Below, piece by piece: positions 1 through 64,000 of a stretch of 64,000 nt of DNA. Position 1 is the stretch's first letter. Every line of letters starts with the position of its first letter. Where the stretch lies: the NCBI RefSeq assembly GCF_019890725.1, contig NZ_JAINZZ010000045.1, forward strand, positions 1 to 64,000, written 5' to 3'. Origin of the DNA: Actinacidiphila acidipaludis (GTDB lineage Bacteria; Actinomycetota; Actinomycetes; Streptomycetales; Streptomycetaceae). The position numbers and the translations under genes are program-made. The notes beneath the pieces are model-generated. The model ran no database searches. It was not told the DNA's origin and was given only the letters and a program-made list of their open reading frames with translations.

Positions 1-363
1 ACCGACGGCTACGGTCGCTGGGACGGCGCCGCCGCGATGAACGCGCTGCTCGACCGGGGCGAGCGCCCCGACGCGGTCTTCGCGTACAACGACCTGATGG
101 CGCTGGGCGCGATGCGCGCCCTGGTCGAGCGCGGGCTGCGGGTGCCGCAGGACATCTCCGTCGTCGGCTTCGACGACGTGGAGGAGGGCCGCTTCTCCAC
201 GATCGCGCTGACCACCGTCTCCCCGGACAAGCAGGCCATCGCCCGGCTCGCCGTCGAACGCGTGGTGGCCCGGCTGACCGGCGCCCCGGACATGCGCCCC
301 GAGCGGATCCAGCCCGGCTACACGCTCATCGCCCGCGAGTCCAGCTCCCCGCCGGTCGCCTGA
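1..363 (+). CDS. LacI-family transcriptional regulator, C-terminal part
   Basis: The gene enters from the left edge; about 120 codons are visible before the TGA at 361. They encode the end of a LacI-family sugar-binding domain: the [19 protein letters not shown] segment, then [13 protein letters not shown], then the typical [20 protein letters not shown] helix. No DNA-binding part is in the window. The sequence is very close to the end of the repressor at 8383-9534, including the GAMRAL, GLRVP and VGFDD blocks, so the two are paralogues in the same orientation on either side of the sugar importer. Its target cannot be read here. It is followed by a strong hairpin at 431-476. Confidence 0.93.
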
Positions 364-430
364 CGCGGCGGCCGCGCGGCTGAAGCGGCGCCCGAAGCCG
401 TCTCCGAGGCCGTCATCCGAGGCCGCCACC

Positions 431-476
431 CGCAGGCCGGCCCAGCACGGGAGCACCCGTGCCGGGCCGGCCTGCG
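431..476. terminator. Strong intrinsic hairpin after the LacI fragment
   Basis: Positions 431-443 pair with 464-476 (13 bp), and 445-451 pair with 456-462 (7 bp), with one A/C mismatch and an AGCA loop. There is no T-run, as is usual in streptomycetes. It lies 70 bp after the regulator stop and before the converging gene at 604, so it may stop transcription from both sides. Confidence 0.8.
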
Positions 477-526
477 GCGTGCCCGTATGCCGCCTCCGCC
501 CGCCCCGGTGTCCCGGACCCCAGTGC

Positions 527-556
527 GCCCGCCCGCCTCCGGGGAGACGGGCGGGC
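527..556. terminator. Second hairpin between convergent genes
   Basis: GCCCGCCCG (527-535) pairs with CGGGCGGGC (548-556) around a 12-nt loop that can itself pair partly. It lies 48 bp past the stop of the minus-strand gene at 604 and is a likely terminator for that gene. Confidence 0.65.
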
Positions 557-603
557 GGCGTTCCGCGTGCCGGGGAGGCGACGCCATCACCGCCGTGACG
601 CGG

Positions 604-2838
604 CTACTTGGTCAGGCTGAGCAGGGCGAAGATGCCGCCCACCACGGGACGCGCCTGGAAACCGCTCTGGACGCCCGACACCGTGTCGTACCAGTCGGTG
701 AACGGCACCCGGGTCGGCGTGGCCGTCGCGAAGTCGTACAGGGTGTCGATCAGCACCCGGCTGACCGCGTGCCCGCGCAGCCACGCCGCGGTCCACATCT
801 CCCAGTCGGCCTTGGTGTACGAGTGGCGCGGGTCGAGCGGCACGCCGTACTGGTTGACCTGCGTCAGGTACCAGTCGCCCTCCTCCTTGGCCACCGACGC
901 CGGGACGAGATCGAGCCCGAGCAGCGCGTCGGGGTAGCCGTTGTACTTCAGGCTCCAGGTGCCCGGCTGGTCGTAGGCGAGCTTGAGGTGGTCAGGCGTG
1001 GTGTCCTGCGCCTTGGTCACCCACTGCCCGATGTAGTCCTTGGCGGTGGAGCGGTAGCGGGTGGCGTCGGTCGCGTTGCCCGCGGCCGTCGCGATCTGCG
1101 CCATCGCGCCGATCGCGAGGATGCCCTTGAGCGCCAGGTTGGCGCTGTGCGCGATGAACCCGGTGAAGTCGTCCGTCTGGTTCTGGTACCCCGGGTCGAG
1201 CGCGTTGGCCACCAGGTAGTCGGTCCACTGCCGCAGGATCGCGTAGTGGTCGGTGGCGAACGCCTTGGCCGTCGCCGCGTCGGCCCGCGCGAGGTAGGCC
1301 GCGGTCATCAGGAGCATGTTGGCCGACTCCTCGACCGGCATGTCCTCCTCGTTGCCGTCGTTGTGGCCGCTGGCGTTGGGGTAGCTGGAGCCCAGGTCGT
1401 GCTCGGCGAACTCCTTGGGCCAGCCGCCGTTCTCGGCGTAGTCCAGGATCGGTTCGAGCAGCAGGCGCAGATACCCGGGGTCGGTGTAGAGGAACACCGG
1501 GATCGTCGGGTAGGTGACGTCCACCGAGGAGACGTTGCCGTCGGAGGAGATCTCCTTCAGGAACGCCCACGGCTTGCCGTTGCGGCTGACGAGTTCGGTG
1601 GCGCCGTAGGCCTGGCGCAGCGACAGCGCGCACAGCGCCGCGTACTTGGCGCCGCCGGCCGCCGTGGCGTCGCGCTGGATGCGGCGGTCGAGGGAGTCCG
1701 TGCGGGACCGCGCGTCGTCCGCGTCGGCGTGGAAGTACCCCACCATGTCCTGCCAGGTGGACCAGTAGGACTTCCACAGCGGCGGGAGCTGGGTGCCCAG
1801 GTAGCTCACCGAGGGCTCACGGACGTGCCCGATCGACAGGGCCGCGGTGCGCGGCGCGTTGCGCACGCTGCCCAGGTCGAAGTGGAAGGCGAACACCGGC
1901 CAGCGGTCGTTGATCGCGCGCGGCTGCGCGGTGTCCGCGGTGTTGCCGAGCTTGCCGTTCGCCAGCGCCGCGGGACGCACGTCGGTGTCCGCGCCGATCT
2001 GCCAGGTCAGCCCGTCCTGGTTGGCGGCGCTCCACACCACCGTGCCCCAGGACGCGGTGTCGGCGGTCTCGCGGAGGACCTGCGGGCTGTCCGGAGCGAA
2101 GGACAACGATGTCAGGCTGGGGCCCGCGCCCGCGGCCGGCACCTGCTCCTGCGCCCAGTGGATCTTCGTGCCGGAGTTGCCGTGCGCCCACTCGCCCGAG
2201 ATGTCGAAGTACAGGCCGACGTCGTGCGCCTTGCCGTCGAGCGAGCGCACCTCGGCGAAGATGTACGACAGCGGCATCGACTGGCGGCGCAGGTCGCCCG
2301 GTTCGACCGGGGACAGGAACGTCAGGGTCAGCCGCACCCCGCCGCCCTCGAGTTCGAACCGCGAACGCGTCGCGGTCAGCGTCAGCGACCGCTGCGCCAG
2401 CCCGCGCGGCAGGGGGTGGTCGGGCACGTTCGGGGCGCCGAGGAACAGGTAGTTCTGGCCGTCGATGACGGCGATGCCGGTCATGGCGGTGACACGGCCG
2501 GTCCAGAAGGTCGGCCAGTGGCCGGCCGGAACGTCGGCCGCCATCCAGGTGCTCAGGTACGGGGAGCGGACCGCGAGCGGCACGGCCGGGGGCCGCAGCG
2601 GGTCGAAGGCCGAGAGCGCGGGGCTGCCGGACGCGGACGTGGCGGGGGCGGACCCCGCCGTCGTCGACGGCTCGGCCTGCGCGGCGGTTACCACGCCGGG
2701 CAGCAGTGCCACCCCGGCCGCGCCCAGGCCCACCGCGCCGGACCGGGCCAGCAGCCCGCGGCGGCTCACGCCCCCGGCGTCGCTGCGGGATTCGCCGCCG
2801 GCACCCGGGGCGGCGGACGGGTTGATGCTTTCGGACAT
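604..2838 (-). CDS. Tat-secreted DUF4965 / glutaminase A-like protein
   Basis: 744 residues. The ATG at 2838 has GGAGG 7 nt upstream. The N-terminus carries a twin-arginine signal (SRRGLLARSGAVG, Arg26-Arg27) followed by an Ala-rich hydrophobic stretch. The mature part has the order seen in GtaA-like proteins: DUF5127-type beta domain, then DUF4965, then DUF1793, with landmarks such as MVGYFHADADDA, YPTIPVFLYTDPGYLR, EDMPVEESANMLLM and WEMWTAAW near the C-terminus. The family is named after a fungal glutaminase, but the fold is that of an (alpha/alpha)6 glycosidase. Divergence from a sugar importer, with a shared CAACGTTG site, favours a role on a glycoside or glycoconjugate. I infer a secreted hydrolase; the substrate is unknown. 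Confidence 0.85.
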   Translation of the reverse strand: MSESINPSAAPGAGGESRSDAGGVSRRGLLARSGAVGLGAAGVALLPGVVTAAQAEPSTTAGSAPATSASGSPALSAFDPLRPPAVPLAVRSPYLSTWMAADVPAGHWPTFWTGRVTAMTGIAVIDGQNYLFLGAPNVPDHPLPRGLAQRSLTLTATRSRFELEGGGVRLTLTFLSPVEPGDLRRQSMPLSYIFAEVRSLDGKAHDVGLYFDISGEWAHGNSGTKIHWAQEQVPAAGAGPSLTSLSFAPDSPQVLRETADTASWGTVVWSAANQDGLTWQIGADTDVRPAALANGKLGNTADTAQPRAINDRWPVFAFHFDLGSVRNAPRTAALSIGHVREPSVSYLGTQLPPLWKSYWSTWQDMVGYFHADADDARSRTDSLDRRIQRDATAAGGAKYAALCALSLRQAYGATELVSRNGKPWAFLKEISSDGNVSSVDVTYPTIPVFLYTDPGYLRLLLEPILDYAENGGWPKEFAEHDLGSSYPNASGHNDGNEEDMPVEESANMLLMTAAYLARADAATAKAFATDHYAILRQWTDYLVANALDPGYQNQTDDFTGFIAHSANLALKGILAIGAMAQIATAAGNATDATRYRSTAKDYIGQWVTKAQDTTPDHLKLAYDQPGTWSLKYNGYPDALLGLDLVPASVAKEEGDWYLTQVNQYGVPLDPRHSYTKADWEMWTAAWLRGHAVSRVLIDTLYDFATATPTRVPFTDWYDTVSGVQSGFQARPVVGGIFALLSLTK

Positions 2839-3050
2839 GCCAAGACCTCCTGGAGCGTCACACCGGCCTGCGGCAGGCGGGCCGGCGGACGGCGTCGTCG
2901 GGACGGCTCCGGTCGCTCCCGGGCGGGGGCGGTGAGGGTCCGCACGCGACGAGGCGGCGGCGCATGGCCCGGAGGTGAGCGGTCGGTGCCGGGAGGGCAG
3001 AGAGCGCGGATCCGGTGGACACCGCGGCGGCTCTCTCGGCCCCCTCAAGT

Positions 3051-3064
3051 AACAACGTTGGAAA
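3051..3064. promoter_or_regulatory. CAACGTTG operator, DUF4965 side
   Basis: AACAACGTTGGAAA contains the perfect 8-bp palindrome CAACGTTG. An almost identical copy lies at 3308. The site is about 215 bp upstream of the DUF4965 start in the 556-bp divergent gap 2839-3394. LacI-family operators are short palindromes with a central CG, and a LacI-family gene ends the plus-strand operon, so it is the natural ligand (inference). Confidence 0.65.
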
Positions 3065-3275
3065 GCACCGGAATGACAGCACGCTCCCGGCGGCGTTGTC
3101 CAGACCCAGGGCGGGTTCTTCCGCCCGGAATGTCGACTCCACGTCCTCCGCGCCCAGTTCAGGGCCGTGTGCAGCCCCACTCACCTGTGACTCTCGGGAC
3201 CGCCGGGACGCCGGTGACCAACTGGCCCCGAGGCGGGTGTTTCTGACCGCCGAGCAGAAATCCTTGCACGGACGC

Positions 3276-3304
3276 TTGACAGTGTCCGGCGGTTGCCGCA
3301 GGGT
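3276..3304 (+). promoter_or_regulatory. Probable promoter of the YtfQ-type importer operon
   Basis: TTGACA at 3276-3281 is a perfect -35 box. With a 17-nt spacer the -10 region is CAGGGT (3299-3304), four of six matches to the streptomycete TAGGAT pattern. The operator copy at 3308-3321 directly follows, so a bound repressor would cover the transcription start. Confidence 0.6.
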
Positions 3305-3307
3305 CTC

Positions 3308-3321
3308 TACAACGTTGGAAA
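3308..3321. promoter_or_regulatory. CAACGTTG operator, importer side
   Basis: TACAACGTTGGAAA matches the site at 3051 in 13 of 14 positions. It sits just downstream of the predicted -10 box of the importer operon and about 75 bp before its start codon. This fits repression by the LacI-family protein encoded in the same operon. Confidence 0.7.
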
Positions 3322-3394
3322 CAGCGGCGGAGGACAGCGACTGCTCCCCGCACCCTCACCCGACCTTCACTGCCCCCGAGGATGTGATCGGCGC

Positions 3395-4510
3395 ATGAAG
3401 ACGCTTCCGCGCGCCAAGACCCTGGCAGCCGCGATGCTCACGGCCGGCCTGTGCCTTTCCGCCGCCGCGTGCACCAACTCCGGCAACGACTCGGCGAAAT
3501 CGCCGTCGAGCAGCGCCTCGGACAACACCGCGGCCGCACAGCAGGTGGCGACGCCGACCGACAGTGCCTCCGGTCCGGCGTGCACCGCCGACAGATACGC
3601 CGGCGGCGTTGCCAAGCTGAACATCACCGACGGCAAGACCGTCGTCGGCTTCTCCCAGTCGGAGTCGACCAGCAACCCGTTCCGCGCCACCGAGACCAAG
3701 AGCATCGAGAACGAGGCGAAGCGGCTCGGCGTCAAGCTCATCGAGCGCAACGCCAACGCCGACGTCAACGCCCAGAACTCGCAGATCCAGGACATGATCG
3801 CGCAGGGCGCCAAGGTCCTGATCGTGGCCCCGGAGAACTCCGACGGCCTCGGTCCGGCCCTCGCCGAGGCCAAGTCCAAGAAGATCCCGGTGCTCACCAT
3901 CGACCGCACGGTCACCGGCACCGCCTGCACCGACTTCATCGCCTTCATCGGCTCGAACTTCTACGGTCAGGCGCAGATCGCCGCCGACGACCTCAACACG
4001 GCGACGGGCGGCAACGCGCACGTGGCGATCCTGACCGGAACGCCCGGCAACAACGTCACCACCGACCGGACCAAGGGCTTCCAGGACCAGGTCAAGGCGA
4101 AGTACCCGAACATCAAGATCGTCGCCTCGCAGACCGGCAACTTCGCCCAGACCGACGGCCAGAAGGTGATGGAGCAGCTGCTCCAGGCGCACTCCGACAT
4201 CAACGCCGTCTACGCCGAGAACGACGAGATGGCCCTGGGCGCGATCCAGGCGATCCGGTCGGCCGGGAAGACCCCCGGCAAGGACGTCAAGATCGTCACC
4301 ATCGACGGCATCCAGCAGATGGTGCAGAACGTCGCCGACGGCCTGGCCGTCGCGGACATCGAGACCAACCCGCGGTTCGGCCCGCTGGCCTTCCAGTCGC
4401 TGCAGAACTTCTACGGCACGGCCGGTGTGCAGGACAAGGTGATCATCAAGGACGGCCACTTCACCACGGCCAACGCCAAGCAGGCCCTGGCGCAGGGGCT
4501 CGTGTACTGA
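3395..4510 (+). CDS. Sugar ABC transporter substrate-binding lipoprotein, YtfQ-like
   Basis: 371 residues. The start is the ATG at 3395 because it opens a lipoprotein signal: hydrophobic core, then LSAAAC with the lipidated Cys at 26 and a Ser/Thr/Asn-rich linker. The mature part is a periplasmic-binding-protein-like sugar binder of the YtfQ group: NPFRATETKSIENEA near the N-terminus and AVYAENDEMALGAIQAI plus APENSDG blocks that resemble E. coli YtfQ closely. YtfQ binds galactofuranose, and relatives take arabinofuranose. It is the first gene of the operon and is followed by the ATPase after 123 bp. GAGGA lies 12 nt upstream of the start. Confidence 0.92.
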   Translation: MKTLPRAKTLAAAMLTAGLCLSAAACTNSGNDSAKSPSSSASDNTAAAQQVATPTDSASGPACTADRYAGGVAKLNITDGKTVVGFSQSESTSNPFRATETKSIENEAKRLGVKLIERNANADVNAQNSQIQDMIAQGAKVLIVAPENSDGLGPALAEAKSKKIPVLTIDRTVTGTACTDFIAFIGSNFYGQAQIAADDLNTATGGNAHVAILTGTPGNNVTTDRTKGFQDQVKAKYPNIKIVASQTGNFAQTDGQKVMEQLLQAHSDINAVYAENDEMALGAIQAIRSAGKTPGKDVKIVTIDGIQQMVQNVADGLAVADIETNPRFGPLAFQSLQNFYGTAGVQDKVIIKDGHFTTANAKQALAQGLVY

Positions 4511-4633
4511 CCGTCGCGCCGGCTGACCACCCCGGGCCGGAGGAGAACCCGCACACGCGGCATCGCCCTCCGGCCCGGACCGGCGCCCCGGGCCGCCTGC
4601 CGGCAGCCCCGTACGAGGAGGCGGAGAACGACC

Positions 4634-6298
4634 ATGGTCCAGCAGGACCTCGACCCCCGCGGTGACTCCGTTCTGGAGGTATCGGGGGTGCACAAGAGCT
4701 TCGCGGGCGTGCACGCGCTGCGCGATGTGGACTTCGCGCTGCGGCCCGCCGAGGTGCACGCGCTGATCGGCGAGAACGGCGCGGGCAAGTCCACCCTGAT
4801 CAAGGTGATCACCGGCGTCTACCGGCCGGACAGCGGCACCGTCCGGCTGGACGGCCGCGAACGCGACTTCCGCAACCCGCTGGAGGCGCAGGCCGCCGGG
4901 ATCTCCACGATCTACCAGGAAGTCAACCTGGTCCCGTTGATGTCGGTCGCCCGCAACCTGTTCCTGGGCCGCGAGCCGCGGCGTTTCGGCCTGGTGGACG
5001 TGGGCCGGATGAACCGCGAGGCCGCCGAGGTGCTCGGCCGCTACGGCGTCGACGTCGACGTCACCCGGCCGCTGCGCACCCTGGGCCTGGGCGCCCAGCA
5101 GATGGTCGCGCTGGCCCGCGCGGTGCAGATCGACGCCCGCGTCGTCATCATGGACGAGCCCACCTCGTCCCTGGAACCGCGCGAGGTCGAGACGCTGTTC
5201 TCGGTGATCCGCCGCCTCAAGGAGCAGGGCATCGCGGTCGTCTACGTCAGCCACCGGCTCGACGAGCTGTACGCGATCTGCGACCGGGTGACCGTGATGC
5301 GCGACGGCGAGGTCGTCCACACCGGCGAGATCGCCCAGCTGGAGCGGCTGCGGCTGATCTCCCTGATGCTGGGCCGCGAGATGGCCACCGTACGGGACAA
5401 GGGCACCACGGCCTTCGACACCGACCGGCACGAACGGCAGACCGGCCGGCCGGTTCTCTCCGCCGAGGGACTGACGGTCCGCCACCGCCTGCACGACGTC
5501 TCCCTGGACATCCACCCCGGCGAGGTCGTCGGCCTCGGCGGTCTGCTCGGCGCGGGCCGCAGCGAGACCGCCAAGGCGATCGTCGGCGCGCTCGGCACCG
5601 ACGCCGGCTCCGTCGAGATCGAGGGCAAGCCGCTGCACCGGCGCAGCCCCGCCGCCGCGATCCGGGCCGGCGTCGTGATGCTCGCCGAGGACCGCAAGGC
5701 CGAGGGCATCATCCCGAACCTGTCGGTCCGCGAGAACATCTCGCTCGCCGCGCTGCCCCGGCTCTCCCGGGCCGGCGTGGTCTCCCAGGCCAAGCAGGAC
5801 GAGGTCGTCCGCCTCTTCATGGAACGCCTGCGGATCAAGGCGTCCGGGCCGGACCAGAAGGTCAGCGACCTGTCCGGCGGCAACCAGCAGAAGGTGCTGC
5901 TGGCCCGCTGGCTGTGCCTCAACCCGAAGGTGCTGCTGCTGGACGAGCCCACCCGCGGCATCGACGTCGGCGCCAAGGCGGAGGTGCAGTCCATCATCGA
6001 CGAACTCGCCGCCGACGGCCTCGGCGTGCTGCTCATCTCCTCCGACCTGGAGGAGCTGATCGAGGGCTCGGACCGCGTGGTCATCCTCAAGGACGGGCAC
6101 GTGGTGGGGAACCTCGACGGCGAGGACGTCAGCGAGGACGGCCTGCTCGACGCGCTGGCCACCGCGCCGCCGCTGTCGCCCGACGACCCCGACCTTCCCG
6201 AACAACCCGGCCCGGCCACCGGGCCCGAGAACCCCGGCGGGACGCCGCGGGCCGGATCGGACCCGGCCGCCGCGCCCGTGAAGGAGAAGCAGCGATGA
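4634..6298 (+). CDS. Sugar ABC transporter ATP-binding protein, YtfR-like
   Basis: 554 residues with the two fused ABC domains of the monosaccharide class. The first has Walker A GENGAGKST (46-54) and Walker B VVIMDEPTSSLEP. The second has the degenerate P-loop GLLGAGRSE normal for this class, then LSGGNQQKVLLARW and LLLDEPTRGIDVG. The protein powers import through the two permeases that follow. A Pro/Gly/Ala-rich tail of about 45 residues extends past the usual end. The stop overlaps the next start (ATGA), showing translational coupling. A GGAG lies 7 nt before the ATG. Confidence 0.95.
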   Translation: MVQQDLDPRGDSVLEVSGVHKSFAGVHALRDVDFALRPAEVHALIGENGAGKSTLIKVITGVYRPDSGTVRLDGRERDFRNPLEAQAAGISTIYQEVNLVPLMSVARNLFLGREPRRFGLVDVGRMNREAAEVLGRYGVDVDVTRPLRTLGLGAQQMVALARAVQIDARVVIMDEPTSSLEPREVETLFSVIRRLKEQGIAVVYVSHRLDELYAICDRVTVMRDGEVVHTGEIAQLERLRLISLMLGREMATVRDKGTTAFDTDRHERQTGRPVLSAEGLTVRHRLHDVSLDIHPGEVVGLGGLLGAGRSETAKAIVGALGTDAGSVEIEGKPLHRRSPAAAIRAGVVMLAEDRKAEGIIPNLSVRENISLAALPRLSRAGVVSQAKQDEVVRLFMERLRIKASGPDQKVSDLSGGNQQKVLLARWLCLNPKVLLLDEPTRGIDVGAKAEVQSIIDELAADGLGVLLISSDLEELIEGSDRVVILKDGHVVGNLDGEDVSEDGLLDALATAPPLSPDDPDLPEQPGPATGPENPGGTPRAGSDPAAAPVKEKQR

Positions 6299-7260
6299 CC
6301 TCCCTCACCTGGACCGGACCCGCGCTCGACCGCGCACGGGTCCGGCGCCTGCTCCAGGACTACGGCGTCTACGCCGCGCTGGCCGTGCTGTTCGTCGTCG
6401 CGGTCGGCCTGGACACCTCCTTCGTGCAGATGAGCAACATCCGCGTCCAGCTCTTCCAGGTCGCGCCCACCCTGCTGGTGGCCCTGGGCATGGCCCTGGT
6501 CATCGGCACCGAGGGCATCGACCTGTCGGTCGGCGCGGTGATCGCGCTCGCCGCATCGGTGGTGCCGCTCTACGTCGGCTACGGAATGCTTCCCGCGCTG
6601 GCCGTGTCCCTGCTGCTGGGCGCCGTGTCCGGCGCGGTCGGCGGCGCGATGGTGGCCCTGGCCCGTATCCAGCCGATCGTGGCCACCCTCTCGCTGATGA
6701 TCGGCGTCCGCGGACTGGCCGAGATCGTCAACGGCAACTCCGCCAAGCCGGTCACCCAGTCCGGCCTGCTCGACCTCGGCTCGCAGAGCGTGGCCGGCAT
6801 CCCCGAGATGGCCTGGATCGCCGGGATCTGCGCGCTGCTGACCGGGCTGCTGGTGCGGCGCACCACCTTCGGCCGGCAACTCGTCGCCATCGGCGACAAC
6901 CGCCAGGCCAGCCGGCTGTCCGGACTCCCGGTGCGCCGGGTGCTGATCACCGTCTACGTGATCTCCGGCGTCCTCTCCGCGCTGGCGGGTGTGCTGATCG
7001 TCGGTCACGGCGCCGAGGCGGACCCGGCCAACCAGGGACTGAACATGGAGCTGAACGCGATCACCGCGGTGGTCGTCGGCGGCACGCCGCTCAGCGGCGG
7101 CCGGGTGCGCGTGCTCGGCACGGTTGCCGGCGCGCTGTTCATGCAGCTGATCACCGCCGTGCTCACCCAGCACAACGTGCACACCTCGTACACCCAGATC
7201 GTGGAGGCCGCGATCATCTGCTTCGCGGTCTACGCCTCCCAGGAGCGTGGTACCCGATGA
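6295..7260 (+). CDS. Sugar ABC transporter permease, YtfT-like
   Basis: 321 residues with eight to ten hydrophobic segments. The BPD_transp_2 signature of this class is clear: GTEGIDLSVGAVIALAAS and, near the C-terminus, NAITAVVVGGTPLSGGRV. It forms half of the membrane channel with the product of the next gene. Both ends overlap neighbours by the ATGA arrangement, so the ATPase and both permeases are translated as a coupled set. Confidence 0.94.
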   Translation: MTSLTWTGPALDRARVRRLLQDYGVYAALAVLFVVAVGLDTSFVQMSNIRVQLFQVAPTLLVALGMALVIGTEGIDLSVGAVIALAASVVPLYVGYGMLPALAVSLLLGAVSGAVGGAMVALARIQPIVATLSLMIGVRGLAEIVNGNSAKPVTQSGLLDLGSQSVAGIPEMAWIAGICALLTGLLVRRTTFGRQLVAIGDNRQASRLSGLPVRRVLITVYVISGVLSALAGVLIVGHGAEADPANQGLNMELNAITAVVVGGTPLSGGRVRVLGTVAGALFMQLITAVLTQHNVHTSYTQIVEAAIICFAVYASQERGTR

Positions 7261-8261
7261 CCTCCGCCGTGCTGCCGCCGCCGGCCACCGCCAAGGCCCG
7301 CGCCCCGCGGGCCACGCTCGGCGAGCGGATCGCCTCCCAGGTGCAGCGCCGCGGTGCGCTCGCGGTCCTGGTGCTGGTGGTCGCCATCGCCTCGGCCACC
7401 TCCTCGACCTTCCCCACCTGGTCCAACATCAGCAGCATCCTGGGCAACAACGCCTTCGTCTGGCTGCTGGCCCTCGGCATGACCTTCGTCATCATGACCG
7501 GCGGCATCGACCTGTCGGTGGGCTCGATGTACGCGCTCGGGGGAGTGCTCGGGGCCTACGGGTCCACCCACGGCACCTGGCTCGCCGTCCTGCTGCCGCT
7601 CGCGGTGGGCGCGGCCTGGGGCACGGTGCAGGGACTGCTGGTCGCCAAGGCGGGCATGGCCCCGTTCATCGTCACCCTCGTCGGACTGCTCGGACTGCGC
7701 GGACTCCTCCAGGCGGTCACCGACGAGGGCGCCACCACCTACCTCGTGCCGCAGCACTCGGCGTTCCGCCACCTGGGCTCGGGCGTGTGGACCCCGGTGC
7801 TGATCACCGCGGCGTTCTTCGTGCTCGGCATCGTCCTGCTGACCCGCACCCGTTTCGGCCACACCCTCACCGCCATGGGCGGCAACGAGAACGCGGCCGT
7901 CCTGCTCGGCCTGCCCGTCGCCCGCACCAAGGTGACGGTCTACCTGCTGTCCGGCACCCTGGCCGCCGCGGCGGGGGCGCTCGGCGGCGCCCGGCTCGGC
8001 TCGGGTGTGACCACCATCGGCATCGGCTACGAACTCACCGCCATCGCCTCGGTGGTGATCGGCGGCACGCTGCTCACCGGCGGCAGCGGCTCGGTCGGGG
8101 GCACCGCGGCGGGCGTCCTGCTGCTCGCGGTGATCCACAACCTGATCGACCACTACTTCTCGCAGTACGGCTCCGCCTTCACCGACACCGTCAACGGCGG
8201 TTTCCTGGCGGCCGTGGTGCTGCTGCAGACCCTGCTCAGCCGCAAGCAGCAGCTCGAATGA
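7257..8261 (+). CDS. Sugar ABC transporter permease, YjfF-like
   Basis: 334 residues, membrane protein with the class motif MTGGIDLSVGSMYALGG and the late ELTAIASVVIGGTLLTGG block. Two distinct permeases in one operon is the YtfT/YjfF arrangement and differs from the single permease of AraFGH or RbsABC systems; the arabinose importer at 53-57 kb has only one. The start overlaps the stop of the previous gene. A 121-bp gap separates it from the repressor gene. Confidence 0.94.
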   Translation: MTSAVLPPPATAKARAPRATLGERIASQVQRRGALAVLVLVVAIASATSSTFPTWSNISSILGNNAFVWLLALGMTFVIMTGGIDLSVGSMYALGGVLGAYGSTHGTWLAVLLPLAVGAAWGTVQGLLVAKAGMAPFIVTLVGLLGLRGLLQAVTDEGATTYLVPQHSAFRHLGSGVWTPVLITAAFFVLGIVLLTRTRFGHTLTAMGGNENAAVLLGLPVARTKVTVYLLSGTLAAAAGALGGARLGSGVTTIGIGYELTAIASVVIGGTLLTGGSGSVGGTAAGVLLLAVIHNLIDHYFSQYGSAFTDTVNGGFLAAVVLLQTLLSRKQQLE

Positions 8262-8382
8262 CCGCCGCACCGGCCGCGGCCGCGGCGCCGGCCGGACACG
8301 CCGGGCGGGCCGCGGCCGGCCCCGGCCGGTCACCGCGTGAGCCCGGGCGTCAGCCCCTGGCAGCCGAAGGAGAGGAGCCGCC

Positions 8383-9534
8383 GTGGGTGTCAGCCTCAAG
8401 GACGTGGCGTTGCGCGCCGGCGTCTCGCTCAGGACGGCGTCGAAGGTGGTCAACGGCAGTCCGCACCTGCGCCCGGCCACGCGTGAACGCGTCCTGCGGG
8501 CGGTCGACGAACTCGGCTACCGGCCCAACCTGACCGCGCGTCACCTGCGCAGCGGCCGTACCGGACTGATCACCATGGCGGTGCCGGACGTGGCACGCCC
8601 CTACTTCGCCGAACTGGCCGGCGCCGTCATCGAGACGGCCGCCCGCTACGGCCGCACCGTCCTGCTCGACCACACCGGCGGCTCGTACGAGCGCGAGCTC
8701 ACCGTCTGCAACGGCGCCCGCTCGCACCTCGCCGACGGACTGATCCTCAGCCCCGTCCGCCTCGCCGAGGAGGACCTGCGGGCCCGCGCCGACCAGGCCC
8801 CGCTCGTCCTGCTGGGCGGCGGCGAGTACCGGGTGCCCTACGACCACATCGCCATCGACGACGTCGCCGCGGCCCGCACCGCGGTCCGGCACCTGGCGTC
8901 GCTCGGGCGCCGCCGCATCGCCTTCGTCGGCGCGAGCGACGACCGCGCCCGCCGCGAGGCCGACCTGCGGCTGCGCGGCTGGCGCGAGGAACTGGCCGCG
9001 GCCGGCACCGTCCCGTCCACCGCGCTCGTGGCGGCCACCGACGGCCGGGGCCGCCAGGACGGCCTGGCCGCCATGACCCGGCTGCTCGCCCGGCAGCGCA
9101 GCCGTGGACGCCCGGTGCCCGACGCGGTGTTCGCCTGCAACGACCAGCTGGCGCTGGGCGCGATGCGCGCCCTGGCCCAGCACGGGCTGCGCGTCCCCGA
9201 GGACGTCGCTGTGGTCGGCTTCGACGACACCGAGGAGGGACGGTACGCGGCGGTCTCGCTGACCACCATCGCACCCGACACCTCCGCGATCGCCCGGCTC
9301 GCCGTGACCCGCCTGGTGGAACGCATCAGCTGGGACGGCGCCTCGCCGCCGCCGGCGCCGGTACGGATCACCCCCGGCCACACCCTGGTCGTGCGGGAGT
9401 CGACGACCGGCAGGTCGGGGACAGGTCGGGCCCCTCCGCGACCCGCCGCACCGGCCTTCGAACCGGCCGCCCCCGCCCATGCCTTCGCCGGCTGCCAGTC
9501 CCGGCAGCCGCCCGTCGCCCGAGGAACCGTATGA
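8383..9534 (+). CDS. LacI-family repressor of the furanose-type operon
   Basis: 383 residues from a GTG start with GGAGAGGAG just upstream. Residues 1-50 form the LacI helix-turn-helix (VSLKDVALRAGVS with recognition helix LRTASKVVNG); the rest is the periplasmic-binding-like effector domain (LAVVGFDDTEEG-type block near 280). A tail of about 40 Pro/Ala/Arg-rich residues follows the normal family end and overlaps the epimerase start. Position inside the importer operon suggests local control; the CAACGTTG sites at 3051, 3308, 13878, 14007 and perhaps 31966 are the best candidate operators (inference). It is a close paralogue of the fragment at 1-363. Confidence 0.92.
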   Translation: MGVSLKDVALRAGVSLRTASKVVNGSPHLRPATRERVLRAVDELGYRPNLTARHLRSGRTGLITMAVPDVARPYFAELAGAVIETAARYGRTVLLDHTGGSYERELTVCNGARSHLADGLILSPVRLAEEDLRARADQAPLVLLGGGEYRVPYDHIAIDDVAAARTAVRHLASLGRRRIAFVGASDDRARREADLRLRGWREELAAAGTVPSTALVAATDGRGRQDGLAAMTRLLARQRSRGRPVPDAVFACNDQLALGAMRALAQHGLRVPEDVAVVGFDDTEEGRYAAVSLTTIAPDTSAIARLAVTRLVERISWDGASPPPAPVRITPGHTLVVRESTTGRSGTGRAPPRPAAPAFEPAAPAHAFAGCQSRQPPVARGTV

Positions 9535-10619
9535 CTCGCCCCTCCCTGGTCCGCTCCGCCTTCGGCGTGACGTCCGGCGGCTCCGAGGTGGACCGCTGGA
9601 CGCTCGACTCCGGCACCGGAGTGCGCGCCGACGTGCTCACCTACGGCGCGATCCTGCACAGCCTGACGGTGCCCGCCGTCTCGGGCGAGGACGCATGCGT
9701 CGTCCTCAACCTGCCGGCCGTCCGTGACTACGAGCAGCGCAGCCCCTTCTTCGGCGCCGTCATCGGCCGGTACGCCAACCGGATCGCCCATGGCGCCTTC
9801 ACGCTCGACGGCCGGGAACACCGGATCCCGCTCAACGACCGCGGCCACGCGCTGCACGGCGGTCCCGAGGGCTTCGACCGCCGGCTGTGGCACGCCGAGC
9901 CGGGACCCACCGGCGACGACGCCGTGGCGCTGCGGCTGACGCTGCACAGCCCGGACGGCGACATGGGCTTCCCCGGCGCGCTCGACGTCACCGCCACCTA
10001 CACCCTCCACCGCGACGGCACCCTGCGGCTGGACTACGGCGCCCGCACCGACCGGGCCACGGTGGTGAACCTGACGCACCACGCGTACCTCAACCTCGCC
10101 GGCGCCGGCGCCGGAGACGTCCTCCCGCACGTGCTCGCCCTCGACGCCGGGTCCTATCTGCCGGCCAGCGCAGACGGCATCCCGCTCGCGGACCCCGTGC
10201 CGACCGCGGGCACCGCCTTCGACTTCGCCGAACCGCACCCCATCGGGGAGCGGATCGCCGACGACGACCCGCAGGTCCGGGCGATGGGCGGCTACGACCA
10301 CTGCTGGCTGCTCGGCCCCGGTCCGCGGGACGGCGCGCTGCGGCGGGCCGCCCGGCTGGCCGACCCCGTCAGCGGGCGCCGTCTGGAGGTCTGGACGACG
10401 GAACCGGGCGTGCAGGTGTACACCGGCAACAACCTCGACGGCAGCCTCGCGGGTGCCGACGGCAAGCCCTACGAGCGCCACGGCGCGGTGTGCCTGGAGA
10501 CCCAGCACTTCCCGGACTCCCCGAACCGGCCGGACTTCCCCAGCACCGTCCTGCGGCCGGGGGAGGAGTTCCGCAGCGCCACCGAGTTCCGCTTCCCGCA
10601 CCTGGCGGGACGCGGCTGA
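9531..10619 (+). CDS. galM: Aldose 1-epimerase (mutarotase)
   Basis: 362 residues. It interconverts alpha and beta anomers of free sugars in the cytoplasm; no export signal is seen. The galactose mutarotase landmarks are present: GRYANRIAHG, GHALHGG with His109, NLTHHAYLNL with His184 as the likely acid, and CLETQHFPDSPN with Glu323 as the likely base. The start overlaps the repressor stop by ATGA, so it is the last gene of the six-gene operon that begins at 3395. It would ready the imported sugar for the next enzyme. No kinase or isomerase for that sugar is adjacent. Confidence 0.93.
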   Translation: MTRPSLVRSAFGVTSGGSEVDRWTLDSGTGVRADVLTYGAILHSLTVPAVSGEDACVVLNLPAVRDYEQRSPFFGAVIGRYANRIAHGAFTLDGREHRIPLNDRGHALHGGPEGFDRRLWHAEPGPTGDDAVALRLTLHSPDGDMGFPGALDVTATYTLHRDGTLRLDYGARTDRATVVNLTHHAYLNLAGAGAGDVLPHVLALDAGSYLPASADGIPLADPVPTAGTAFDFAEPHPIGERIADDDPQVRAMGGYDHCWLLGPGPRDGALRRAARLADPVSGRRLEVWTTEPGVQVYTGNNLDGSLAGADGKPYERHGAVCLETQHFPDSPNRPDFPSTVLRPGEEFRSATEFRFPHLAGRG

Positions 10620-10632
10620 GCCGCTCGCACAC

Positions 10633-10675
10633 AGCCCTGGGGGCGGGACCCGGACCGGGTCCCGCCCCCAGGGCT
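10633..10675. terminator. Bidirectional terminator, 21-bp perfect inverted repeat
   Basis: Positions 10633-10653 are perfectly complementary to 10655-10675 around one central base. It fills the gap between the convergent stops at 10619 and 10687, so it should end both transcripts. Confidence 0.9.
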
Positions 10676-10686
10676 TTCCCGCGCTC

Positions 10687-13600
10687 TCAGGACGCCGGAG
10701 CGTCCAGCGCGCCGACGTCCGCAGCCGTCAGCGCGCGGTTCCAGGCCTGGACCTGGTCGATCGCGCCCGGCCAGAAGTCGGCGTCGTGCGACCCCGAGAA
10801 GCCGCGGCCGATGGCGAAGGGACCGGGCGCCGCGTCACCGGCCGGCTGGTGCCAGACGGTGGACTGCGCCGCGCCGTCGACGTACAGGGTGTACGTGCCG
10901 GCGTCCGCGTCGTGCACACCCACCAGGTGGTACCACCGGCCGGTCACCGGTGCCTGGTCGGACAGCGCCCGGCCCTCGCCGGTGGAGAACGCCAGGCGGT
11001 TGTCCGCGGCCGAGTACTGGAGGTAGAAGCCGCTGCTGACGGAGCCGTCCTGGCTGACGGCGGTGGCCCACGACCCGGTGCGGTCGAGCCGGACCCAGGC
11101 ACTCACCGAGAAGTTGCCCGTGGTGTCCAGCACCGGAGTCTGGGTCTGACCGAACTGACCCCCGTTGCCGTCGAGTTGCAGCGCCGATCCGGAGACGCCC
11201 GGCACCCGGGCCGGCGCGCCGCTCAGCGTCGCGTCGTGGCCGCCCGCGCTGTCGTGGGCGACGGTCCCGGTCGTCTCGTCCAGGCTCCACACCCCCACCG
11301 GATCGTGCTGCCCCGCGGCGAACACGGTCCGCACGTTCTGCAGGTGGTGCGTCGACTCGGTGGCGCCGTGTCCCCGCCGGTAGTCGGCCGTGGCCATCAG
11401 CGCCCCCGCGGTGCCCGGCGCGATCCCGTCCGGGGCGCCGACGGTGAAGTGCCAGACGGCCGAGCCGTGCGGGGCGATCGACTCCGGCCGGTCGCCGGCC
11501 GGGGCCGCGGTCCACCCCGCCGGCGCCGCGAGGCGCACGGACGCGGCGTCCAGCCGGTCGGCGGTGGTGTTGCGCACGGTGACGTCCACCGATGTCGAAC
11601 CGCCCACCGTGATCAGCCCGTCGGGGTTCGCCGGTCCGACGCCGACCGACGCGTCGCGGCTGGAGGCCCCCCAGGCCTGGAACTCCGTCACGCCGACAAA
11701 GGCCCCCGGCGGGTCGGTGAACAGCAGCCGCACCCGGCTGGTGGTCAGGGCCGGGAAGGTGATCCGGTTCAGGCCGTCGCCGACCGGCTGGGCGGAGTCG
11801 CGCACCTGCCCTGGGACGTCCTGCCAGGCCGCGCCGTCCCAGTACTGCACGCGGTACGCGGCGGCCGGCCGGACCCCGCCGCCGTCGTCGTACCCGTACC
11901 AGCGGATGTCGCTGACGCTCGTGGGAGCGCCGAAGTCGACGCCGTAGGAGTCCTGGGCGTTGGGCGAGGAGTAGTTCGTCCAGCGGGTGTTCTCCGGGAC
12001 CTCGTCGAACCAGACCTTGCCGTCCAGCGCGTTCCACGCGTTGTCGTACGTCCAGGTGTACGAGGTCAGCGGCTTGGGGTAGCCCTGGCGCAGCGGGTTG
12101 GCGGCGTCGTTCACCAGGCCCGGGGGCGCGGCGGCCACGGTCGCGCCGACGCCCACCGTGGTGTCCTTGAGCGTGGCCGAGGAGCGCACCGGACGCCCGT
12201 CGAGGTAGATCCGCAGGCCGGCGCCCTGGTGGTAGTGGCTGCCGTCGCGGTCCCACAGCACCGTGACGTTGTGCCCGTGGTAGGGCACGTTCTCGGCGGC
12301 GAAGTGGTCCCAGGAGGACGGCACCAGGGGCTGCACGCGCAGGTTGCCGCCGGCTTGCGGACGCAGGCCGATCAGACCGGACAGCACCAGGTCGTCGTAG
12401 GTCGAGTGGTTGTAGTCCTCACTGTGGTCGTAACCGTCGTAGATCCAGCGGTCGTTGTCCGGGTCGTGCGCCTCGGCGACGTAGGGCTTGCCGTTGCGCG
12501 TCTGCGTTCTGGCGTACGTGGCCAGGGCGGCGGCGTAGTCGTCCTTGGTGACCGCGTTCTGCGCCGGGTAGTCGTCCAGCAGGTCGGCCATGCCGGTGAG
12601 CGTCTGCGAGGTCGCGAACGGCCAGCTCGGGCCGTCCCAGCGGCAGCAGTTGCCGGCCTCGTGCATGAAGTACGGGCTGCGGCGCTCGGCCGTCGTCGGG
12701 CCGTAGGCGCTCGCGAAGCCCTGCGGGTCCAGCAGCTGGGACCAGGCGGAGGCGTCGGAGGGCTCGGCGGCGCCGAACATCCACGGGATGTAGCCGATCT
12801 CCTCACGGGTGTCGGACAGCTTGTGGTCCGGGTTGCCGTCGCGCGCCATGGCGTAGTAGAAGCCGCGGCTCGGGTCCCACAGCCACTTCTGCAGGGCCGT
12901 CTTCAGCCCTGCGGCGCGTCCGGCGTACTCGGCGGCGAGCGCCGGGTCGCCGGCCGCGCGGGCGATCGCGCTGATCGCCATCGCGTCGCCGTACTGGTAG
13001 GAGTTCAGCGTCGGCCGGTACCCCGCGCCGCCGTGGTACGGGTCGCCCGACGCGTAGGAGGAGGCCGAGAACTCCATGGCGTCCCACACCGGGACCGACC
13101 AGTACAGGCCGAGCTTCGCGTCGAACTGCTTGTCCCAGCCGCGGTACTGGCGCACCAGCGCGGGCAGCAGGGCCTTCACCCGGCTGAAGTCGCCGGTCAC
13201 CTCGGCCTGCTGGTACGCCGCGGTGGCCAGCCACACGCTGTACTCGTGCGCCCAGTCGGCGGTGTCGGCGTTGACGTCGTCGGTGGCGGGCTTGCTGCCG
13301 GCGCCCGGCCCGGTCAGCCAGAACCGGATGTAGTCGTCGTCGTAGGACTGGTCGCGCACCCAGCGGCCCTCGGTGATCTGGTGCCCGGCCGCGGCGTTGA
13401 TGGCCTGGTAGGGCGCCGCGTAGCCGCAGCAGTCGAGGAACTCCGTGGAGATCCAGCCGTCGGCCGGGTCGGTGTAGCGCAGGTGCTCCTTGTAGTCCCG
13501 CCAGCGGTAGTAGTAGACGCTCTGCATCGTGGCGTCCGGCAGGTCGACGAACGGGATGTTGGCCTCGTACCAGGCGGGATCGGCCACCCCGGACAGGTAG

Positions 13601-13851
13601 GAGGCGTCGTCCAGGAAGTGGGTGCCCGCCCCCACCGCCGGGTACGGCTGGGGGGTGCCGGGCGCCGTGTCGCGGCCGGCTCCCGGGAGCCCCGAGGCCA
13701 GGGCCTGGCCCGAGGCGCCGGCGAGCGCGAGCAGCACCAGCGCCGCGAACGCGGCGACGCATGCCGTCGCGCGGGCGGCGTGGCGCTGGGCGGCGGAACC
13801 GGCCCCCGGGGGCCGTGCTCTGCCCGGGCCGTGGTGCACCTGCTGAGGCAT
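10687..13851 (-). CDS. Secreted multidomain glycoside hydrolase, (alpha/alpha)6 type
   Basis: 1054 residues. ATG at 13851 with GGAGGT 6 nt upstream. A long signal region (hydrophobic core about 30-50, ending LASG) precedes a large catalytic part with the look of the trehalase/GH63-like MGH1 fold: YYYRWRDYKEHL, WISTEFLDCCGY, WDAMEFSAS, EEIGYIPWMFG and GPSWPFATSQT. A discoidin-like part follows (YGVDFGAPTSVSDIRWYGYD), then an NEW3-like bacterial Ig segment, then a LamG/concanavalin-type lectin (WSLDETTGTVAHDSAGG to the end). The family and substrate are not certain; a furanoside, or a plant or fungal side chain, would fit the neighbours. Two operator-like sites upstream link it to the importer regulon. 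Confidence 0.85.
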   Translation of the reverse strand: MPQQVHHGPGRARPPGAGSAAQRHAARATACVAAFAALVLLALAGASGQALASGLPGAGRDTAPGTPQPYPAVGAGTHFLDDASYLSGVADPAWYEANIPFVDLPDATMQSVYYYRWRDYKEHLRYTDPADGWISTEFLDCCGYAAPYQAINAAAGHQITEGRWVRDQSYDDDYIRFWLTGPGAGSKPATDDVNADTADWAHEYSVWLATAAYQQAEVTGDFSRVKALLPALVRQYRGWDKQFDAKLGLYWSVPVWDAMEFSASSYASGDPYHGGAGYRPTLNSYQYGDAMAISAIARAAGDPALAAEYAGRAAGLKTALQKWLWDPSRGFYYAMARDGNPDHKLSDTREEIGYIPWMFGAAEPSDASAWSQLLDPQGFASAYGPTTAERRSPYFMHEAGNCCRWDGPSWPFATSQTLTGMADLLDDYPAQNAVTKDDYAAALATYARTQTRNGKPYVAEAHDPDNDRWIYDGYDHSEDYNHSTYDDLVLSGLIGLRPQAGGNLRVQPLVPSSWDHFAAENVPYHGHNVTVLWDRDGSHYHQGAGLRIYLDGRPVRSSATLKDTTVGVGATVAAAPPGLVNDAANPLRQGYPKPLTSYTWTYDNAWNALDGKVWFDEVPENTRWTNYSSPNAQDSYGVDFGAPTSVSDIRWYGYDDGGGVRPAAAYRVQYWDGAAWQDVPGQVRDSAQPVGDGLNRITFPALTTSRVRLLFTDPPGAFVGVTEFQAWGASSRDASVGVGPANPDGLITVGGSTSVDVTVRNTTADRLDAASVRLAAPAGWTAAPAGDRPESIAPHGSAVWHFTVGAPDGIAPGTAGALMATADYRRGHGATESTHHLQNVRTVFAAGQHDPVGVWSLDETTGTVAHDSAGGHDATLSGAPARVPGVSGSALQLDGNGGQFGQTQTPVLDTTGNFSVSAWVRLDRTGSWATAVSQDGSVSSGFYLQYSAADNRLAFSTGEGRALSDQAPVTGRWYHLVGVHDADAGTYTLYVDGAAQSTVWHQPAGDAAPGPFAIGRGFSGSHDADFWPGAIDQVQAWNRALTAADVGALDAPAS

Positions 13852-13877
13852 CGGGGGACCTCCGTCGTAGCGGCTTC

Positions 13878-13907
13878 TATAACGATGGAAATGATGGCCA
13901 TCGTTGA
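13878..13907. promoter_or_regulatory. Operator-like inverted repeat upstream of the large hydrolase
   Basis: TATAACGATGGAAA (13878-13891) differs from the 3308 site at two positions. Its AACGATGG is repeated in inverted form as CCATCGTT at 13898-13905, giving an extra 8-bp dyad with a 9-nt spacer. It is 27 bp upstream of the start codon. Confidence 0.55.
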
Positions 13908-14006
13908 CCCGTCAACGTCAACCCCGCTGCACTCACGGGTTTTTCCCCTCCCTGTGTGACAAGTGTCCTCAGCTGATGCATGGTTGGGCCGCCGGTGGGG
14001 CGGATG

Positions 14007-14021
14007 TTTCTATCGTTGTAA
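14007..14021. promoter_or_regulatory. Second operator-like site upstream of the large hydrolase
   Basis: On the minus strand this reads TTACAACGATAGAAA, matching the 3307-3321 stretch in 12 of 15 positions. It lies about 155 bp upstream of the hydrolase start and only 10 bp past the stop of the regulator at 14031. A looped or two-site repression arrangement is possible. Confidence 0.5.
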
Positions 14022-14030
14022 GAAGTCGGC

Positions 14031-15002
14031 TCACAGCCAGCCGCGTTGAGCCGCCAGGGCTGCCGCCTGGAACCGGGTGGACGCCCCGAGATCGGTCATC
14101 AGCCGGTGGATGCGGCGCTGCGTGGTGCGCTGGCTCCAGCCCCGGGCACGGGCTATCGCGGCGTCGGTGCTGCCCGAGGTGAGCAGGAGCAGCAGCGCGC
14201 GCGTCTCGGCGTCGGGACCGGAGGGGTCGGCGTGCCGCAGCGAGTCCTGCAGCGGGACCGCGCGCGCCCACTCCGCCTCGAACAGCGCCTCCAGCGCGCT
14301 CAGCATGGGGGAGCGGTGGATCAGATAGGCCGCCGAATGACCGCCGGGGGCGAGGCTGAAGGGAATGATGGCCGACCGGTCGTCGGAGACCACGAGCTTG
14401 AGCGGGAGGTCCGCCCGCACCCTGGCCTGCTCGCCGGTGCGGACGCTGGGCAGGATGTCGTGCTCCAGCCGGCCCGGCCAGGCGACGGCCGCCCGGTCGT
14501 AGATCACCCGGTGCACCACGCCGGTGCGCTGGCGCTCGACCTGCGTCTGCAGGTTGCTGCCCGGCCGGTCGACGTACGGCGGGCGGTCGAACGCCCGCAC
14601 CTCGCGCCGGGCGCCCTCGGTCAGCCGGCGCACGGCGGCGCTGATGTCCTCGCGGTCGGTGAGGAGTTCCACCGCGATGTCCGGGTCGCTGATGCGCAGC
14701 GCCTCACGGTGGGTCTCGGTGAGCTTCTGCACCAGGGAGCGCGCGGCGTCCAGCCGGTGCTCCCGCTCCTGGATCAGCGCGGTGACGGCCACGTCCGGCG
14801 CCGTCGCGGTGAAGTGCGGCGGGCGGCCCGCCGCGCGGGCGGCCAGACCGTCCCTGACCAGGCCGGACAGCACCCGCCCGGCCGCGCTCGGGGAGAGCCC
14901 GCACGCCTCCGCGATCCGTCCGGCCGCGCTGCGCGGCAGCCCCACGAGCGCGGTGTACACCCGCTCTGTTTCCTCGTTGAGTCCGAGGACGTCAAGTTCC
15001 AT
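14031..15002 (-). CDS. TrmB / LuxR-type two-HTH regulator
   Basis: 323 residues, ATG at 15002 with GGAG 6 nt upstream. The N-terminus is a TrmB-like winged helix (GLNEETERVYTALVG, then SAAGRVLSGLVRDGLAARA). The C-terminus has a LuxR-like helix (DAAIARARGWSQRTTQRRIHRLMTDLGA). The middle resembles a phospholipase-D-like sensor as in TrmB regulators. This architecture is common in streptomycetes, often beside secreted enzymes. It is divergent from the secreted protease at 15206 with a 203-bp gap, so control of that protease is plausible but not shown. I see no clear operator in that gap. Confidence 0.85.
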   Translation of the reverse strand: MELDVLGLNEETERVYTALVGLPRSAAGRIAEACGLSPSAAGRVLSGLVRDGLAARAAGRPPHFTATAPDVAVTALIQEREHRLDAARSLVQKLTETHREALRISDPDIAVELLTDREDISAAVRRLTEGARREVRAFDRPPYVDRPGSNLQTQVERQRTGVVHRVIYDRAAVAWPGRLEHDILPSVRTGEQARVRADLPLKLVVSDDRSAIIPFSLAPGGHSAAYLIHRSPMLSALEALFEAEWARAVPLQDSLRHADPSGPDAETRALLLLLTSGSTDAAIARARGWSQRTTQRRIHRLMTDLGASTRFQAAALAAQRGWL

Positions 15003-15205
15003 TTCCGCTCCGGTCGTTCCTGGCCACCGGCCGCCACCTGGCGGAAGTCGGCCACCTGCGCATTCTTGCGCCTCTCAGCGGCCGATTGGGAGGGTCGCCT
15101 GGTCAAGGGACCACGGCCCGGGCCCGATCGGCCGGGTCCGGCCTCCCTTCGCGTGTGCGCAGCAGGTCTGCGCCACCGACCCCCTCCGGAACCGGAAGGC
15201 GCCCC

Positions 15206-18200
15206 ATGCCCCGTGCTCATCCCCCGGGCGGCAGATTCGCCCGAGCCGCCGTCGTGCTCGCCGTCGCCGCCGCCTCCGCGACGGCCGTGGTCCCCGCGTC
15301 CGCGGCCCCGCCGTCGCCCCGTACGCCGCTCGACGCCTCCGCGCGGCAGTCACCGCCCCAGCCGGCCAGGCAGCGCGAGGGCGTGGTGCCCGGTCAGGTC
15401 CTGGTCGGCCTCGCGGCCGGCACCTCGGTGACCGGCGGCACGGTGCCCGGCACACGGCTCGCCGCTCGCACCCCGCACACCAGCAACGCCCGACTGGACG
15501 CGCGGCTCAAGGCCGTCGGGGCGACGTCGCTGCGCCCCGCGGTGCAGAACGGCGGGAGCGGCCTCGCGGGCACCTACGTCCTGCAGACCAGCGGGCACGA
15601 CTCCGCCGCCGTGGCCCGCGCCCTGCAGGGCGCCCCCGGTGTCGCCTACGCCGAGCCCGACCGCTACGTCAACACCATGAACTCCGGCGCGGTGCCGCTG
15701 CCCGCGAACGTGCCGGCGATCGGCGGCAAGGCCGTCCGGCCGTCCGCCGCGGCCCACGGCGCGGCCACGCCGGCCACCGCAGCGGGGGTGCCGGCCAACG
15801 ACGCCCTGACGTCGTCGGCCCAGGCCCTCCTCAACTCCGGTGGTGTGGACGCCGTCGGCGCCTTCTCCCTGCTGCAGGGCCACTACGGCCAGCAGCCCGG
15901 CGCGGGCGAGACCGTCACCAACGTCTCCATCGGCGACCTCACCGACCAGTCCATGGCGGACGCCGGGGACGACTACGTGCAGTCCAACGGGCCGACCACG
16001 GTGCTCAAGGACGGCCAGCGCTACCTCGACCTGCCGTCGATGCCGCTGATACCCGCCTACGTGGCCAAGGACGGCGGCGGTCTGGACGGCGCCGCGTCCA
16101 CCGAGAACCAGGACCCCGGCCTCGGCGAGGTCATGCTCGACTTCTCGGTGATGTCGCCGCTGGCCCACGACCGGCAGCGCCCCGGCGCCACCGGCAGCGG
16201 CTACACCGACCTGCTGGGCATAGCGCCGGGCGCGGACTACCGCCTCGTGGTGCCCGAGCAGCCCACCACCGACCGGATCGCCGGCGCGCTGCTGGCCGCC
16301 GCCCACCAGTCGCCGCGCCCCGACGTCATCACCGCCAGCCTCGGCTTCGGCACCGACGCCCAGGGCTTCCCCGGCCGCTACCTGGAGGACGACCCGTTCA
16401 TCCGCGCCACCGTCGCCGCCATCGTGCGCGACGGCATCGTGGTGTCCATCTCCTCCAACGACGGCACGCGGCTCTACACCCCCGCCGCGGTCGGCCCCGA
16501 CGGCGGCAGCACGCCGACCGACCTGGCGCCCAACGCGGCCGCGGCCACGGTCATCGACGACGACGCCTTGTCCACCGCGCCCTCCCGGGTGCCCGACAGC
16601 GGCGCCATCGCCGCCGGCGGGACGACGCTGGACGACACGCTGTCCTCCGGCGCCGGCGGCCCGGCGACCACCGCGGAGACCCGGATCAGCGGCTTCGGCA
16701 CGTTCTCCTCGGGCTTCGGCAGCCGGGTGGACCTGTCGGCACCCAGCGACAACATCCTCGCCTTCTCGCACAGCGCCCACGGCTCCCCTCAGGACGTCGA
16801 CGTCTCCCTCAACGGCGGCACCTCCGCCTCGGCCCCGGAGATCGCCGCGGCCGCGGCGGTCGTCCTGCAGGCCGGCCGCCTGGCCGGACACCACCTGACG
16901 CCCGGTCAGGTGCGGCAGGTGCTCGCCCGGACCGGCCGCGCCGTGCCCACGCCGCCGCAGATCGACCGCAGCCTCCACGTCGGCCCGCAGGTCGACGTCA
17001 CCGCAGCGGTGCAGCAGGCGCTCGGCGGCACCACCCACGGCACCGACCTGGTCCGACTGTCCGTCGCGCACCACGTGACCCTGGGCGACCTCGGCGGCGC
17101 GTTCCTGGAGGCCACCGACCAGAACCGCATCGACCTCGGCGACCACGCCTCCGGCGGCGACGGCGAGGGCCTGGTCGGCCCGGTCACCTTCGCCGGCGAC
17201 GTCACCGGCGCACCCGCGAACGCGACGTACTCGCTCACCGTGGGCTCGACGGTGTTCCGCTCGGCCGGTCCCGCGATCCGCGTCACCCCGGAGCAGCTGC
17301 TGACCGCCGCCGGCCTGCCGGTGGTGGCGACCGCCGACCGGGATGTGACCGTCACCTACCGGGTGCTCGCCGGGGGCCGTACGGTGGCGTCCGCCACGCG
17401 CACCCTGGCGGTCGGCCCCAGCGACGGCCAGTACGCCGAGGCGTCCGCGCCCAAGGCGCCCGCCACGGTCGCCGCCGGTGCTCCGGTGACGGTGTCCTAC
17501 GACCTGACGGGCGTCACGGGCACCTCCTCGCCGCAGCTCGTGCTGTCCACGGTCGGGCACTGGAACCCGGACCTGGCACCGCTGTTCACCGCCGCGTGGC
17601 ACCAGCCGCTGACCGCGCCCAAGGGCACCGTGACCATCCCCGCCTCCGCCTTCCACGGCGGCGGCCTGTACGGCATCGGCATCGCCCAGTCCGGCTTCGG
17701 CGGCAACCCGCTGCGCGTCGCCTACGGCGAGTTCGCGCCGGTCCGGGTGGCCGGCGGCACGTCCGCCGACCGGCCCGTCGCGCCGCTGCTGACCGGGGCC
17801 GACGGCGTCGCCGGGCACACCGCGGAAGTCACCCGCGCCGCCTCGCAGTTCACCCTGGACTACGACGTGCGGGCCGTGCACGGCGCCCGCGGCGCCGAGG
17901 TGGAGTTCTCCTCGCCCGCCCCGACCCAGCACGGATCGCTCAACACCTTCACCAACGCCAACGGCACCGCCTTGGACGACAACGGCGTCGACAGCCCGTC
18001 GGTGCTCCACAAGGTGCTGCCCGCCACCGCCGGGCACGTCCGGCTCGACGCGGCCGCGCTCGGCCTGACCGGCTCCGACCTCTACGGCGTGCGGGTCCTC
18101 GCGCTCGACCGGGACGGCCATGTCGCCGGGCAGGCCTCCCCGCTGTCGTCCCTGGCCTTCGACGACGGGCTCGCGCCCGGCGGCGCGACGGTGCAGAGCT

Positions 18201-19207
18201 TCGCCGCCGCGGGCGACCACTCGGTGGCCGCTCTCGCCCGGCCGGACGGCGGCAGCGAGGTCCGGCACTACGCCACCGCCACCGGCCGCTACGGTGCCGT
18301 GATCACCTCGGACTCCGGTGACGGTTCGTCCTACCAGGTCATCGGCGCCACCGCGGACCGGGCGCTGCTCGCCCACCGCGCCGCCGACGGCGACCTGAGG
18401 ATCGAGACGTGGAACACCGGCAGCGACACGCTGGTGGGCAGCACCACCCTCGCGGCCGGCGACGCCACGTATGTCACCGGCCGGGTCGACGGTGCCCACG
18501 CACGCGGCGCGGTCCTGCTGCACGGCACCGGGAACGCCGACGAGGTGCTGCCCGTCGACCTCGCCTCCGGCGCCGCCGGCGCGCCGATACCGGCCGACCC
18601 CAGTGGCGTCGGCACGGGGACGTACGGCCTGATGACCGTCGACCCGTCCTCGGGTGACGTCTTCCTGGCCAAGACCGCCGGGGCGTTCAACTGCCTGGGC
18701 GGGGTCACCGTCGCCCGGGTCGACCTGACCGCGCGGACGGTGACGGCCGACGGCAGTGCCTCCGGGTGCGGTCACGGCCTCGCCACCGACGGCGCCGGCA
18801 CCCTGTACGACCTGTCGGCGACGGTGATCAGCGTGAACATCATCCCGACCGGGGTGATCAGCCCGATCGACGAGGCGGCGGGCAAGGCCGCGGGCGACGC
18901 GACGACCCTGCGGGTCGGCAAGCCCTCGGCCCTGGCCGTGGACGGCACGCACAAGATCGCCGTGGTGTCCTACCCCACCCCGGCCGGTACTCCGTACTTC
19001 GGTGCGGGGTTGTGGGTCCCGGACAACAACGCGACCGGTCAGCTCTCGGTCGTTGACCTCACCACCGGACAGGTGCTCAGGACGCTGCCCGGCTTCGTGA
19101 TCGGCGGCCACGGTGGCGCCGAGGACGCGGTCCAGCTCGACCCGGCCACCAGGACCGGCTGGACGTTCGGCCCGGACGACGCCCAGATCCAGCAGTTCTC
19201 GTACTGA
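15206..19207 (+). CDS. Large secreted serine protease, S8/S53-like
   Basis: 1333 residues. The ATG at 15206 is chosen because GGAAGG sits 6 nt upstream and a clean signal peptide follows, ending ASAAP near 34. Residues about 60-158 look like an I9-type propeptide ending VAYAEPDRYV. The catalytic part has GLGEVMLDFS with Glu308 and Asp312 in the Glu-xxx-Asp spacing of sedolisins and NGGTSASAPE with the nucleophile Ser540; I see no subtilisin-type His motif. Beyond about 560 there are some 770 residues of beta-rich repeats, with a propeller-like segment at the C-terminus. It is probably annotated S8 by similarity, but the residues favour the S53 mechanism. It acts outside the cell. Confidence 0.85.
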   Translation: MPRAHPPGGRFARAAVVLAVAAASATAVVPASAAPPSPRTPLDASARQSPPQPARQREGVVPGQVLVGLAAGTSVTGGTVPGTRLAARTPHTSNARLDARLKAVGATSLRPAVQNGGSGLAGTYVLQTSGHDSAAVARALQGAPGVAYAEPDRYVNTMNSGAVPLPANVPAIGGKAVRPSAAAHGAATPATAAGVPANDALTSSAQALLNSGGVDAVGAFSLLQGHYGQQPGAGETVTNVSIGDLTDQSMADAGDDYVQSNGPTTVLKDGQRYLDLPSMPLIPAYVAKDGGGLDGAASTENQDPGLGEVMLDFSVMSPLAHDRQRPGATGSGYTDLLGIAPGADYRLVVPEQPTTDRIAGALLAAAHQSPRPDVITASLGFGTDAQGFPGRYLEDDPFIRATVAAIVRDGIVVSISSNDGTRLYTPAAVGPDGGSTPTDLAPNAAAATVIDDDALSTAPSRVPDSGAIAAGGTTLDDTLSSGAGGPATTAETRISGFGTFSSGFGSRVDLSAPSDNILAFSHSAHGSPQDVDVSLNGGTSASAPEIAAAAAVVLQAGRLAGHHLTPGQVRQVLARTGRAVPTPPQIDRSLHVGPQVDVTAAVQQALGGTTHGTDLVRLSVAHHVTLGDLGGAFLEATDQNRIDLGDHASGGDGEGLVGPVTFAGDVTGAPANATYSLTVGSTVFRSAGPAIRVTPEQLLTAAGLPVVATADRDVTVTYRVLAGGRTVASATRTLAVGPSDGQYAEASAPKAPATVAAGAPVTVSYDLTGVTGTSSPQLVLSTVGHWNPDLAPLFTAAWHQPLTAPKGTVTIPASAFHGGGLYGIGIAQSGFGGNPLRVAYGEFAPVRVAGGTSADRPVAPLLTGADGVAGHTAEVTRAASQFTLDYDVRAVHGARGAEVEFSSPAPTQHGSLNTFTNANGTALDDNGVDSPSVLHKVLPATAGHVRLDAAALGLTGSDLYGVRVLALDRDGHVAGQASPLSSLAFDDGLAPGGATVQSFAAAGDHSVAALARPDGGSEVRHYATATGRYGAVITSDSGDGSSYQVIGATADRALLAHRAADGDLRIETWNTGSDTLVGSTTLAAGDATYVTGRVDGAHARGAVLLHGTGNADEVLPVDLASGAAGAPIPADPSGVGTGTYGLMTVDPSSGDVFLAKTAGAFNCLGGVTVARVDLTARTVTADGSASGCGHGLATDGAGTLYDLSATVISVNIIPTGVISPIDEAAGKAAGDATTLRVGKPSALAVDGTHKIAVVSYPTPAGTPYFGAGLWVPDNNATGQLSVVDLTTGQVLRTLPGFVIGGHGGAEDAVQLDPATRTGWTFGPDDAQIQQFSY

Positions 19208-19220
19208 CCGGACACACCGT

Positions 19221-19266
19221 CAGGCCGCCGTCACCACACCCGGCGAGGGATGGTGACGGCGGCCTG
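19221..19266. terminator. Bidirectional terminator, 16-bp stem
   Basis: Positions 19221-19236 pair perfectly with 19251-19266 around a 14-nt loop. It lies between the convergent stops of the protease (19207) and the reductase (19321). Confidence 0.88.
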
Positions 19267-19320
19267 CCGTCGCCTCGGCCCGCCCCGGGTACGGTGCGGC
19301 GACGGTCGCGTGGCCGTCGG

Positions 19321-20178
19321 TCAGCCGCGCAGGGCGGCGGCGACGGCGTCCGCCAGCGGGGTGGTCGGGCGGCCGATGAGCCGGCTCAGGTCGTCGGTCG
19401 CACCCTCCAGCAGGCCGCGGCGGATACCGGAGACGTCGACGTCGACGAGGATCGCGGCGATCGGCGCGGGAACCCCGGCGCCGGTGAGGATGCCCTCCAG
19501 GACCTCGGCGGGCACGTCCTGGTGGGCGACCTCGCGGCCGCTCTGCCGGGACAGCTCCGCCGCGTACTCGGCCAGGGTCCACGCCCGGTCGCCGCTCAGC
19601 TCGTACGCCCGGTTCTCGTGACCCTCGCCGGTGAGGACCGCCGCCGCGGCGGCCGCGTAGTCGTCACGGGACGCGGCGCCGATGCGGCCGTCGCCCGCGC
19701 TGCCGACGACGCCGTGCTCGAGCTGCACCGGGATCTGCGCGGTGTAGTTCTCGTGGTACCAGCCGTTGCGCAGGAAGGTCCAGGTCAGACCGGAGTCGAG
19801 GATCGCCTGCTCGGTGGCCTTGTGCTCGTCGGCCAGCCGGAAGTCGGCGTCCGGGCCGCCCAGCACCCCGGTGTAGACCAGGCGTGCCACGCCCGCGGCC
19901 CTGGCCGCCTCGACGACGGCGGTGTGCTGCGGCACGCGGCGGCCGACCTCGCTGCCGGAGATCAGCAGCACGACGTCGCCCGGGCGGAAGACGTCCGTCA
20001 GCGTCTCGGGCCGGTCGTAGTCGGCCTCGCGCAGTTCGACGCCGCGCTCGGCGAGACCGGCCCCCTTGGCCTTGTCGCGGACGGCGGCCACGACCTGGTC
20101 CGCGGGCGCGGAGGCCAGCAGGTGGTCGACGACCAGCCGGCCGAGGTGACCGGTGGCTCCGGTGACGACGATGCTCAT
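19321..20178 (-). CDS. NmrA/QOR2-like NAD(P)H-dependent reductase
   Basis: 285 residues, cytoplasmic. The N-terminal MSIVVTGATGHLGRLVVDHL holds the GxxGxxG dinucleotide-binding loop of the atypical SDR group; LISGSEVGRR and YTGVLGGPDADFRLADEHK follow as in quinone oxidoreductase 2 (E. coli YtfG/QorB). The family reduces quinones with NADPH. It is divergent from an HxlR regulator, the same pairing as ytfG-ytfH in E. coli. The regulator probably controls both genes in response to quinone or electrophile stress. Confidence 0.92.
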   Translation of the reverse strand: MSIVVTGATGHLGRLVVDHLLASAPADQVVAAVRDKAKGAGLAERGVELREADYDRPETLTDVFRPGDVVLLISGSEVGRRVPQHTAVVEAARAAGVARLVYTGVLGGPDADFRLADEHKATEQAILDSGLTWTFLRNGWYHENYTAQIPVQLEHGVVGSAGDGRIGAASRDDYAAAAAAVLTGEGHENRAYELSGDRAWTLAEYAAELSRQSGREVAHQDVPAEVLEGILTGAGVPAPIAAILVDVDVSGIRRGLLEGATDDLSRLIGRPTTPLADAVAAALRG

Positions 20179-20236
20179 GAGGCGATTGCTCCCGTTTTCT
20201 CTGGCTTGGTGCGTGATGTGACACCAACCCTAAGGG

Positions 20237-20279
20237 GGGTACTAACCAGAGGGAAGTACCCACCTTGAAGTAAGGTACT
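20237..20279. promoter_or_regulatory. HxlR-type operator with repeated GTACT half-sites
   Basis: GGGTACT (20237-20243) and AGTACCC (20255-20261) form a perfect 7-bp dyad with an 11-nt spacer. A third half-site, AAGGTACT, lies at 20272-20279, ending 3 bp before the HxlR start codon. HxlR proteins bind such direct and inverted GTAC half-sites, so autoregulation and divergent control are likely. Confidence 0.7.
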
Positions 20280-20282
20280 GAC

Positions 20283-20690
20283 ATGAGCGTGAGTGAAGAC
20301 GCCGGCGGCCGGCCCCGCCCGCCGGACGTGTACGCGGCGGACTGCCCGTCGCGGCTGGTCCTGGAGCACGTCACCAGCCGCTGGGGCGTCCTGGTCCTGG
20401 CCGAGCTGCTCGACGGCACGCACCGGTTCAGCGAGCTGCGCCGCGCCGTCGGCGGCGTCAGCGAGAAGATGCTCGCGCAGACCCTGCAGACCCTGGAGCG
20501 CGACGGATTCGTGCACCGCGAGGCGCATCCGGTGATCCCGCCGCGCGTCGACTACTCGCTGACCCCGGTCGGTGAGGAAGCGGCCCGGCAGGTCTGGGCG
20601 CTCGCCCGCTGGGCCGAGGACCGGGTGCCCACGGTGTTCGCCGCCCGGGAGGCCTACGACCGGGAGAAGGCCGCGCGGCCCCGCGTCTGA
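20283..20690 (+). CDS. HxlR-family transcriptional regulator
   Basis: 135 residues, the usual family length. The winged helix shows the hallmarks: an N-terminal Cys (DCPSRLVLEHV, Cys near 21), then WGVLVLAELLDGTHRFSELRRAVGGVSEKMLAQTLQTLERDGFV and the wing P-PPRVDYSLTPVG. The early Cys is typical of redox or electrophile-sensing members. The ATG at 20283 is the only sensible start and is nearly touched by the third GTACT half-site. It is paired with the reductase gene on the other strand. Confidence 0.95.
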   Translation: MSVSEDAGGRPRPPDVYAADCPSRLVLEHVTSRWGVLVLAELLDGTHRFSELRRAVGGVSEKMLAQTLQTLERDGFVHREAHPVIPPRVDYSLTPVGEEAARQVWALARWAEDRVPTVFAAREAYDREKAARPRV

Positions 20691-20730
20691 CCGGCCGAAC
20701 CGTTCGGCGGCCGGCCGGGACCGTGGCTCT

Positions 20731-20758
20731 CAGCCCTCAGCCCTCAGCCCTCAGCCCT
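20731..20758. repeat. 7-bp tandem repeat (x4) spanning the amidase stop codon
   Basis: CAGCCCT is repeated four times exactly. Read on the minus strand every unit carries a TGA, and the stop codon of the amidase gene (20744-20746) is one of them. The unit is not a multiple of three, so the TGAs fall in successive frames. Confidence 0.9.
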
Positions 20759-21526
20759 GCTTGCGCGGCGCGGGCTGGCCGCCAGGCCCGCGGGCCAGGT
20801 GGCGTCCTTGCGCAGTCGCGCCGCCGTGCGGCGTATCCAGGGCAGTGCCGCGTAGAGGGCGTCGCCGGGGCAGTCCGTCTCGTAGACGTCCCGGTGACCG
20901 GAGATCGCGTTGAGCCGCACGGCGGTACCGCGCCGGTAGCGGCTGCGGTCGTTGCTGGACACCAGGCGGACCTTGCCCAGGGGGTCGATCCCCGGCGCCA
21001 GCTTCCAGGCGGCTATGCGGGCGATCGCCCGCAGCATGGGCTGCGGAACCGGTTGGCCCGCGCCGAAGTGGCCGAGCGCCGCTATCCCGACGGTGCCGAT
21101 GTTGAACCCCTCGGTGTGCGCCCCCTGCACCGCCCGGTCGATGCCGCCCGCCCGGCCCTCGTAGACGTCGCCGCACTTGTCGACCACGAAGTTGTAGCCG
21201 ATGTCGTCCCAGCCCTGGGCGATGTGCGTCTGCTCCATCGCCCGCAGCATGACGGGCACGTCCTTCGTGCAGTCGTAGTCGTTGGGGTTGTCCGTGTGGT
21301 GGATGAAGACCGCGCGCACCCCGGTGTCGTAGACCGGCTTGTCGCGCACCGCGCCCTCGTCGGCGTGCCAGGCCGAGCGCAGGACGACGACCGGCCGCAG
21401 CGCCGCCGTGTGGAGCACCGGGCGGGCCTGCCGGGCCACCCGCGGATGGCGCTCCGGCGCCGAGCAGGTCACGAGGAAGGCCAGCGACAGCGCCCCCGCC
21501 GCCAGCCTGACCCGGTGCGGCCACAT
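20744..21526 (-). CDS. Peptidoglycan-recognition / N-acetylmuramoyl-L-alanine amidase lipoprotein
   Basis: 260 residues from the ATG at 21526. A GTG start at 21562 is possible but has no ribosome site, whereas the chosen start gives a tidy lipoprotein signal with LVTC and lipid Cys21. The amidase_2/PGRP fold has FIHHTDNPNDYDC with zinc ligand His76 or His77, YNFVVDKCGDVYEGR, ISGHRDVYETDCPGD with the second His and the Cys ligand. It would cut the amide bond between MurNAc and the stem peptide on the outer face of the membrane. The C-terminal codons run into the 7-bp tandem repeat. Confidence 0.88.
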   Translation of the reverse strand: MWPHRVRLAAGALSLAFLVTCSAPERHPRVARQARPVLHTAALRPVVVLRSAWHADEGAVRDKPVYDTGVRAVFIHHTDNPNDYDCTKDVPVMLRAMEQTHIAQGWDDIGYNFVVDKCGDVYEGRAGGIDRAVQGAHTEGFNIGTVGIAALGHFGAGQPVPQPMLRAIARIAAWKLAPGIDPLGKVRLVSSNDRSRYRRGTAVRLNAISGHRDVYETDCPGDALYAALPWIRRTAARLRKDATWPAGLAASPRRASRAEG

Positions 21527-21746
21527 GCCGAAAAGGCTGCTCCCCGGATGGCCGCCGCACACCCGTACGGCGGCCGTCCGGGTGAATGCGCGGACCGGTC
21601 CGGGTGGGTGGCGCCGGGGCGGGGCCGGCGCGGGGGTACGGCTGAGGCGCGCCGGACGAGACGCAGGTCACACCCGGTCCTGTCACGTCGCGCCGATCCG
21701 GTCCGTCAAGGCAGTGCACACACCGAGAGCGGCAAGGGAGAGCACC

Positions 21747-22220
21747 ATGGACGCCCGTTTCGACTACTACGGCAACCCCGGCGGAGCGAAGTTCGCGAAG
21801 TACGTCAACTCGGCGGCGAAGGCCGTCTCCGACTCGACGCTGCCGGCCGCGACGCAGGAACTGGTGAAGATCCGCGCCAGCCAGATCAACGGCTGCGGCT
21901 TCTGTCTCGACATGCACACCAAGGACGCGGCGGCCGCGGGGGAGACCGTGCAGCGCCTCACCATGGTGGCGGCCTGGCGCGAGGCCACGCTGTTCACCGA
22001 GGCCGAGCGGGCCGCCCTGGAGCTGGCCGAGGAGGGCACCCGGCTCGCTGACGCCTCCGGCGGCGTCAGCGACGAGGTGTGGGCGAACGCCGCCAAGCAC
22101 TACGACGAGGAGCAGCTCACCGCCCTGGTGTCGCTGATCGCCCTGATCAACACCTACAACCGGATGAACGTGATCACCCGGCAGCCGGCCGGCGGCTACC
22201 AGCCCGGCCAGTTCGCCTGA
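21747..22220 (+). CDS. AhpD-like carboxymuconolactone decarboxylase-family protein
   Basis: 157 residues from the ATG at 21747, with AAGGGAG 6 nt upstream. The peroxidase-type CxxC motif is intact: INGCGFCLDMHTKDA with Cys50, Cys53 and His57. Such proteins act as alkylhydroperoxidases, reducing organic peroxides through the disulfide. Many actinobacterial copies pair with an ECF sigma factor; none is adjacent here. It is divergent from the amidase across 220 bp with no evident operator. Confidence 0.92.
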   Translation: MDARFDYYGNPGGAKFAKYVNSAAKAVSDSTLPAATQELVKIRASQINGCGFCLDMHTKDAAAAGETVQRLTMVAAWREATLFTEAERAALELAEEGTRLADASGGVSDEVWANAAKHYDEEQLTALVSLIALINTYNRMNVITRQPAGGYQPGQFA

Positions 22221-22224
22221 CCGC

Positions 22225-22890
22225 TCACGGGAGCTCCAGCTCCTCCCGGGCCTCGGCCGCCCAGAGCAGCACGCCGTGGGACGCGGTCCGCGCACTCAGC
22301 TCCTCGGCCTCCTTGAGGAACCGGGCCGCCTCGTCCCGCCGCTGCTGCTGGGCGGCCACGTAGGCCAGGCCGATGAGGTTCGCCGCCACTCCGGGAAGGA
22401 AGTCCACCTCGCGGCGCAGCCGGGTGGACTCCTCGAAGAGCCGGCGTGCCTCGTCCAGGTCGCCGGCCATGTGCTCGGCGAAGCCGAGGTGGCGCAGGGC
22501 GTAGGACATCGTCAGCCGGTCGCCGCTGCGGGTGGCCAGGTCCAGGGCCAGCCGGAAGGACGGCAGTGCCGTCTCCGTGTCGTCCCGCACCACCTGGTGG
22601 AACGTGCCCACCCAGAACGCGGCCTCGCCCTCGCCCCGGGTGTCCCCGGAGCGGCGGTACAGCCGCGCCGCGCGTTCGAAGAGCTCCAGCTCCCGCGGAT
22701 CCGCCGCCGGCCGTCCCCGGCGGCGGCTGTCCAGGAAGCGGGCGTGGACCACGCGTCCCCGGGTCATGCACAGATCCGCCTCGACCGCGTCGAGGGCGGC
22801 GTCCGCACCCTCCAGCGCGTTGTCGTCCCCGCCGAACACGGCCCGCTCGTACAGGAGTTCCGCCGTGCCGATGCGCTCGTCCCTCGTCAT
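22225..22890 (-). CDS. Tetratricopeptide-repeat protein
   Basis: 221 residues from the ATG at 22890. Four to five TPR-like helix pairs are visible from about residue 60 on: ELFERAARLYRRSGDTRGEGEAAFWVG, ALDLATRSGDRLTMSYALRHLGFAEHMAGDLDEARRLFEES and AANLIGLAYVAAQQQRRDEAARFLKEAEEL. TPR arrays bind partner proteins; the partner is unknown. The coding frame stays open far upstream, but only this start matches the protein family and leaves a short gap to the next gene. It ends 4 bp from the stop of the convergent AhpD gene. Confidence 0.8.
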   Translation of the reverse strand: MTRDERIGTAELLYERAVFGGDDNALEGADAALDAVEADLCMTRGRVVHARFLDSRRRGRPAADPRELELFERAARLYRRSGDTRGEGEAAFWVGTFHQVVRDDTETALPSFRLALDLATRSGDRLTMSYALRHLGFAEHMAGDLDEARRLFEESTRLRREVDFLPGVAANLIGLAYVAAQQQRRDEAARFLKEAEELSARTASHGVLLWAAEAREELELP

Positions 22891-22922
22891 GGGCCGAGCG
22901 TAGCCCGGCCGATCCCGTGGCT

Positions 22923-24392
22923 TCAGCGGGTCCTGGTGACCGGGTGGACGTAGTCCCCGACGAGCGTGCGGTGCCACCAGGCGCCGGTGGCCCGCAGCTC
23001 CCGCCAGTCGGTGAAGCGGTAGCGGTAGAGCCGGGCGCGCACGGCGGTGGGCGGCGCGTCCGGGAACGGGTTGGCCCGCAGCAGGCGCAGCACGGCCGGG
23101 TCGTTGTCGAGAAGGCGGTCGAGCAGCCCCGGCAGCCACGCCCCGGCGTACGAGGGGGAGAGGGCCGCGAACCACATGAGCCAGTCCAGCCGCAGGTGGT
23201 AGGGCGCGAACTGCCGCGGCATCCGCCGGACGTCGCCCGGCTTGCCCCTGAAGCCGTACTCCTCCCACCGCACGGCCCCGGTTCCGGTTCCGGTCCCGAG
23301 CGCGCCCGGCGTCCGCCCGGCCGCGGCGAACCCGGGATCCCGCGTCCCCTCGACGACCACCTCGTAGCGTGTGCGGCCGACGCTGCCGAAGGCCCCGTAG
23401 GTGTTCACCAGGTGCAGCGGCTCGAAGGAGGCGTTCATGAGCTGGCGCCGGGAGAGCATGTTGCGGGCCGGCCGGTAACTGAGCACCGCCACCAGCACGG
23501 TGAGGGCCAGCACCAGCGCCTCGAACCACCCCGGCGTCGCCGCGTAGTGCGGCGTGCCGGCGTCCACGAGCCGGGCGGCCGGCGGACCCGCCATCACGGA
23601 CAGCGCCAGGACGATCGTCAGCCAGTTGAGCCAGGCGAAGTTGCCGGAGACGACGAGCCAGAGCTGGGTGACGACCATGAAGGCCGCGGCGATGCCGGAC
23701 GCCGGCTGCGGGGCGAACAGCACGACGGGCGCGGCGAGCTGGGCGACGTGGTTGGCGGCGGTCTCCGCCCGGTGCACCGGCCGCGGCAGATGGTGGAAGA
23801 ACCAGCTCAGTGGGCCCGGCATCGGCTGTGTCTCGTGGTGGTAGTAGAGGCAGGTCAGATCCCGCCAGCAGCGGTCGCCGCGCATCTTGATCAGGCCCGC
23901 GCCGAACTCCAGCCGGAACAGCAGCCAGCGCAGCAACCACAGCACCAGGACCGGCGGCGCCGTGTCGTCGTTGCCGAGGAAGACGGCGAGGAAACCCGCC
24001 TCGAGCAGCAGCGTCTCCCACCCGAAGGCGTACCAGGTCTGACCGACGTTGACGATCGACAGGTAGAGCGCCCACACCAGCGCCCACAGCGCCATGGCCG
24101 CACTCAGCGGCATCCGGTCGCCCGCGCCGGCCAGCAGGGCGGCCGAGGCCACCGCGCCGGTCCACGCGACGGCCGCGAAGGCCCGGTCGGAGTAGTGGGC
24201 GTGGAACAGGCTGGGCAGGTCGCGGAAGCGGGTGCGGGCCAGCAGCCGCGGAACGGGGAGCAGGCCGTGCTCGCCGAGCAGCGGCCGGAACTGCGCCGCC
24301 GCGGTCAGGAAGGCGATCAGGTAGAGCGCGGCCAGACCGCGCTGGAACAGCAGCCGCCCCAGCCAGTAGCCGGAGTCCGCGAACCAGCCCAC
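22923..24392 (-). CDS. Lipase maturation factor (LMF1)-like membrane protein
   Basis: 489 residues from a GTG at 24392, which has GGGAGGAG 6 nt upstream; start codons further out lack a ribosome site. About eight hydrophobic segments run from residue 15 to 290. Family landmarks are FGWETLLLEAGFLAVFLG, LLFRLEFGAGLIKMRGD, CWRDLTCLYYHHETQPMP and the soluble C-terminal WEEYGFRGKPGD with APYHLRLDWLMWFAA. Vertebrate LMF1 helps fold secreted lipases in the ER. Bacterial homologues are of unknown function. Plausibly a secretion or redox chaperone in the membrane; this is inference. Confidence 0.88.
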   Translation of the reverse strand: MGWFADSGYWLGRLLFQRGLAALYLIAFLTAAAQFRPLLGEHGLLPVPRLLARTRFRDLPSLFHAHYSDRAFAAVAWTGAVASAALLAGAGDRMPLSAAMALWALVWALYLSIVNVGQTWYAFGWETLLLEAGFLAVFLGNDDTAPPVLVLWLLRWLLFRLEFGAGLIKMRGDRCWRDLTCLYYHHETQPMPGPLSWFFHHLPRPVHRAETAANHVAQLAAPVVLFAPQPASGIAAAFMVVTQLWLVVSGNFAWLNWLTIVLALSVMAGPPAARLVDAGTPHYAATPGWFEALVLALTVLVAVLSYRPARNMLSRRQLMNASFEPLHLVNTYGAFGSVGRTRYEVVVEGTRDPGFAAAGRTPGALGTGTGTGAVRWEEYGFRGKPGDVRRMPRQFAPYHLRLDWLMWFAALSPSYAGAWLPGLLDRLLDNDPAVLRLLRANPFPDAPPTAVRARLYRYRFTDWRELRATGAWWHRTLVGDYVHPVTRTR

Positions 24393-24767
24393 GAGGCGCT
24401 CCTCCCGGTGCACGGCACGCCGCCGGGGCGGACCTCCGGTCGCGGGCGCCCGCGCCGGGCCACGGCCCCGAGTGCTTCCGACGCCTGCCCGTTCGCGGCC
24501 TCCGGCAAACGCCCGCCGCGCCCGGCGCGAAGGCCGCTGCGCCCCGCCCGAAGGCCGCCGCGGCCGGGATCGACACCACCCGCTCACGGCCTCGTGTGAC
24601 CGCGGCCGCCCGCGACGCGGGGCACGCCGGGCCGTGCCGAAGACACGTCCGCCGCCACCCGCAGGGCACCCTGATCACGAGCAGCGAGCCGTTCCGCGCC
24701 CCAGTACGGGAAGAAACGGGCCGGCCGCGGCCTCCCGGGTCCGCGCAGAGAAGAAAGCAGGCGCCAC
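24393..24767. other. 375-bp divergent gap without a recognisable element
   Basis: This separates the LMF1-like gene from the small membrane protein. I find no convincing promoter boxes, dyad or conserved small ORF. Only a purine-rich stretch (GAGAAGAAAGCAGG) just before the start at 24768 stands out as a ribosome site. Confidence 0.5.
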
Positions 24768-25292
24768 GTGCCGGACAGCCACCTCGAAGAGCCGTCACCC
24801 GTCGTCTCCACCGGCCGCGTGCGCCTGCAGCGCCTGCTGTTCGGCGGCGTGTACGGGACCGTGCTGGCCAGTTCGCTGGCCTCGGCCCTCGACGACGAGA
24901 GCGGGCGGCCGGATCCCGGGTACGACGCGCTGTGGATCCTGGTGGCCTGTGTGACCGCGGCCGCCGCGCACGGCTACGCCCATGCGATCGCCCACTGGTC
25001 GCCGGGCGGCCGGGGCGTGACCACGATGACGGTGCGCTCGGTGGGGACCGAGTGGCCGCTGGTCGCCGCGGCGGTCCCGACGCTGTTCGTGCTGCTGGGC
25101 GCGTACGCCCACTGGTGGGGGGAGTCCGGCGGCATCGAGGTGGTGCTGCTCGTCAACACCGCGGCGCTGTTCTGCTGGGGGCTCTGGGCGGCCCGGCTGG
25201 CGGGGCAGGGCTGGGGGGCCGCCTGCCGGGTGGGCGGGGTGGACCTGCTGATCGGTCTGGTCATCATCACCGTGAACTCCGCCAGCCACTGA
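24768..25292 (+). CDS. Hypothetical four-helix membrane protein
   Basis: 174 residues from a GTG at 24768. There is a polar N-terminus (1-20), then hydrophobic segments at about 22-40, 54-75, 95-112, 122-145 and a final one at 155-172. A His-rich HGYAHAIAHW lies after the second segment and AYAHWWGES after the third. No family is recognised. It stands alone between two minus-strand genes. Confidence 0.75.
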   Translation: MPDSHLEEPSPVVSTGRVRLQRLLFGGVYGTVLASSLASALDDESGRPDPGYDALWILVACVTAAAAHGYAHAIAHWSPGGRGVTTMTVRSVGTEWPLVAAAVPTLFVLLGAYAHWWGESGGIEVVLLVNTAALFCWGLWAARLAGQGWGAACRVGGVDLLIGLVIITVNSASH

Positions 25293-25359
25293 TCCGCCGC
25301 CCGCCCGGCCGGCCGGGCGGGCCGGATGGACGGACGGGTCGGACGGACGGACGGCGGGC

Positions 25360-25407
25360 GGTTGATCAGAAGGGCGGTCGATGAGAAGGGCGGCTGATCA
25401 GAAGGGC
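25360..25407. repeat. 16-bp tandem repeat (x3) containing the GH3 stop codon
   Basis: Units 25360-25375, 25376-25391 and 25392-25407 follow GGYYGATSAGAAGGGC. On the minus strand the last GH3 codons CCG CCC TTC TGA lie in the first-read unit and are copied twice downstream, once with TGA changed. The unit length is not a multiple of three. Confidence 0.9.
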
Positions 25408-28193
25408 GGCTTCCAGACCTGGTTGGCGCCGCCGGTGCAGTCCCAGATCTGCACCTGCGTGCCGGGCGTGGTGGACAGGCCCGTGTCGTCCAGGCAGCGG
25501 CCGGAGTTGGGGTTGCGCAGCGAGCCGTCGGACTGGCGCTGCCAGACCTGGGCGCCGGTGCCGTTGCAGGCGTAGAGCTGGACCAGGGTGCCGTTGGCCG
25601 TCCCGGCGCTCTTCACGTCGAGGCACTTGCCCGCGGCCCGCACGGTGCCGTCCGGCACCTCGGCCCACTGCTGGCCGTTGGTGCCGTTGCAGGTGTACAC
25701 CTCCGCCTTGGTGCCGTCGGTGTTGTTGTCCCCGGCCACGTCCAGGCACAGGCCCTGGTAGCCCACCAGCGGATACGCCGGGGTGGCGTCGGACGGAACC
25801 ACCGTCCACAGGAACGTGGCGGTGTCCTGCGCCCCGGCCGCGTCCCGCGCGGTCACGTCGACGGTGTAGGTGCCGGCCTGCGTGGGCGTCCCGGTGATCT
25901 GGCCGCCGGCGGAGACCGACGTCCCGGGCGGCAGCCCCGTCGCGCTGAACGCCGGCGTCTGGCCCGCGCTCGTGTCGTGTGCCGCGACCTGGAGGGAGAC
26001 CGCGGTGCCCGCGAGACCCTCCTGCGCGCCCGGGTCGGTCACGGTCACCGGCCGGCCGAGCTGCGCCGCGGTGACGTTCAGCGTGCCGGTCAGCGGCAGG
26101 TTGCCGTCGGAGTCACCGACCGCCACGGTGTAGGTCCCGGTGCTCGTCGCCCAGGCGCCGGAGGTGGCGTCGTAGTACGACAGGGACCGCTGGGTGAGCG
26201 GGAAGGTCACCGTCGTGCTGGCGCCGGGCTGCAGGTCGACCCGCGAGAAGCCCTGGAGCTGGCGCGGCGGCTCGCCGGAGGCGGCGGGCTGTGTGACGTA
26301 GAGCTGGGCGATGTCGGCGCCGGCCCGGGAGCCGGTGTTGGTGACGGTGGCCGTCACGGTCGCCGTGCCGCCCGCCGGCAGCGCCGAGACGTGCAGGCCG
26401 CTGAAGGAGAACGTCGTGTACGACAGGCCGTGGCCGAACGGGAAGAGCGGTGTGAGGTGGTTGGCGTCGTAGTAGCGGTAGCCGACGTCCACGCCCTCGC
26501 TGTACTGGACGGTGCCGCCGCTGCCGGGCCACTGCGCCGTGGTGTGCGCGGGCACCTGCGACAGCAACGTCGGGAACGTGACGGGCAGGTGCCCGGAGGG
26601 GTCGGTGTCGCCGAAGAGCAGCGAGGCGATGGCCGTGCCGTCGCCCTGCCCGGGGTACCAGGCCTCCAGCACACCCTTGACCGAGTTCACCCACGGCATG
26701 GTGACCGCCGAGCCGGTGTTGAGGACGACCACCGTGTTCGGGTTGGCCGCGGCGACCGCCGAGATCAGGTTGTTCTGCGCGCTCGACAGGTCGATGCCGC
26801 CCAGGTCGCCGCCCTCGGACTCGAAGTCGCTGACGAACACCACGGCCACCTTCGCGGCGGCCGCCGCGCTCGCCGCGGAACTCGTGCTGGAACCGTTGTC
26901 GTAGGTGACGGAGACACCGCTGCCCGCGCGGGCCTGGATGCCCTGCAGGGGCGTCACCGTTCCGCTGGAGTTCACCGCCGCGCTGCCGCCGCCCGCGCTC
27001 TGCACGCCGGTGGAGGCGTCAGCCCCGATCACCGCGATCGACGAGGCGGCCGGGGTGAAGGGCAGGAGACCGCCGCTGTTCTTCAGCAGGACCGTGCCCT
27101 CGGCCGCGAGCTTGGTGGCGGCCGTCTGGTTCGCCGCGGAGGTCGCGGTCTGCGCGGGAGATCCCGTCGGCGCCTTGTCGAACTGGCCGAACGCGAACAT
27201 CTCGGTGAGGATCCTGGTGGCCATGGCGTTCAGCGTCGCCTGGCTGACCTGCCCGGAGTTCACGGCGTTCGTCAGCGAGCCGCCGTAGAACCCGTCGTTG
27301 CCCGGCATGTCCTGGTCCAGGCCCGCGTTGGCGGACGCGGCCGTGGAGTGGGTGGCGCCCCAGTCGGAGGTGACGAAGCCCTGGAACCCGAACTGCTGGC
27401 GCAGCGCGCCGTTCATCAGCGCCGGGTTCTGGCACGCGTAGGTGCCGTTGACCGTGCTGTACGAGCACATCACCGAGGACGCGGCGCCCTGCTGCACGGA
27501 GTCCTGGAAGGCGGGCAGGTAGATCTCCTGCAGTGCCTTGCCGCTGATCACCGCGTTGTCGGAGGGGGTGTTGCGGTTGGTCTCCTGGTTGTACACCGCC
27601 AGGTGCTTGACCTGCGCCATCACCCCCGTCGACTGGACACCGCGGATGTTCGCCGCGCCCATCCGGCCGTTCAGGTACGGGTCCTCGCCCACGGACTCGA
27701 AGGCGCGTCCCCAGCGGGGGTCGCGGTCGATGTTGATGGTCGGGCCGAGGTCGACGGTCGTGCCCTTGGCGGCCTCCTCGGAACCGATCAGCCCGCCGTA
27801 CTGCTGCTCGGCGGCGGTGTCCCAGGTGGCGGCGAGCGCCACCGGCGCCGGGAGCTGGGTGACGCCGCCCATGCCGTCGGCGACACCGGCCGGCCCGTCC
27901 TCCAGGTTCATCGCCGGGATGCACAGCGAGCCGATCGCCGGGGTGAAGCCGACGTAGCTGGAGCCGCCGCTGCCGGTCGCGAGCTGGACCTTCTGTGCGG
28001 TGGTCATCCTGGCCAGCACCTGGCCGACCCGCTGGGGGATCGGTGCGGTGGAGTGCACCCAGGGACAGGCCGCGGGGGTGGCGGCCGCCGCGGGGGAGGC
28101 CCCGGCGGCGAACAGCCCGGAGCCGCCGGCGATCAGGGCCAGGGCGGCCAGTGCCGCGGTGCGTCGTCGTAAGGGCACGCGAGTCGGGAGCAC
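25398..28193 (-). CDS. Secreted GH3 beta-glycosidase with C-terminal ricin-type lectin
   Basis: 931 residues. I chose the GTG at 28193 because GGAGG lies 4 nt upstream; an ATG at 28208 has no ribosome site. A signal peptide ends near AAAATPAACP. The GH3 N-domain has the nucleophile Asp277 in FVTSDWGA and KHLAVYNQETNR; the C-domain has a likely acid/base Glu in DFESEGGDLGG. A fibronectin-III-like domain follows (GGTATVTATVTNTGSRAGADIAQLY), then a putative Ig domain, then a ricin B lectin with three QxW-type repeats. The activity is probably beta-glucosidase or beta-xylosidase; the exact sugar cannot be told. Codon 8 is TTA, so translation should need the bldA tRNA. Confidence 0.92.
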   Translation of the reverse strand: MLPTRVPLRRRTAALAALALIAGGSGLFAAGASPAAAATPAACPWVHSTAPIPQRVGQVLARMTTAQKVQLATGSGGSSYVGFTPAIGSLCIPAMNLEDGPAGVADGMGGVTQLPAPVALAATWDTAAEQQYGGLIGSEEAAKGTTVDLGPTINIDRDPRWGRAFESVGEDPYLNGRMGAANIRGVQSTGVMAQVKHLAVYNQETNRNTPSDNAVISGKALQEIYLPAFQDSVQQGAASSVMCSYSTVNGTYACQNPALMNGALRQQFGFQGFVTSDWGATHSTAASANAGLDQDMPGNDGFYGGSLTNAVNSGQVSQATLNAMATRILTEMFAFGQFDKAPTGSPAQTATSAANQTAATKLAAEGTVLLKNSGGLLPFTPAASSIAVIGADASTGVQSAGGGSAAVNSSGTVTPLQGIQARAGSGVSVTYDNGSSTSSAASAAAAAKVAVVFVSDFESEGGDLGGIDLSSAQNNLISAVAAANPNTVVVLNTGSAVTMPWVNSVKGVLEAWYPGQGDGTAIASLLFGDTDPSGHLPVTFPTLLSQVPAHTTAQWPGSGGTVQYSEGVDVGYRYYDANHLTPLFPFGHGLSYTTFSFSGLHVSALPAGGTATVTATVTNTGSRAGADIAQLYVTQPAASGEPPRQLQGFSRVDLQPGASTTVTFPLTQRSLSYYDATSGAWATSTGTYTVAVGDSDGNLPLTGTLNVTAAQLGRPVTVTDPGAQEGLAGTAVSLQVAAHDTSAGQTPAFSATGLPPGTSVSAGGQITGTPTQAGTYTVDVTARDAAGAQDTATFLWTVVPSDATPAYPLVGYQGLCLDVAGDNNTDGTKAEVYTCNGTNGQQWAEVPDGTVRAAGKCLDVKSAGTANGTLVQLYACNGTGAQVWQRQSDGSLRNPNSGRCLDDTGLSTTPGTQVQIWDCTGGANQVWKPPF

Positions 28194-28556
28194 GATGCCT
28201 CCAAGCATCTGCCGGGGTGGGGGGTTTCCGGCTCGCGGTCGCGCATGCGGAGCCGGACGCGCGGTGGAGACTGGGCTCGGCCCAGGTGGATTCAAGACCT
28301 GACGCCGGAGCCGCGTCAAGACAGCGGTCGCCACCGGCCGGTCAGCCCGCTGAACTCCCAGATCAGGCAGGGGAGTTCGTGAGAATCCGAGCCTGCTGAG
28401 GCCGTCCGCGCCGCCCTGGGCCGTGACAACTTCTGACGGCAGCCGGCTTGCGCGGCGCCCGGACACGTCAGTAAAGCCCGCTCACGCGGTAAGGCTCTGG
28501 AAACGGAGTCGGTGTGCGGTACGGCGGGCCGGGCACCCGGTGAGGCGGAGGCGGTC
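28194..28556. promoter_or_regulatory. 363-bp divergent gap with an 8-bp dyad
   Basis: GAACTCCC (28352-28359) and GGGAGTTC (28371-28378) are perfect inverted repeats with an 11-nt spacer. The dyad lies roughly midway between the GH3 gene and the SDR gene and could be a regulator site for either. I see nothing else convincing in this stretch, and no CAACGTTG site. Confidence 0.5.
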
Positions 28557-30137
28557 ATGGACGGCGGTACGGCGGACGGCGACAGGGCGGACACCCCTAC
28601 GGCGGACAGCGGCGCGACGGACGGCCGTGCGGCTGAGGGCGGTGCGGCGCGTGAGGTGTGCCTGGTCACCGGTGCGAGCGGTTACATCGGCGGCCGGCTG
28701 GTGCCGGCCCTGCTCGCGGCGGGATACCACGTGCGCTGTCTGGTGCGTTCCCCGGAGAAACTCCGCGACCAGCCGTGGGCCTTGGCGGTGGAGGTGGTGC
28801 GCGGCGACGTCACCGACGCCGAGTCCGTCGGGCGGGCGATGGAGAACGCCCGTGTCGCCTACTACCTCGTGCACGCGCTCGGCACCGGGCGGTCGTTCGA
28901 GGACACCGACCGGCGGGCCGCGCGGACCTTCGGCGACCAGGCACGGCGGCAGGGGGTGGGGCGGATCGTCTACCTCGGCGGGCTGACCCCCCGGGACGTG
29001 CCGGAACACGAGCTCTCGCCGCATCTGCGGTCCCGAGCGGAGGTGGGCCGGATCCTGCTGGACAGCGGCGTGCCGACCACGGTGCTGCGGGCAGCCGTGA
29101 TCATCGGCTCCGGCTCGGCGTCCTTCGAGATGCTGCGCTACCTCACCGAACGCCTCCCGGTGATGGTCACCCCGAGCTGGGTGCGCACCCGCATCCAGCC
29201 GATCGCCGTCCGGGACGTGCTGCGGCTGCTGGTGGGCAGCGCCCGGATGCCCGCCGAGGTCAGCCGTGCCTTCGACATCGGCGGCCCCGACGTGCTGACC
29301 TACGTCGACATGATGCGGCGCTACGCCGCCGTCGCCGGGCTGCCGCGCCGCCTGATCCTGCCGGTGCCGGTGCTCACACCGGGCCTGTCCAGCCACTGGG
29401 TGGGGCTGGTGACCCCGGTCCCGGCCTCGATCGCGCGGCCGCTGACGGAGTCGCTGCGGCACGAGGTCGTGTGCGACGAGAACGACATCGCCGCCTATGT
29501 GCCCGATCCGCCCGCCGGGCGCCTCGGCGTGGACGCGGCGCTCTCCCTCGCGCTGCAGCGGGTGCGCGAGGCGAAGGTGGCCACCCGCTGGTCGTCGGCG
29601 GGCGTCCCCGGCGCGCCGAGCGACCCGCTGCCGACCGACCCCGACTGGGCCGGCGGCAGCCTCTACACCGACGTGCGGGAACGGTCGGTGGACGTGACAC
29701 CGGACCGGCTGTGGCGAGTCGTGGAGGGCATCGGCGGCGACAACGGGTGGTACTCCCTCCCTCTGGCCTGGGCGGTGCGCGGCGGCCTCGACCGGCTCGT
29801 CGGCGGGGTCGGGCTGCGCCGCGGCCGGCGGGACGCCGCCCACCTGCGGGTCGGCGACTCCGTCGACTTCTGGCGGGTCGAGGAGATCGAGCCCGGGCGC
29901 CTGCTGCGGCTGCGCGCCGAGATGCGGCTACCCGGCCTGGCCTGGCTGGAGCTGTGCGTGGACACCGACGGCGACGGGCGCGCCCGGTACCGGCAGCGGG
30001 CCCTGTTCCACCCGCACGGGCTGCTCGGTCACGCCTACTGGTGGAGCGTCTCGCCGTTCCACGCCCTGGTGTTCGGCGGCATGGCCCGCAACATCACCCG
30101 GACGGCGGCGGCACAGCGGCGCACGGCTGTGCCGTAG
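28557..30137 (+). CDS. SDR-family protein fused to a DUF2867 domain
   Basis: 526 residues from the ATG at 28557, with GGAGG 5 nt upstream. Residues 1-35 are low-complexity Asp/Thr/Ala/Gly, coded by loosely repeated GGCGGAC-like DNA. The NAD(P)-binding part opens with CLVTGASGYIGGRLVPALL and keeps AYYLVHALG and IVYLGGLTP. From about 370 the DUF2867 region shows WYSLPLAWAVRGGLDRLVGG, FWRVEEIEPG and a C-terminal YWWSVSPFHALVFGGMARNI. The enzyme's substrate is unknown. The photolyase gene follows 150 bp later on the same strand, and such pairs may share light or carotenoid-related control. Confidence 0.87.
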   Translation: MDGGTADGDRADTPTADSGATDGRAAEGGAAREVCLVTGASGYIGGRLVPALLAAGYHVRCLVRSPEKLRDQPWALAVEVVRGDVTDAESVGRAMENARVAYYLVHALGTGRSFEDTDRRAARTFGDQARRQGVGRIVYLGGLTPRDVPEHELSPHLRSRAEVGRILLDSGVPTTVLRAAVIIGSGSASFEMLRYLTERLPVMVTPSWVRTRIQPIAVRDVLRLLVGSARMPAEVSRAFDIGGPDVLTYVDMMRRYAAVAGLPRRLILPVPVLTPGLSSHWVGLVTPVPASIARPLTESLRHEVVCDENDIAAYVPDPPAGRLGVDAALSLALQRVREAKVATRWSSAGVPGAPSDPLPTDPDWAGGSLYTDVRERSVDVTPDRLWRVVEGIGGDNGWYSLPLAWAVRGGLDRLVGGVGLRRGRRDAAHLRVGDSVDFWRVEEIEPGRLLRLRAEMRLPGLAWLELCVDTDGDGRARYRQRALFHPHGLLGHAYWWSVSPFHALVFGGMARNITRTAAAQRRTAVP

Positions 30138-30287
30138 GCCCGCGACGCCGGTGACCGGCAGACCGGCGGCCACCGACCGGCCGTGCCGGACCCGCGGGCG
30201 GCGCCGGGGTGTGCGACGGTGGCGGTCACACACGGAACACGATCACCATCAGTGTCAGCCGCCACCGATCCCCAGGAGCCGCCGCCC

Positions 30288-31658
30288 GTGAGTGTCCACG
30301 TCGTCCTCTTCACCTGCGACCTGCGCCTCCACGACCATCCGCCGCTGGCCGCGGCGCGGGCCGGAGCGGACGAGGTGGTGCCGCTCTTCGTCCGGGACCA
30401 GCGGATCGGGCGCAGCGGCTTCGCGGTGCCCAACCGGTCGGCCTTCCTCGCCGACTGCCTGGCCGGGCTGGACGCGGGGCTGCGGGACCGAGGCGGACGC
30501 CTGGTGGTCCGCAGCGGTGACGTCGTCGCCGAGGTGTGCCGCGTGGTCACCGAGACCGGCGCGGACGAGGTGCACCTGGCGGGGTCCCCGAGCGCCTACG
30601 CGCAGTCCCGCGAGCGGCGGCTGCGCGAGGAACTGACGGCTCAGGGCTGCCGGCTGACCGTCCACCAGGAGGTCGTGCACGCCGTCGCGCCCGGCGCGGT
30701 CACGCCCGCCTCGTCCGACCACTTCGCGGTCTTCACGCCGTACTTCCGCCGCTGGTCCGGGCACCCGCTGCGCGGTGTGCTCCGCGCTCCCCGGCAGGTC
30801 GCCGTGCCGGACGGCATCGGCTCCGAGTCGGTGCCACGCCGGTCCGCGGTGAAGGGGACGTCGCCCGAGCTGGCCCGCGGCGGCGAGAAGGAGGCCCGCG
30901 CCCGGCTCGCGGACTGGCTGCGCGGCGGCCTCGACGCGTACGCCGACCGGCACGACGACCTCGCGGGCGACGCCACCTCGCGGCTCTCCCCGCACCTGCA
31001 CTTCGGCACGCTGTCACCGGTGGAGTGCGTGCAGCGCGCCCGCGGGCACGGCGGCGAGGGCGCCGACGCCTTCGTCCGGCAGGTGGCGTGGCGCGACTTC
31101 CACCACCAGGTCCTGGCCGCCCGGCCGAAGGCCTCCTTCTACGACTACCGCACCCGCCACGACCACTGGCGGCAGGACGCGGCCGCCGAGGACGTCGCCG
31201 CCTGGAAGGAAGGGCGGACCGGCTACCCGATCGTGGACGCGGCCATGCGCCAACTCACCCAGCAGGGCTGGATGCACAACCGCGGCCGCCTCCTCGCCGC
31301 CTCCTTCCTGGCCAAGACCCTCTACACCGACTGGCGCGTGGGGGCGCGGCACTTCCTGGACCTGCTGGTCGACGGGGACGTGGCCAACAACCAGCTCAAC
31401 TGGCAGTGGGTGGCCGGCACCGGCACCGACACCCGCCCCAACCGGGTCCTCAACCCGGTCGCCCAGGCCCGCCGTTACGACCCGGACGGCGCGTACGTGC
31501 GCCGCTGGGTGCCCGAACTGGCCGACGTCGAGGGCCCGGCGGTCCACCGGCCGTGGACGCTGCCGGACAAGCGGCGTTCCGGACTGGACTACCCGGAGCC
31601 GATCGTCGACCTCTCGGACGCCCTCGACCACTTCCGCCAGGCCCGCGGCCTGAACTGA
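30288..31658 (+). CDS. Deoxyribodipyrimidine photolyase (CPD photolyase)
   Basis: 456 residues from the GTG at 30288, with AGGAG 9 nt upstream. The antenna domain starts VVLFTCDLRLHDHPPL and the FAD domain carries SRLSPHLHFGTLSP, VRQVAWRDFHHQVL, TGYPIVDAAMRQLTQQGWMHNR and DGDVANNQLNWQWVAGTGTD. These are the standard FAD-binding and DNA-lesion-binding motifs of class I photolyases. It repairs UV-made pyrimidine dimers with blue light. Length and motif order are normal. Confidence 0.95.
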   Translation: MSVHVVLFTCDLRLHDHPPLAAARAGADEVVPLFVRDQRIGRSGFAVPNRSAFLADCLAGLDAGLRDRGGRLVVRSGDVVAEVCRVVTETGADEVHLAGSPSAYAQSRERRLREELTAQGCRLTVHQEVVHAVAPGAVTPASSDHFAVFTPYFRRWSGHPLRGVLRAPRQVAVPDGIGSESVPRRSAVKGTSPELARGGEKEARARLADWLRGGLDAYADRHDDLAGDATSRLSPHLHFGTLSPVECVQRARGHGGEGADAFVRQVAWRDFHHQVLAARPKASFYDYRTRHDHWRQDAAAEDVAAWKEGRTGYPIVDAAMRQLTQQGWMHNRGRLLAASFLAKTLYTDWRVGARHFLDLLVDGDVANNQLNWQWVAGTGTDTRPNRVLNPVAQARRYDPDGAYVRRWVPELADVEGPAVHRPWTLPDKRRSGLDYPEPIVDLSDALDHFRQARGLN

Positions 31659-31930
31659 GGCGCACCCTCGCTGCCGCTCCGTCACAGCCTTGCGGAAGGG
31701 CCACCGGTGACGGTTCCGGGCGGCCGACCGCGCCCGGTGGCTCAAGCGGCAGAGCACCTACCGCAGCTCGTGCGCCGGCTACTCGTCCGCCGCGTGTCCG
31801 GCCCCCGCGCCCGCCTCGGCCGGACGGCCGTTTGTCCGGGCCATTGACGTGCTCATGATGACGGGCTTACGTTCACTGGGCGCTCTCCAGAGGCTTCACC
31901 CCACCTGCAAGCCGGTCCGGGAGCTCTTCC

Positions 31931-31954
31931 GGGACACCGTGTCCTCGGTGTCCC
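31931..31954. promoter_or_regulatory. 8-bp dyad in the leader of the sedolisin gene
   Basis: GGGACACC (31931-31938) and GGTGTCCC (31947-31954) are perfect inverted repeats with an 8-nt spacer. It sits in the 430-bp gap 31659-32088 and 12 bp before the CAACGTTG site. It could be a second operator or an RNA hairpin. The rest of that gap shows no gene I can support. Confidence 0.45.
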
Positions 31955-31965
31955 GCGGGGCTGTC

Positions 31966-31979
31966 TGGCAACGTTGTCA
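31966..31979. promoter_or_regulatory. CAACGTTG operator-like site before the sedolisin gene
   Basis: TGGCAACGTTGTCA holds the same CAACGTTG core as the sites at 3051 and 3308 and is itself a near-perfect 14-bp palindrome. It is 110 bp upstream of the start codon. The flanks differ from the importer sites (TCA in place of GAA), so shared control is a hypothesis. Confidence 0.45.
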
Positions 31980-32088
31980 ACGGTCGGTCCGCCCACGCCG
32001 TCCTCCGGGGAAGCGCACCCCTCGCGCCGGCGGACGGTGACCCACCGCCGTATCACCGGCGCTCACCACCCCCACACGAACAGGTGAC

Positions 32089-33690
32089 ATGGTGAAACGA
32101 ATCCTCCAAGGGACCCTGGCGTTAGCGGCCGCGGCGGCCCTGGCCGCCGTGTCCCCGGTCGCCGCGCAGGCCTCCTCCCTGGCGCCGGGTGGCTCGTCCG
32201 CCCGCGCCACGACCGCACACGCCTGCGCCGAGCCCCTGCACCCCGGCGCGCCCGTCTGCTACGCCCTGGTGCGTACCGACGTCAGCGCCGTGCGTGCCAA
32301 CGCGCTCAGCCCCGACGCGACACCCTCCGGCTACGGGCCCTCGGACCTGCAGCGCGCCTACAACCTCGCCGCGGCGGCCGCCTCCAACGGCGGCGGAGCC
32401 ACGGTGGCGGTCGCGGAGCTGGCGGACGACCCGAACCTCGAGTCGGACCTGGGCACGTACCGCGCCCAGTACGGCCTGCCCGCCTGCACCACGGCCAACG
32501 GCTGCTTCCGCAAGGTCAACCAGAGCGGACAGCAGGGCAACTACCCTCCCGGCGACACCGGGTGGGGCACCGAGGCGTCGCTGGACGTCGACATGGTCTC
32601 GGCGATCTGTCCCAACTGCCACATCCTGGTGGTCGAGGCCGGTGACCTGAACGCGGCCCAGAACACCGCCGTCTCGCTCGGCGCCCACTTCATCTCCAAC
32701 AGCTGGGGCACCGGCGACGGTTCCTTCGACTCCGGCGCCGACGCCGACTACAACCACGCCGGCGTCGTGGACGTCGCCAGTTCCGGAGACAGCGGCTACG
32801 GCGTGAGCTTCCCCGCCACCTCGCAGTACGTCGTGGCCGCGGGCGGCACCTCGCTGCGGCAGGCTTCGGGCACCGCGCGCGGCTGGTCGGAGACGGTGTG
32901 GTCGGGCGCGGGCGCCGGCTGCTCGTCGTGGGAGGCCAAACCCTCCTGGCAGCACGACAGCGGCTGCGGCCACCGGACCGTCGCCGACGTCTCCGCGGTC
33001 GCCGACCCCGGCACCGGCGTCGCGGTCTACGACACGTACGGGCAGGGCGGCTGGTTCGTCGTCGGCGGCACCAGCGTGTCGTCCCCGATCATCGCCTCGG
33101 TGTACGCACTGGCCGGCGCGCCGGCCTCGGCGGCGGCCTCGCTGCTGTACTCCCACGCGTCCTCGCTCAACGACGTGACTTCCGGATCCGACGGCTCCTG
33201 CAGCCCGGCGTACCTGTGCACCGGGACGGCCGGCTACGACGGGCCGACCGGTCTCGGCACGCCCAACGGGCTGGGCGCCTTCAACGGCTCCGGCGGCGGC
33301 ACCCAGCACACCGGCCCGATCACGTCCGGCGTGTCCTCCTCGCTGTGCCTGGACGACCGCTCGTCCAGCACGACCAACTTCAACCCCGTCCAGATCTGGG
33401 GCTGCAACGGAACCGGCGCCCAGCAGTGGACCGTCTCCGGCAGCACCCTCCAGGTCCTGGGCAAGTGCCTCGACGTCAACTCCGCCGGCACCGCCGACGG
33501 CACGACCGTCGACCTGTACGACTGCAACGGCACCGGCGCCCAGGTCTGGCAGCCCCAGTCCAACGGCTCGCTGCTCAACCCCAACTCTGGCAAGTGCCTG
33601 GACGATCCCAACAGTTCGACCACGGCGGGCACGCAGCTCCAGATCTGGGACTGCAACGGCACGGGGGCGCAGCACTGGACGCTGCCGTGA
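32089..33690 (+). CDS. Secreted sedolisin-like (S53) protease with ricin-type lectin
   Basis: 533 residues from the ATG at 32089. A signal peptide (hydrophobic 5-24) ends near AQAS. Residues 30-80 form only a short pro-region, and the usual large pro-kumamolisin domain is missing. The catalytic domain opens GYGPSDLQRAYNL and holds the S53 residues Glu162 and Asp166 (GTEASLDVDM), SNSWGTGDG and GGTSVSSP with Ser329. A ricin B domain of three QxW-type repeats fills about 405-533 and closely resembles the one in the GH3 protein. It should bind a glycan surface and digest attached protein. Codon 12 is TTA, implying bldA dependence. Confidence 0.92.
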   Translation: MVKRILQGTLALAAAAALAAVSPVAAQASSLAPGGSSARATTAHACAEPLHPGAPVCYALVRTDVSAVRANALSPDATPSGYGPSDLQRAYNLAAAAASNGGGATVAVAELADDPNLESDLGTYRAQYGLPACTTANGCFRKVNQSGQQGNYPPGDTGWGTEASLDVDMVSAICPNCHILVVEAGDLNAAQNTAVSLGAHFISNSWGTGDGSFDSGADADYNHAGVVDVASSGDSGYGVSFPATSQYVVAAGGTSLRQASGTARGWSETVWSGAGAGCSSWEAKPSWQHDSGCGHRTVADVSAVADPGTGVAVYDTYGQGGWFVVGGTSVSSPIIASVYALAGAPASAAASLLYSHASSLNDVTSGSDGSCSPAYLCTGTAGYDGPTGLGTPNGLGAFNGSGGGTQHTGPITSGVSSSLCLDDRSSSTTNFNPVQIWGCNGTGAQQWTVSGSTLQVLGKCLDVNSAGTADGTTVDLYDCNGTGAQVWQPQSNGSLLNPNSGKCLDDPNSSTTAGTQLQIWDCNGTGAQHWTLP

Positions 33691-33700
33691 CGCCCGGGTG

Positions 33701-33763
33701 CGCCCTCACGTGAGGGCGGGTTCCGCCCGGACTTGAGGAGCGGGTTCCGCCCGCACGCGAGGC
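33701..33763. terminator. Palindrome plus two 24-bp direct repeats after the sedolisin gene
   Basis: CGCCCTCACGTGAGGGCG (33701-33718) is a perfect 18-nt palindrome 10 bp past the stop codon. It is followed by two copies of a GCGGGTTCCGCCCG unit (33716-33729 and 33740-33753), each able to form a small stem. Together they make a row of hairpins suited to ending transcription. Confidence 0.65.
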
Positions 33764-33850
33764 GGCACGAGCCCGCCGCACCCGGGCAACCGGCTCGCGG
33801 GCCCCGGCAGTCGCCAGGGTCCGCGAGCCGGCACGCGGTCTTCCGGCGTC

Positions 33851-33867
33851 TCTGACGAAGCGTCAGA
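33851..33867. promoter_or_regulatory. Operator-like palindrome upstream of the P450 gene
   Basis: TCTGACG and CGTCAGA are perfect 7-bp inverted repeats separated by AAG, 43 bp before the GTG start. This size and position are typical of a TetR- or MarR-type site; no such regulator is adjacent. Confidence 0.6.
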
Positions 33868-33910
33868 ATCAGGCGGACTGGCAGCCGTTGTCAGGGAAGC
33901 GAGGACGATC

Positions 33911-35128
33911 GTGACCAGCACACCGCCGCCGCCCGACATCCTCTCGCCCGAGTTCGCCGCCGACCCCTACGCCGGATACGCCGTCCTGCGCGAGCACTAC
34001 CCGGTCCACTACAACGAGCCCACCAAGAGCTGGCTGCTCTCCCGGTACGACGACGTGGCCCGCGCCTTCCGCGACCCGGTCTTCACCACCGACAACTACG
34101 ACTGGCAGCTCGAACCGGTGCACGGCGGGCGGACCATCGTGCAGATGAGCGGCCACGAGCACGCGGTCCGCAGGGCCCTGGTCGCCCCCGCCTTCCGCGG
34201 CCGCGAGTTGCGGGACCGCTTCATGCCGGTGATCGAACGCAACGCCGCCGAACTCATCGACGGCTTCCGCGAAGCCGACGAGGCCGACCTGGCAGGCCAG
34301 TTCGCCACCCACTTCCCGGTCAACGTCATCGTCGACATGCTCGGCCTCGACCGGTCGGACCACGACCGCTTCCACGCCTGGTACAGCGCGGTCGTCGAGT
34401 ACTTCGCCAACCTGGGACAGGATCCCGCCGTCGCCGGAGCGGGGCTGCGGGCGGGCCGCGAACTGCGGGAGTACCTGCTGCCCGTGATCGACGAGCGCCG
34501 TGCGGCGCCCGGTGACGACCTGCTGTCCTCCCTGTGCACGGCCGAGGTCGACGGCACCCGGATGACCGACCAGGACATCACGTCGTTCGTCAGCCTGCTG
34601 CTCTCCGCGGGCGGTGAGACCACCGACAAGGCGCTCACCGGCATGTTCCGCAACCTGATCGGCCACCCCGAGCAACTGGCCGCCGTGCGTGCGGACCGCG
34701 AGCTCGTCCCCGCGGCCTTCGCCGAGTCGCTGCGCTTCACCCCGCCGCTGCAGATGATCATGCGGCAGCCGGCCGAGGACGTCTCCCTGAACGGCACGAC
34801 GATCCCGGCCGGGTCCACGGTGACGTGCCTGATCGGTTCCGCGCACCGCGATCCCGCGCGGTACGACCACCCCGACCGCTTCGACATCCTCCGGCACGAT
34901 CTGACCCCCACCACGGCCTTCACCGCGGCGGCCGACCACCTGGCGTTCGCCCTCGGGCGGCACTTCTGCGTGGGGGCACTGCTCGCCCGCGCCGAGGTCG
35001 TCGTGGCGACCGGCCAACTCCTGGACGCCTTCCCGCACATGGCGTTCGCCGATGGCGCCGCACCCCCGGAGACCGGCGTGTTCGTCCGCGGCCTGCGCCG
35101 TCTCCGGCTCCGCCTCACCGCGCACTGA
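33911..35128 (+). CDS. Cytochrome P450
   Basis: 405 residues from the GTG at 33911, with GAGGA 5 nt upstream. It is a soluble class-I bacterial P450. The I-helix oxygen site is AGGETT (233-238), the K-helix ExxR is ESLR (272-275), and the heme loop FALGRHFCVG holds the thiolate ligand Cys353. It inserts one oxygen atom into an organic substrate using electrons from a ferredoxin; no ferredoxin gene is adjacent. The substrate is unknown. The upstream TCTGACG palindrome suggests inducible control. Confidence 0.95.
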   Translation: MTSTPPPPDILSPEFAADPYAGYAVLREHYPVHYNEPTKSWLLSRYDDVARAFRDPVFTTDNYDWQLEPVHGGRTIVQMSGHEHAVRRALVAPAFRGRELRDRFMPVIERNAAELIDGFREADEADLAGQFATHFPVNVIVDMLGLDRSDHDRFHAWYSAVVEYFANLGQDPAVAGAGLRAGRELREYLLPVIDERRAAPGDDLLSSLCTAEVDGTRMTDQDITSFVSLLLSAGGETTDKALTGMFRNLIGHPEQLAAVRADRELVPAAFAESLRFTPPLQMIMRQPAEDVSLNGTTIPAGSTVTCLIGSAHRDPARYDHPDRFDILRHDLTPTTAFTAAADHLAFALGRHFCVGALLARAEVVVATGQLLDAFPHMAFADGAAPPETGVFVRGLRRLRLRLTAH

Positions 35129-35200
35129 GGTCCGGTGGCAGAGGGCCGGCCCGGCCCGCGACCGGGCGCGCCACCGAGCGCTCGAAGAAGGGAGGGAAGC

Positions 35201-35740
35201 GTGCATCTTCCGGAGAGGGGCGCCGAGGTGCTGGTGGTCGGCGGGCGCGCCGGTGCCGGGAAGACGACGGTCGGCTGGGAGGTCGCGGCGCTGCTACGGA
35301 GGGCCGACGTGTCCCACGTCGTCGTCGAGGGTGACTTCCTCGACCACGTGTACCCGGCACCTCCCGCCGCGGACGGTCCGGCGCTGGCCGAACGCAACCT
35401 CGGCGCCCTCTGGGTGAACTTCGCCCGGCTCGGGCACCACAGGCTGATCTCCACCAACACGGCCGCCGTGCTGCCCGAGGCGACGCCTATGTTCCCCCGG
35501 GCCATGGGCGCGGGGACCCGGATCATCCGCGTCCTGCTCACCGCGTCCGACGCCACCGCCGCCGAGCGCCTGACCCGCCGAGAGCTCGGCTCGGAACGCG
35601 ACCGGGAACTGCGGAACAGCGCGCCGAAGGCCCGCCTGCTGGAGGACCGCGCGCCCGCGGACACCGTGCGGGTGGCCACGGACGGACGGCGGGTGGGGGA
35701 GATCGCGCGGGACGTCCTGGCCGCCACGGGCTGGGCCTGA
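35201..35740 (+). CDS. Small P-loop kinase-like ATP-binding protein
   Basis: 179 residues from the GTG at 35201, which has GGAGG 5 nt upstream; the longer reading has no ribosome site. Walker A is VVGGRAGAGKTTVGWEVAAL near residue 15, followed by VVVEGDFLDHVYP in the place of an adenylylsulfate- or gluconate-kinase-like substrate loop. The C-terminal RVATDGRRVGEIARDVL is typical of small-molecule kinases of the AAA_33 type. The substrate is not known. It follows the P450 by 72 bp on the same strand, so co-transcription is possible. Confidence 0.82.
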   Translation: MHLPERGAEVLVVGGRAGAGKTTVGWEVAALLRRADVSHVVVEGDFLDHVYPAPPAADGPALAERNLGALWVNFARLGHHRLISTNTAAVLPEATPMFPRAMGAGTRIIRVLLTASDATAAERLTRRELGSERDRELRNSAPKARLLEDRAPADTVRVATDGRRVGEIARDVLAATGWA

Positions 35741-35800
35741 CGGGCGGTGTCCCGGCGCCCGCAGCCCGGCCGCGCCCGCGAGGGCGCCCCGGAAGCTCGG

Positions 35801-35852
35801 GTCACGCGGTCCGGTCGCAGGGTCCGGTCACGCGGTCCGGTCACACGGTCGG
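35801..35852. repeat. 13-bp tandem repeat (x4) containing the DinB-family stop codon
   Basis: Units start at 35801, 35814, 35827 and 35840 with consensus GTCACGCGGTCCG. On the minus strand the DinB gene ends ACC GTG TGA C in the first-read unit, and similar ACCGCGTGAC blocks recur downstream. Unit length is not a multiple of three. Confidence 0.85.
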
Positions 35853-36413
35853 TTCGGCGGGTGGGTTCGGCGGGTCCTCGCCGGTGAGGCCGTCGACGGA
35901 CTCGCGGATCAGGTCGGCGTGGCCGACGTGCCGCGCGTACTCCTCGATCATGTCCACCAGCAGGCGGCGCAGGCTCGGCGACTGGCCCCTGGCGTTGGTG
36001 TAGTGCGCGATCTGCTCGGGCCCGGCGGCCGCCAGGGCCTCGCGGACCGCGGCCCGGGAGCGGGCGACCGCGTCCTTCCAGAGAGCGAGCAACTCCTCCG
36101 GTGAGTCCTCGGCGGCCGTGCGCCAGTCCCATTCCGGGTCGGCGTCCCAGTCGACCGAGGACCACGGTCCGCCCGCCGGACGGCCGAGCAGCTTCTCCGA
36201 GAACATGTCGTCCTCGACCACGGCCAGGTGCTTGAGCAGGCCGCCGAGTGTGACCGCCGAGCGGCCGACGGTCGCCCGCATCCCGTCCCCGTCCAGTCCC
36301 GAGCACTTCCACAGCAGTGTCCTGCGCTGGCGTTCCAGCGAGCCGATGAGGGTGTCGATCTCGCTGCCCGCGACGGGCGGTTCGCACGGGACGGTCTCGT
36401 CAGTCGTCGTCAT
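35841..36413 (-). CDS. DinB/DUF664-family protein
   Basis: 190 residues from the ATG at 36413. The four-helix DinB fold is indicated by DTLIGSLERQRRTLLWKCSGL, LLKHLAVVEDDMF with a metal-type His, and LVDMIEEYARHVGHADLIRESVDG with two more His residues. Such proteins bind a divalent metal and some act as thiol transferases using mycothiol or bacillithiol. The function here is not defined. It is divergent from the WYL regulator across 69 bp. The 3' end lies in a tandem repeat. Confidence 0.9.
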   Translation of the reverse strand: MTTTDETVPCEPPVAGSEIDTLIGSLERQRRTLLWKCSGLDGDGMRATVGRSAVTLGGLLKHLAVVEDDMFSEKLLGRPAGGPWSSVDWDADPEWDWRTAAEDSPEELLALWKDAVARSRAAVREALAAAGPEQIAHYTNARGQSPSLRRLLVDMIEEYARHVGHADLIRESVDGLTGEDPPNPPAEPTV

Positions 36414-36482
36414 GACCGCCATCCTGGACCGGCTTGCGGACGTTTCCCTTCCGGAATACCGGCGGATGACCGAGGATGCGGG

Positions 36483-37568
36483 ATGACACACGACGAGAGC
36501 CCTGCTGCGCGGGCGCTGCTGCTCCTCGAACTGGTCCAGGCGAGCCCCGGGACCACCGCGCAGCGGCTCGCCGCCCGGCTCGGCGTCACCGAACGCGCCG
36601 TCCGCCGCTACGTCGGCACGCTGCGGCAGGCGGGCGTGCCGATCGCCTCGGCCCGCGGCCCGTACGGCGGTTACCGCATCGGGCGCGGCTACCGGATCCC
36701 GCCGCTGATGTTCACCACCGCCGAGGCGCTGGGCCTGGTCATGGCCGTGCTGGAGGGCCGGCACGAGGCCGCCGACCCCGACGATCCGGTGGGCCGGGCG
36801 CTCGGGAAGATCCTGCGGGTGCTGCCCGAGCCGGTGGCCGCGCCCGCGGAGGCGTTCCGTGAGGCGGGCGCGGGCGCCGGCGCGTCTGTGGAGGCCGTGC
36901 CGCGCCCGGACCCGGAGACGGCGGCGGTCCTCGTCCAGGCCTGCGCGCTGCGGCAGCGGGTGCGGGTGCGGTACCGGCGCGGCGAGGAGACGCCGTGGGA
37001 CATGGAGGCCGACCCGTGGGCGGTCGTCGTCCGCGACGGCCGCTGGTACCTGCTGTGCTGGTCCCACGCCAGGAACGCCCGGCGCCTGCTGAGACTGGAC
37101 CGCGTCGTCCGCGCGGAGACCCTGCCGGTCGGCTTCACCCCGCCCGACGGCCTCGACCCGGTCGCCGCCGTGGACGAGCACCTGGTGCACGGCTGGCGTC
37201 ACGAGGTGGAGGTGGTGATCGACGCGCCCGTCGAGGAGGTGGCGTCCTGGATCCCGCACGGTCTGGGCCGGCTGGAGGCGTTCGGCGCCGGCCGCACCCG
37301 CCTGCGCGCGAGCACCGACACGCCGGGCTGGTACGCCCACCGGCTCACGGCGCTCCGCGCGCCGTTCCACATCGTCGGCCCGCCCGAACTGAGGGACGCG
37401 GCCGAGGAGCTCGGACGCCGGCTGCTGCACTCGGCGGCGGGCGACGGCGCCGGGCCGGGCTGTAGCGGCGGCGGGGAGGCGCGCCCAGGAACCGTCGCGC
37501 ACGGTGATCCGGGGATCGACACGAACGCCGCCCCGACTGCGACCGACCCGCGTGTCCCCGCCGGGTGA
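36483..37568 (+). CDS. WYL-domain transcriptional regulator
   Basis: 361 residues from the ATG at 36483. An N-terminal HTH_11-type helix-turn-helix (TAQRLAARLGVTERAVRRYVGTLRQAGVPI) is followed by GPYGGYRIGRGYRIPPLMFT and a WYL domain with RVRYRRGEETPWDMEADPWAVV and GRWYLLCW. The C-terminal WCX extension is present. WYL domains sense small ligands or nucleic acid; many control DNA-damage or metabolic genes. Divergence from the DinB gene suggests that gene as a target. Confidence 0.92.
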   Translation: MTHDESPAARALLLLELVQASPGTTAQRLAARLGVTERAVRRYVGTLRQAGVPIASARGPYGGYRIGRGYRIPPLMFTTAEALGLVMAVLEGRHEAADPDDPVGRALGKILRVLPEPVAAPAEAFREAGAGAGASVEAVPRPDPETAAVLVQACALRQRVRVRYRRGEETPWDMEADPWAVVVRDGRWYLLCWSHARNARRLLRLDRVVRAETLPVGFTPPDGLDPVAAVDEHLVHGWRHEVEVVIDAPVEEVASWIPHGLGRLEAFGAGRTRLRASTDTPGWYAHRLTALRAPFHIVGPPELRDAAEELGRRLLHSAAGDGAGPGCSGGGEARPGTVAHGDPGIDTNAAPTATDPRVPAG

Positions 37569-37631
37569 CGGGCCGTCAGCGCGGTCCGCACCAGGCCGGA
37601 CTGTCGGTGCCCGGTGCCACAATCGGGCGGC

Positions 37632-38087
37632 ATGACACTGTGCGACTACTTCTCCGCTCCCGATGACGCGGCAGCCGTCGCCGTCATCGGCACGCCCGGC
37701 GGCCCGATACCCGCGGGGTTCGACGCGATATCGCTCAAGGACATCGACCCCGTGGTGGTGCTGGGCCGGCTGGAGGCGCTCATCGCCGAGCGTGGCCACG
37801 CGGCGGCCGGCACCGCGGAATCCGCCGCGGGGGCGGCGCAGTTGGTCTCGTCGCCGGACTCCGAGGGCCCCTTCGTCTTCCGCGTCCCGGACACCCTGAC
37901 CGCGGCGCTGGCCGCGGCCGGGCCCGCCGAGCTGGTGCGCGCGGCCGAGCCGTGGTCCCGGACCGACGAGCTGCGGCAGTTCGGGATCGACGCGCCCACT
38001 GCCGCCGGGATGCTGGAGGTGCTGGCCGCCCTCGCCCGGCGGGCGCGGGAAGGGAAGGCGCGCGTCTACTGCTGGTGGGCGCTCTGA
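37632..38087 (+). CDS. Conserved hypothetical protein
   Basis: 151 residues from the ATG at 37632. No transmembrane segment or signal is seen. The sequence has a mixed alpha/beta look, with a DAISLKDIDPVVVLGRLEALI helix near 40-60 and a closing ARVYCWWAL. I do not recognise the family. It lies between a WYL regulator and an acetyltransferase on the same strand, with gaps of 60-90 bp. Confidence 0.75.
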   Translation: MTLCDYFSAPDDAAAVAVIGTPGGPIPAGFDAISLKDIDPVVVLGRLEALIAERGHAAAGTAESAAGAAQLVSSPDSEGPFVFRVPDTLTAALAAAGPAELVRAAEPWSRTDELRQFGIDAPTAAGMLEVLAALARRAREGKARVYCWWAL

Positions 38088-38173
38088 CGGGCGGCCGCCC
38101 GGTACCACGGGGTTGCCCCCGGGCAGCGGCCCCGAAGCACATCGCGTCCGGACGCGTGTGCGAGGATCCCCAC

Positions 38174-38704
38174 GTGAACGATCTACGTGTCCGCCCGGCC
38201 GGCGAGGCCGATGTGGCGTCCCTGGTCCGGCTTCGCGACGAGGCCGCGCGCTGGCTGCTCGCCCACGGTGTCACGGGGCAGTGGCGGCCGGGCGAGCTGG
38301 ACGACAGCCACTTCCGCGCGGTCATGGCGGACGGCGAGATCTGGCTGGCGGAGGCCGGGGGGCGACTGGTCGGCGCCTGGGAGCTGTGGTGGGACGACGA
38401 GGCCGCCTGGGGCCCGCAGCCGCCCGTGGCCGGCTATGTGCACCGGCTCATGGTGGACCGCGGGGCCGCCGCTCCCGGGACGGGACGGCTCCTGCTGACC
38501 GCGGCCGAGCGCCGGGTCGCCGAGGCGGGCAGGACCCGGGTGCGACTGGACTGCCTGGCCGGCAACGAGCGGCTCAACGCCTATTACCGGCACGCCGGTT
38601 ACCGTCCCGTGGGCCGGATGGACGGAAAGCCGCAGCCGGGCGGCGCGGCCCGGTCCTACACGCTCATGGAGAAGGACCTCGGGGTCGCCCCCGGACGCCT
38701 CTGA
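38174..38704 (+). CDS. GNAT-family N-acetyltransferase
   Basis: 176 residues from the GTG at 38174, with CGAGGA 7 nt upstream. The fold is recognisable: RVRPAGEADVASLVRLRDEAARWL at the N-terminus, VAGYVHRLMVDRGAAAPGTGR as the acetyl-CoA-binding beta4/alpha3 part, and LDCLAGNERLNAYYRHAGYRPVG at the end. It moves an acetyl group from acetyl-CoA to an amine; the acceptor is not known. Confidence 0.92.
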   Translation: MNDLRVRPAGEADVASLVRLRDEAARWLLAHGVTGQWRPGELDDSHFRAVMADGEIWLAEAGGRLVGAWELWWDDEAAWGPQPPVAGYVHRLMVDRGAAAPGTGRLLLTAAERRVAEAGRTRVRLDCLAGNERLNAYYRHAGYRPVGRMDGKPQPGGAARSYTLMEKDLGVAPGRL

Positions 38705-38850
38705 CGCATGGGCACGCCCCGGCCCGGGCACTTGCGGGCCGGGATGCGCCCGGCCGCCCCGGTGGCTGCGTTGACAGCGGGGGACATCTGACCGTGTTGC
38801 ATTCCGGCAGGGTGCGGGGATCCGCAGCGGGACCGGCGGGCCGCTTCATC

Positions 38851-38910
38851 CGGCCTTGTCAACCCTTGTCAACCCTCGTCAGCCCTCGTCGCCCCTCTGC
38901 GGCCCTCATC
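38851..38910. repeat. 10-bp degenerate tandem repeat (x6) at a gene 3' end
   Basis: Six 10-bp units follow RRCCCTYGTC. The TGA of the minus-strand gene at 38906 is in the last unit, and on the minus strand TGA recurs in three further downstream units. The period is not a multiple of three. Confidence 0.8.
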
Positions 38911-39328
38911 GGTGCGGCCAGCGCAGCCGGTGCGGATGCCAGGGGGCGTGGCGGGGGCCCGTGTCCGCCGGGAGGGGCTCCTCGGGCGGCTGGCCCGGAC
39001 CGGCCTCGGGGACGGACCGCGGGACGGTGCGGCTGGCCGGGTGCAGTCCCTCCTCGGAGTACCGGGCCGCGGCGATGGCGTCAATGGTCTGCTCGTCGCT
39101 GAAGGTCTCGGAGCCGGGGACGTGCGGGACGAACCCGACGAGCGTGCCGTCGTGCAGCACCTCGGCGTCCAGCCCCGCGTCGAGGGTCCACAGGGCCTCG
39201 CTGCCGTCGGGGATGACCACGCGGATGCCGAACTCGTAGACGCCCTCGTCGACGCGATGGGCCATGATGCCCCGCGCGCGGAGCGTGGACACGATGTGGT
39301 CGATGTGGTCGATGCGGTCGGATTCCAT
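38906..39328 (-). CDS. Conserved hypothetical protein
   Basis: 140 residues from the ATG at 39328, with GGAGG 8 nt upstream. The first 75 residues look folded (DRIDHIDHIVSTLRARGIMAHRV, then GVYEFGIRVVIPDGSEALW and a VGFVPHVPGSETF strand). The last 45 are Pro/Arg/His-rich and probably disordered. No signal or membrane segment. Family not recognised. The 3' end enters the 10-bp repeat. Confidence 0.75.
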   Translation of the reverse strand: MESDRIDHIDHIVSTLRARGIMAHRVDEGVYEFGIRVVIPDGSEALWTLDAGLDAEVLHDGTLVGFVPHVPGSETFSDEQTIDAIAAARYSEEGLHPASRTVPRSVPEAGPGQPPEEPLPADTGPRHAPWHPHRLRWPHR

Positions 39329-39411
39329 GGGCGGGGGTCCTCCTTCGCGGCTCTACGCCGGACCCGCCCCCGGAGAGGCTCCCGAGGCGGGTTCGTCCGC
39401 CACCGTCGTTC

Positions 39412-40569
39412 TCACGGTACCGCCGGGGCCGGCGGCCCGGGTTCCTCCGGGGCGCGGCAGACGGCCAGCAGGGCCGCGTCGTCGGTCAGCCGTCCGCCGG
39501 TGTGGGCGAGCAGGTCCTGGCGCAGGTGCCGCAGCAGGGCGTCCGGGGTCAGGGCGGGCGGGAACGCCGCCACACGCTCGGCCAGCGGGTAGAACACCCC
39601 CTGCGGCGAGCGGGCCTCGATCACCCCGTCGGTGTGCAGCAGGAGCGTGTCGCCCGCGGCACAGGCGATCATCTGGACGTGCACCGCGGTCACGGAGAGC
39701 ATGCCCATGCCCAAGGGGGGCGACGGCTCCTCCGAGCGCGTGGCGACGACCCGGCCGTCGGCATGGATCAGCAGCGGCGGCGGATGACCGCAGCACGTCA
39801 TGAGGACCTGGTCGCCGTGGTCGGGCAGCTCCAGCAGCAGCGCGGTGGCGAAGTGCTCGTCCCCGTCTCCGCCACCGTCCGTGCCCTGCCTGCCTTCGGC
39901 GGACTCCTCGCGGTCCCAGCCGAGACTCTCCTCCAGGACCCGGGCGAGCTCGTCCAGCGTCGCGCAGCGCCGGGCGGCCTCCCGGAAGGCGCCGAGCACC
40001 GCGGATGCCTCCGAGATCGCGGCCAGGCCGTGGCCGCGGACGTCGCCCACGATGACGCGGCTGGCGGCCGGCCGCCGCCGGGTGACCGCGAAGAAGTCGC
40101 CGCCGAACTGGGTGTCGTCGTCGGCCGTGAGATAGAGCCAGGCGATCAGCAGGGGACCGACCCGGTCCGGCGGCGGCCGCAGCAGCACGCGCTGGGCCGT
40201 CTCCGCCACGAGTCTGGCGCGGTTGAGCTGCTGGCTGCGCCGCCCGCGGACATAGCTGAAGAAGACGAGCAGCACCGAGACCACGATCAGCGCGACGAGC
40301 TGCCACACCCGGGCGTACGAGGCCACGCCGCCGTTCAGGGACGAGGCGAAGATCTGGGCCCCTACGGCGACCAGGGCGATGGCCGACGTGCGCCAGGGCC
40401 CGGTGAACGAGGCCGCCAGGGCCGGCGCGACGACCAGCATGGGGCTGAGGAAGACCTCTCTGGGCGAGATCACGTCGGCGACGGCGATGACGACCACCAA
40501 CGCGAGAGCGGTCGCCATGGCCAGGCGGGCCGTCCGCTCCGGCACGTCACTGAGCCGACTGAGGTCCAC
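39412..40569 (-). CDS. Membrane-anchored PP2C/SpoIIE-type serine phosphatase
   Basis: 385 residues from the GTG at 40569. Four hydrophobic segments occupy about 15-115. The SpoIIE phosphatase domain follows, with FGGDFFAV, GDVRGHGLAAISEASAVLGAF, LLHTDGVIEARSPQG and DDAALLAV supplying the metal-binding Asp residues. Such proteins usually dephosphorylate anti-anti-sigma factors to switch on stress sigma factors. No anti-sigma kinase or GAF/PAS sensor is fused here. Target unknown. Confidence 0.93.
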   Translation of the reverse strand: MDLSRLSDVPERTARLAMATALALVVVIAVADVISPREVFLSPMLVVAPALAASFTGPWRTSAIALVAVGAQIFASSLNGGVASYARVWQLVALIVVSVLLVFFSYVRGRRSQQLNRARLVAETAQRVLLRPPPDRVGPLLIAWLYLTADDDTQFGGDFFAVTRRRPAASRVIVGDVRGHGLAAISEASAVLGAFREAARRCATLDELARVLEESLGWDREESAEGRQGTDGGGDGDEHFATALLLELPDHGDQVLMTCCGHPPPLLIHADGRVVATRSEEPSPPLGMGMLSVTAVHVQMIACAAGDTLLLHTDGVIEARSPQGVFYPLAERVAAFPPALTPDALLRHLRQDLLAHTGGRLTDDAALLAVCRAPEEPGPPAPAVP

Positions 40570-40667
40570 ACTGCGAATTTAACGCAGTTCGTCCCCTTGT
40601 ACGGCTTGTGCCGGGCCGTTGTCGGGACGGCTTCGGCGACCGCGGTTCCGGGCGCGTTCCGACACCG

Positions 40668-41108
40668 TCACGCGACCCGCGGTCTGCCGCGACGGGGCCG
40701 GGCGAACAGCAGGTACAGCGAGCCGAGTGCCGCGACCGCCTGGGCGACCACGGCCAGCACCTTCTCGCCGTACCAGACGGGCTCGTACATGTCGGGGAAG
40801 GGGCCGAACGCGCCGATGTCGTTGTAGCGGTAGATCAGCAGCAGGGCCAGACCGCCCGCGGCCACCAGGAACGCGAACGCCGCGCTGACCCTGCTCCACC
40901 ACACGACGAGCAGCAGGGCGGCCAGAGCGGCGAGGGCGGCCTCCACGCGGAACAGGGTCCCCTGGCTGATGTCCGCGCTGATCGGGTCGTAGCGGGCGGC
41001 CAGGTCCGCGTGCACGTACGCGTCCACGGCGAGCCCTGCCGCGGCCAGTGCGCGAACGGCCAGGTCGACGGCGCGGGTGCGGGTCGGCGCAGGGTCGGTC
41101 CCGGTCAT
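40668..41108 (-). CDS. Small integral membrane protein
   Basis: 146 residues from the ATG at 41108, which has GGAGG 7 nt upstream. Four hydrophobic helices: about 15-30, 50-68, 75-92 and 110-135. The loop HADLAARYDPISADISQGTLFRVEA after the first helix and AFGPFPDMYEPVWYGEKVLA after the third are conserved-looking features found in a widespread actinobacterial membrane family of unknown function. An Arg-rich tail ends the protein inside the cell. Confidence 0.82.
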   Translation of the reverse strand: MTGTDPAPTRTRAVDLAVRALAAAGLAVDAYVHADLAARYDPISADISQGTLFRVEAALAALAALLLVVWWSRVSAAFAFLVAAGGLALLLIYRYNDIGAFGPFPDMYEPVWYGEKVLAVVAQAVAALGSLYLLFARPRRGRPRVA

Positions 41109-41222
41109 CGGCTGCCTCCCATCGCGGCGGGGAACGTCCGCTCGGCGGCGCACGCCGGTACTTCCAGTGTTCGTCCCCGGACCGATCCGCGCAGCACGCC
41201 GGGCGCGTTAGGGTGGCGCGCC

Positions 41223-42098
41223 ATGATGCACGACGACGAGGTCCCGACCGACGCCGGCCTGGTGCGGCGGCTGCTCGCCGGCCAGTTCCCCCGGTGGGCC
41301 GCGCTGGACATCCGGCCGGTGCGTTCCGCGGGCACGGACAACGCGATCTACCGCGTCGGGGACGAGCTGGCCGTACGGCTGCCGCGGATCACGAGCGCCG
41401 TGGAGCAGGTCGGGTTCGAGCACGCCTGGCTGCCCCGGCTGGCGCCGCTGCTCCCCGCCGCCGTGTCCGTCCCGGTCGCCGTCGGGCGGCCGGGGGAGGG
41501 GTACCCGTACCCGTGGGCGGTCGTCCGCTGGATCGAGGGCGGCCATCTGACCGAGGAGATGCGCGACGACCACGCGTTCGCCCACGACCTGGGCGTGTTC
41601 GTCGCCGCCCTGCGCACGGCGGACACCACGGGCGCGCGCGTGGGCTACCGCACCGTCCCGTTGCGCACGCGTGACGGCGAGGTCCGTGAGTGGGCCGCCA
41701 GAGCCGCCGACCTGATCGACGCGCCCGCCGCGGTCCGGGCCTGGGAGCGCGCCCTCGCCCAGCCCGAGTGGGACGGACCGCCCGCGTGGGCGCACGGCGA
41801 CCTCATCCCGGGCAACATCCTGGTCGCCGACGGGCGCCTGCGGGCCGTCATCGACTTCGGCACGTCCGGGGTGGGCGACCCGGCCTGCGACGCCATCCCG
41901 GCCTGGGCCCTGCTCACCGCCCGCACCCGCCCGACGTTCCGTGCCGCGGCCGGCTTTGACGACGCCTCCTGGGCCCGCGGCCGCGGCTGGGCGCTCACCT
42001 TCGTCAGCGGCATCGACTACTACCGCCGCACCAACCCGCCGATGTCCGAGCTGGGCCGCCGCGCCGTGGCCGAGGTGCTCGCCGATCCGGCGCCCTAG
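41223..42098 (+). CDS. Aminoglycoside phosphotransferase-family kinase
   Basis: 291 residues from the ATG at 41223 (a second ATG follows directly). The kinase-like fold has AGTDNAIYRVGDELAVRLPR as the nucleotide lobe, AWAHGDLIPGNILV as the catalytic loop and RAVIDFGTSGVGDPACD as the metal-binding segment. The GYPYPWAVVRWIEG hinge is typical. These enzymes phosphorylate small hydroxylated molecules and are not necessarily resistance enzymes. A clear paralogue lies at 58760-59671. Confidence 0.9.
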   Translation: MMHDDEVPTDAGLVRRLLAGQFPRWAALDIRPVRSAGTDNAIYRVGDELAVRLPRITSAVEQVGFEHAWLPRLAPLLPAAVSVPVAVGRPGEGYPYPWAVVRWIEGGHLTEEMRDDHAFAHDLGVFVAALRTADTTGARVGYRTVPLRTRDGEVREWAARAADLIDAPAAVRAWERALAQPEWDGPPAWAHGDLIPGNILVADGRLRAVIDFGTSGVGDPACDAIPAWALLTARTRPTFRAAAGFDDASWARGRGWALTFVSGIDYYRRTNPPMSELGRRAVAEVLADPAP

Positions 42099-42146
42099 AC
42101 CGGGCCCTTCCAGGGCCTGTTCAAGCCCGGATGTGCCGGCGGGCGC

Positions 42147-42620
42147 TCAGTCCGCGGGGGCGTCGCCGACGGACTCGACGGTCGCGGTCCGGGGCCCGGT
42201 GGGCGTGTCGTAGAACACCGCGTCGCCGCCGCGCCGGCCGAGTAGCGCCCGGCCCAGCGGGCTGCGCGCGGTGACCAGCGCCGAGTCGTCCTCGTCGGCG
42301 ATCTCCCCGATGTGGAGCTCCTGGGTGGTGCCGTCGTCGAACCGCACGGTGACGGTGCTGCCCACGCCCGCCACGCCCGCCGCGGGCGGTCCCGCTGTCG
42401 CAGCCTGCCGCAGCCGGACCGTCAGGTCGTCGATGCGGTCGTCCAGCCGGGTGAGGTCGTCGGCGCGCTGCAGTTCGTCGGCCTGGTCCGCGCGGTCGCC
42501 CTCGGAGTCGGTGCGTCCCAGCGTCGCGGCGACCGCCGCGCGTTCGGCCCGCAGGTCCGCGAGGTCCTGCTCCAGCGCCCGGCGCGCGGCGGGGCTGATC
42601 GGTTCGGGTTCACCGGCCAT
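42147..42620 (-). CDS. GreA/GreB-family transcription factor
   Basis: 157 residues from the ATG at 42620. The N-terminal half is an acidic coiled coil (ALEQDLADLRAERAAVAATL to DDLTRLDDRIDDLTVRLRQA), and the C-terminal half is the FKBP-like Gre domain (GSTVTVRFDDGTTQELHIGE, SPLGRALLGRRGGDAV). Gre factors enter the RNA polymerase secondary channel and stimulate transcript cleavage. This is one of the divergent extra Gre-like proteins of actinomycetes, and its exact role is not known. Confidence 0.9.
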   Translation of the reverse strand: MAGEPEPISPAARRALEQDLADLRAERAAVAATLGRTDSEGDRADQADELQRADDLTRLDDRIDDLTVRLRQAATAGPPAAGVAGVGSTVTVRFDDGTTQELHIGEIADEDDSALVTARSPLGRALLGRRGGDAVFYDTPTGPRTATVESVGDAPAD

Positions 42621-42827
42621 GCCTGCTCCCCATCGTCACCCCATCGTCAACTTCAGGATGTTCCGGAGCATATCGGGCATACCGTCATGCCGCCCGACGC
42701 CGCCCTGAGTGGCCCAGCCCGAGGGGCGGGCGCCGGTCCCCTGCCCAAGACTGGGAACGCCGGGGCCGGGACCGCACCCCGCCCGGCGCCACCGCACCGA
42801 CCGGTCACGGAAGGAACCCCCACGGAC

Positions 42828-43373
42828 ATGTGCCTCGACCGCAAGGACCTCGGGCTGCTGGCCCTGCGCCTGGGAACCGGCGGCGTGCTCTTCGCGCACG
42901 GCGCGCAGAAACTGCTGGGCTGGTTCGGCGGCGGGGGGATCACGGGCACCGGCCAGGCGATGGAGGCCATGGGCTTCCACCCCGGCAGGGAGAGCGCCGT
43001 CGCCGCGGGCCTGGGCGAGGCCGGCGGCGGGCTGCTGCTGGCCCTGGGAGTGGCCACACCCGCGGCGGGGGCGGCGGCGGCCGGCGCGATGGCCGGAGCC
43101 ACCGCCGTGCACCGCCCGGGCGGCTTCTTCGCCACCTCCGGCGGTTTCGAGTATCCGGCCTTCCTCGGCTTCGTCGCGGCCGGCCTGGGCCTGGCGGGAC
43201 CCGGACGCTACTCGCTGGACCACCTGACGGGGCACCGGCTCAACAGCGCCACGATGGTCACGGCCGCCTTCGCCGCGAGCACCCTGGCCGCGGCGGTGGT
43301 GGTGGGCCGCCGTGAGGCGGCGGTCGCCGCGGCCCGGGCGGCCGAGGCGGCCGCCGAGGAGGACGCGACCTGA
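42828..43373 (+). CDS. DoxX-family membrane protein
   Basis: 181 residues from the ATG at 42828. The family opening is clear: LGLLALRLGTGGVLFAHGAQKLLGWFGGGGITGTGQAMEAMGF spread over residues 7-50. Three further hydrophobic stretches follow and the tail is Ala/Glu-rich and helical. DoxX-like proteins sit in the membrane and have been tied to redox homeostasis or detoxification. No operon partner is evident. Confidence 0.9.
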   Translation: MCLDRKDLGLLALRLGTGGVLFAHGAQKLLGWFGGGGITGTGQAMEAMGFHPGRESAVAAGLGEAGGGLLLALGVATPAAGAAAAGAMAGATAVHRPGGFFATSGGFEYPAFLGFVAAGLGLAGPGRYSLDHLTGHRLNSATMVTAAFAASTLAAAVVVGRREAAVAAARAAEAAAEEDAT

Positions 43374-43382
43374 CGCTCGCGG

Positions 43383-43562
43383 TCACTCGCTCTCCGACGT
43401 GCGTCCGGCCGACCCTGGTTCCGGGTCCAGGCCCACCTCCTCGCGCTCCTCCATGGTGCGCTCCTGGAGCTTGTCGTCGTCGGGCCGCCGCGGCATCCCG
43501 CCCCGGTGTCCGGTGTCCGGATCACCTTCGACGGCCTTGTTGGACTTGTGGTGGTGCGCCAT
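43383..43562 (-). CDS. Small hydrophilic protein, 59 residues
   Basis: ATG at 43562 preceded by a perfect AAGGAGG with 7 nt spacing. The product starts MAHHHKSNKAVEG and is very polar: His/Lys-rich at the start, Asp/Glu-rich later (RPDDDKLQERTMEEREE). No signal, membrane segment or Cys. It probably lacks a stable fold. It follows the Clp-like gene by 36 bp on the same strand, so it may be its co-transcribed partner. The strong ribosome site and clean codon bias support it being real. Confidence 0.75.
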   Translation of the reverse strand: MAHHHKSNKAVEGDPDTGHRGGMPRRPDDDKLQERTMEEREEVGLDPEPGSAGRTSESE

Positions 43563-43598
43563 CGGTCAACCTCCTTGCCCTGGCGGGCGGTGCGCGCG

Positions 43599-46109
43599 CT
43601 AGCTGCTCGCCGCCGCGGCCGCCCCTTCGTGCCGGACCACGCACTCCAGCGCGCCGTCACTCGCCTCCGCGATGATCGTGTCACCGGGCTCGGCGGTGCC
43701 GCCGAGGAGCAGGGACGCGATCTCGTTGTCGAGTTCGCTCTGGATGGTGCGGCGCAGCGGGCGTGCGCCGAACTCCGGCTGGTAGCCGTGGCCGAGCAGC
43801 AGCTCCTTCGCGTCCTCCGTGACCTCCAGACTCAGCCCCTGGGCCCGCACCCGGCGCCGGCTCTCGTCCAGCAGGTGGTCCACGATCAGCCCCAGGTCCT
43901 GGTGCGTGAGGCTGTGGAAGATGATGATGTCGTCGATCCGGTTGAGGAACTCCGGCAGGAACCGCCCCCGCAGGTCCTCCATCAGCTCGCCCTTGATCTC
44001 GGACACGTCGCCCTGGTGCGCGATGATGCGCTGCGCCCCGATGTTGGACGTCATGATGATCACGCAGTGCCGGAAGTCGACGGTACGGCCCTGCCCGTCC
44101 GTGAGACGCCCGTCGTCCAGGATCTGCAACAGCGTGTTGAAGACGTCCGGGTGGGCCTTCTCCACCTCGTCGAACAGCACCACGCTGTAGGGCTGGCGCC
44201 GCACCTTCTCGGTGAGCTGGCCGGCCTCCTCGTAACCCACGTATCCCGGAGGAGCACCGACCAGCCGGGCCACGGTGTGCTTCTCCTGGAACTCGCTCAT
44301 GTCGAAGCGGATCAACCGGTCCTCCTCGCCGAACAGCAACTCGGCGAGGGTCTTGGCCAGTTCGGTCTTCCCCACCCCGGTCGGGCCGAGGAAGAGGAAC
44401 GAACCCACCGGACGGCCGGGGTCGCCCATACCGGAGCGGTTGCGCCGGACGGCCTGGGACACCGCGGTCACCGCCTCGTCCTGGCCGACGACGCGATCGT
44501 GCATCGCGTCCTCCAGCGCGAGGAGCTTCTCCTTCTCGCTGGCCGTGAGCTGGGAGACCGGGATGCCGGTGCGGCGCGACACCACGTCGGCGACGTCGTC
44601 CGCGGTGACCTCGACGACGCCCGCGCGCCCCTCCTCGGAGGTGGCGCGCGCGTCCTCCTCCTCGGCGATCCGCCCCTTCAGCTCGGCGGCGCGCTCGAAG
44701 TCCTCCGACGCCACGGCCTGGTCCTTCTCCCGCCGGAGTTGGGCGATGCGGTCCTCCCGGCCGGTCGACTCGCTCGACGGCGAGGCCGCGCGCAGCCGCA
44801 CCCGTGCCCCGGCCTGGTCCATCACGTCGATGGCCTTGTCCGGCAGGAAGCGGTCGCCGATGTACCGGTCGGACAGCTCGGCCGCCGCGGCCAGCGCGCC
44901 GTCGGAGAAGCGCACCCCGTGGTGGGCCTCGTAGGCGTCCCGCAGCCCCTCCAGGATCTGCACCGTCTCGTCGACGCTGGGTTCCGGGATCATCACCGGC
45001 TGGAAGCGGCGCTCCAACGCGGCGTCCTTCTCGACGTACTTGCGGTACTCGTCGATGGTGGTCGCGCCCACGACGTGGAGTTCGCCGCGCGCGAGCGCGG
45101 GCTTGAGCATGTTGCCGGCATCCATCGCGCCCTCGCCCGCGGCGCCCGCGCCGACGACCGTGTGCAGTTCGTCGATGAACAGGACGATGTCGCCGCCGGA
45201 CTGCTGGACCTCCTCGATGACCTTCTTCAGCCGCTCCTCGAACTGCCCGCGGTACTGCGCGCCGGCCACCATGCCGGACAGGTCCAGCGCCATCACGCGC
45301 TTGTCCTTGAGCGTCTTGGGGACGTCACCGGCGACGATGCGCTGCGCGAGCCCCTCGACGATGGCGGTCTTGCCGACACCGGGCTCGCCGATGAGCACCG
45401 GGTTGTTCTTCGACCGGCGGGACAGGATCTCCACGGTCTGCTCGATCTCGTCGGCCCGGCCCACGACCGGGTCGAGCTTGCCGGCCCTGGCCTCCTCGGT
45501 CAGATCGCGGCCGAACTCGTCCAGCGTCGGGGAGGCCGAAGCGGCGCCGCCCTCCGGTGCCGGCGCCTCCGAGCGGGCCGTGCGCTCCGTGAGCCCGCGC
45601 AGCCCCTCGACGTCCATGCCCGAGGAGCGCAGCAGCCGCAGGGCGTCGGAGTCCCCGTCGGCGAGCAGGGCGCCGAGGATGTGCTCGGGGCCGATGTAGG
45701 AGGCGCCGCCGGCCTGCGCGTGCTCGTACGCGGTGGCCAGGGTGCGCTTGGCGGCAGGGGTGAGTCCGGGCTTGCCCAGCACGTCGCCCGGCCCCTGCGG
45801 GGGCTCGGCCTGCAGCTTCGCCGCCAGCGCGTCGGGATCCAGCCCGCTGCGGGCGATCAGCGTCCGCGCCGGCTCGACCTGCGTGGTCGCCCACAGAAGG
45901 TGCTCGGTGTCGAGGTCGTCGGCCCCGTCCTCCGCGGCCCGGCGCGCCGCGCGCTGGATCAGGTCCTGCGCCGGCTCGGTCAGCAGCCGCCCGATCGGCA
46001 CGCGCTGCACCTGCGGGGGCGACGATCCGGGCGACATCCCGAAGAAGCGGTTCAGGAGGTCACTGAAGGGGTCGGCCGGACCGAATGCCGAACCGAACGA
46101 GGACGTCAT
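43599..46109 (-). CDS. ClpC/ClpB-like AAA+ unfoldase
   Basis: 836 residues from the ATG at 46109, with TGGAG 6 nt upstream. An N-terminal Clp_N repeat domain runs to about 170. AAA-1 has [24 protein letters not shown] and [14 protein letters not shown]. The short middle part carries a UVR motif ([16 protein letters not shown]). AAA-2 has [32 protein letters not shown] and the D2-C small domain with [10 protein letters not shown]. The short UVR middle resembles ClpC, but in AAA-2 the stretch after TSNIGAQ lacks the LGF-type loop that docks ClpP. It may therefore work as a disaggregase, or dock a protease differently (inference). Confidence 0.93.
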
Positions 46110-46347
46110 GACAGCTCCAGGGTGGGTGAGACCCCCTTCCACTCAAACGCCATACCGATGGGCCCGCAAGCGGGGGCAGCGCCGCCGCCGTGCCCGTGAT
46201 CACCGCGTCTGAACTGGCCTTTTCCCTACGGCCCGACCAACGTCCCACTCCCCGCCCGCATGCGCGGCGCCGTGCGCCGTGGAACGGTTGACTGACGGGG
46301 GAGCAAGGCATGCCGGATCCGCGGTGAGAGCGGTGAGAGGAGAGGCC

Positions 46348-46422
46348 ATGTCGTCGAAGCGACGCCGGAAGAAGAGGGCCAACCGCAAGGGCGCCAACCA
46401 CGGCAAGCGCCCTGCCAGCTGA
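46348..46422 (+). CDS. Ribosomal protein bL37 (24 residues)
   Basis: A 25-codon ORF with GGAGAGG just upstream. The product is MSSKRRRKKRANRKG followed by ANHGKRPAS. Length, extreme basic charge and the C-terminal ANHGKRP signature match bL37, the tiny actinobacterial large-subunit protein first seen in mycobacterial ribosome structures. It binds 23S rRNA near the peptidyl-transferase region. Many annotation programs miss it because of its size. It stands alone between the Clp-like gene and the reductase gene. Confidence 0.88.
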   Translation: MSSKRRRKKRANRKGANHGKRPAS

Positions 46423-46499
46423 AGCCGGGCAGCGGACGGCGGCGCGCATGGCGCGCGTACGCCGTCCGCTCCTGTCCGTGCCGGCCACCCGCGCCACGC

Positions 46500-46555
46500 G
46501 ACCGCGGGCTCATGACCGCGGGCTGACGACTGCGGGCTCACGACTGCGGCAGTCG
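46500..46555. repeat. 14-bp tandem repeat (x4) containing the DHFR-like stop codon
   Basis: Units start at 46500, 46514, 46528 and 46542 with consensus GACYGCGGGCTSAY. On the minus strand the gene ends CCG CAG TCG TGA inside this repeat, and related blocks recur downstream. The period is not a multiple of three. Confidence 0.85.
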
Positions 46556-47146
46556 GGACCTCACCTCGTCGTAGCCGACGTCGCCGGACGGCTCGGCCGG
46601 GCCGTACACCAGGTTGAGCACGCCCGTGGTGAACGCCTCCGACGACAGCAGCCTCAGCGGGATCGGCGCGGTCCCCTCGTCGAACAGCTTCATGCCCCTG
46701 CGCACCGCGATCGGGTGTACGAGCAGCCGGAGTTCGTCGAGCAGTCCGGCGGCCAGCAGTTGGCGCACCAGCGAGACCGAGCCGCTGAGGGCGATGTCCC
46801 CGCCCGGGTCCTTCTTGAGCGCGGTCACCGTCTCCACGAAGTCGCCCTCCAGTTGCTCGGAGTTGCGCCACGAGAACTCCAGCGGACGGCGTGACACCAC
46901 GATCTTGCGGACGTCGCCGAGGGACTTGGCGAAGCCGGCGTCGTCGCCCCCGGCGGCCTCCCGCTCCGGCCAGGCCCCGGCGAAGCTGTCGTAGGTGACA
47001 CGGCCGAAGAGCATGGTGTCGGCCGAGCCGAGGCTCGCCGAGACCGCCGCGCCCATCTGCTCGTCGAAGTAGGGGAAGTGCCACTGGTCCGGCGCCTCGA
47101 CCACGCCGTCGAGTGCGATGAACAGGCCCGCGGTGATCTTGCGCAT
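46538..47146 (-). CDS. DHFR/RibD C-terminal-family reductase
   Basis: 202 residues from the ATG at 47146, with TGGAG 8 nt upstream. The RibD_C fold is shown by KITAGLFIALDGVVEAPDQWHFPYFDEQM, TMLFGRVTYDSFAGAWP, DIALSGSVSLVRQLLAAGLLDELRLLVHPIAV and a final TTGVLNLVYGP. These soluble NADPH-dependent reductases are widespread in actinomycetes and mostly of unknown substrate. The 3' end is in a tandem repeat. Confidence 0.93.
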   Translation of the reverse strand: MRKITAGLFIALDGVVEAPDQWHFPYFDEQMGAAVSASLGSADTMLFGRVTYDSFAGAWPEREAAGGDDAGFAKSLGDVRKIVVSRRPLEFSWRNSEQLEGDFVETVTALKKDPGGDIALSGSVSLVRQLLAAGLLDELRLLVHPIAVRRGMKLFDEGTAPIPLRLLSSEAFTTGVLNLVYGPAEPSGDVGYDEVRSRLPQS

Positions 47147-47251
47147 GATCGTTCTCCAGGTATCGGGTGCGGTGAACTCTCTCGCCTGACAGACCGCCGC
47201 CGCTCGGCGAACTCATCGGTGCCGTGCCGGGTACCTGGTACGGGCACCGCG

Positions 47252-47309
47252 GTACGGCCCGCAGCGCGGTCCGCGGCAGGGCCACCAGTACGGCCGCAGC
47301 GCGGTCCGC
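47252..47309. repeat. Two 22-23 bp direct repeats
   Basis: GTACGGCCCGCAGCGCGGTCCGC (47252-47274) recurs at 47288-47309 with one base missing. They lie in the 269-bp gap between the DHFR-like gene and the arabinose repressor. They could be tandem protein sites or a small duplication; I see no dyad in them. Confidence 0.7.
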
Positions 47310-47362
47310 AGCACGGCCCGGTCCTCGTCCGATCCGGCGACAGCCGGCCGGGCCCCGACTCC

Positions 47363-47391
47363 TTGACTGACCGCTCTGTGAACGCTAACAA
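47363..47391 (+). promoter_or_regulatory. Promoter and lac-type operator of the arabinose repressor gene
   Basis: TTGACT (47363-47368) and TAACAA (47386-47391) are separated by 17 nt. The operator TGTGAACGCTAACA (47377-47390), a near-palindrome, overlaps the -10 box. A protein bound here would block RNA polymerase, so the repressor most likely controls itself. Confidence 0.72.
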
Positions 47392-47415
47392 TGATGCATC
47401 ACGGATCGGAGAACC

Positions 47416-48471
47416 ATGTCCCAGACCGCGGAGAGCACCGGCCCTCGCCGGGCCCCCACCATGGCGGACGTCGCCAAGCTCGCCGGGGTGTCGCACCAGA
47501 CCGTCTCCCGCGTGCTGAGCGACCACCCCAATGTACGCGACACCACCCGTGCCGAGGTGCAGCGGGCGATCGAGCAGCTCGGGTACCGCCGGAACTCCTC
47601 GGCCCGCGCGCTGGTCACCCGCCGCACGCTCACGCTCGGCGTGGTCGCCTGCAACCCCACGCTGTTCGGCCCGGCGAGCACCCTGTTCGGCCTGGAGGAG
47701 GCGGCCCGCAGCGAGGGCTACATGGTCTCCGCGGTGACCCTCCGCCAGTACACCGCGAAGGCGCTGGAGGAGGCGATCGACCATCTCAGCGACTGGGGGG
47801 TGGAGGGCATCGTGGTGATCGTCCCGCATCGCGCCGCCGTCGAGGCGCTCGCCGAACTCCGCCTGCCCTTCCCGGTGGTGACCGTCGAGGGCGGTCACTC
47901 CCTGCCGATAGCGGGTGTCTCGGTCGACCAGGACCTCGGCGCCCGGCTGGCCACCGGCCACCTGCTGGCCGCCGGGCACCGCACGGTCTGGCACGTCGCC
48001 GGACCCTCGGACTGGCTGGAGGCCGAGGCGCGCGTGCGCGGCTGGCGCGCCACGCTCGAGGAGGCCGGCGTCGAGGTGCCGCCGCCGCTGGTGGGGGACT
48101 GGACGCCGCTGTCCGGCTACCGGGCCGGTCAGGAACTCGCCGGGCGGGTCGCCGCCGGCCAGGCCCGGCGCTCCTCGCCCGACGTCACCGCGGTGTTCGT
48201 GGCCAACGACCAGATGGCGCTCGGTGTCATGCGCGCCTTCCGCGAGGCGGGCCTCTCGGTTCCGGGCCAGGTGGCCATCGCCGGGTTCGACGACATCCCC
48301 GAGGCCGAGTTCTTCGCACCCCCGCTGACCACCGTCCGCCAGGACTTCGCCGCGGTCGGCAAGGCCAGCATCAGCCTGCTGACCCGGCGACTGGACTCCC
48401 CGGGCCGGTCCGAGGCCGAGCGCGTCGTGATCGAGCCCCGGCTCATCGTCCGCAGCAGCACCGTGTCCTGA
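47416..48471 (+). CDS. LacI-family repressor of arabinose genes
   Basis: 351 residues from the ATG at 47416. The helix-turn-helix (ADVAKLAGVSHQTVSRVLSDHP) keeps the Gln and Arg that in E. coli LacI contact the lac operator (YQTVSRV there, HQTVSRV here). The hinge helix SARALVTRR and effector domain (VAIAGFDDIPEAEFFAPPLTTV) are normal. It precedes araB by 72 bp on the same strand. The palindromes at 47377, 50223, 50238, 52851 and 53039 are the likely binding sites. The inducer is probably L-arabinose or an arabinose oligomer (inference). Confidence 0.94.
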   Translation: MSQTAESTGPRRAPTMADVAKLAGVSHQTVSRVLSDHPNVRDTTRAEVQRAIEQLGYRRNSSARALVTRRTLTLGVVACNPTLFGPASTLFGLEEAARSEGYMVSAVTLRQYTAKALEEAIDHLSDWGVEGIVVIVPHRAAVEALAELRLPFPVVTVEGGHSLPIAGVSVDQDLGARLATGHLLAAGHRTVWHVAGPSDWLEAEARVRGWRATLEEAGVEVPPPLVGDWTPLSGYRAGQELAGRVAAGQARRSSPDVTAVFVANDQMALGVMRAFREAGLSVPGQVAIAGFDDIPEAEFFAPPLTTVRQDFAAVGKASISLLTRRLDSPGRSEAERVVIEPRLIVRSSTVS

Positions 48472-48543
48472 CGTCCCGACACCCGGTCACGGATCCCGGC
48501 CGCGGTGGGCCGGACCTGACCCCTGCTCTCACTGGAGACAGCC

Positions 48544-50196
48544 ATGACGACCGATCCACCGTCCGTCACCGTCGGCGTCGACTTCGGGACGCTGTCCGGC
48601 CGCGCCCTCGTCGTCGACACCGCGGACGGCCGTGAACTGGGCAGCGCGGTCCACGAGTACACGCACGGCGTGGTGGACGAGGCGCTCCCCGGCGGCGCCG
48701 CGCTGCCGCCCGACTGGGCCCTGCAGATACCCCAGGACTGGCGGGACGTCCTGCGGTTCGCGGTGCCCCGCGCGCTGGAGGCGGCCGGCGTGCGCCCGCG
48801 CCAAGTGGTGGGCATTGCCACGGACTTCACGGCCTGCACCGTGCTGCCCGCCACCTGGGACGGCACACCGCTGTGCGAACTCCCCGGGTACCGGGACCGG
48901 CCGCACGCCTATCCCAAGCTGTGGCGGCACCACGCGGCCCAGCCGGAGGCCGACCTCATCGTGCGCCGGGCCGAGGAGTCGGGACAGGCGTGGCTGGCCC
49001 GCTACGGCGGTCGGATCTCCAGCGAGTGGCAGTACGCCAAGGCCCTCCAGGTGCTCCGCGAGGACCGGGCGGTGTACGACGCCGCCGACCGCTGGATCGA
49101 GGCGGCGGACTGGATCGTGTGGCAGCTCACGGGCGAGGAGAACCGCAACCCGTGCACCGCCGGATACAAGGGCGTCCACCAGGACGGCCGTTACCCCGAC
49201 GCCGCGTTCCTGGCCTCGCTGGACCCGGACTTCGCCGGATTCACCGCCAAGCTCGACCACCCGCTCTCCGCGCTCGGCGCCCCCGCGGGCAAGCTGAGCG
49301 CGGCCGCCGCGGCGCTGACCGGCCTGCGCGAGGGGACAGTGGTGGCCGTCGGCAACGTCGACGCCCATGTCACCAGCGCCGCCGCCCAAGCCCTCGACCC
49401 CGGCCACATGCTGGCGATCATGGGCACGTCCACCTGCCACATCATGAACTCGGACGTGCTGGCCGAAGTGCCGGGCATGTGCGGTGTGGTCCGCGACGGC
49501 GTCGTACCGGGCCTGTGGGGCTACGAGGCCGGCCAGAGCGGCGTGGGCGACATCTTCGCGTGGGCGGTGCGCACCGCCGCCCCGCACGCCTACGCGGCCG
49601 AGGCCCGAGGGCGCGGCATCTCCGTGCACGAACTGCTCACCGAGAAGGCGGCCGCCCAGCCGGTCGGCGGCCACGGCCTGCTCGCCCTGGACTGGCACAG
49701 CGGCAACCGGTCGGTCCTGGTGGACCACCACCTGTCGGGACTGATCGTGGGGCTGACCCTGGACACCCGCCCCGAGGACGTCTATCGCGCACTGGTCGAG
49801 GCCACGGCCTTCGGCACCCGCACCATCGTGGAGGCGTTCGAGCAGGCCGGCGTGCCGGTCACCGACTTCACGGCGGCGGGCGGGCTGCTGAGGAACCGCT
49901 TCCTCATGCAGACCTACAGCGACGTGCTCAACCGTCCCGTCAACGTCCTCGCCTCCGAGCAGGGGCCCGCACTGGGCGCCGCCATCCACGCCGCGGTCGC
50001 CGCCGGAGTCCACCCCGACATCCGTGCCGCCTCGGCCGCCATGGGCCGCCTGCAACGGCACGCCTTCACGCCCGACCCGGCGCGGGCCGCCGCCTACGAG
50101 CCCCTGTTCGCCGAATACCGCGCCCTGCACGACCACTTCGGCCGGGGCGGCAGCGACGTCATGCACCGCCTGCGCGCCCTGCGGGCCGCGACCTGA
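48544..50196 (+). CDS. araB: Ribulokinase
   Basis: 550 residues from the ATG at 48544. It phosphorylates L-ribulose at O5 with ATP, the second step of arabinose use. The FGGY-kinase frame is complete: VTVGVDFGTLSGRALVVD at the N-terminus, GNVDAHVTSAAAQ and MLAIMGTSTCHIMNSD for the ATP site, and the FAAGGLLRNRFLMQ-type AAGGLLRN block near 450. GYKGVHQDGRYP and CGVVRDGVVPGLWGYEAGQ are typical of AraB. Length fits the family. It begins the catabolic genes araB-araD-araA. Confidence 0.97.
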   Translation: MTTDPPSVTVGVDFGTLSGRALVVDTADGRELGSAVHEYTHGVVDEALPGGAALPPDWALQIPQDWRDVLRFAVPRALEAAGVRPRQVVGIATDFTACTVLPATWDGTPLCELPGYRDRPHAYPKLWRHHAAQPEADLIVRRAEESGQAWLARYGGRISSEWQYAKALQVLREDRAVYDAADRWIEAADWIVWQLTGEENRNPCTAGYKGVHQDGRYPDAAFLASLDPDFAGFTAKLDHPLSALGAPAGKLSAAAAALTGLREGTVVAVGNVDAHVTSAAAQALDPGHMLAIMGTSTCHIMNSDVLAEVPGMCGVVRDGVVPGLWGYEAGQSGVGDIFAWAVRTAAPHAYAAEARGRGISVHELLTEKAAAQPVGGHGLLALDWHSGNRSVLVDHHLSGLIVGLTLDTRPEDVYRALVEATAFGTRTIVEAFEQAGVPVTDFTAAGGLLRNRFLMQTYSDVLNRPVNVLASEQGPALGAAIHAAVAAGVHPDIRAASAAMGRLQRHAFTPDPARAAAYEPLFAEYRALHDHFGRGGSDVMHRLRALRAAT

Positions 50197-50222
50197 GCCC
50201 ACCGCTTCAACGGGCCCGGATT

Positions 50223-50249
50223 GTGAGCGCTCACCTTGTGAGCGCTCAC
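50223..50249. promoter_or_regulatory. Tandem near-ideal lac-type operators before araD
   Basis: GTGAGCGCTCAC occurs twice as a perfect 12-bp palindrome (50223-50234 and 50238-50249), each within TTGTGAGCGCTCACC. Centre spacing is 15 bp, so the two sites are on different faces of the helix. The sequence equals the symmetric core of the artificial ideal lac operator. They should bind the repressor at 47416 and control araD-araA separately from araB. Confidence 0.75.
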
Positions 50250-50301
50250 CCTCAACGGCCCTCTTGCTTCGTCGTTCTCCTGTTTCCGAATTCCAATCAG
50301 T

Positions 50302-50342
50302 TCCCGCCGAGTTCCCCCGAGTCCCGCCGAGTTCCCCCCGAG
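50302..50342. repeat. 20/21-bp tandem duplication before araD
   Basis: TCCCGCCGAGTTCCCCCGAG (50302-50321) is followed at once by the same sequence with one extra C (50322-50342). The last GAGG is the likely araD ribosome site, 6 nt before the ATG. Copy number could alter leader length. Confidence 0.75.
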
Positions 50343-50349
50343 GTCGCCG

Positions 50350-51060
50350 ATGCCCGAACATTCCCTTCCGCCTCCCGTCGCGGACAGCGTGGCCCGGTTG
50401 CGGCGCGAGGTCTGCGAGCTGCACCAGGATCTGGTCAGGTACCAGCTGGTGGTGTGGACGGCAGGCAACGTCTCGGCGCGCGTGCCGGACGCCGGCCTGT
50501 TCGTCATCAAACCCAGCGGCGTCGACTACGACCGGCTGACCCCCGAGGCGATGATCGTCTGCGACCTGGACGGCGAGGTCGTCGACGGGGAACTGTCCCC
50601 GTCGTCCGACACCGCCGCGCACGCCTACGTCTACCGCCACCTCCCTGACGTCGGCGGCGTGGTGCACACCCACTCCACGTACGCCAGCGCCTGGGCCGCC
50701 CGGGGCGAGCCGGTGCCGTGCGTGCTGACCGCCATGGCCGACGAGTTCGGCGCGGAGATCCCGGTCGGACCGTTCGCGCTGATCGGGGACGACTCGATCG
50801 GCCGCGGCATCGTCGACACGCTCAAGGGCCACCGCTCACCCGCGGTGCTGATGAAGAGCCACGGTGTCTTCACCATCGGCCGCGACGCGCGCGCCGCCGT
50901 GAAGGCGGCCGTGATGTGCGAGGACGTCGCCCGCACCGTGCACATATCCCGCCAGCTCGGTGAGCCGCAGCCCATCGACCGGTCCGCCGTCGACCGGCTC
51001 TACGACCGCTACCAGAACGTCTACGGCCAGCCCGGCCCGTCCACCCCGCGAGGAGTCTGA
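50350..51060 (+). CDS. araD: L-ribulose-5-phosphate 4-epimerase
   Basis: 236 residues from the ATG at 50350. It converts L-ribulose 5-phosphate to D-xylulose 5-phosphate, feeding the pentose phosphate pathway. The class II aldolase fold shows GNVSARVPDAGLFVIKPSGVDYDRL for phosphate binding, VVHTHSTYASAWAARG with the two zinc His residues, and LMKSHGVFTIGRDARAAVKAA with the third. A shortcut epimerase of normal length. araA starts 3 bp after its stop, so the two are one unit. Confidence 0.97.
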   Translation: MPEHSLPPPVADSVARLRREVCELHQDLVRYQLVVWTAGNVSARVPDAGLFVIKPSGVDYDRLTPEAMIVCDLDGEVVDGELSPSSDTAAHAYVYRHLPDVGGVVHTHSTYASAWAARGEPVPCVLTAMADEFGAEIPVGPFALIGDDSIGRGIVDTLKGHRSPAVLMKSHGVFTIGRDARAAVKAAVMCEDVARTVHISRQLGEPQPIDRSAVDRLYDRYQNVYGQPGPSTPRGV

Positions 51061-51063
51061 CGT

Positions 51064-52572
51064 ATGACAACGCCGCCGATCGAGCGCGAGGTGTGGTTCC
51101 TCACCGGCAGCCAGGGCCTGTACGGCGAGGAGACCCTGGCCCAGGTCGCCGCGCAGTCCCGGGCGATCGCCGGGCAGCTCGCCGAGGTGCCCGGAACCCC
51201 GGTGCGGATCGTGTGGAAGCCGGTCCTGACCGACGCGGCCGCCATCACCGCCACCGTCCTGGCCGCCAACGCCGATGCGTCCTGTGTCGGCCTCATCGCC
51301 TGGATGCACACCTTCTCCCCGGCGAAGATGTGGATCGCCGGACTGGATCTCCTCCGCAAGCCGCTGCTGCACCTGCACACCCAGGCCAACGCCGAACTGC
51401 CCTGGGCCACGCTCGACATGGACTTCATGAACCTCAACCAGGCCGCCCACGGCGACCGCGAGTTCGGCTACGTCCAGACACGGCTGCGCGTGGCCCGCAA
51501 GACCGTCGCGGGGCACGTGTCCGACCCCGTTGTGTCGAGGCGGATCCACGCCTGGATGAGGGCGGCACTCGGCTTCGAGGCGCTGCACAGCCTGCGGCTG
51601 GCCCGGTTCGGCGACAACATGCGGGACGTCGCCGTCACCGAGGGCGACAAGGTCGAGGCCCAGTTGCGGTTCGGCGTGTCCGTCAACACCTACGGCGTCA
51701 ACGACCTGGTGGCGGCGGTCGACGCGGCCGACGACGCGACGGTCACCGCGCTGGTGAAGGAGTACGCGAGCGCCTACCGGCTCGCGCCCGGACTCAGCCA
51801 CGGCGGGGACCGGCACGACTCCCTGCGCTACGCCGCCCGCATCGAGGCGGGCCTGCGCGCCTTCCTCGGCGACGGCGGCTTCGGCGCCTTCACGACCAAC
51901 TTCGAGGATCTCGGCGGGCTGCGCCAGTTGCCGGGCCTGGCCGTGCAGCGGCTGATGGCCGACGGCTACGGCTTCGGCGGCGAGGGCGACTGGAAGACCT
52001 CGGCCCTGCTGCGCACCCTGAAGGTCATGGGAGCCGGACTGCCCGGCGGCAGCTCCTTCATGGAGGACTACACCTACCACCTGGTCCCGGGCAGCGAGGT
52101 GATCCTGGGCGCGCACATGCTGGAGGTGTGCCCGAGCATCGCCGACGGCCGGCCGTCCTGCGAGATCCACCCGCTGGGCATCGGCGGCCGGGAGGACCCG
52201 GTCCGGCTGGTCTTCGACGCGGCGCCCGGACCGGCCGTGGTGGTGGGTCTGGCGGACATGGGGGACCGGTTCCGGCTGGTCGCCAACCAGATCGAGGTGG
52301 TCCCGCCGGGCGAACCGCTGCCCCGCCTGCCCGTGGCGCGCGCCGTCTGGAAGCCCGCACCCGACCTGCGCACCTCCACCGAGGCCTGGCTGACGGCCGG
52401 CGGCCCGCACCACACCGTCCTGTCCAGCGCCGTGGGCGTCGAGGAACTCGGCGACCTCGCGGACATGCTCGGCACCGAACTGCTGCTGATCGACGCCGGC
52501 ACCACCATCCGGCAGTTCACCAAGGAGATCCGCTGGAACCAGGCGTACTACCGCCTGGCCGGCGGGCTGTGA
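51064..52572 (+). CDS. araA: L-arabinose isomerase
   Basis: 502 residues from the ATG at 51064. It turns L-arabinose into L-ribulose in the cytoplasm using manganese. The metal and catalytic residues known from E. coli AraA sit in matching blocks: [13 protein letters not shown] (Glu), [12 protein letters not shown] (Glu), [15 protein letters not shown] (His) and [10 protein letters not shown] (His). The N-terminus [17 protein letters not shown] is the family standard. It completes the araB-D-A pathway. Confidence 0.98.
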
Positions 52573-52836
52573 GCACACGGATCAGCCGGGCGCGCGGTGC
52601 CGGCTCCGCGGGCGGCCGGCACCGCGCCGGTCCGTCCGTGAGCGTGAACACCCGGTCGTGCGCCCGCCGTCGCCATCTCCGCGCGCGGGCGGGCGGTTGC
52701 CGCCGTCGCCGTCCGGGACGCGCCCGGGCCGGGCCGCGCAGGTGGCGGGCACGCCTTGTCCGCCCGCCGCTCCGGCCTGCCCTGACGCGGCCACAGAACG
52801 TGCACGATCCCACGGTTTTTTCTTCCGCGCGACACC

Positions 52837-52864
52837 TTGACGCGACTCCGGTGAACGCTAACAA
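52837..52864 (+). promoter_or_regulatory. Promoter and operator of the arabinose importer operon
   Basis: TTGACG (52837-52842) and TAACAA (52859-52864) are spaced by 16 nt. GTGAACGCTAACA (52851-52863) over the -10 box is the same operator as at the repressor promoter. Transcription would start near 52871, leaving a leader of about 215 nt before the binding-protein gene. The gap 52573-53086 otherwise shows the leader ORF, a stem-loop and a second operator. Confidence 0.7.
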
Positions 52865-52898
52865 TCTCTGCCTAGCGATGGAGCGCAAGGAGGAAGCG

Positions 52899-52934
52899 GT
52901 GTCACGGCTGCCCCTCCTCTCGGTCAGGCCCTGA
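52899..52934 (+). CDS. Putative 11-codon leader peptide
   Basis: A GTG at 52899 has a perfect AAGGAGG (52887-52893) 5 nt upstream and encodes MSRLPLLSVRP before TGA. An in-frame ATG at 52878 would lengthen it to 18 residues. A stem-loop overlaps its stop. Such a strong ribosome site inside an untranslated leader is unlikely by chance. It could couple translation to transcript folding in the importer operon, but no function is proven. Confidence 0.5.
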   Translation: MSRLPLLSVRP

Positions 52935-52937
52935 CCG
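52921..52937 (+). promoter_or_regulatory. Stem-loop over the leader ORF stop codon
   Basis: CGGTCAGG and CCTGACCG are perfectly complementary around one base; in RNA a 6-bp stem with a 5-nt loop is realistic. A ribosome finishing the leader ORF would melt it. This is the layout of translational attenuators. Confidence 0.45.
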
Positions 52938-53038
52938 ACCCGATACCTGGCTGTCCCACCTGCACGACGCCGAGTTCGGGGCATGTGCGGTTCCAGGGCG
53001 TCAGATGTCGGCGGCACAACAACCCTGCTCCCACAGTG

Positions 53039-53052
53039 TGTGAGCGCTAACA
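53039..53052. promoter_or_regulatory. Second lac-type operator before the importer
   Basis: TGTGAGCGCTAACA is a near-perfect palindrome of the arabinose class. It lies 35 bp before the start codon and about 190 bp downstream of the promoter operator. Two sites at this spacing allow looping or a roadblock. Confidence 0.7.
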
Positions 53053-53086
53053 GGCCGAGAGGCCGTTCCTGAACAGGATGTTGATC

Positions 53087-54241
53087 ATGCGAGATGTGCG
53101 GTCGGGTGGTCGGAGAGTCGGGCGCTGGGGCGCCGCCGCGATGGTGGTCGCCGTGGTCGCCACCGCGGGCGCCTGCAGCAAGACCGGAGCGGGCGGCTCG
53201 ACGTCCGACGCGGGGAAGGGGACGAGCAGCAGCTCCGCCGCCGTCTCGATCAAGGGCGACATCACCTTCAACGACACCAACCTGGCGAAGCTGGACGCGG
53301 CACTGAAGTCCGCGCTGGCCGGCAAGGACCTGTCGAAGCTGCGCGAGGCGATGGTCGTCAACGTCGCCGTCGACTACTGGAACGCCGGCAAGATCGGCTT
53401 CAACAAGGGTCTGGCGGACCTCGGGGTCAAGGGCACCTACCAGGCGCCGGCGAACGGACGGCTGGACCAGCAGCTGTCGATCATCCAGACGCTCCGCGGC
53501 CAGGGCATCACCGGTCTGAGCGTGTCCGCGATCGACCCGACCGCGATCAAGGCGCCGATCGCCTCCGCGAACAGCGCGGGGATCCCGGTGCTGGCGATCG
53601 ACTCGCCGCTGCCGAAGGAGGACGGCGCCGCCCTCTACCTCGGCACGCCCAACTACCAGGCCGGGCAGAAGGCCGGCGAGGCCATGAAGCAGGCACTCGG
53701 CGGCAAGGGCCAGGTGGTCGTGCTGGTCGGCTCGCTGACGACGTCCAACGCCGTGGAGCGGATCCAGGGATTCGAGGACGCCCTCAAGGGAACCGACATC
53801 AAGGTCGTCCAGAAGCTGTCCGACGGCATGGACGCCTCCAAGGCCCTGACCAACGCCCAGACGGCGATCCAGACCAACCCGAACATCAACGGGCTGTACG
53901 GGGTGTACTCCTACGACGGCCCCTCGGCCGGCCAGGCCGTCCAGGCGGCGGGCAAGTCCGGCCGGGTGAAGGTCGTCTCCGACGACAGCGACCCGCAGAC
54001 GCTGAAGTTCATCAAGTCCGGCGTCATCCAGGCGACCGTGGTGCAGGAGCCCTACCAGCAGGGCTACACCGGGGCGTATCTGCTGGCCGCGCTGAAGGTG
54101 CTCGGCAAGGACGCCACCCTCAAGCTGGTGCAGCCGTACCTGGAGTCCGACGGCAGCACGCTCTCCTCGGGCGTCGGCCTGGTCACCGGTGGCAACCTGA
54201 CGGACTACCAGGCCAAGCTGACGTCCCTGGGCATCGGATGA
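53087..54241 (+). CDS. Arabinose ABC transporter substrate-binding lipoprotein
   Basis: 384 residues. I take the ATG at 53087, 9 nt after AGGA, not the ATG at 53078 that overlaps it. A basic N-terminus and hydrophobic core lead to TAGAC with lipid Cys30 and a Gly/Ser/Thr linker. The sugar-binding fold is of the peripla_BP_4 type (NVAVDYWNAGKIGFNKGL, SVSAIDPTAIKAPIASAN, VVSDDSDPQTLKFIKSG). Position in the arabinose cluster, under arabinose-type operators, makes L-arabinose or a short arabinoside the likely cargo. The stop overlaps the next start. Confidence 0.92.
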   Translation: MRDVRSGGRRVGRWGAAAMVVAVVATAGACSKTGAGGSTSDAGKGTSSSSAAVSIKGDITFNDTNLAKLDAALKSALAGKDLSKLREAMVVNVAVDYWNAGKIGFNKGLADLGVKGTYQAPANGRLDQQLSIIQTLRGQGITGLSVSAIDPTAIKAPIASANSAGIPVLAIDSPLPKEDGAALYLGTPNYQAGQKAGEAMKQALGGKGQVVVLVGSLTTSNAVERIQGFEDALKGTDIKVVQKLSDGMDASKALTNAQTAIQTNPNINGLYGVYSYDGPSAGQAVQAAGKSGRVKVVSDDSDPQTLKFIKSGVIQATVVQEPYQQGYTGAYLLAALKVLGKDATLKLVQPYLESDGSTLSSGVGLVTGGNLTDYQAKLTSLGIG

Positions 54242-55890
54242 CGGACACGCCCGCGCCCGCGCCCGGTCCCGGCTCCGGCCCCGGGACCGCGGCGGGCCCC
54301 GGACCGGCGGTGAGCGCCGCGTCCGGGGCGGCGCAGCCCGCACCGGCCGGCGACACCGCCGTCTCGCTCCGGGACGTCAGCAAGTCCTACGGCCCGGTGA
54401 AGGTCCTGGACATCCCGAGCCTCGACCTGGTCCGCGGCCAGATCGTGGCCGTGGTGGGGGAGAACGGCGCCGGCAAGTCCACGCTGATGGGCGTGCTCTC
54501 CGGCACCGTCACCCCGACCACCGGGACCATCGACATCACCGGGCAGCGGCTTCATCCCGGCCGGCCCGACCAGTCCCAGGCGCTCGGCGTCGCCCTGGTG
54601 GCCCAGGAGTTCCCGCTCGTCGGCCAGTTGAGCGTGGCGGAGAACCTGCTGCTCGGCCGGCGCCCGGCACGTGCGGCGTCCCAGCGGCTCGGCCGGGTGA
54701 TCGTGGACCGGTCCGGCACCCGGGCCGAGGCGCGCGCCCTGCTCGCCGAGGTCGGCGTCAAGGGCGTCGACGTCGACCGTCCCGTCGAACGCTTCCCCGT
54801 GCCGGTCCGGCAGATGATCGAGATCGCCAAGGCCTGGGGCCACCGCCCGGTGGTGCTGATCCTCGACGAGCCGACGTCGTCGCTCGGGCCCGTCGAGGCG
54901 GAACGGGTCCTGGACCTGGCCCGGGCGCACGCGCGGGCCGGCGGCTGCGTGCTCTTCATCGGCCACCGGCTCGACGAGGTCCAGGCCGTCGCCGACCGGG
55001 TGCTGGTGCTGCGCACCGGACGGCTGGTGGCGGACCTGACGCCGGCCGAGGCCACCGAGGAGCGGATGATCCGCGAGATGGTGGGGGCCGAACTGGCCCG
55101 CGCCGACCTCACCCCGCCCCCGTCGGTGGAGCGCACGACGACCCTGTCGGTACGGGAGCTGACCGCCGACGGCCTGGGACCGGTCGACCTCGACGTGAAG
55201 GCCGGCGAGATCGTCGGCGTGGCCGGGCTGATGGGGTCCGGCCGCAGCCGGTTGCTGCACACCGTGATGGGCGCCCAGCCCCGCACCGGCGGCACGGTCA
55301 CCTTCGACGGCGCGGACTTCCGTCCCCGCCACCCGGCCGACGCCGTCGGGGCCGGGATGGGCCTGGTCCCCGAGGACCGGAAGGAGCAGTCGCTGCTGCC
55401 GTCCCACTCGGTGCGCTGGAACGTCACCCTGGCGACGCTGCGGCGCATCAGCACCCGCGGCGTTCTGCGGCCGCGCAGCGACAAGGCGCACGCCGCCCGG
55501 ATCGTCAAGGACCTCGGGGTGCGGCTGCACAGCCAGGAACAGCCGATCAGCGACCTGTCGGGCGGCAACCAGCAGAAGGCGGTCTTCGGCCGCTGGCTGG
55601 CCGCCCAGCCGAAACTGCTGCTGCTCGACGAGCCCACCCGCGGAGTGGACGTCGGGGCCAAGGCCGAGATCTACAGCCTGATCGACGCGGCCGCCCAGGA
55701 CGGGCTGGCGGTCCTGGTGGCCTCCTCCGAACTGGAGGAACTGCTGTGGATCTGCCACCGGATCGTGGTGATGGCCCACGGCCGGGTCGTCGCGGACATC
55801 CCGCGCGAGCGGTTCGGCAAGGAAGTGATCATGACCGCGGCCGCCGGTTCGACCACCGGTGCGTTGACGCAAGGGAAGGCAAGCGCATGA
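54238..55890 (+). CDS. Arabinose ABC transporter ATP-binding protein
   Basis: 550 residues; the first 40 are Pro/Ala/Gly-rich and extra to the family. Two ABC domains follow: Walker A GENGAGKST (74-82) with VVLILDEPTSSLGP, then GLMGSGRSRLLHTV as the degenerate second P-loop, LSGGNQQKAVFGRW and LLLDEPTRGVDVG. This is the AraG/RbsA architecture. It overlaps both neighbours by ATGA and energises the single permease that follows. Confidence 0.95.
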   Translation: MTDTPAPAPGPGSGPGTAAGPGPAVSAASGAAQPAPAGDTAVSLRDVSKSYGPVKVLDIPSLDLVRGQIVAVVGENGAGKSTLMGVLSGTVTPTTGTIDITGQRLHPGRPDQSQALGVALVAQEFPLVGQLSVAENLLLGRRPARAASQRLGRVIVDRSGTRAEARALLAEVGVKGVDVDRPVERFPVPVRQMIEIAKAWGHRPVVLILDEPTSSLGPVEAERVLDLARAHARAGGCVLFIGHRLDEVQAVADRVLVLRTGRLVADLTPAEATEERMIREMVGAELARADLTPPPSVERTTTLSVRELTADGLGPVDLDVKAGEIVGVAGLMGSGRSRLLHTVMGAQPRTGGTVTFDGADFRPRHPADAVGAGMGLVPEDRKEQSLLPSHSVRWNVTLATLRRISTRGVLRPRSDKAHAARIVKDLGVRLHSQEQPISDLSGGNQQKAVFGRWLAAQPKLLLLDEPTRGVDVGAKAEIYSLIDAAAQDGLAVLVASSELEELLWICHRIVVMAHGRVVADIPRERFGKEVIMTAAAGSTTGALTQGKASA

Positions 55891-56903
55891 ACACCAGCAC
55901 CGCACCGGCGCCGAGCGGCACGGTCGCCGGAGACGAGCCGCGCAGACCGCTGCTGCGCCGGCTCGCCGAGACCCCCGAGGTCGGCGTGGTCGCCGCCTGC
56001 GTGGTGGTCTTCGTCTCCCTCGCCCTGGACAAGTCGACGTTCGCCAGCGCCGTCAACCTCCAGGGCATGGGCTTCGACCTCGCGCAGTACGGGCTGATCG
56101 CCATCGGCGAGTCCCTGGTCATCCTCACCGGCGGCATCGACCTGTCGGTCGGCGCGCTGCTGGGCACCAGCGTCATCCTGATGTCCTGGTTCAACGTCAG
56201 GGCGGGGCTGCCGCCGGTCCTGGCGATCCTGGTCACCCTGGCGATCGCCGGCACCGTCGGACTGGTCCACGGACTCGCCGTGACGCGGCTGAAGATGCCG
56301 CCGTTCGTCGTCACGCTGGTGACGTACACCGTGGCGCAGGGCGTCACGCTCGCCATCACCTCCGGCACCTCCATCACCGGCATCGGCGGGACGTTCAGCG
56401 ACCTCGGGCAGACCTACGTCGCGCAGGTGCCGCTGCCGCTCATCATCTTCGCGGTGGTCGCGGTCGCCGCCTGGTTCTTCCTGGAACGCACCTACGCCGG
56501 GCGGCAGGTGTACGCGGTCGGCGGCAACCCCGAGGCCGCCCGGCTGGCCGGCATCCGCGGCGACCGGCGCGTGGTGTCGATGTACGTCACCAGTTCGCTG
56601 CTGTCCGCCTTCGCCGGAATCCTGGTGCTCGGCCGGATGGGTGTGGGCTCGGCCAGCGGCGTCGGCGTCGGCTGGGAGCTGTCGGCCATCGCGGCCGCGG
56701 TCATCGGCGGCGTGAGCCTGACCGGCGGCCAGGGCCGGATCCTCGGCATCGTGGCCGGCACCGTGCTGCTCGAACTGATCAACAACGGCCTGACCACCCT
56801 GCAGATCAACTCCAACTACACCAACATCGTGCTGGGTTGTGTCCTGGGCCTGGCCATCACCGCCGACCGGCTGCGCGCCAGAAGCGTGGCCCGACGCGGT
56901 TGA
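55887..56903 (+). CDS. Arabinose ABC transporter permease
   Basis: 338 residues with about eight membrane segments after a polar 25-residue lead. The class motifs are LTGGIDLSVGALLGTSVIL and ELSAIAAAVIGGVSLTGG. A single permease makes this an AraFGH-like importer, in contrast to the two-permease system at 3-8 kb. A 100-bp gap with a hairpin separates it from the arabinofuranosidase gene. Confidence 0.95.
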   Translation: MNTSTAPAPSGTVAGDEPRRPLLRRLAETPEVGVVAACVVVFVSLALDKSTFASAVNLQGMGFDLAQYGLIAIGESLVILTGGIDLSVGALLGTSVILMSWFNVRAGLPPVLAILVTLAIAGTVGLVHGLAVTRLKMPPFVVTLVTYTVAQGVTLAITSGTSITGIGGTFSDLGQTYVAQVPLPLIIFAVVAVAAWFFLERTYAGRQVYAVGGNPEAARLAGIRGDRRVVSMYVTSSLLSAFAGILVLGRMGVGSASGVGVGWELSAIAAAVIGGVSLTGGQGRILGIVAGTVLLELINNGLTTLQINSNYTNIVLGCVLGLAITADRLRARSVARRG

Positions 56904-56957
56904 CTCCCGCGCGTGGCCGGGGATTCCCGTCGGCACCGCCTCCGGTCATGCCTCCCC

Positions 56958-56980
56958 GGGCGCCGCAACGGGCGGCGTCC
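56958..56980 (+). terminator. Hairpin between importer and arabinofuranosidase genes
   Basis: GGGCGCCGC (56958-56966) pairs with GCGGCGTCC (56972-56980) with one G-T pair and a 5-nt loop. It may be a partial terminator or RNA-processing stem that lowers downstream expression. It is 23 bp before the secreted enzyme gene. Confidence 0.5.
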
Positions 56981-57003
56981 CCCCACTCCCGAGGAGGAAG
57001 CTT

Positions 57004-58566
57004 ATGCTGCCATCGGCACCCGTCCCACTGGTGCGCCGTCTGAGGACCTGGGCGCTGAGCGCGGCCGCGGCCGTCGCGCTGGTCGCCGGCGTCCTGGTGG
57101 GCGGCACCACGCCGTCACCGGCGGCCGGTTCGCTGCCCTGCGACATCTACGCGTCGGGCGGTACGCCGTGCGTCGCCGCGCACAGCACCACACGGGCGCT
57201 GTACGCGTCGTACAACGGCCCGCTGTACCAGGTCAGGCGCTCGTCCGACAACAGCACCCGGGACATCGGGCTGCTGAGCGCCGGCGGATACGCCAACGCC
57301 GCGGCGCAGGACTCGTTCTGCGCCGGCACCACCTGTGTCATCACCGTCCTCTACGACCAGTCGGGCCGGGGCAACAACCTCACCCAGGCGCCCGGCGGCG
57401 GCGCGGCCGGCGGCCCCGACAACCTCGCCAACGCCACGTCCGCGCCGACCACGGTCGCCGGCCACAAGGCGTACGGCGTGTTCGTCGCACCGGGCACCGG
57501 CTACCGCGACGACCACACGTCGGGCATCGCGACCGGCGACCAGCCGGAGGGCATGTACGCGGTCCTGGACGGAACGCACTACAACGGCGGCTGCTGCTTC
57601 GACTACGGCAACGCCGAGACGAGCAACAACGACACCGGCAACGGCCACATGGAGGCCATCTACTTCGGCAACATCAAGGTGTGGGGCTACGGCGCGGGCA
57701 ACGGCCCCTGGGTGATGGCCGATCTGGAGAACGGACTGTTCTCCGGCGTCAACCAGCACTACAACGCCAACGACCCGACGGTGAACAACCGCTATCTGAC
57801 CGCCATGGTCAAGGGCGGCCCCAACCAGTGGGCCATCCGCGGCGGCAACGCGCAGTCGGGCGGCCTGTCGACGTACTACAGCGGCGTGCGGCCCAACGTC
57901 TCCGGCTACAACCCGATGCACAAGGAGGGCGCGATCATCCTCGGCATCGGCGGTGACAACAGCAAGGGGTCCGCGGGCACCTTCTACGAGGGCGTGATGA
58001 CCTCCGGCTATCCGTCGGACACCACCGAGAACGCGGTGCAGGCCGAGATCGCCTCCGTGGGCTACGCCAACGGGTCCTCCGGCACGGGCGGTCTGACGCC
58101 GGGCCAGCGGCTCTCGCTGCGGGCCACGACCGCGTGCTGCACGTCCGACTACCTGCGGCACGACGACGCCGACAGCAACGTGGTCATCTCCGCGATCTCC
58201 TCGTCCAGTCCGGCGACGGACAAGGCCGACGCGACCTGGATCGTGCGGGCCGGGCTGTCCAACAGCGCCTGCGTGTCGTTCGAGTCCGCCAACGACTCCG
58301 GCCAGTACCTGCGGCACTCCAACTTCCAGCTCCGTCTCAACGCCAACGACGGGACCTCGCAGTTCGCGCAGGACGCCACCTTCTGCCCCCAGGCCGGCAA
58401 CAACGGCCAGGGCCTGTCCTTCCCCGCCGTCAACTACCCCGACCACTACATCCGGCACTACGACTACACCGTCTACCTCGCCACGAACGGCGGCCCCAAC
58501 GCCTGGGACAGTGCCACGGCCTGGAGCGACGACACCAGCTGGGCCGTCGCCCAGGCCTGGGCCTGA
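57004..58566 (+). CDS. abfB: Secreted alpha-L-arabinofuranosidase, GH54 with CBM42
   Basis: 520 residues from the ATG at 57004, with GAGGAGG about 7 nt upstream. A signal peptide ends near PAAG (42). The GH54 domain keeps the family's disulfide Cys pattern (Cys46-Cys56, Cys106-Cys111 and the vicinal Cys207-Cys208 in NGGCCFDYG). By family alignment the nucleophile is Glu242 in ADLENGLF and the acid/base Asp318 in LGIGGDNS; their 76-residue spacing equals that of the fungal enzyme. From about 371 a CBM42 (AbfB) with YLRHDD, YLRHSN and YIRHYD repeats binds arabinofuranose side chains. It releases arabinose from arabinoxylan or arabinan outside the cell for the adjacent importer. Confidence 0.95.
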   Translation: MLPSAPVPLVRRLRTWALSAAAAVALVAGVLVGGTTPSPAAGSLPCDIYASGGTPCVAAHSTTRALYASYNGPLYQVRRSSDNSTRDIGLLSAGGYANAAAQDSFCAGTTCVITVLYDQSGRGNNLTQAPGGGAAGGPDNLANATSAPTTVAGHKAYGVFVAPGTGYRDDHTSGIATGDQPEGMYAVLDGTHYNGGCCFDYGNAETSNNDTGNGHMEAIYFGNIKVWGYGAGNGPWVMADLENGLFSGVNQHYNANDPTVNNRYLTAMVKGGPNQWAIRGGNAQSGGLSTYYSGVRPNVSGYNPMHKEGAIILGIGGDNSKGSAGTFYEGVMTSGYPSDTTENAVQAEIASVGYANGSSGTGGLTPGQRLSLRATTACCTSDYLRHDDADSNVVISAISSSSPATDKADATWIVRAGLSNSACVSFESANDSGQYLRHSNFQLRLNANDGTSQFAQDATFCPQAGNNGQGLSFPAVNYPDHYIRHYDYTVYLATNGGPNAWDSATAWSDDTSWAVAQAWA

Positions 58567-58587
58567 CCTCCCCGAACCTCCCCGCCA

Positions 58588-58617
58588 GGGGTCGCACCGC
58601 CGAAGCGGTGCGGCCCC
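58588..58617 (+). terminator. Terminator after the arabinofuranosidase gene
   Basis: A 13-bp stem (58588-58600 with 58605-58617, one G-T pair) is closed by the stable CGAA tetraloop, 21 bp past the stop codon. It marks the end of the arabinose cluster. Confidence 0.85.
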
Positions 58618-58759
58618 GCACGCTTGCGGCGACCCCGTCGGTGAACGGCGCGGCACCCGGCCGTGGCCGCAAGGAAATCCGGTCGACAACACCCGGCACC
58701 ACACGCTGGGATGGCCTGCGACGGCCCGACGCCCAGAGGCGGGCCCGCACCGCACAGGA

Positions 58760-59671
58760 GTGGTTCTGACAACCGAGGCGGCACCCGGCCGAGCCCGTCC
58801 CGCGATCGACACCGCGCTGGTCAGGGCGCTGGTCGCCCGGCAGTTCCCGCAATGGGCGGACCTGCCGCTGCAGCGGTTCGAACCGGCCGGCTCCGACCAT
58901 GTGATCCACCGGCTCGGACCGGAGTTCGCGGTGCGGCTGCCGTGCCACGCGGGGGCCATCGGCCAGGCCGCCAAGGAACTCACCTGGCTTCCCCGGCTCG
59001 CGCCGCATCTTCCGCTGGCCGTTCCCGAACCGCTCGGGGTCGGCACCCCCGACCTCGGCTACCCCTACCCCTGGGCCGTCTCGCGATGGCTGGACGGTGA
59101 GGTGGCCACCGTCCGGGCGCTCGGCGCGTCCACCGCGGCCGCCGTCGAACTCGCCGAGTTCCTGCTGGCGTTGCAGCGGGCCCGCCCCGCGCCCCGGCAG
59201 GACGCCGACCCCGGCGACGGAGCCCTGGCCGTCCCGGCGCTCGCCGAGCGCGACGCGGACATCCGGACCGCCATCGCCCGCCTCGACGGTCTCTTCGACA
59301 CGGCGGCGATGGACGCGCTGTGGGACGCCGCACTCGCCGCCCCGGCGTGGGACCGCCCGCCCGTCTGGGTGCACGGCGACTTCCACACCGGCAACCTGCT
59401 GACCACCGGCGGCCGGCTCAGCGCGGTCATCGACTTCGGCAGTCTCGGCCGGGGCGACCCGGCTCCCGACCTCACCGTCGCGTTCAGCCTGATGTCGGCG
59501 ACCGCCCGAGCCGCCTTCCGCGCACGGCTGGGGGTGGACGACGCGACGTGGGCCCGCGGCCGGGGCTGGGCCCTGGCCGGCGCGGTCAACGCCCATGTGT
59601 CCTACGCCGCCGTCAACCCCCGGGTGGCCCAGGCGACCACCCGCCAGATCACCCAGGCACTGGCCGGATAG
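58760..59671 (+). CDS. Aminoglycoside phosphotransferase-family kinase, second copy
   Basis: About 303 residues; the start is uncertain. The GTG at 58760 overlaps AGGAG, and a CTG six bases later has better spacing. The fold matches the protein at 41223 over its full length: LVARQFPQWADLPLQRFEPAGSDHVIHRLG, GYPYPWAVSRWLDG, VWVHGDFHTGNLL with the catalytic Asp, and SAVIDFGSLGRGDPAPD for metal binding. The substrate is unknown. It is not obviously part of the arabinose unit because the terminator at 58588 intervenes. Confidence 0.87.
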   Translation: MVLTTEAAPGRARPAIDTALVRALVARQFPQWADLPLQRFEPAGSDHVIHRLGPEFAVRLPCHAGAIGQAAKELTWLPRLAPHLPLAVPEPLGVGTPDLGYPYPWAVSRWLDGEVATVRALGASTAAAVELAEFLLALQRARPAPRQDADPGDGALAVPALAERDADIRTAIARLDGLFDTAAMDALWDAALAAPAWDRPPVWVHGDFHTGNLLTTGGRLSAVIDFGSLGRGDPAPDLTVAFSLMSATARAAFRARLGVDDATWARGRGWALAGAVNAHVSYAAVNPRVAQATTRQITQALAG

Positions 59672-59699
59672 CCGACCCGGGCCGTCCGCGTCGGGGCGT

Positions 59700-60905
59700 T
59701 CAGCTCCCGCCCTGGGCACGGGCGACCCGCTCGGCCAGCGACTCCACCGACGTGGCCACCACGGCCGGGCTGGAGATCATCGTGAGGTGACGCGCGCCGG
59801 GGATGAGCGTCGGCGGCGGCGCGCCGACGCGGCGGGCCGTCTCCGCGGGGGTCTGCCGGGAGAAGACGTCGTCCTGGGCGCCGAACACCACCGACTTGGG
59901 CACGGCCACCGCCGACAGCCGGGCCACCTGCGCGGCCGGCAGCCCCGGCACCCCCTCCCCGAGCATGGTCCACAACGCCCCCTCGGCGCCGGCGACCTGC
60001 AGCGGGCGGCGCCACCGGTCCACGCCCGCGGCGTCCAGCCGCGGGCAGGCGGGCCCGCACTGCGCGTCGTAGAGCCGCCGGATCAAGGCGTCGGTGCTCA
60101 GCCCCAGCCGCAGCAGTGTGGTGCGGTAGGGGTCGATCAGCACGTACTTCAGCGCCTTCGGCGGCCCGGCGCCCGTGTCGAGGGCGTCGCCGTCGAGCAG
60201 CATCAGGCCGCCGATCCGGCCGGGCGACCGCAGGGCCGCCTCGGCGGCGACCGCCGCGCCGCTGGAGTGGCCGACGAGCAGCGGCCGCGTGGCGGCGTCC
60301 GTGCCGCCGAGGTGCATCGCGTCGAGGAACCCCAGGAGCTGACGGGTGAAGTGCCCGACCGTGTACGGGCCGCGGCGCTCGCTGTAGCCGTCGCCCGTCA
60401 GGTCCAGCGCGTAGACCCGGTGGTCACGGGCCAGCAGCGGCGCCAGCCGCGACCAGGTGTCCACGGTCTCGAAGGCACCGTGCACCAGCACCACCGGCGA
60501 TCCGGTCGTGCCCCAGACCTGGTAGCGCGTCCTGATGTCCGCGGCCTGGACGTAACGCAGGCCCGGCGGGGGAGCGGGGCGTCCGGACGTCACCCCGTTG
60601 TACGCGAAGGACGCGGCGGTGAGCGCCACCCACACCAGGGCGCAGCACAGGGCGATCCGGCGGACCCACCGCCTGAGCCGGGGCCGCCCCGGCCCGGATG
60701 CGCCTTCGGCCTCGGCATCGGGCCGCGCTCCGTCGGGGCCGCCGGCCGCCGGGTGGCCGGAGCGCCCGCGGCCGACCCGGAACGCCCGCCGCAGGCCGGC
60801 ACGACCACGGACCAGGGTCTCCCGCACTCCGGACCGGGCCGGCGCGCCGGACCCGCCCTCCGTACTGTCGCCGTCGCCGCGCCGGGGCGTCAGGGTGCGG
60901 CTCAC
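59700..60905 (-). CDS. Membrane-anchored alpha/beta hydrolase
   Basis: 401 residues from a GTG at 60905. Residues 1-75 are Arg/Gly/Pro-rich, then a single hydrophobic helix (about 84-100, RIALCCALVWVALTAASFAY) anchors the protein with the catalytic domain outside or facing the wall. The fold has VLVHGAFETVDTWS with the oxyanion loop, VGHSSGAAVAAEA with the nucleophile Ser, VFGAQDDVFS with Asp and IPGARHLTM with His. The triad is complete. Likely an esterase or similar hydrolase. Confidence 0.88.
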   Translation of the reverse strand: MSRTLTPRRGDGDSTEGGSGAPARSGVRETLVRGRAGLRRAFRVGRGRSGHPAAGGPDGARPDAEAEGASGPGRPRLRRWVRRIALCCALVWVALTAASFAYNGVTSGRPAPPPGLRYVQAADIRTRYQVWGTTGSPVVLVHGAFETVDTWSRLAPLLARDHRVYALDLTGDGYSERRGPYTVGHFTRQLLGFLDAMHLGGTDAATRPLLVGHSSGAAVAAEAALRSPGRIGGLMLLDGDALDTGAGPPKALKYVLIDPYRTTLLRLGLSTDALIRRLYDAQCGPACPRLDAAGVDRWRRPLQVAGAEGALWTMLGEGVPGLPAAQVARLSAVAVPKSVVFGAQDDVFSRQTPAETARRVGAPPPTLIPGARHLTMISSPAVVATSVESLAERVARAQGGS

Positions 60906-61071
60906 GACGCGACCGCCCCCGAGGTGTGCGGGGAGCCGGGCGCGGACGCGGCGGCGGGGGAGGAGGTCAGGGGGATCGGCATGGCACTCAGCATCGTACG
61001 GCCGCGGCCGCCCGGCATCGTGCTCAGGAAGTCACCGCCCCTACTCCCACGGCAGTACCCGCCCGCGCCTG

Positions 61072-61923
61072 TCAGGTGAGGACCGCGCGCAGCCAGGCGG
61101 CGGTGGAGGCCAGGGACGCCCGGCCGTCGAACCGCTCGTCCTCGTGACCGGCGTCGCCGAGCAGTTCGAAGCGGCTGTCCGCCCCGGCGTGGCTCAGCGC
61201 CTGGTGCAGGGCGAGCCCTTCGGACCAGGGCACGATGCGGTCGCGGTCGCCGTGCGCGACGAGGAACGGCGGCGCCTGCGCGGACACCCGGGACAACAGG
61301 CTCAGCGGCCCGGCCCGGCGGGCGAGTTCCGCGGGCTCCGCGGTGCCGAGCAGATCCGCCTCGAACCGGAACGGCAGCAGGCGCGTCTCGATCCCGCTGC
61401 GGGCGGCCGACGCGCGCAGGTCCGCCTGCCCGAACCAGTGCACCGCCGCCTGGACGGCGCTGGAGCGGTCCAGGTTGCCGCCGGTCGTGCCCTCCAGGGC
61501 CGGATCGTCGGTGGTCAGCGCAAGCAGTGATCCGAGGTACGCACCGGCGGAGGCGCCCCACACGCCGAGCCGCTCGGTGGCCAGGCCCAGGCGTGTCCCG
61601 TTGGCGCGCAGCCAGCGCACCGCTCCCTTGAGGTCGTGCAGTTGGCCGGGGAACACCGTCGCGGGGGCCAGCCGGTAGTCCACCGAGGCCACGGTCACCC
61701 CGTGGGCGGCGAGCGGGGCCAGCCGCTTCTCGCCGTCCTCGCCGCGGTCCCCTCTGCTCCAGCCGCCGCCGTGGGCGTAGACTACGACGGGGCTGTCCGG
61801 TCGTGCGGCGCGGTACAGGTCGAGCCGCAGTTCCGTGCCGCCGGCCGTCGCGTAGCGCAGACCGCGTTCGACCTCGACCGCGTGCGGCCCGCCGGGCCCT
61901 CCCGGCCTGCTCCCACTCGTCAC
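61072..61923 (-). CDS. Alpha/beta hydrolase, HSL/carboxylesterase type
   Basis: 283 residues from a GTG at 61923. The hormone-sensitive-lipase-like oxyanion motif YAHGGGWSRGD, the nucleophile in GVWGASAGAYLGSL, Asp in VAHGDRDRIVP and His in GDAGHEDERF form a full set. No signal peptide, so it acts in the cytoplasm. Such BD-FAE-like enzymes often remove acetyl or feruloyl groups from plant glycans; that use is a guess. Confidence 0.9.
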   Translation of the reverse strand: MTSGSRPGGPGGPHAVEVERGLRYATAGGTELRLDLYRAARPDSPVVVYAHGGGWSRGDRGEDGEKRLAPLAAHGVTVASVDYRLAPATVFPGQLHDLKGAVRWLRANGTRLGLATERLGVWGASAGAYLGSLLALTTDDPALEGTTGGNLDRSSAVQAAVHWFGQADLRASAARSGIETRLLPFRFEADLLGTAEPAELARRAGPLSLLSRVSAQAPPFLVAHGDRDRIVPWSEGLALHQALSHAGADSRFELLGDAGHEDERFDGRASLASTAAWLRAVLT

Positions 61924-61939
61924 ACGGTCATCCTAGGAA

Positions 61940-61985
61940 CACCCGCGCCCCGCCGGGCTGCGACGTGCCCGGCGGGGCGCGGGTG
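61940..61985 (-). terminator. Terminator, 18-bp perfect stem
   Basis: Positions 61940-61957 pair exactly with 61968-61985 around a 10-nt loop, 38 bp beyond the minus-strand stop at 62023. It should end the transcript of the secreted protein gene before the esterase gene. Confidence 0.88.
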
Positions 61986-62022
61986 CGTGCCCCTGACGGG
62001 GCGCGGGGAGGGGGGAGGTGGC

Positions 62023-63300
62023 TCAGCAGTCGGGAACCACAGTCCCGTTGTTGTCCTTGGCCTCGTCGTTCCCCCAGCGGGAGAGGTAGTAGGCCGACAC
62101 GTACTGGCCGGCCGGCCCGACGTCGGGGTCGGTCCGCAGCCACCAGTGGTTGTAGGAGGTGCTGGTGCCGATCATGCGGCCCCACACCTTGCAGTAGACG
62201 TAGTCGGTCCCCGCGTTCAGCGTGCCGGTCTGCGTGGTGCTGGTCGCCGACGCGTAGACCGGGGCGTTGGCGAAGGTGTCCACCCAGTACTTGGTGGCCG
62301 GCGCGGACGCGACGTCGAAGGTGACGTCGACCCAGTCGTTGTCCGTCATGCCCAGGCCGTCCCAGAAGGTGCCGTCGGCCAGGTCGATGCCGGCCGGGTT
62401 GGACACCGACCGGCCGAACTGGTCGTGGCCGCCGTTGTAACCGCTCTGGTAGGCAGCCTGGGCCTCCGGTGTGCCCTGCGGGAGGTCACCCCAGGACTGG
62501 CGCACCCCGGACGGGTTCCAGTAGTCGTCCGTGGTGTTCCACGGGCCGACGTCCCAGATCGGGGCGGTCTCGCAGCGGCTGCCGTGGCAGACCCGGACCT
62601 GGTACGTGGTGCTGCCGTTGGAGTCCAGCAGCCGGCGGGACGGCAGCGCCACGAAGTGGTCGCGGTTCGCGATCACGTGACCGTTCGCGGTGGTGCCGCC
62701 GACCAGGCCCTCCCGGGTGGCGAAGACCCGGTAGGTGACGGACGTCAGGGGTGCGGCGCGCGAGGTCAGCGGCGTCGCGGCCTCCGAGAGCCGCACCGCC
62801 GACACCGCGGGCGCGGGCGCTCCGGCGGGTGCGGTCAGCACGAGGCGGACCTGCACGGTGCCGACCGGGGCCGCGAAGGCGACCGTGGCGCCGTCGGCGG
62901 CGGTGGTCCACTGGCTCCACACGCCCGAGGCGTCCTGCCCGCGGATGTCGGTCTCCACGGTGGAGCCCTGGGGGTGCGTCGCGCTGGTGTCCACGGTCAG
63001 CGCGCCGACGGTGCGGCCGAGGGCGGAACTCGGCGCGGTGTACTCGGCGTACGAGCGGCCCGCCGGCATCGCCGCCGGGTGCGCCCGCAGGTCGCGGACC
63101 GTCAGGCGGCCGCCCGCCACCGCGGTGTTGCTCCGGTCGGCCGTGGCGGCCCCTAGGTCCACCGACCAGCTCGTGCCCGCGCGGGCGGCGGCGGGCTCCG
63201 GGGCGGTGCGCGCCTGCACTGCGCCCTGCAGCAGCAGGGAGCCCGTCAGGGCGCCCAGAGCGGTCAGTACGAGAGGGGTGCGTCGCCTCGCCACGTGCAT
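62023..63300 (-). CDS. Secreted protein of unknown function with a DPBB-like region
   Basis: 425 residues from the ATG at 63300 with GAGG 5 nt upstream; a GTG two codons earlier is possible. A signal peptide (ARRRTPLVLTALGALTGSLL) ends near residue 32. Residues 40-180 are beta-rich. From about 190 the protein has VTYRVFATREGLVGGTTANGH, then APIWDVGPWNTTDDYWNP, which resembles the double-psi barrel core of RlpA-like proteins, then IDLADGTFWDGLGM. The last 85 residues look like a separate SH3-like binding part. A wall-associated enzyme or binding protein is plausible. Confidence 0.75.
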   Translation of the reverse strand: MHVARRRTPLVLTALGALTGSLLLQGAVQARTAPEPAAARAGTSWSVDLGAATADRSNTAVAGGRLTVRDLRAHPAAMPAGRSYAEYTAPSSALGRTVGALTVDTSATHPQGSTVETDIRGQDASGVWSQWTTAADGATVAFAAPVGTVQVRLVLTAPAGAPAPAVSAVRLSEAATPLTSRAAPLTSVTYRVFATREGLVGGTTANGHVIANRDHFVALPSRRLLDSNGSTTYQVRVCHGSRCETAPIWDVGPWNTTDDYWNPSGVRQSWGDLPQGTPEAQAAYQSGYNGGHDQFGRSVSNPAGIDLADGTFWDGLGMTDNDWVDVTFDVASAPATKYWVDTFANAPVYASATSTTQTGTLNAGTDYVYCKVWGRMIGTSTSYNHWWLRTDPDVGPAGQYVSAYYLSRWGNDEAKDNNGTVVPDC

Positions 63301-63345
63301 GGGCACCTCGCAGCTTCCAATTCGTCCGGCGGGGAGTGGATGCGT

Positions 63346-63357
63346 GAAATCGTTTTC
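63346..63357. promoter_or_regulatory. LacI-type palindrome upstream of the secreted protein gene
   Basis: GAAATCGTTTTC is a near-palindrome with a central CG, 46 bp upstream of the start codon. The half-sites differ from both operator classes elsewhere in the window, so it would answer to another regulator. Short and AT-rich in a GC-rich setting. Confidence 0.4.
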
Positions 63358-63497
63358 TCAGCCGAGCCGGAGGGAGGCTATCCACGGCCGGAAGCGCGCG
63401 GCAAGACTTGACGCATACATGGCAGTAGCGTGCCAGGGGCCGGGCCCGGGGGACGGGTGGGCCCGGCCGCCGGCAGGGCGGTCGGATCAAGCGGGCG

Positions 63498-63872
63498 TCA
63501 GCGGGGCTGGACCTTGAGGGTGGCCGCCCGGGCGGAGTCGGCGACCATCGGCGCGACGTAGCTGGTGTACCGGCTGTACTTGCTGCGGTAGGCCGCGTCC
63601 AGGCGCTGGTTGACGACCGGGTCGCGCTCCTCGGTGAAGGTGACGTCCTTGGCGATGTCGCCGCTGGTGATGCGGCCGGCGTGGCTGGAACGTGCGGCCT
63701 GGTACCAGACGCCGCCCTGACCGCGCCAGGACCGCACGTACAGCTCGTCACCGTCCCGCACGACCCAGATGGTGGTGGGCGGGCGCAGGTCGCCGTCACT
63801 GTCCAGCGGGGCGACGTCCAACTCGTCGCTGCCGGAGATCCGGTCGAGTTCCGCGGCGGTCCAGGCGGTCAT
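63498..63872 (-). CDS. DUF2255-family protein
   Basis: 124 residues from the ATG at 63872, with GGAAG 4 nt upstream. The family outline is present: MTAWTAAELDRISGSDELDVA, TTIWVVRDGDELYVRSWRGQGGVWYQAA and VTFTEERDPVVNQRLDAAYRSKYSRY near the end. The fold resembles nitroreductase-like split barrels that may bind a flavin. Function unknown. The frame is open further upstream but lacks a ribosome site there. Confidence 0.88.
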   Translation of the reverse strand: MTAWTAAELDRISGSDELDVAPLDSDGDLRPPTTIWVVRDGDELYVRSWRGQGGVWYQAARSSHAGRITSGDIAKDVTFTEERDPVVNQRLDAAYRSKYSRYTSYVAPMVADSARAATLKVQPR

Positions 63873-64000
63873 GGGACTTCCTTCCATGGGGACGGGGCTC
63901 CTCCCCGTGATCGGCCACAACCGGGCCGCGCGCAAGCCCGGACGGTCCGTGCGGGTCGCCCGCGCGGGCCATCCGGGTTCCCGCACCGGCCGCCGGGGGT

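Follow-up and report, generated by a model that had tools for sequence, protein, structure and literature searches.

A conserved palindrome as the predicted operator of a LacI-type furanoside regulon in Actinacidiphila and other actinobacteria

The divergent gap between a minus-strand DUF4965-type gene and a plus-strand gene for a YtfQ-like binding protein in Actinacidiphila acidipaludis contains two near-identical 14-bp sites, O1 and O2 (Table 1), whose sequences we verified where the first-pass annotation of this 64,000-nucleotide stretch of DNA (hereafter the window) had placed them. We propose that they represent a 16-bp palindrome, TTTNYAACGTTRNAAA, which is probably the operator of a LacI-family repressor, LacI-1, controlling galactofuranoside use. 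The proposal builds on features read directly from the sequences, viz., site conservation, intergenic placement, gene content, and the sister relationship between LacI-1 and a second repressor, LacI-2, which is encoded within the importer operon, as had been noted earlier.

Operator sites and their conservation

A search of the window with TACAACGTTGGAAA at up to three mismatches returned five rows for four distinct places, the 3308 site being read a second time on the minus strand; shuffled versions of the window gave a mean of 0.37 matches and reached five in none of 100 shuffles. Scored with TNYAACGTTRNA, the window has an exact match at 3308 alone and single mismatches at 3051, 13878, and 14009, and all four of these places with at most one mismatch are intergenic (gene table from a purpose-written codon-usage caller, with the genes discussed here verified with Pfam). 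CAACGTTG occurs three times, at 3053, 3310, and 31969. Of the related sites listed by the first-pass annotation, those at 13878 and 14007 are present, whereas the one at 31966 shares the common core but has different flanks.

In the genome as a whole (G000; 8.48 Mb in 170 contigs, the window contig being C111), exact TNYAACGTTRNA is found at nine places, which make 18 rows, one per strand; the reversed-motif control yields 0. The genome search proposed earlier, with TACAACGTTGGAAA and two mismatches, returns 14 rows against 3 control rows, and the motif is not as frequent inside genes as upstream of them: none of the nine exact places falls within a called gene, although called genes make up 86% of the examined sequence. 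In seven relatives, called genes contain 2 of 36 places, and the control is zero in six of these genomes, the seventh (G018) having two control places against two true ones. In three genomes (G025, G030, and G031) the only two places are both at the importer locus. Other sites in relatives are again associated with PA14-GH2 and GH76 genes (G003 and G023), and further with a GH127 gene in G023 and a GH54 gene in G003. The two C86 places (Table 1) were left out of the core regulon because the importer operon that follows them is a separate one and includes a LacI gene of its own.

A CAACGTTG-type pair, 30-35 bp apart, stands before this different importer operon in three species (L052, i.e., G000:C86, at 9175 and 9210; L091 in G023; and L076 in G001), and the LacI of the operon in G000 has the helix GVSVRTVSNVVNG. 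At another locus, L084 (G003:C77), an extra LacI-1-type gene (6303-7319; 89%) neighbors a PA14-GH2-type gene, and the gap between the two contains an exact operator.

The search of the genus covered 34 other genomes and the 900 bases upstream of each binding-protein match, CAACGTTG-like sites being those with at most one mismatch. At least two such sites are present at 10/10 of the closest orthologous loci (83-96% identity) and at 13 of the 16 loci with 52-55% identity, a locus at a contig end (L042) being counted as unread. Two loci (L035 and L039) are without a pair there, but in the larger regions around them (L067 and L066) two sites precede a large gene located just ahead of the importer; in L066 this gene is a PA14-GH2 gene by Pfam. 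Paralogue loci at 36-37% identity (L045-L047) have no site pair. Across 80 actinobacterial loci, which are not independent because many are from close Streptomyces, the 600 bp upstream of the importer gene contain an exact site in 57 and a site with at most one mismatch in 69, with shuffles (20 per locus) giving 0.05 and 0.9, respectively, for the 80 loci. At four further loci an exact pair is found ahead of a PA14-GH2-type gene, itself encoded before the importer gene and on its strand, and the seven with no good site upstream of either the importer gene or the preceding gene are all outside Streptomycetaceae (by record title: Cellulomonas, an Acidimicrobiia MAG, a Corynebacteriales MAG, Nonomuraea, Modestobacter, Virgisporangium, and Haloactinopolyspora); sites are present also at Micromonosporaceae, Catenulispora, and Rhodococcus loci. 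The 72 distinct sites of this set give a 16-bp palindrome with the half-site T-T-T-A/C-C-A-A-C and a central CG, its core being built in, since a central CG and no more than one mismatch were conditions for choosing the sites. This conservation supports the earlier reading of an operator pair at a furanose-type importer.

At the importer side of the gap, a predicted promoter comprises TTGACA (3276-3281) and CAGGGT (3299-3304), the latter ending just 5' of the 3308 site. The spacer between the hexamers is 17 in four of five aligned species and 18 in G001. In the same alignment TTGACA is kept and the block from CAGGGT through O2 is uninterrupted, which places O2 at the presumed transcription start. 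The earlier description of O2 as lying just past a -10 box thus stands as regards its adjacency to CAGGGT and the conserved hexamers, but a strict sigma-70 scan found no promoter at the importer gap, and for this reason we treat the promoter as a prediction. O1 is also kept in the five aligned species, with one base changed in G023 and in G001. DNA looping by helical phasing is unsupported, because the 24 distinct paired-site spacings are without clear helical phasing (r=0.21 at 10.5 bp).

Table 1. Features of the window and exact TNYAACGTTRNA places in the A. acidipaludis genome (positions without a contig prefix are those of the window)
Feature	Position	Strand	Remarks
LacI-1, C-terminal 120 aa	1..363	+	First 218 aa end contig C4 (L051:14724-15377); Pfam Peripla_BP_3
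DUF4964-DUF5127-GtaA-hairpin (DUF4965-type) protein	604..2838	-	Pfam; relative reported as glycoside hydrolase
Predicted operator O1, AACAACGTTGGAAA	3051..3064	+	Divergent gap, DUF4965-type gene side; motif search and alignment
Promoter-like TTGACA - 17 nt - CAGGGT	3276..3304	+	Predicted; both hexamers kept in five species
Predicted operator O2, TACAACGTTGGAAA	3308..3321	+	Directly after CAGGGT -10-like box of importer operon
YtfQ/GafA-like sugar-binding protein	3395..4510	+	Profile search
ABC importer ATPase	4634..6298	+	Best NCBIfam match YtfR
ABC importer permease 1	6295..7260	+	Best NCBIfam match AraH, below cut-off
ABC importer permease 2	7257..8261	+	Best NCBIfam match YjfF, below cut-off
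LacI-2, diverged sister repressor	8383..9534	+	In importer operon; recognition helix GVSLRTASKVVNG
Aldose 1-epimerase, galactose-1-epimerase subfamily PRK11055	9531..10619	+
1054-aa hydrolase, lectin-like domains	10687..13851	-	Residues 92-561 resemble C-terminal half of 5mqr
Operator-like site TATAACGATGGAAA	13878..13891	+	Upstream of minus-strand hydrolase gene
Second operator-like site TACAACGATAGAAA	14007..14020	-	Upstream of hydrolase gene
Exact places	C4:14444, C4:14620		Upstream of LacI-1
Exact places	C45:34089, C45:34270		Upstream of GH127 protein
Exact place	C45:87690		Upstream of GH76 protein
Exact place	C91:20811		Upstream of PA14-GH2 protein
Exact place	C111:3308		Upstream of importer
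Exact places	C86:35174, C86:35209		Upstream of separate importer operon with own LacI

Genes associated with the sites

Among the NCBIfam families listed, the binding protein scores best with the YtfQ equivalog NF041827 (194.8 bits, below the cut-off of 510) and the ATPase with the YtfR equivalog NF041861 (590.8 bits, below the cut-off of 850); permease 2 reaches 192 bits with YjfF (cut-off 363) and permease 1 179 bits with AraH (cut-off 378). The epimerase exceeds the PRK11055 cut-off of 240 with 290.2 bits. LacI-2 has the domains PF00356 (60.3 bits; cut-off 27) and PF13377 (136 bits), and LacI-1 has Peripla_BP_3 in its window part (Pfam) and an HTH in its C4 half, recognized by alignment to LacI proteins. 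The predicted structure of the DUF4965-type protein has a mean pLDDT of 52, too poor for use.

Residues 92-561 of the large hydrolase match residues 651-1098 of the 5mqr chain (E=3.9e-97), a beta-L-arabinobiosidase by its PDB name, the C-terminal half of which we take to be GH142; the window protein is predicted to be GH142-like and a candidate furanosidase. Its matches at E<=1e-120 are confined to 9 of 35 genomes (10 rows). Site pairs, allowing one mismatch, lie upstream of the hydrolase gene at L190-L196, with none at L197 and one site each at the distant L198 and L199, so that, of the eight proteins (counting that of the window) that reach 71% identity or more, seven are preceded by a pair. 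The pair is kept even in G033 and G011, though the hydrolase is there on another contig or millions of bases away from the importer. The earlier suggestion that the regulon reaches a large secreted hydrolase is supported by the presence and conservation of this pair. Upstream of the hydrolase, a TrmB/MarR-like HTH gene (14031-15002) is found on the same strand, with the 14007 site just past its stop codon.

The LacI-1 gene of A. acidipaludis is split by a contig break, its 218 aa at the end of C4 and 120 aa at the start of the window summing to the 338 aa of its relatives, and two sites lie upstream of it (Table 1). G023 and G001 each have an intact LacI gene next to that of the DUF4965-type protein, and the gene order in these two genomes supports the joining of C4 to C111. 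A tree of 95 LacI rows (called proteins of >300 aa and >45% identity, plus hand-chosen ones) places LacI-1 inside the importer-operon LacI proteins of Actinacidiphila, the split gene being closest to the LacI that importer operons of this genus usually contain, and LacI-2 on a separate long branch, a kind of branch whose position may be wrong according to a warning of the program.

Among the neighbors of the importer at the 80 loci are genes for GH2 (45 loci; best segment with 45% identity or more to the PA14-GH2 protein of A. acidipaludis), GH127 (32), DUF4965-type (14), GH54 (6), and relatives of the window hydrolase (4), with at least one of these five glycosidase types in 66 loci, as well as LacI (62; at least 58% identity) and the epimerase (48). 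GH2 galactofuranosidase-type genes are hence the commonest importer-adjacent glycosidases among the types counted. Comparison with solved structures covered three GH2 proteins: the C91 PA14-GH2 protein of A. acidipaludis matches 9j6n (beta-D-galactofuranosidase 2) over residues 296-865, catalytic part included (E=1e-157), a GH2+AbfB protein encoded across the operator gap in S. rubiginosohelvolus (L140) matches it with 1097 bits, and the GH2 protein of L167 matches solved structures at E=1.3e-146. The PA14 domain is reported to matter for galactofuranosidase activity on Aspergillus fumigatus galactomannan (PMC5391426). GH76 enzymes among the targets would be in keeping with a mannan backbone of fungal origin. 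The window further encodes an L-arabinose cluster (47416-58566), with a LacI, an FGGY kinase, a class II aldolase-type protein, an arabinose isomerase, genes for a sugar-binding protein, an ATPase, and a permease, and a GH54 arabinofuranosidase.

Competing readings of the sites

The idea that these matches are merely chance palindromes in a GC-rich genome deserves practically no credence: LacI-type cores are short and the two-mismatch control still gives three rows, but no shuffled window attains the observed count, the exact-palindrome control is empty, and conservation contradicts it, with pairs at all ten close orthologous loci and sites at 69 of the 80. Less extreme, yet still very unlikely in our estimation, is the full regulon of the first-pass annotation, in which one repressor governs the importer, the hydrolases, and the secreted protease encoded at 32089. 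The site before this protease, at 31966, has the same 8-bp core, and it (TGGCAACGTTGTCA) or a one-base variant lies upstream of four of six orthologues with at least 82% identity (in G012, G015, G023, and G026); it does not occur within 600 bases upstream in G001 and G008, and two other genomes searched have no protease match over 58% identity. Against a common repressor, the 31966 site departs from TNYAACGTTRNA by two mismatches, one per side, and fits a separate palindrome, TGNCAACGTTGNCA, several places of which lie before other secreted enzymes; the protease is accordingly dropped from the regulon. At no more than one mismatch, TGNCAACGTTGNCA is found at 24 places in the A. acidipaludis genome (7 exact) against 1 in the control. 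Of 15 loci examined (L200-L214, two overlapping), the site is inside a called gene in three, and the genes near the sites code for GH92, GH76, and GH2 enzymes, an esterase, a GDSL lipase, and the window protease. TGNCAACGTTGNCA probably marks another LacI-type regulon of secreted enzymes, predicted to have a different repressor.

Concerning the repressor of the TNYAACGTTRNA sites, LacI-2, to which the role had been assigned, might bind them alone or in competition with LacI-1, and we regard this as rather unlikely. It sits in the importer operon at the position where other species keep their single LacI, and its DNA-binding region is conserved, G000 and G023 agreeing at 57 of 60 residues. However, its recognition helix, GVS(V/L)RTASKVVNG, contrasts with GVSVKTVSNVVNN in LacI-1 in 5/5 of the species with both genes, and differs from GVS[VIA]KTVSNVVN, the helix of the LacI that goes with the sites in most Streptomycetaceae loci having a called LacI; four Micromonosporaceae loci with sites have yet another LacI helix, GVS[VL]ATVSNVVN, which counts against our assignment. 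LacI-2 also forms the long separate branch of the tree and has a dN/dS of 0.41 between G000 and G023, as against 0.12 for LacI-1, and the hydrolase operators persist in G033 and G011, each with a single LacI match at E<=1e-80 that is not LacI-2. Because of the helix difference, the tree, the dN/dS values, and these two genomes, we predict LacI-1 to be the likelier regulator. With LacI-1 and its operators retained, the sugar might instead be L-arabinofuranose, or both furanoses, the regulon then serving arabinose-rich plant polymers, a reading that we judge improbable to about the same degree. The GH127, GH54, and 5mqr-type enzymes do bear arabinofuranosidase names, GH2 subfamilies 18 and 19 (which hold 9J6M) contain alpha-L-arabinofuranosidases as well as galactofuranosidases according to passages of PMC12243196, and an L-arabinofuranose binder, part of an importer for this sugar, belongs to the YtfQ/GafA family and has pocket residues that, in the available text of PMC10191376, are identical to those of galactofuranose binders, rendering the pocket unusable for telling the sugar. 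On the other side, GH2 galactofuranosidase-type genes predominate next to the importer among the types counted, A. niger GH51 and GH54 enzymes are described in part of PMC4560423 as also cleaving galactofuranosides, and the separate arabinose cluster of the window, three upstream regions of which were scanned, has no site better than 3 mismatches and was rejected as a co-target. Since the GH2 neighbors are related to galactofuranosidases and the arabinose cluster is without a comparable site, galactofuranose is most likely the sugar.

Predicted regulon and its relation to known systems

We infer binding, repression, the ligand, and the enzyme activities from the above patterns as follows. Without an inducer, LacI-1 would occupy the paired operators; at the importer, O2, directly 3' of the predicted -10 box, would mask the presumed start of transcription, and O1 would lie toward the divergent DUF4965-type gene, with transcription blocked both ways. 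Entry of galactofuranose, or of a sugar made from it, into the cell would cause LacI-1 to release the DNA, and the GH2 galactofuranosidase and the DUF4965-type, 5mqr-like, GH127-like, and GH76 proteins would be produced together with the YtfQ-type importer and its epimerase; predicted operators also stand before the LacI-1 gene itself. LacI-2, which five species have, is the sister protein, its recognition helix being altered. As a tentative extension, for which we claim no great probability, the regulon would tie the DUF4965-type, distant GH127, and 5mqr/GH142-like families to galactofuranose breakdown, some of them being new galactofuranosidases, and LacI-2 would have been re-aimed at a different operator after LacI-1 took the importer. 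Alpha-D-galactofuranose is the hexose counterpart of beta-L-arabinofuranose, and on account of this resemblance the GH127 and GH142 relatives could be candidate alpha-D-galactofuranosidases.

Galactofuranose occurs in some bacterial and fungal glycans (PMC5391426) and, as described in a part of PMC11084152, is restricted to nonmammalian species. Enzymes for its cleavage are known, but the matches listed in the literature searches include no account of its uptake and sensing in actinobacteria. Literature searches by title or abstract start, with subscription journals and regulon databases outside their scope, found no published description of the regulon among the matches listed, nor did a search with the motif letters list any title on it; the available text of a review on galactofuranose enzymes is without the terms operon, repressor, and gene cluster (PMC7278926). 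The remark of the first-pass annotation that it did not recognize this combination was therefore fair, though each type of component is known: what seems to be new is the assignment, the operator, its wide conservation, and the two-sister arrangement of parts of known kinds. A regulator with conserved operators predicts which uncharacterized enzymes to try on galactofuranosides, and the promoter-repressor pair could serve as a galactofuranose sensor.

LacI/GalR-family sugar regulons with a central-CG palindrome are known, and the predicted regulon shares with them the LacI HTH and sugar-binding domains, the palindrome type, and sites before the repressor's own gene, but differs in its target set and flanks and in the coexistence of two sister repressors in five species. 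The importer has the one binding protein, one ATPase, and two permeases of YtfQRT-YjfF of E. coli and GafABCD of Shewanella sp. ANA-3, as given in the available text of PMC10191376; in contrast to YtfQRT-YjfF, all scores are below the equivalog cut-offs, permease 1 is closest to AraH, and the importer genes are accompanied by genes for a LacI and for glycosidases. Among Streptomyces beta-D-galactofuranosidases are ORF1110 (JHA19; PMC4560423) and the PA14-type ORF0643 (JHA26; PMC5391426), and like the latter the C91 protein combines PA14 and GH2; the parts of those papers available describe the enzymes rather than operators, an importer, or a repressor, whereas the activity of the proteins treated here is predicted. 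The DUF4965-type protein of the window has the same domain plan as WP_074995790 of Streptomyces misionensis (DUF4964/DUF5127/DUF4965), for which the available text of PMC9668830 gives weak beta-galactosidase and undetectable glutaminase activity and does not establish a substrate, whereas the gene context here predicts a galactofuranoside or other furanoside.
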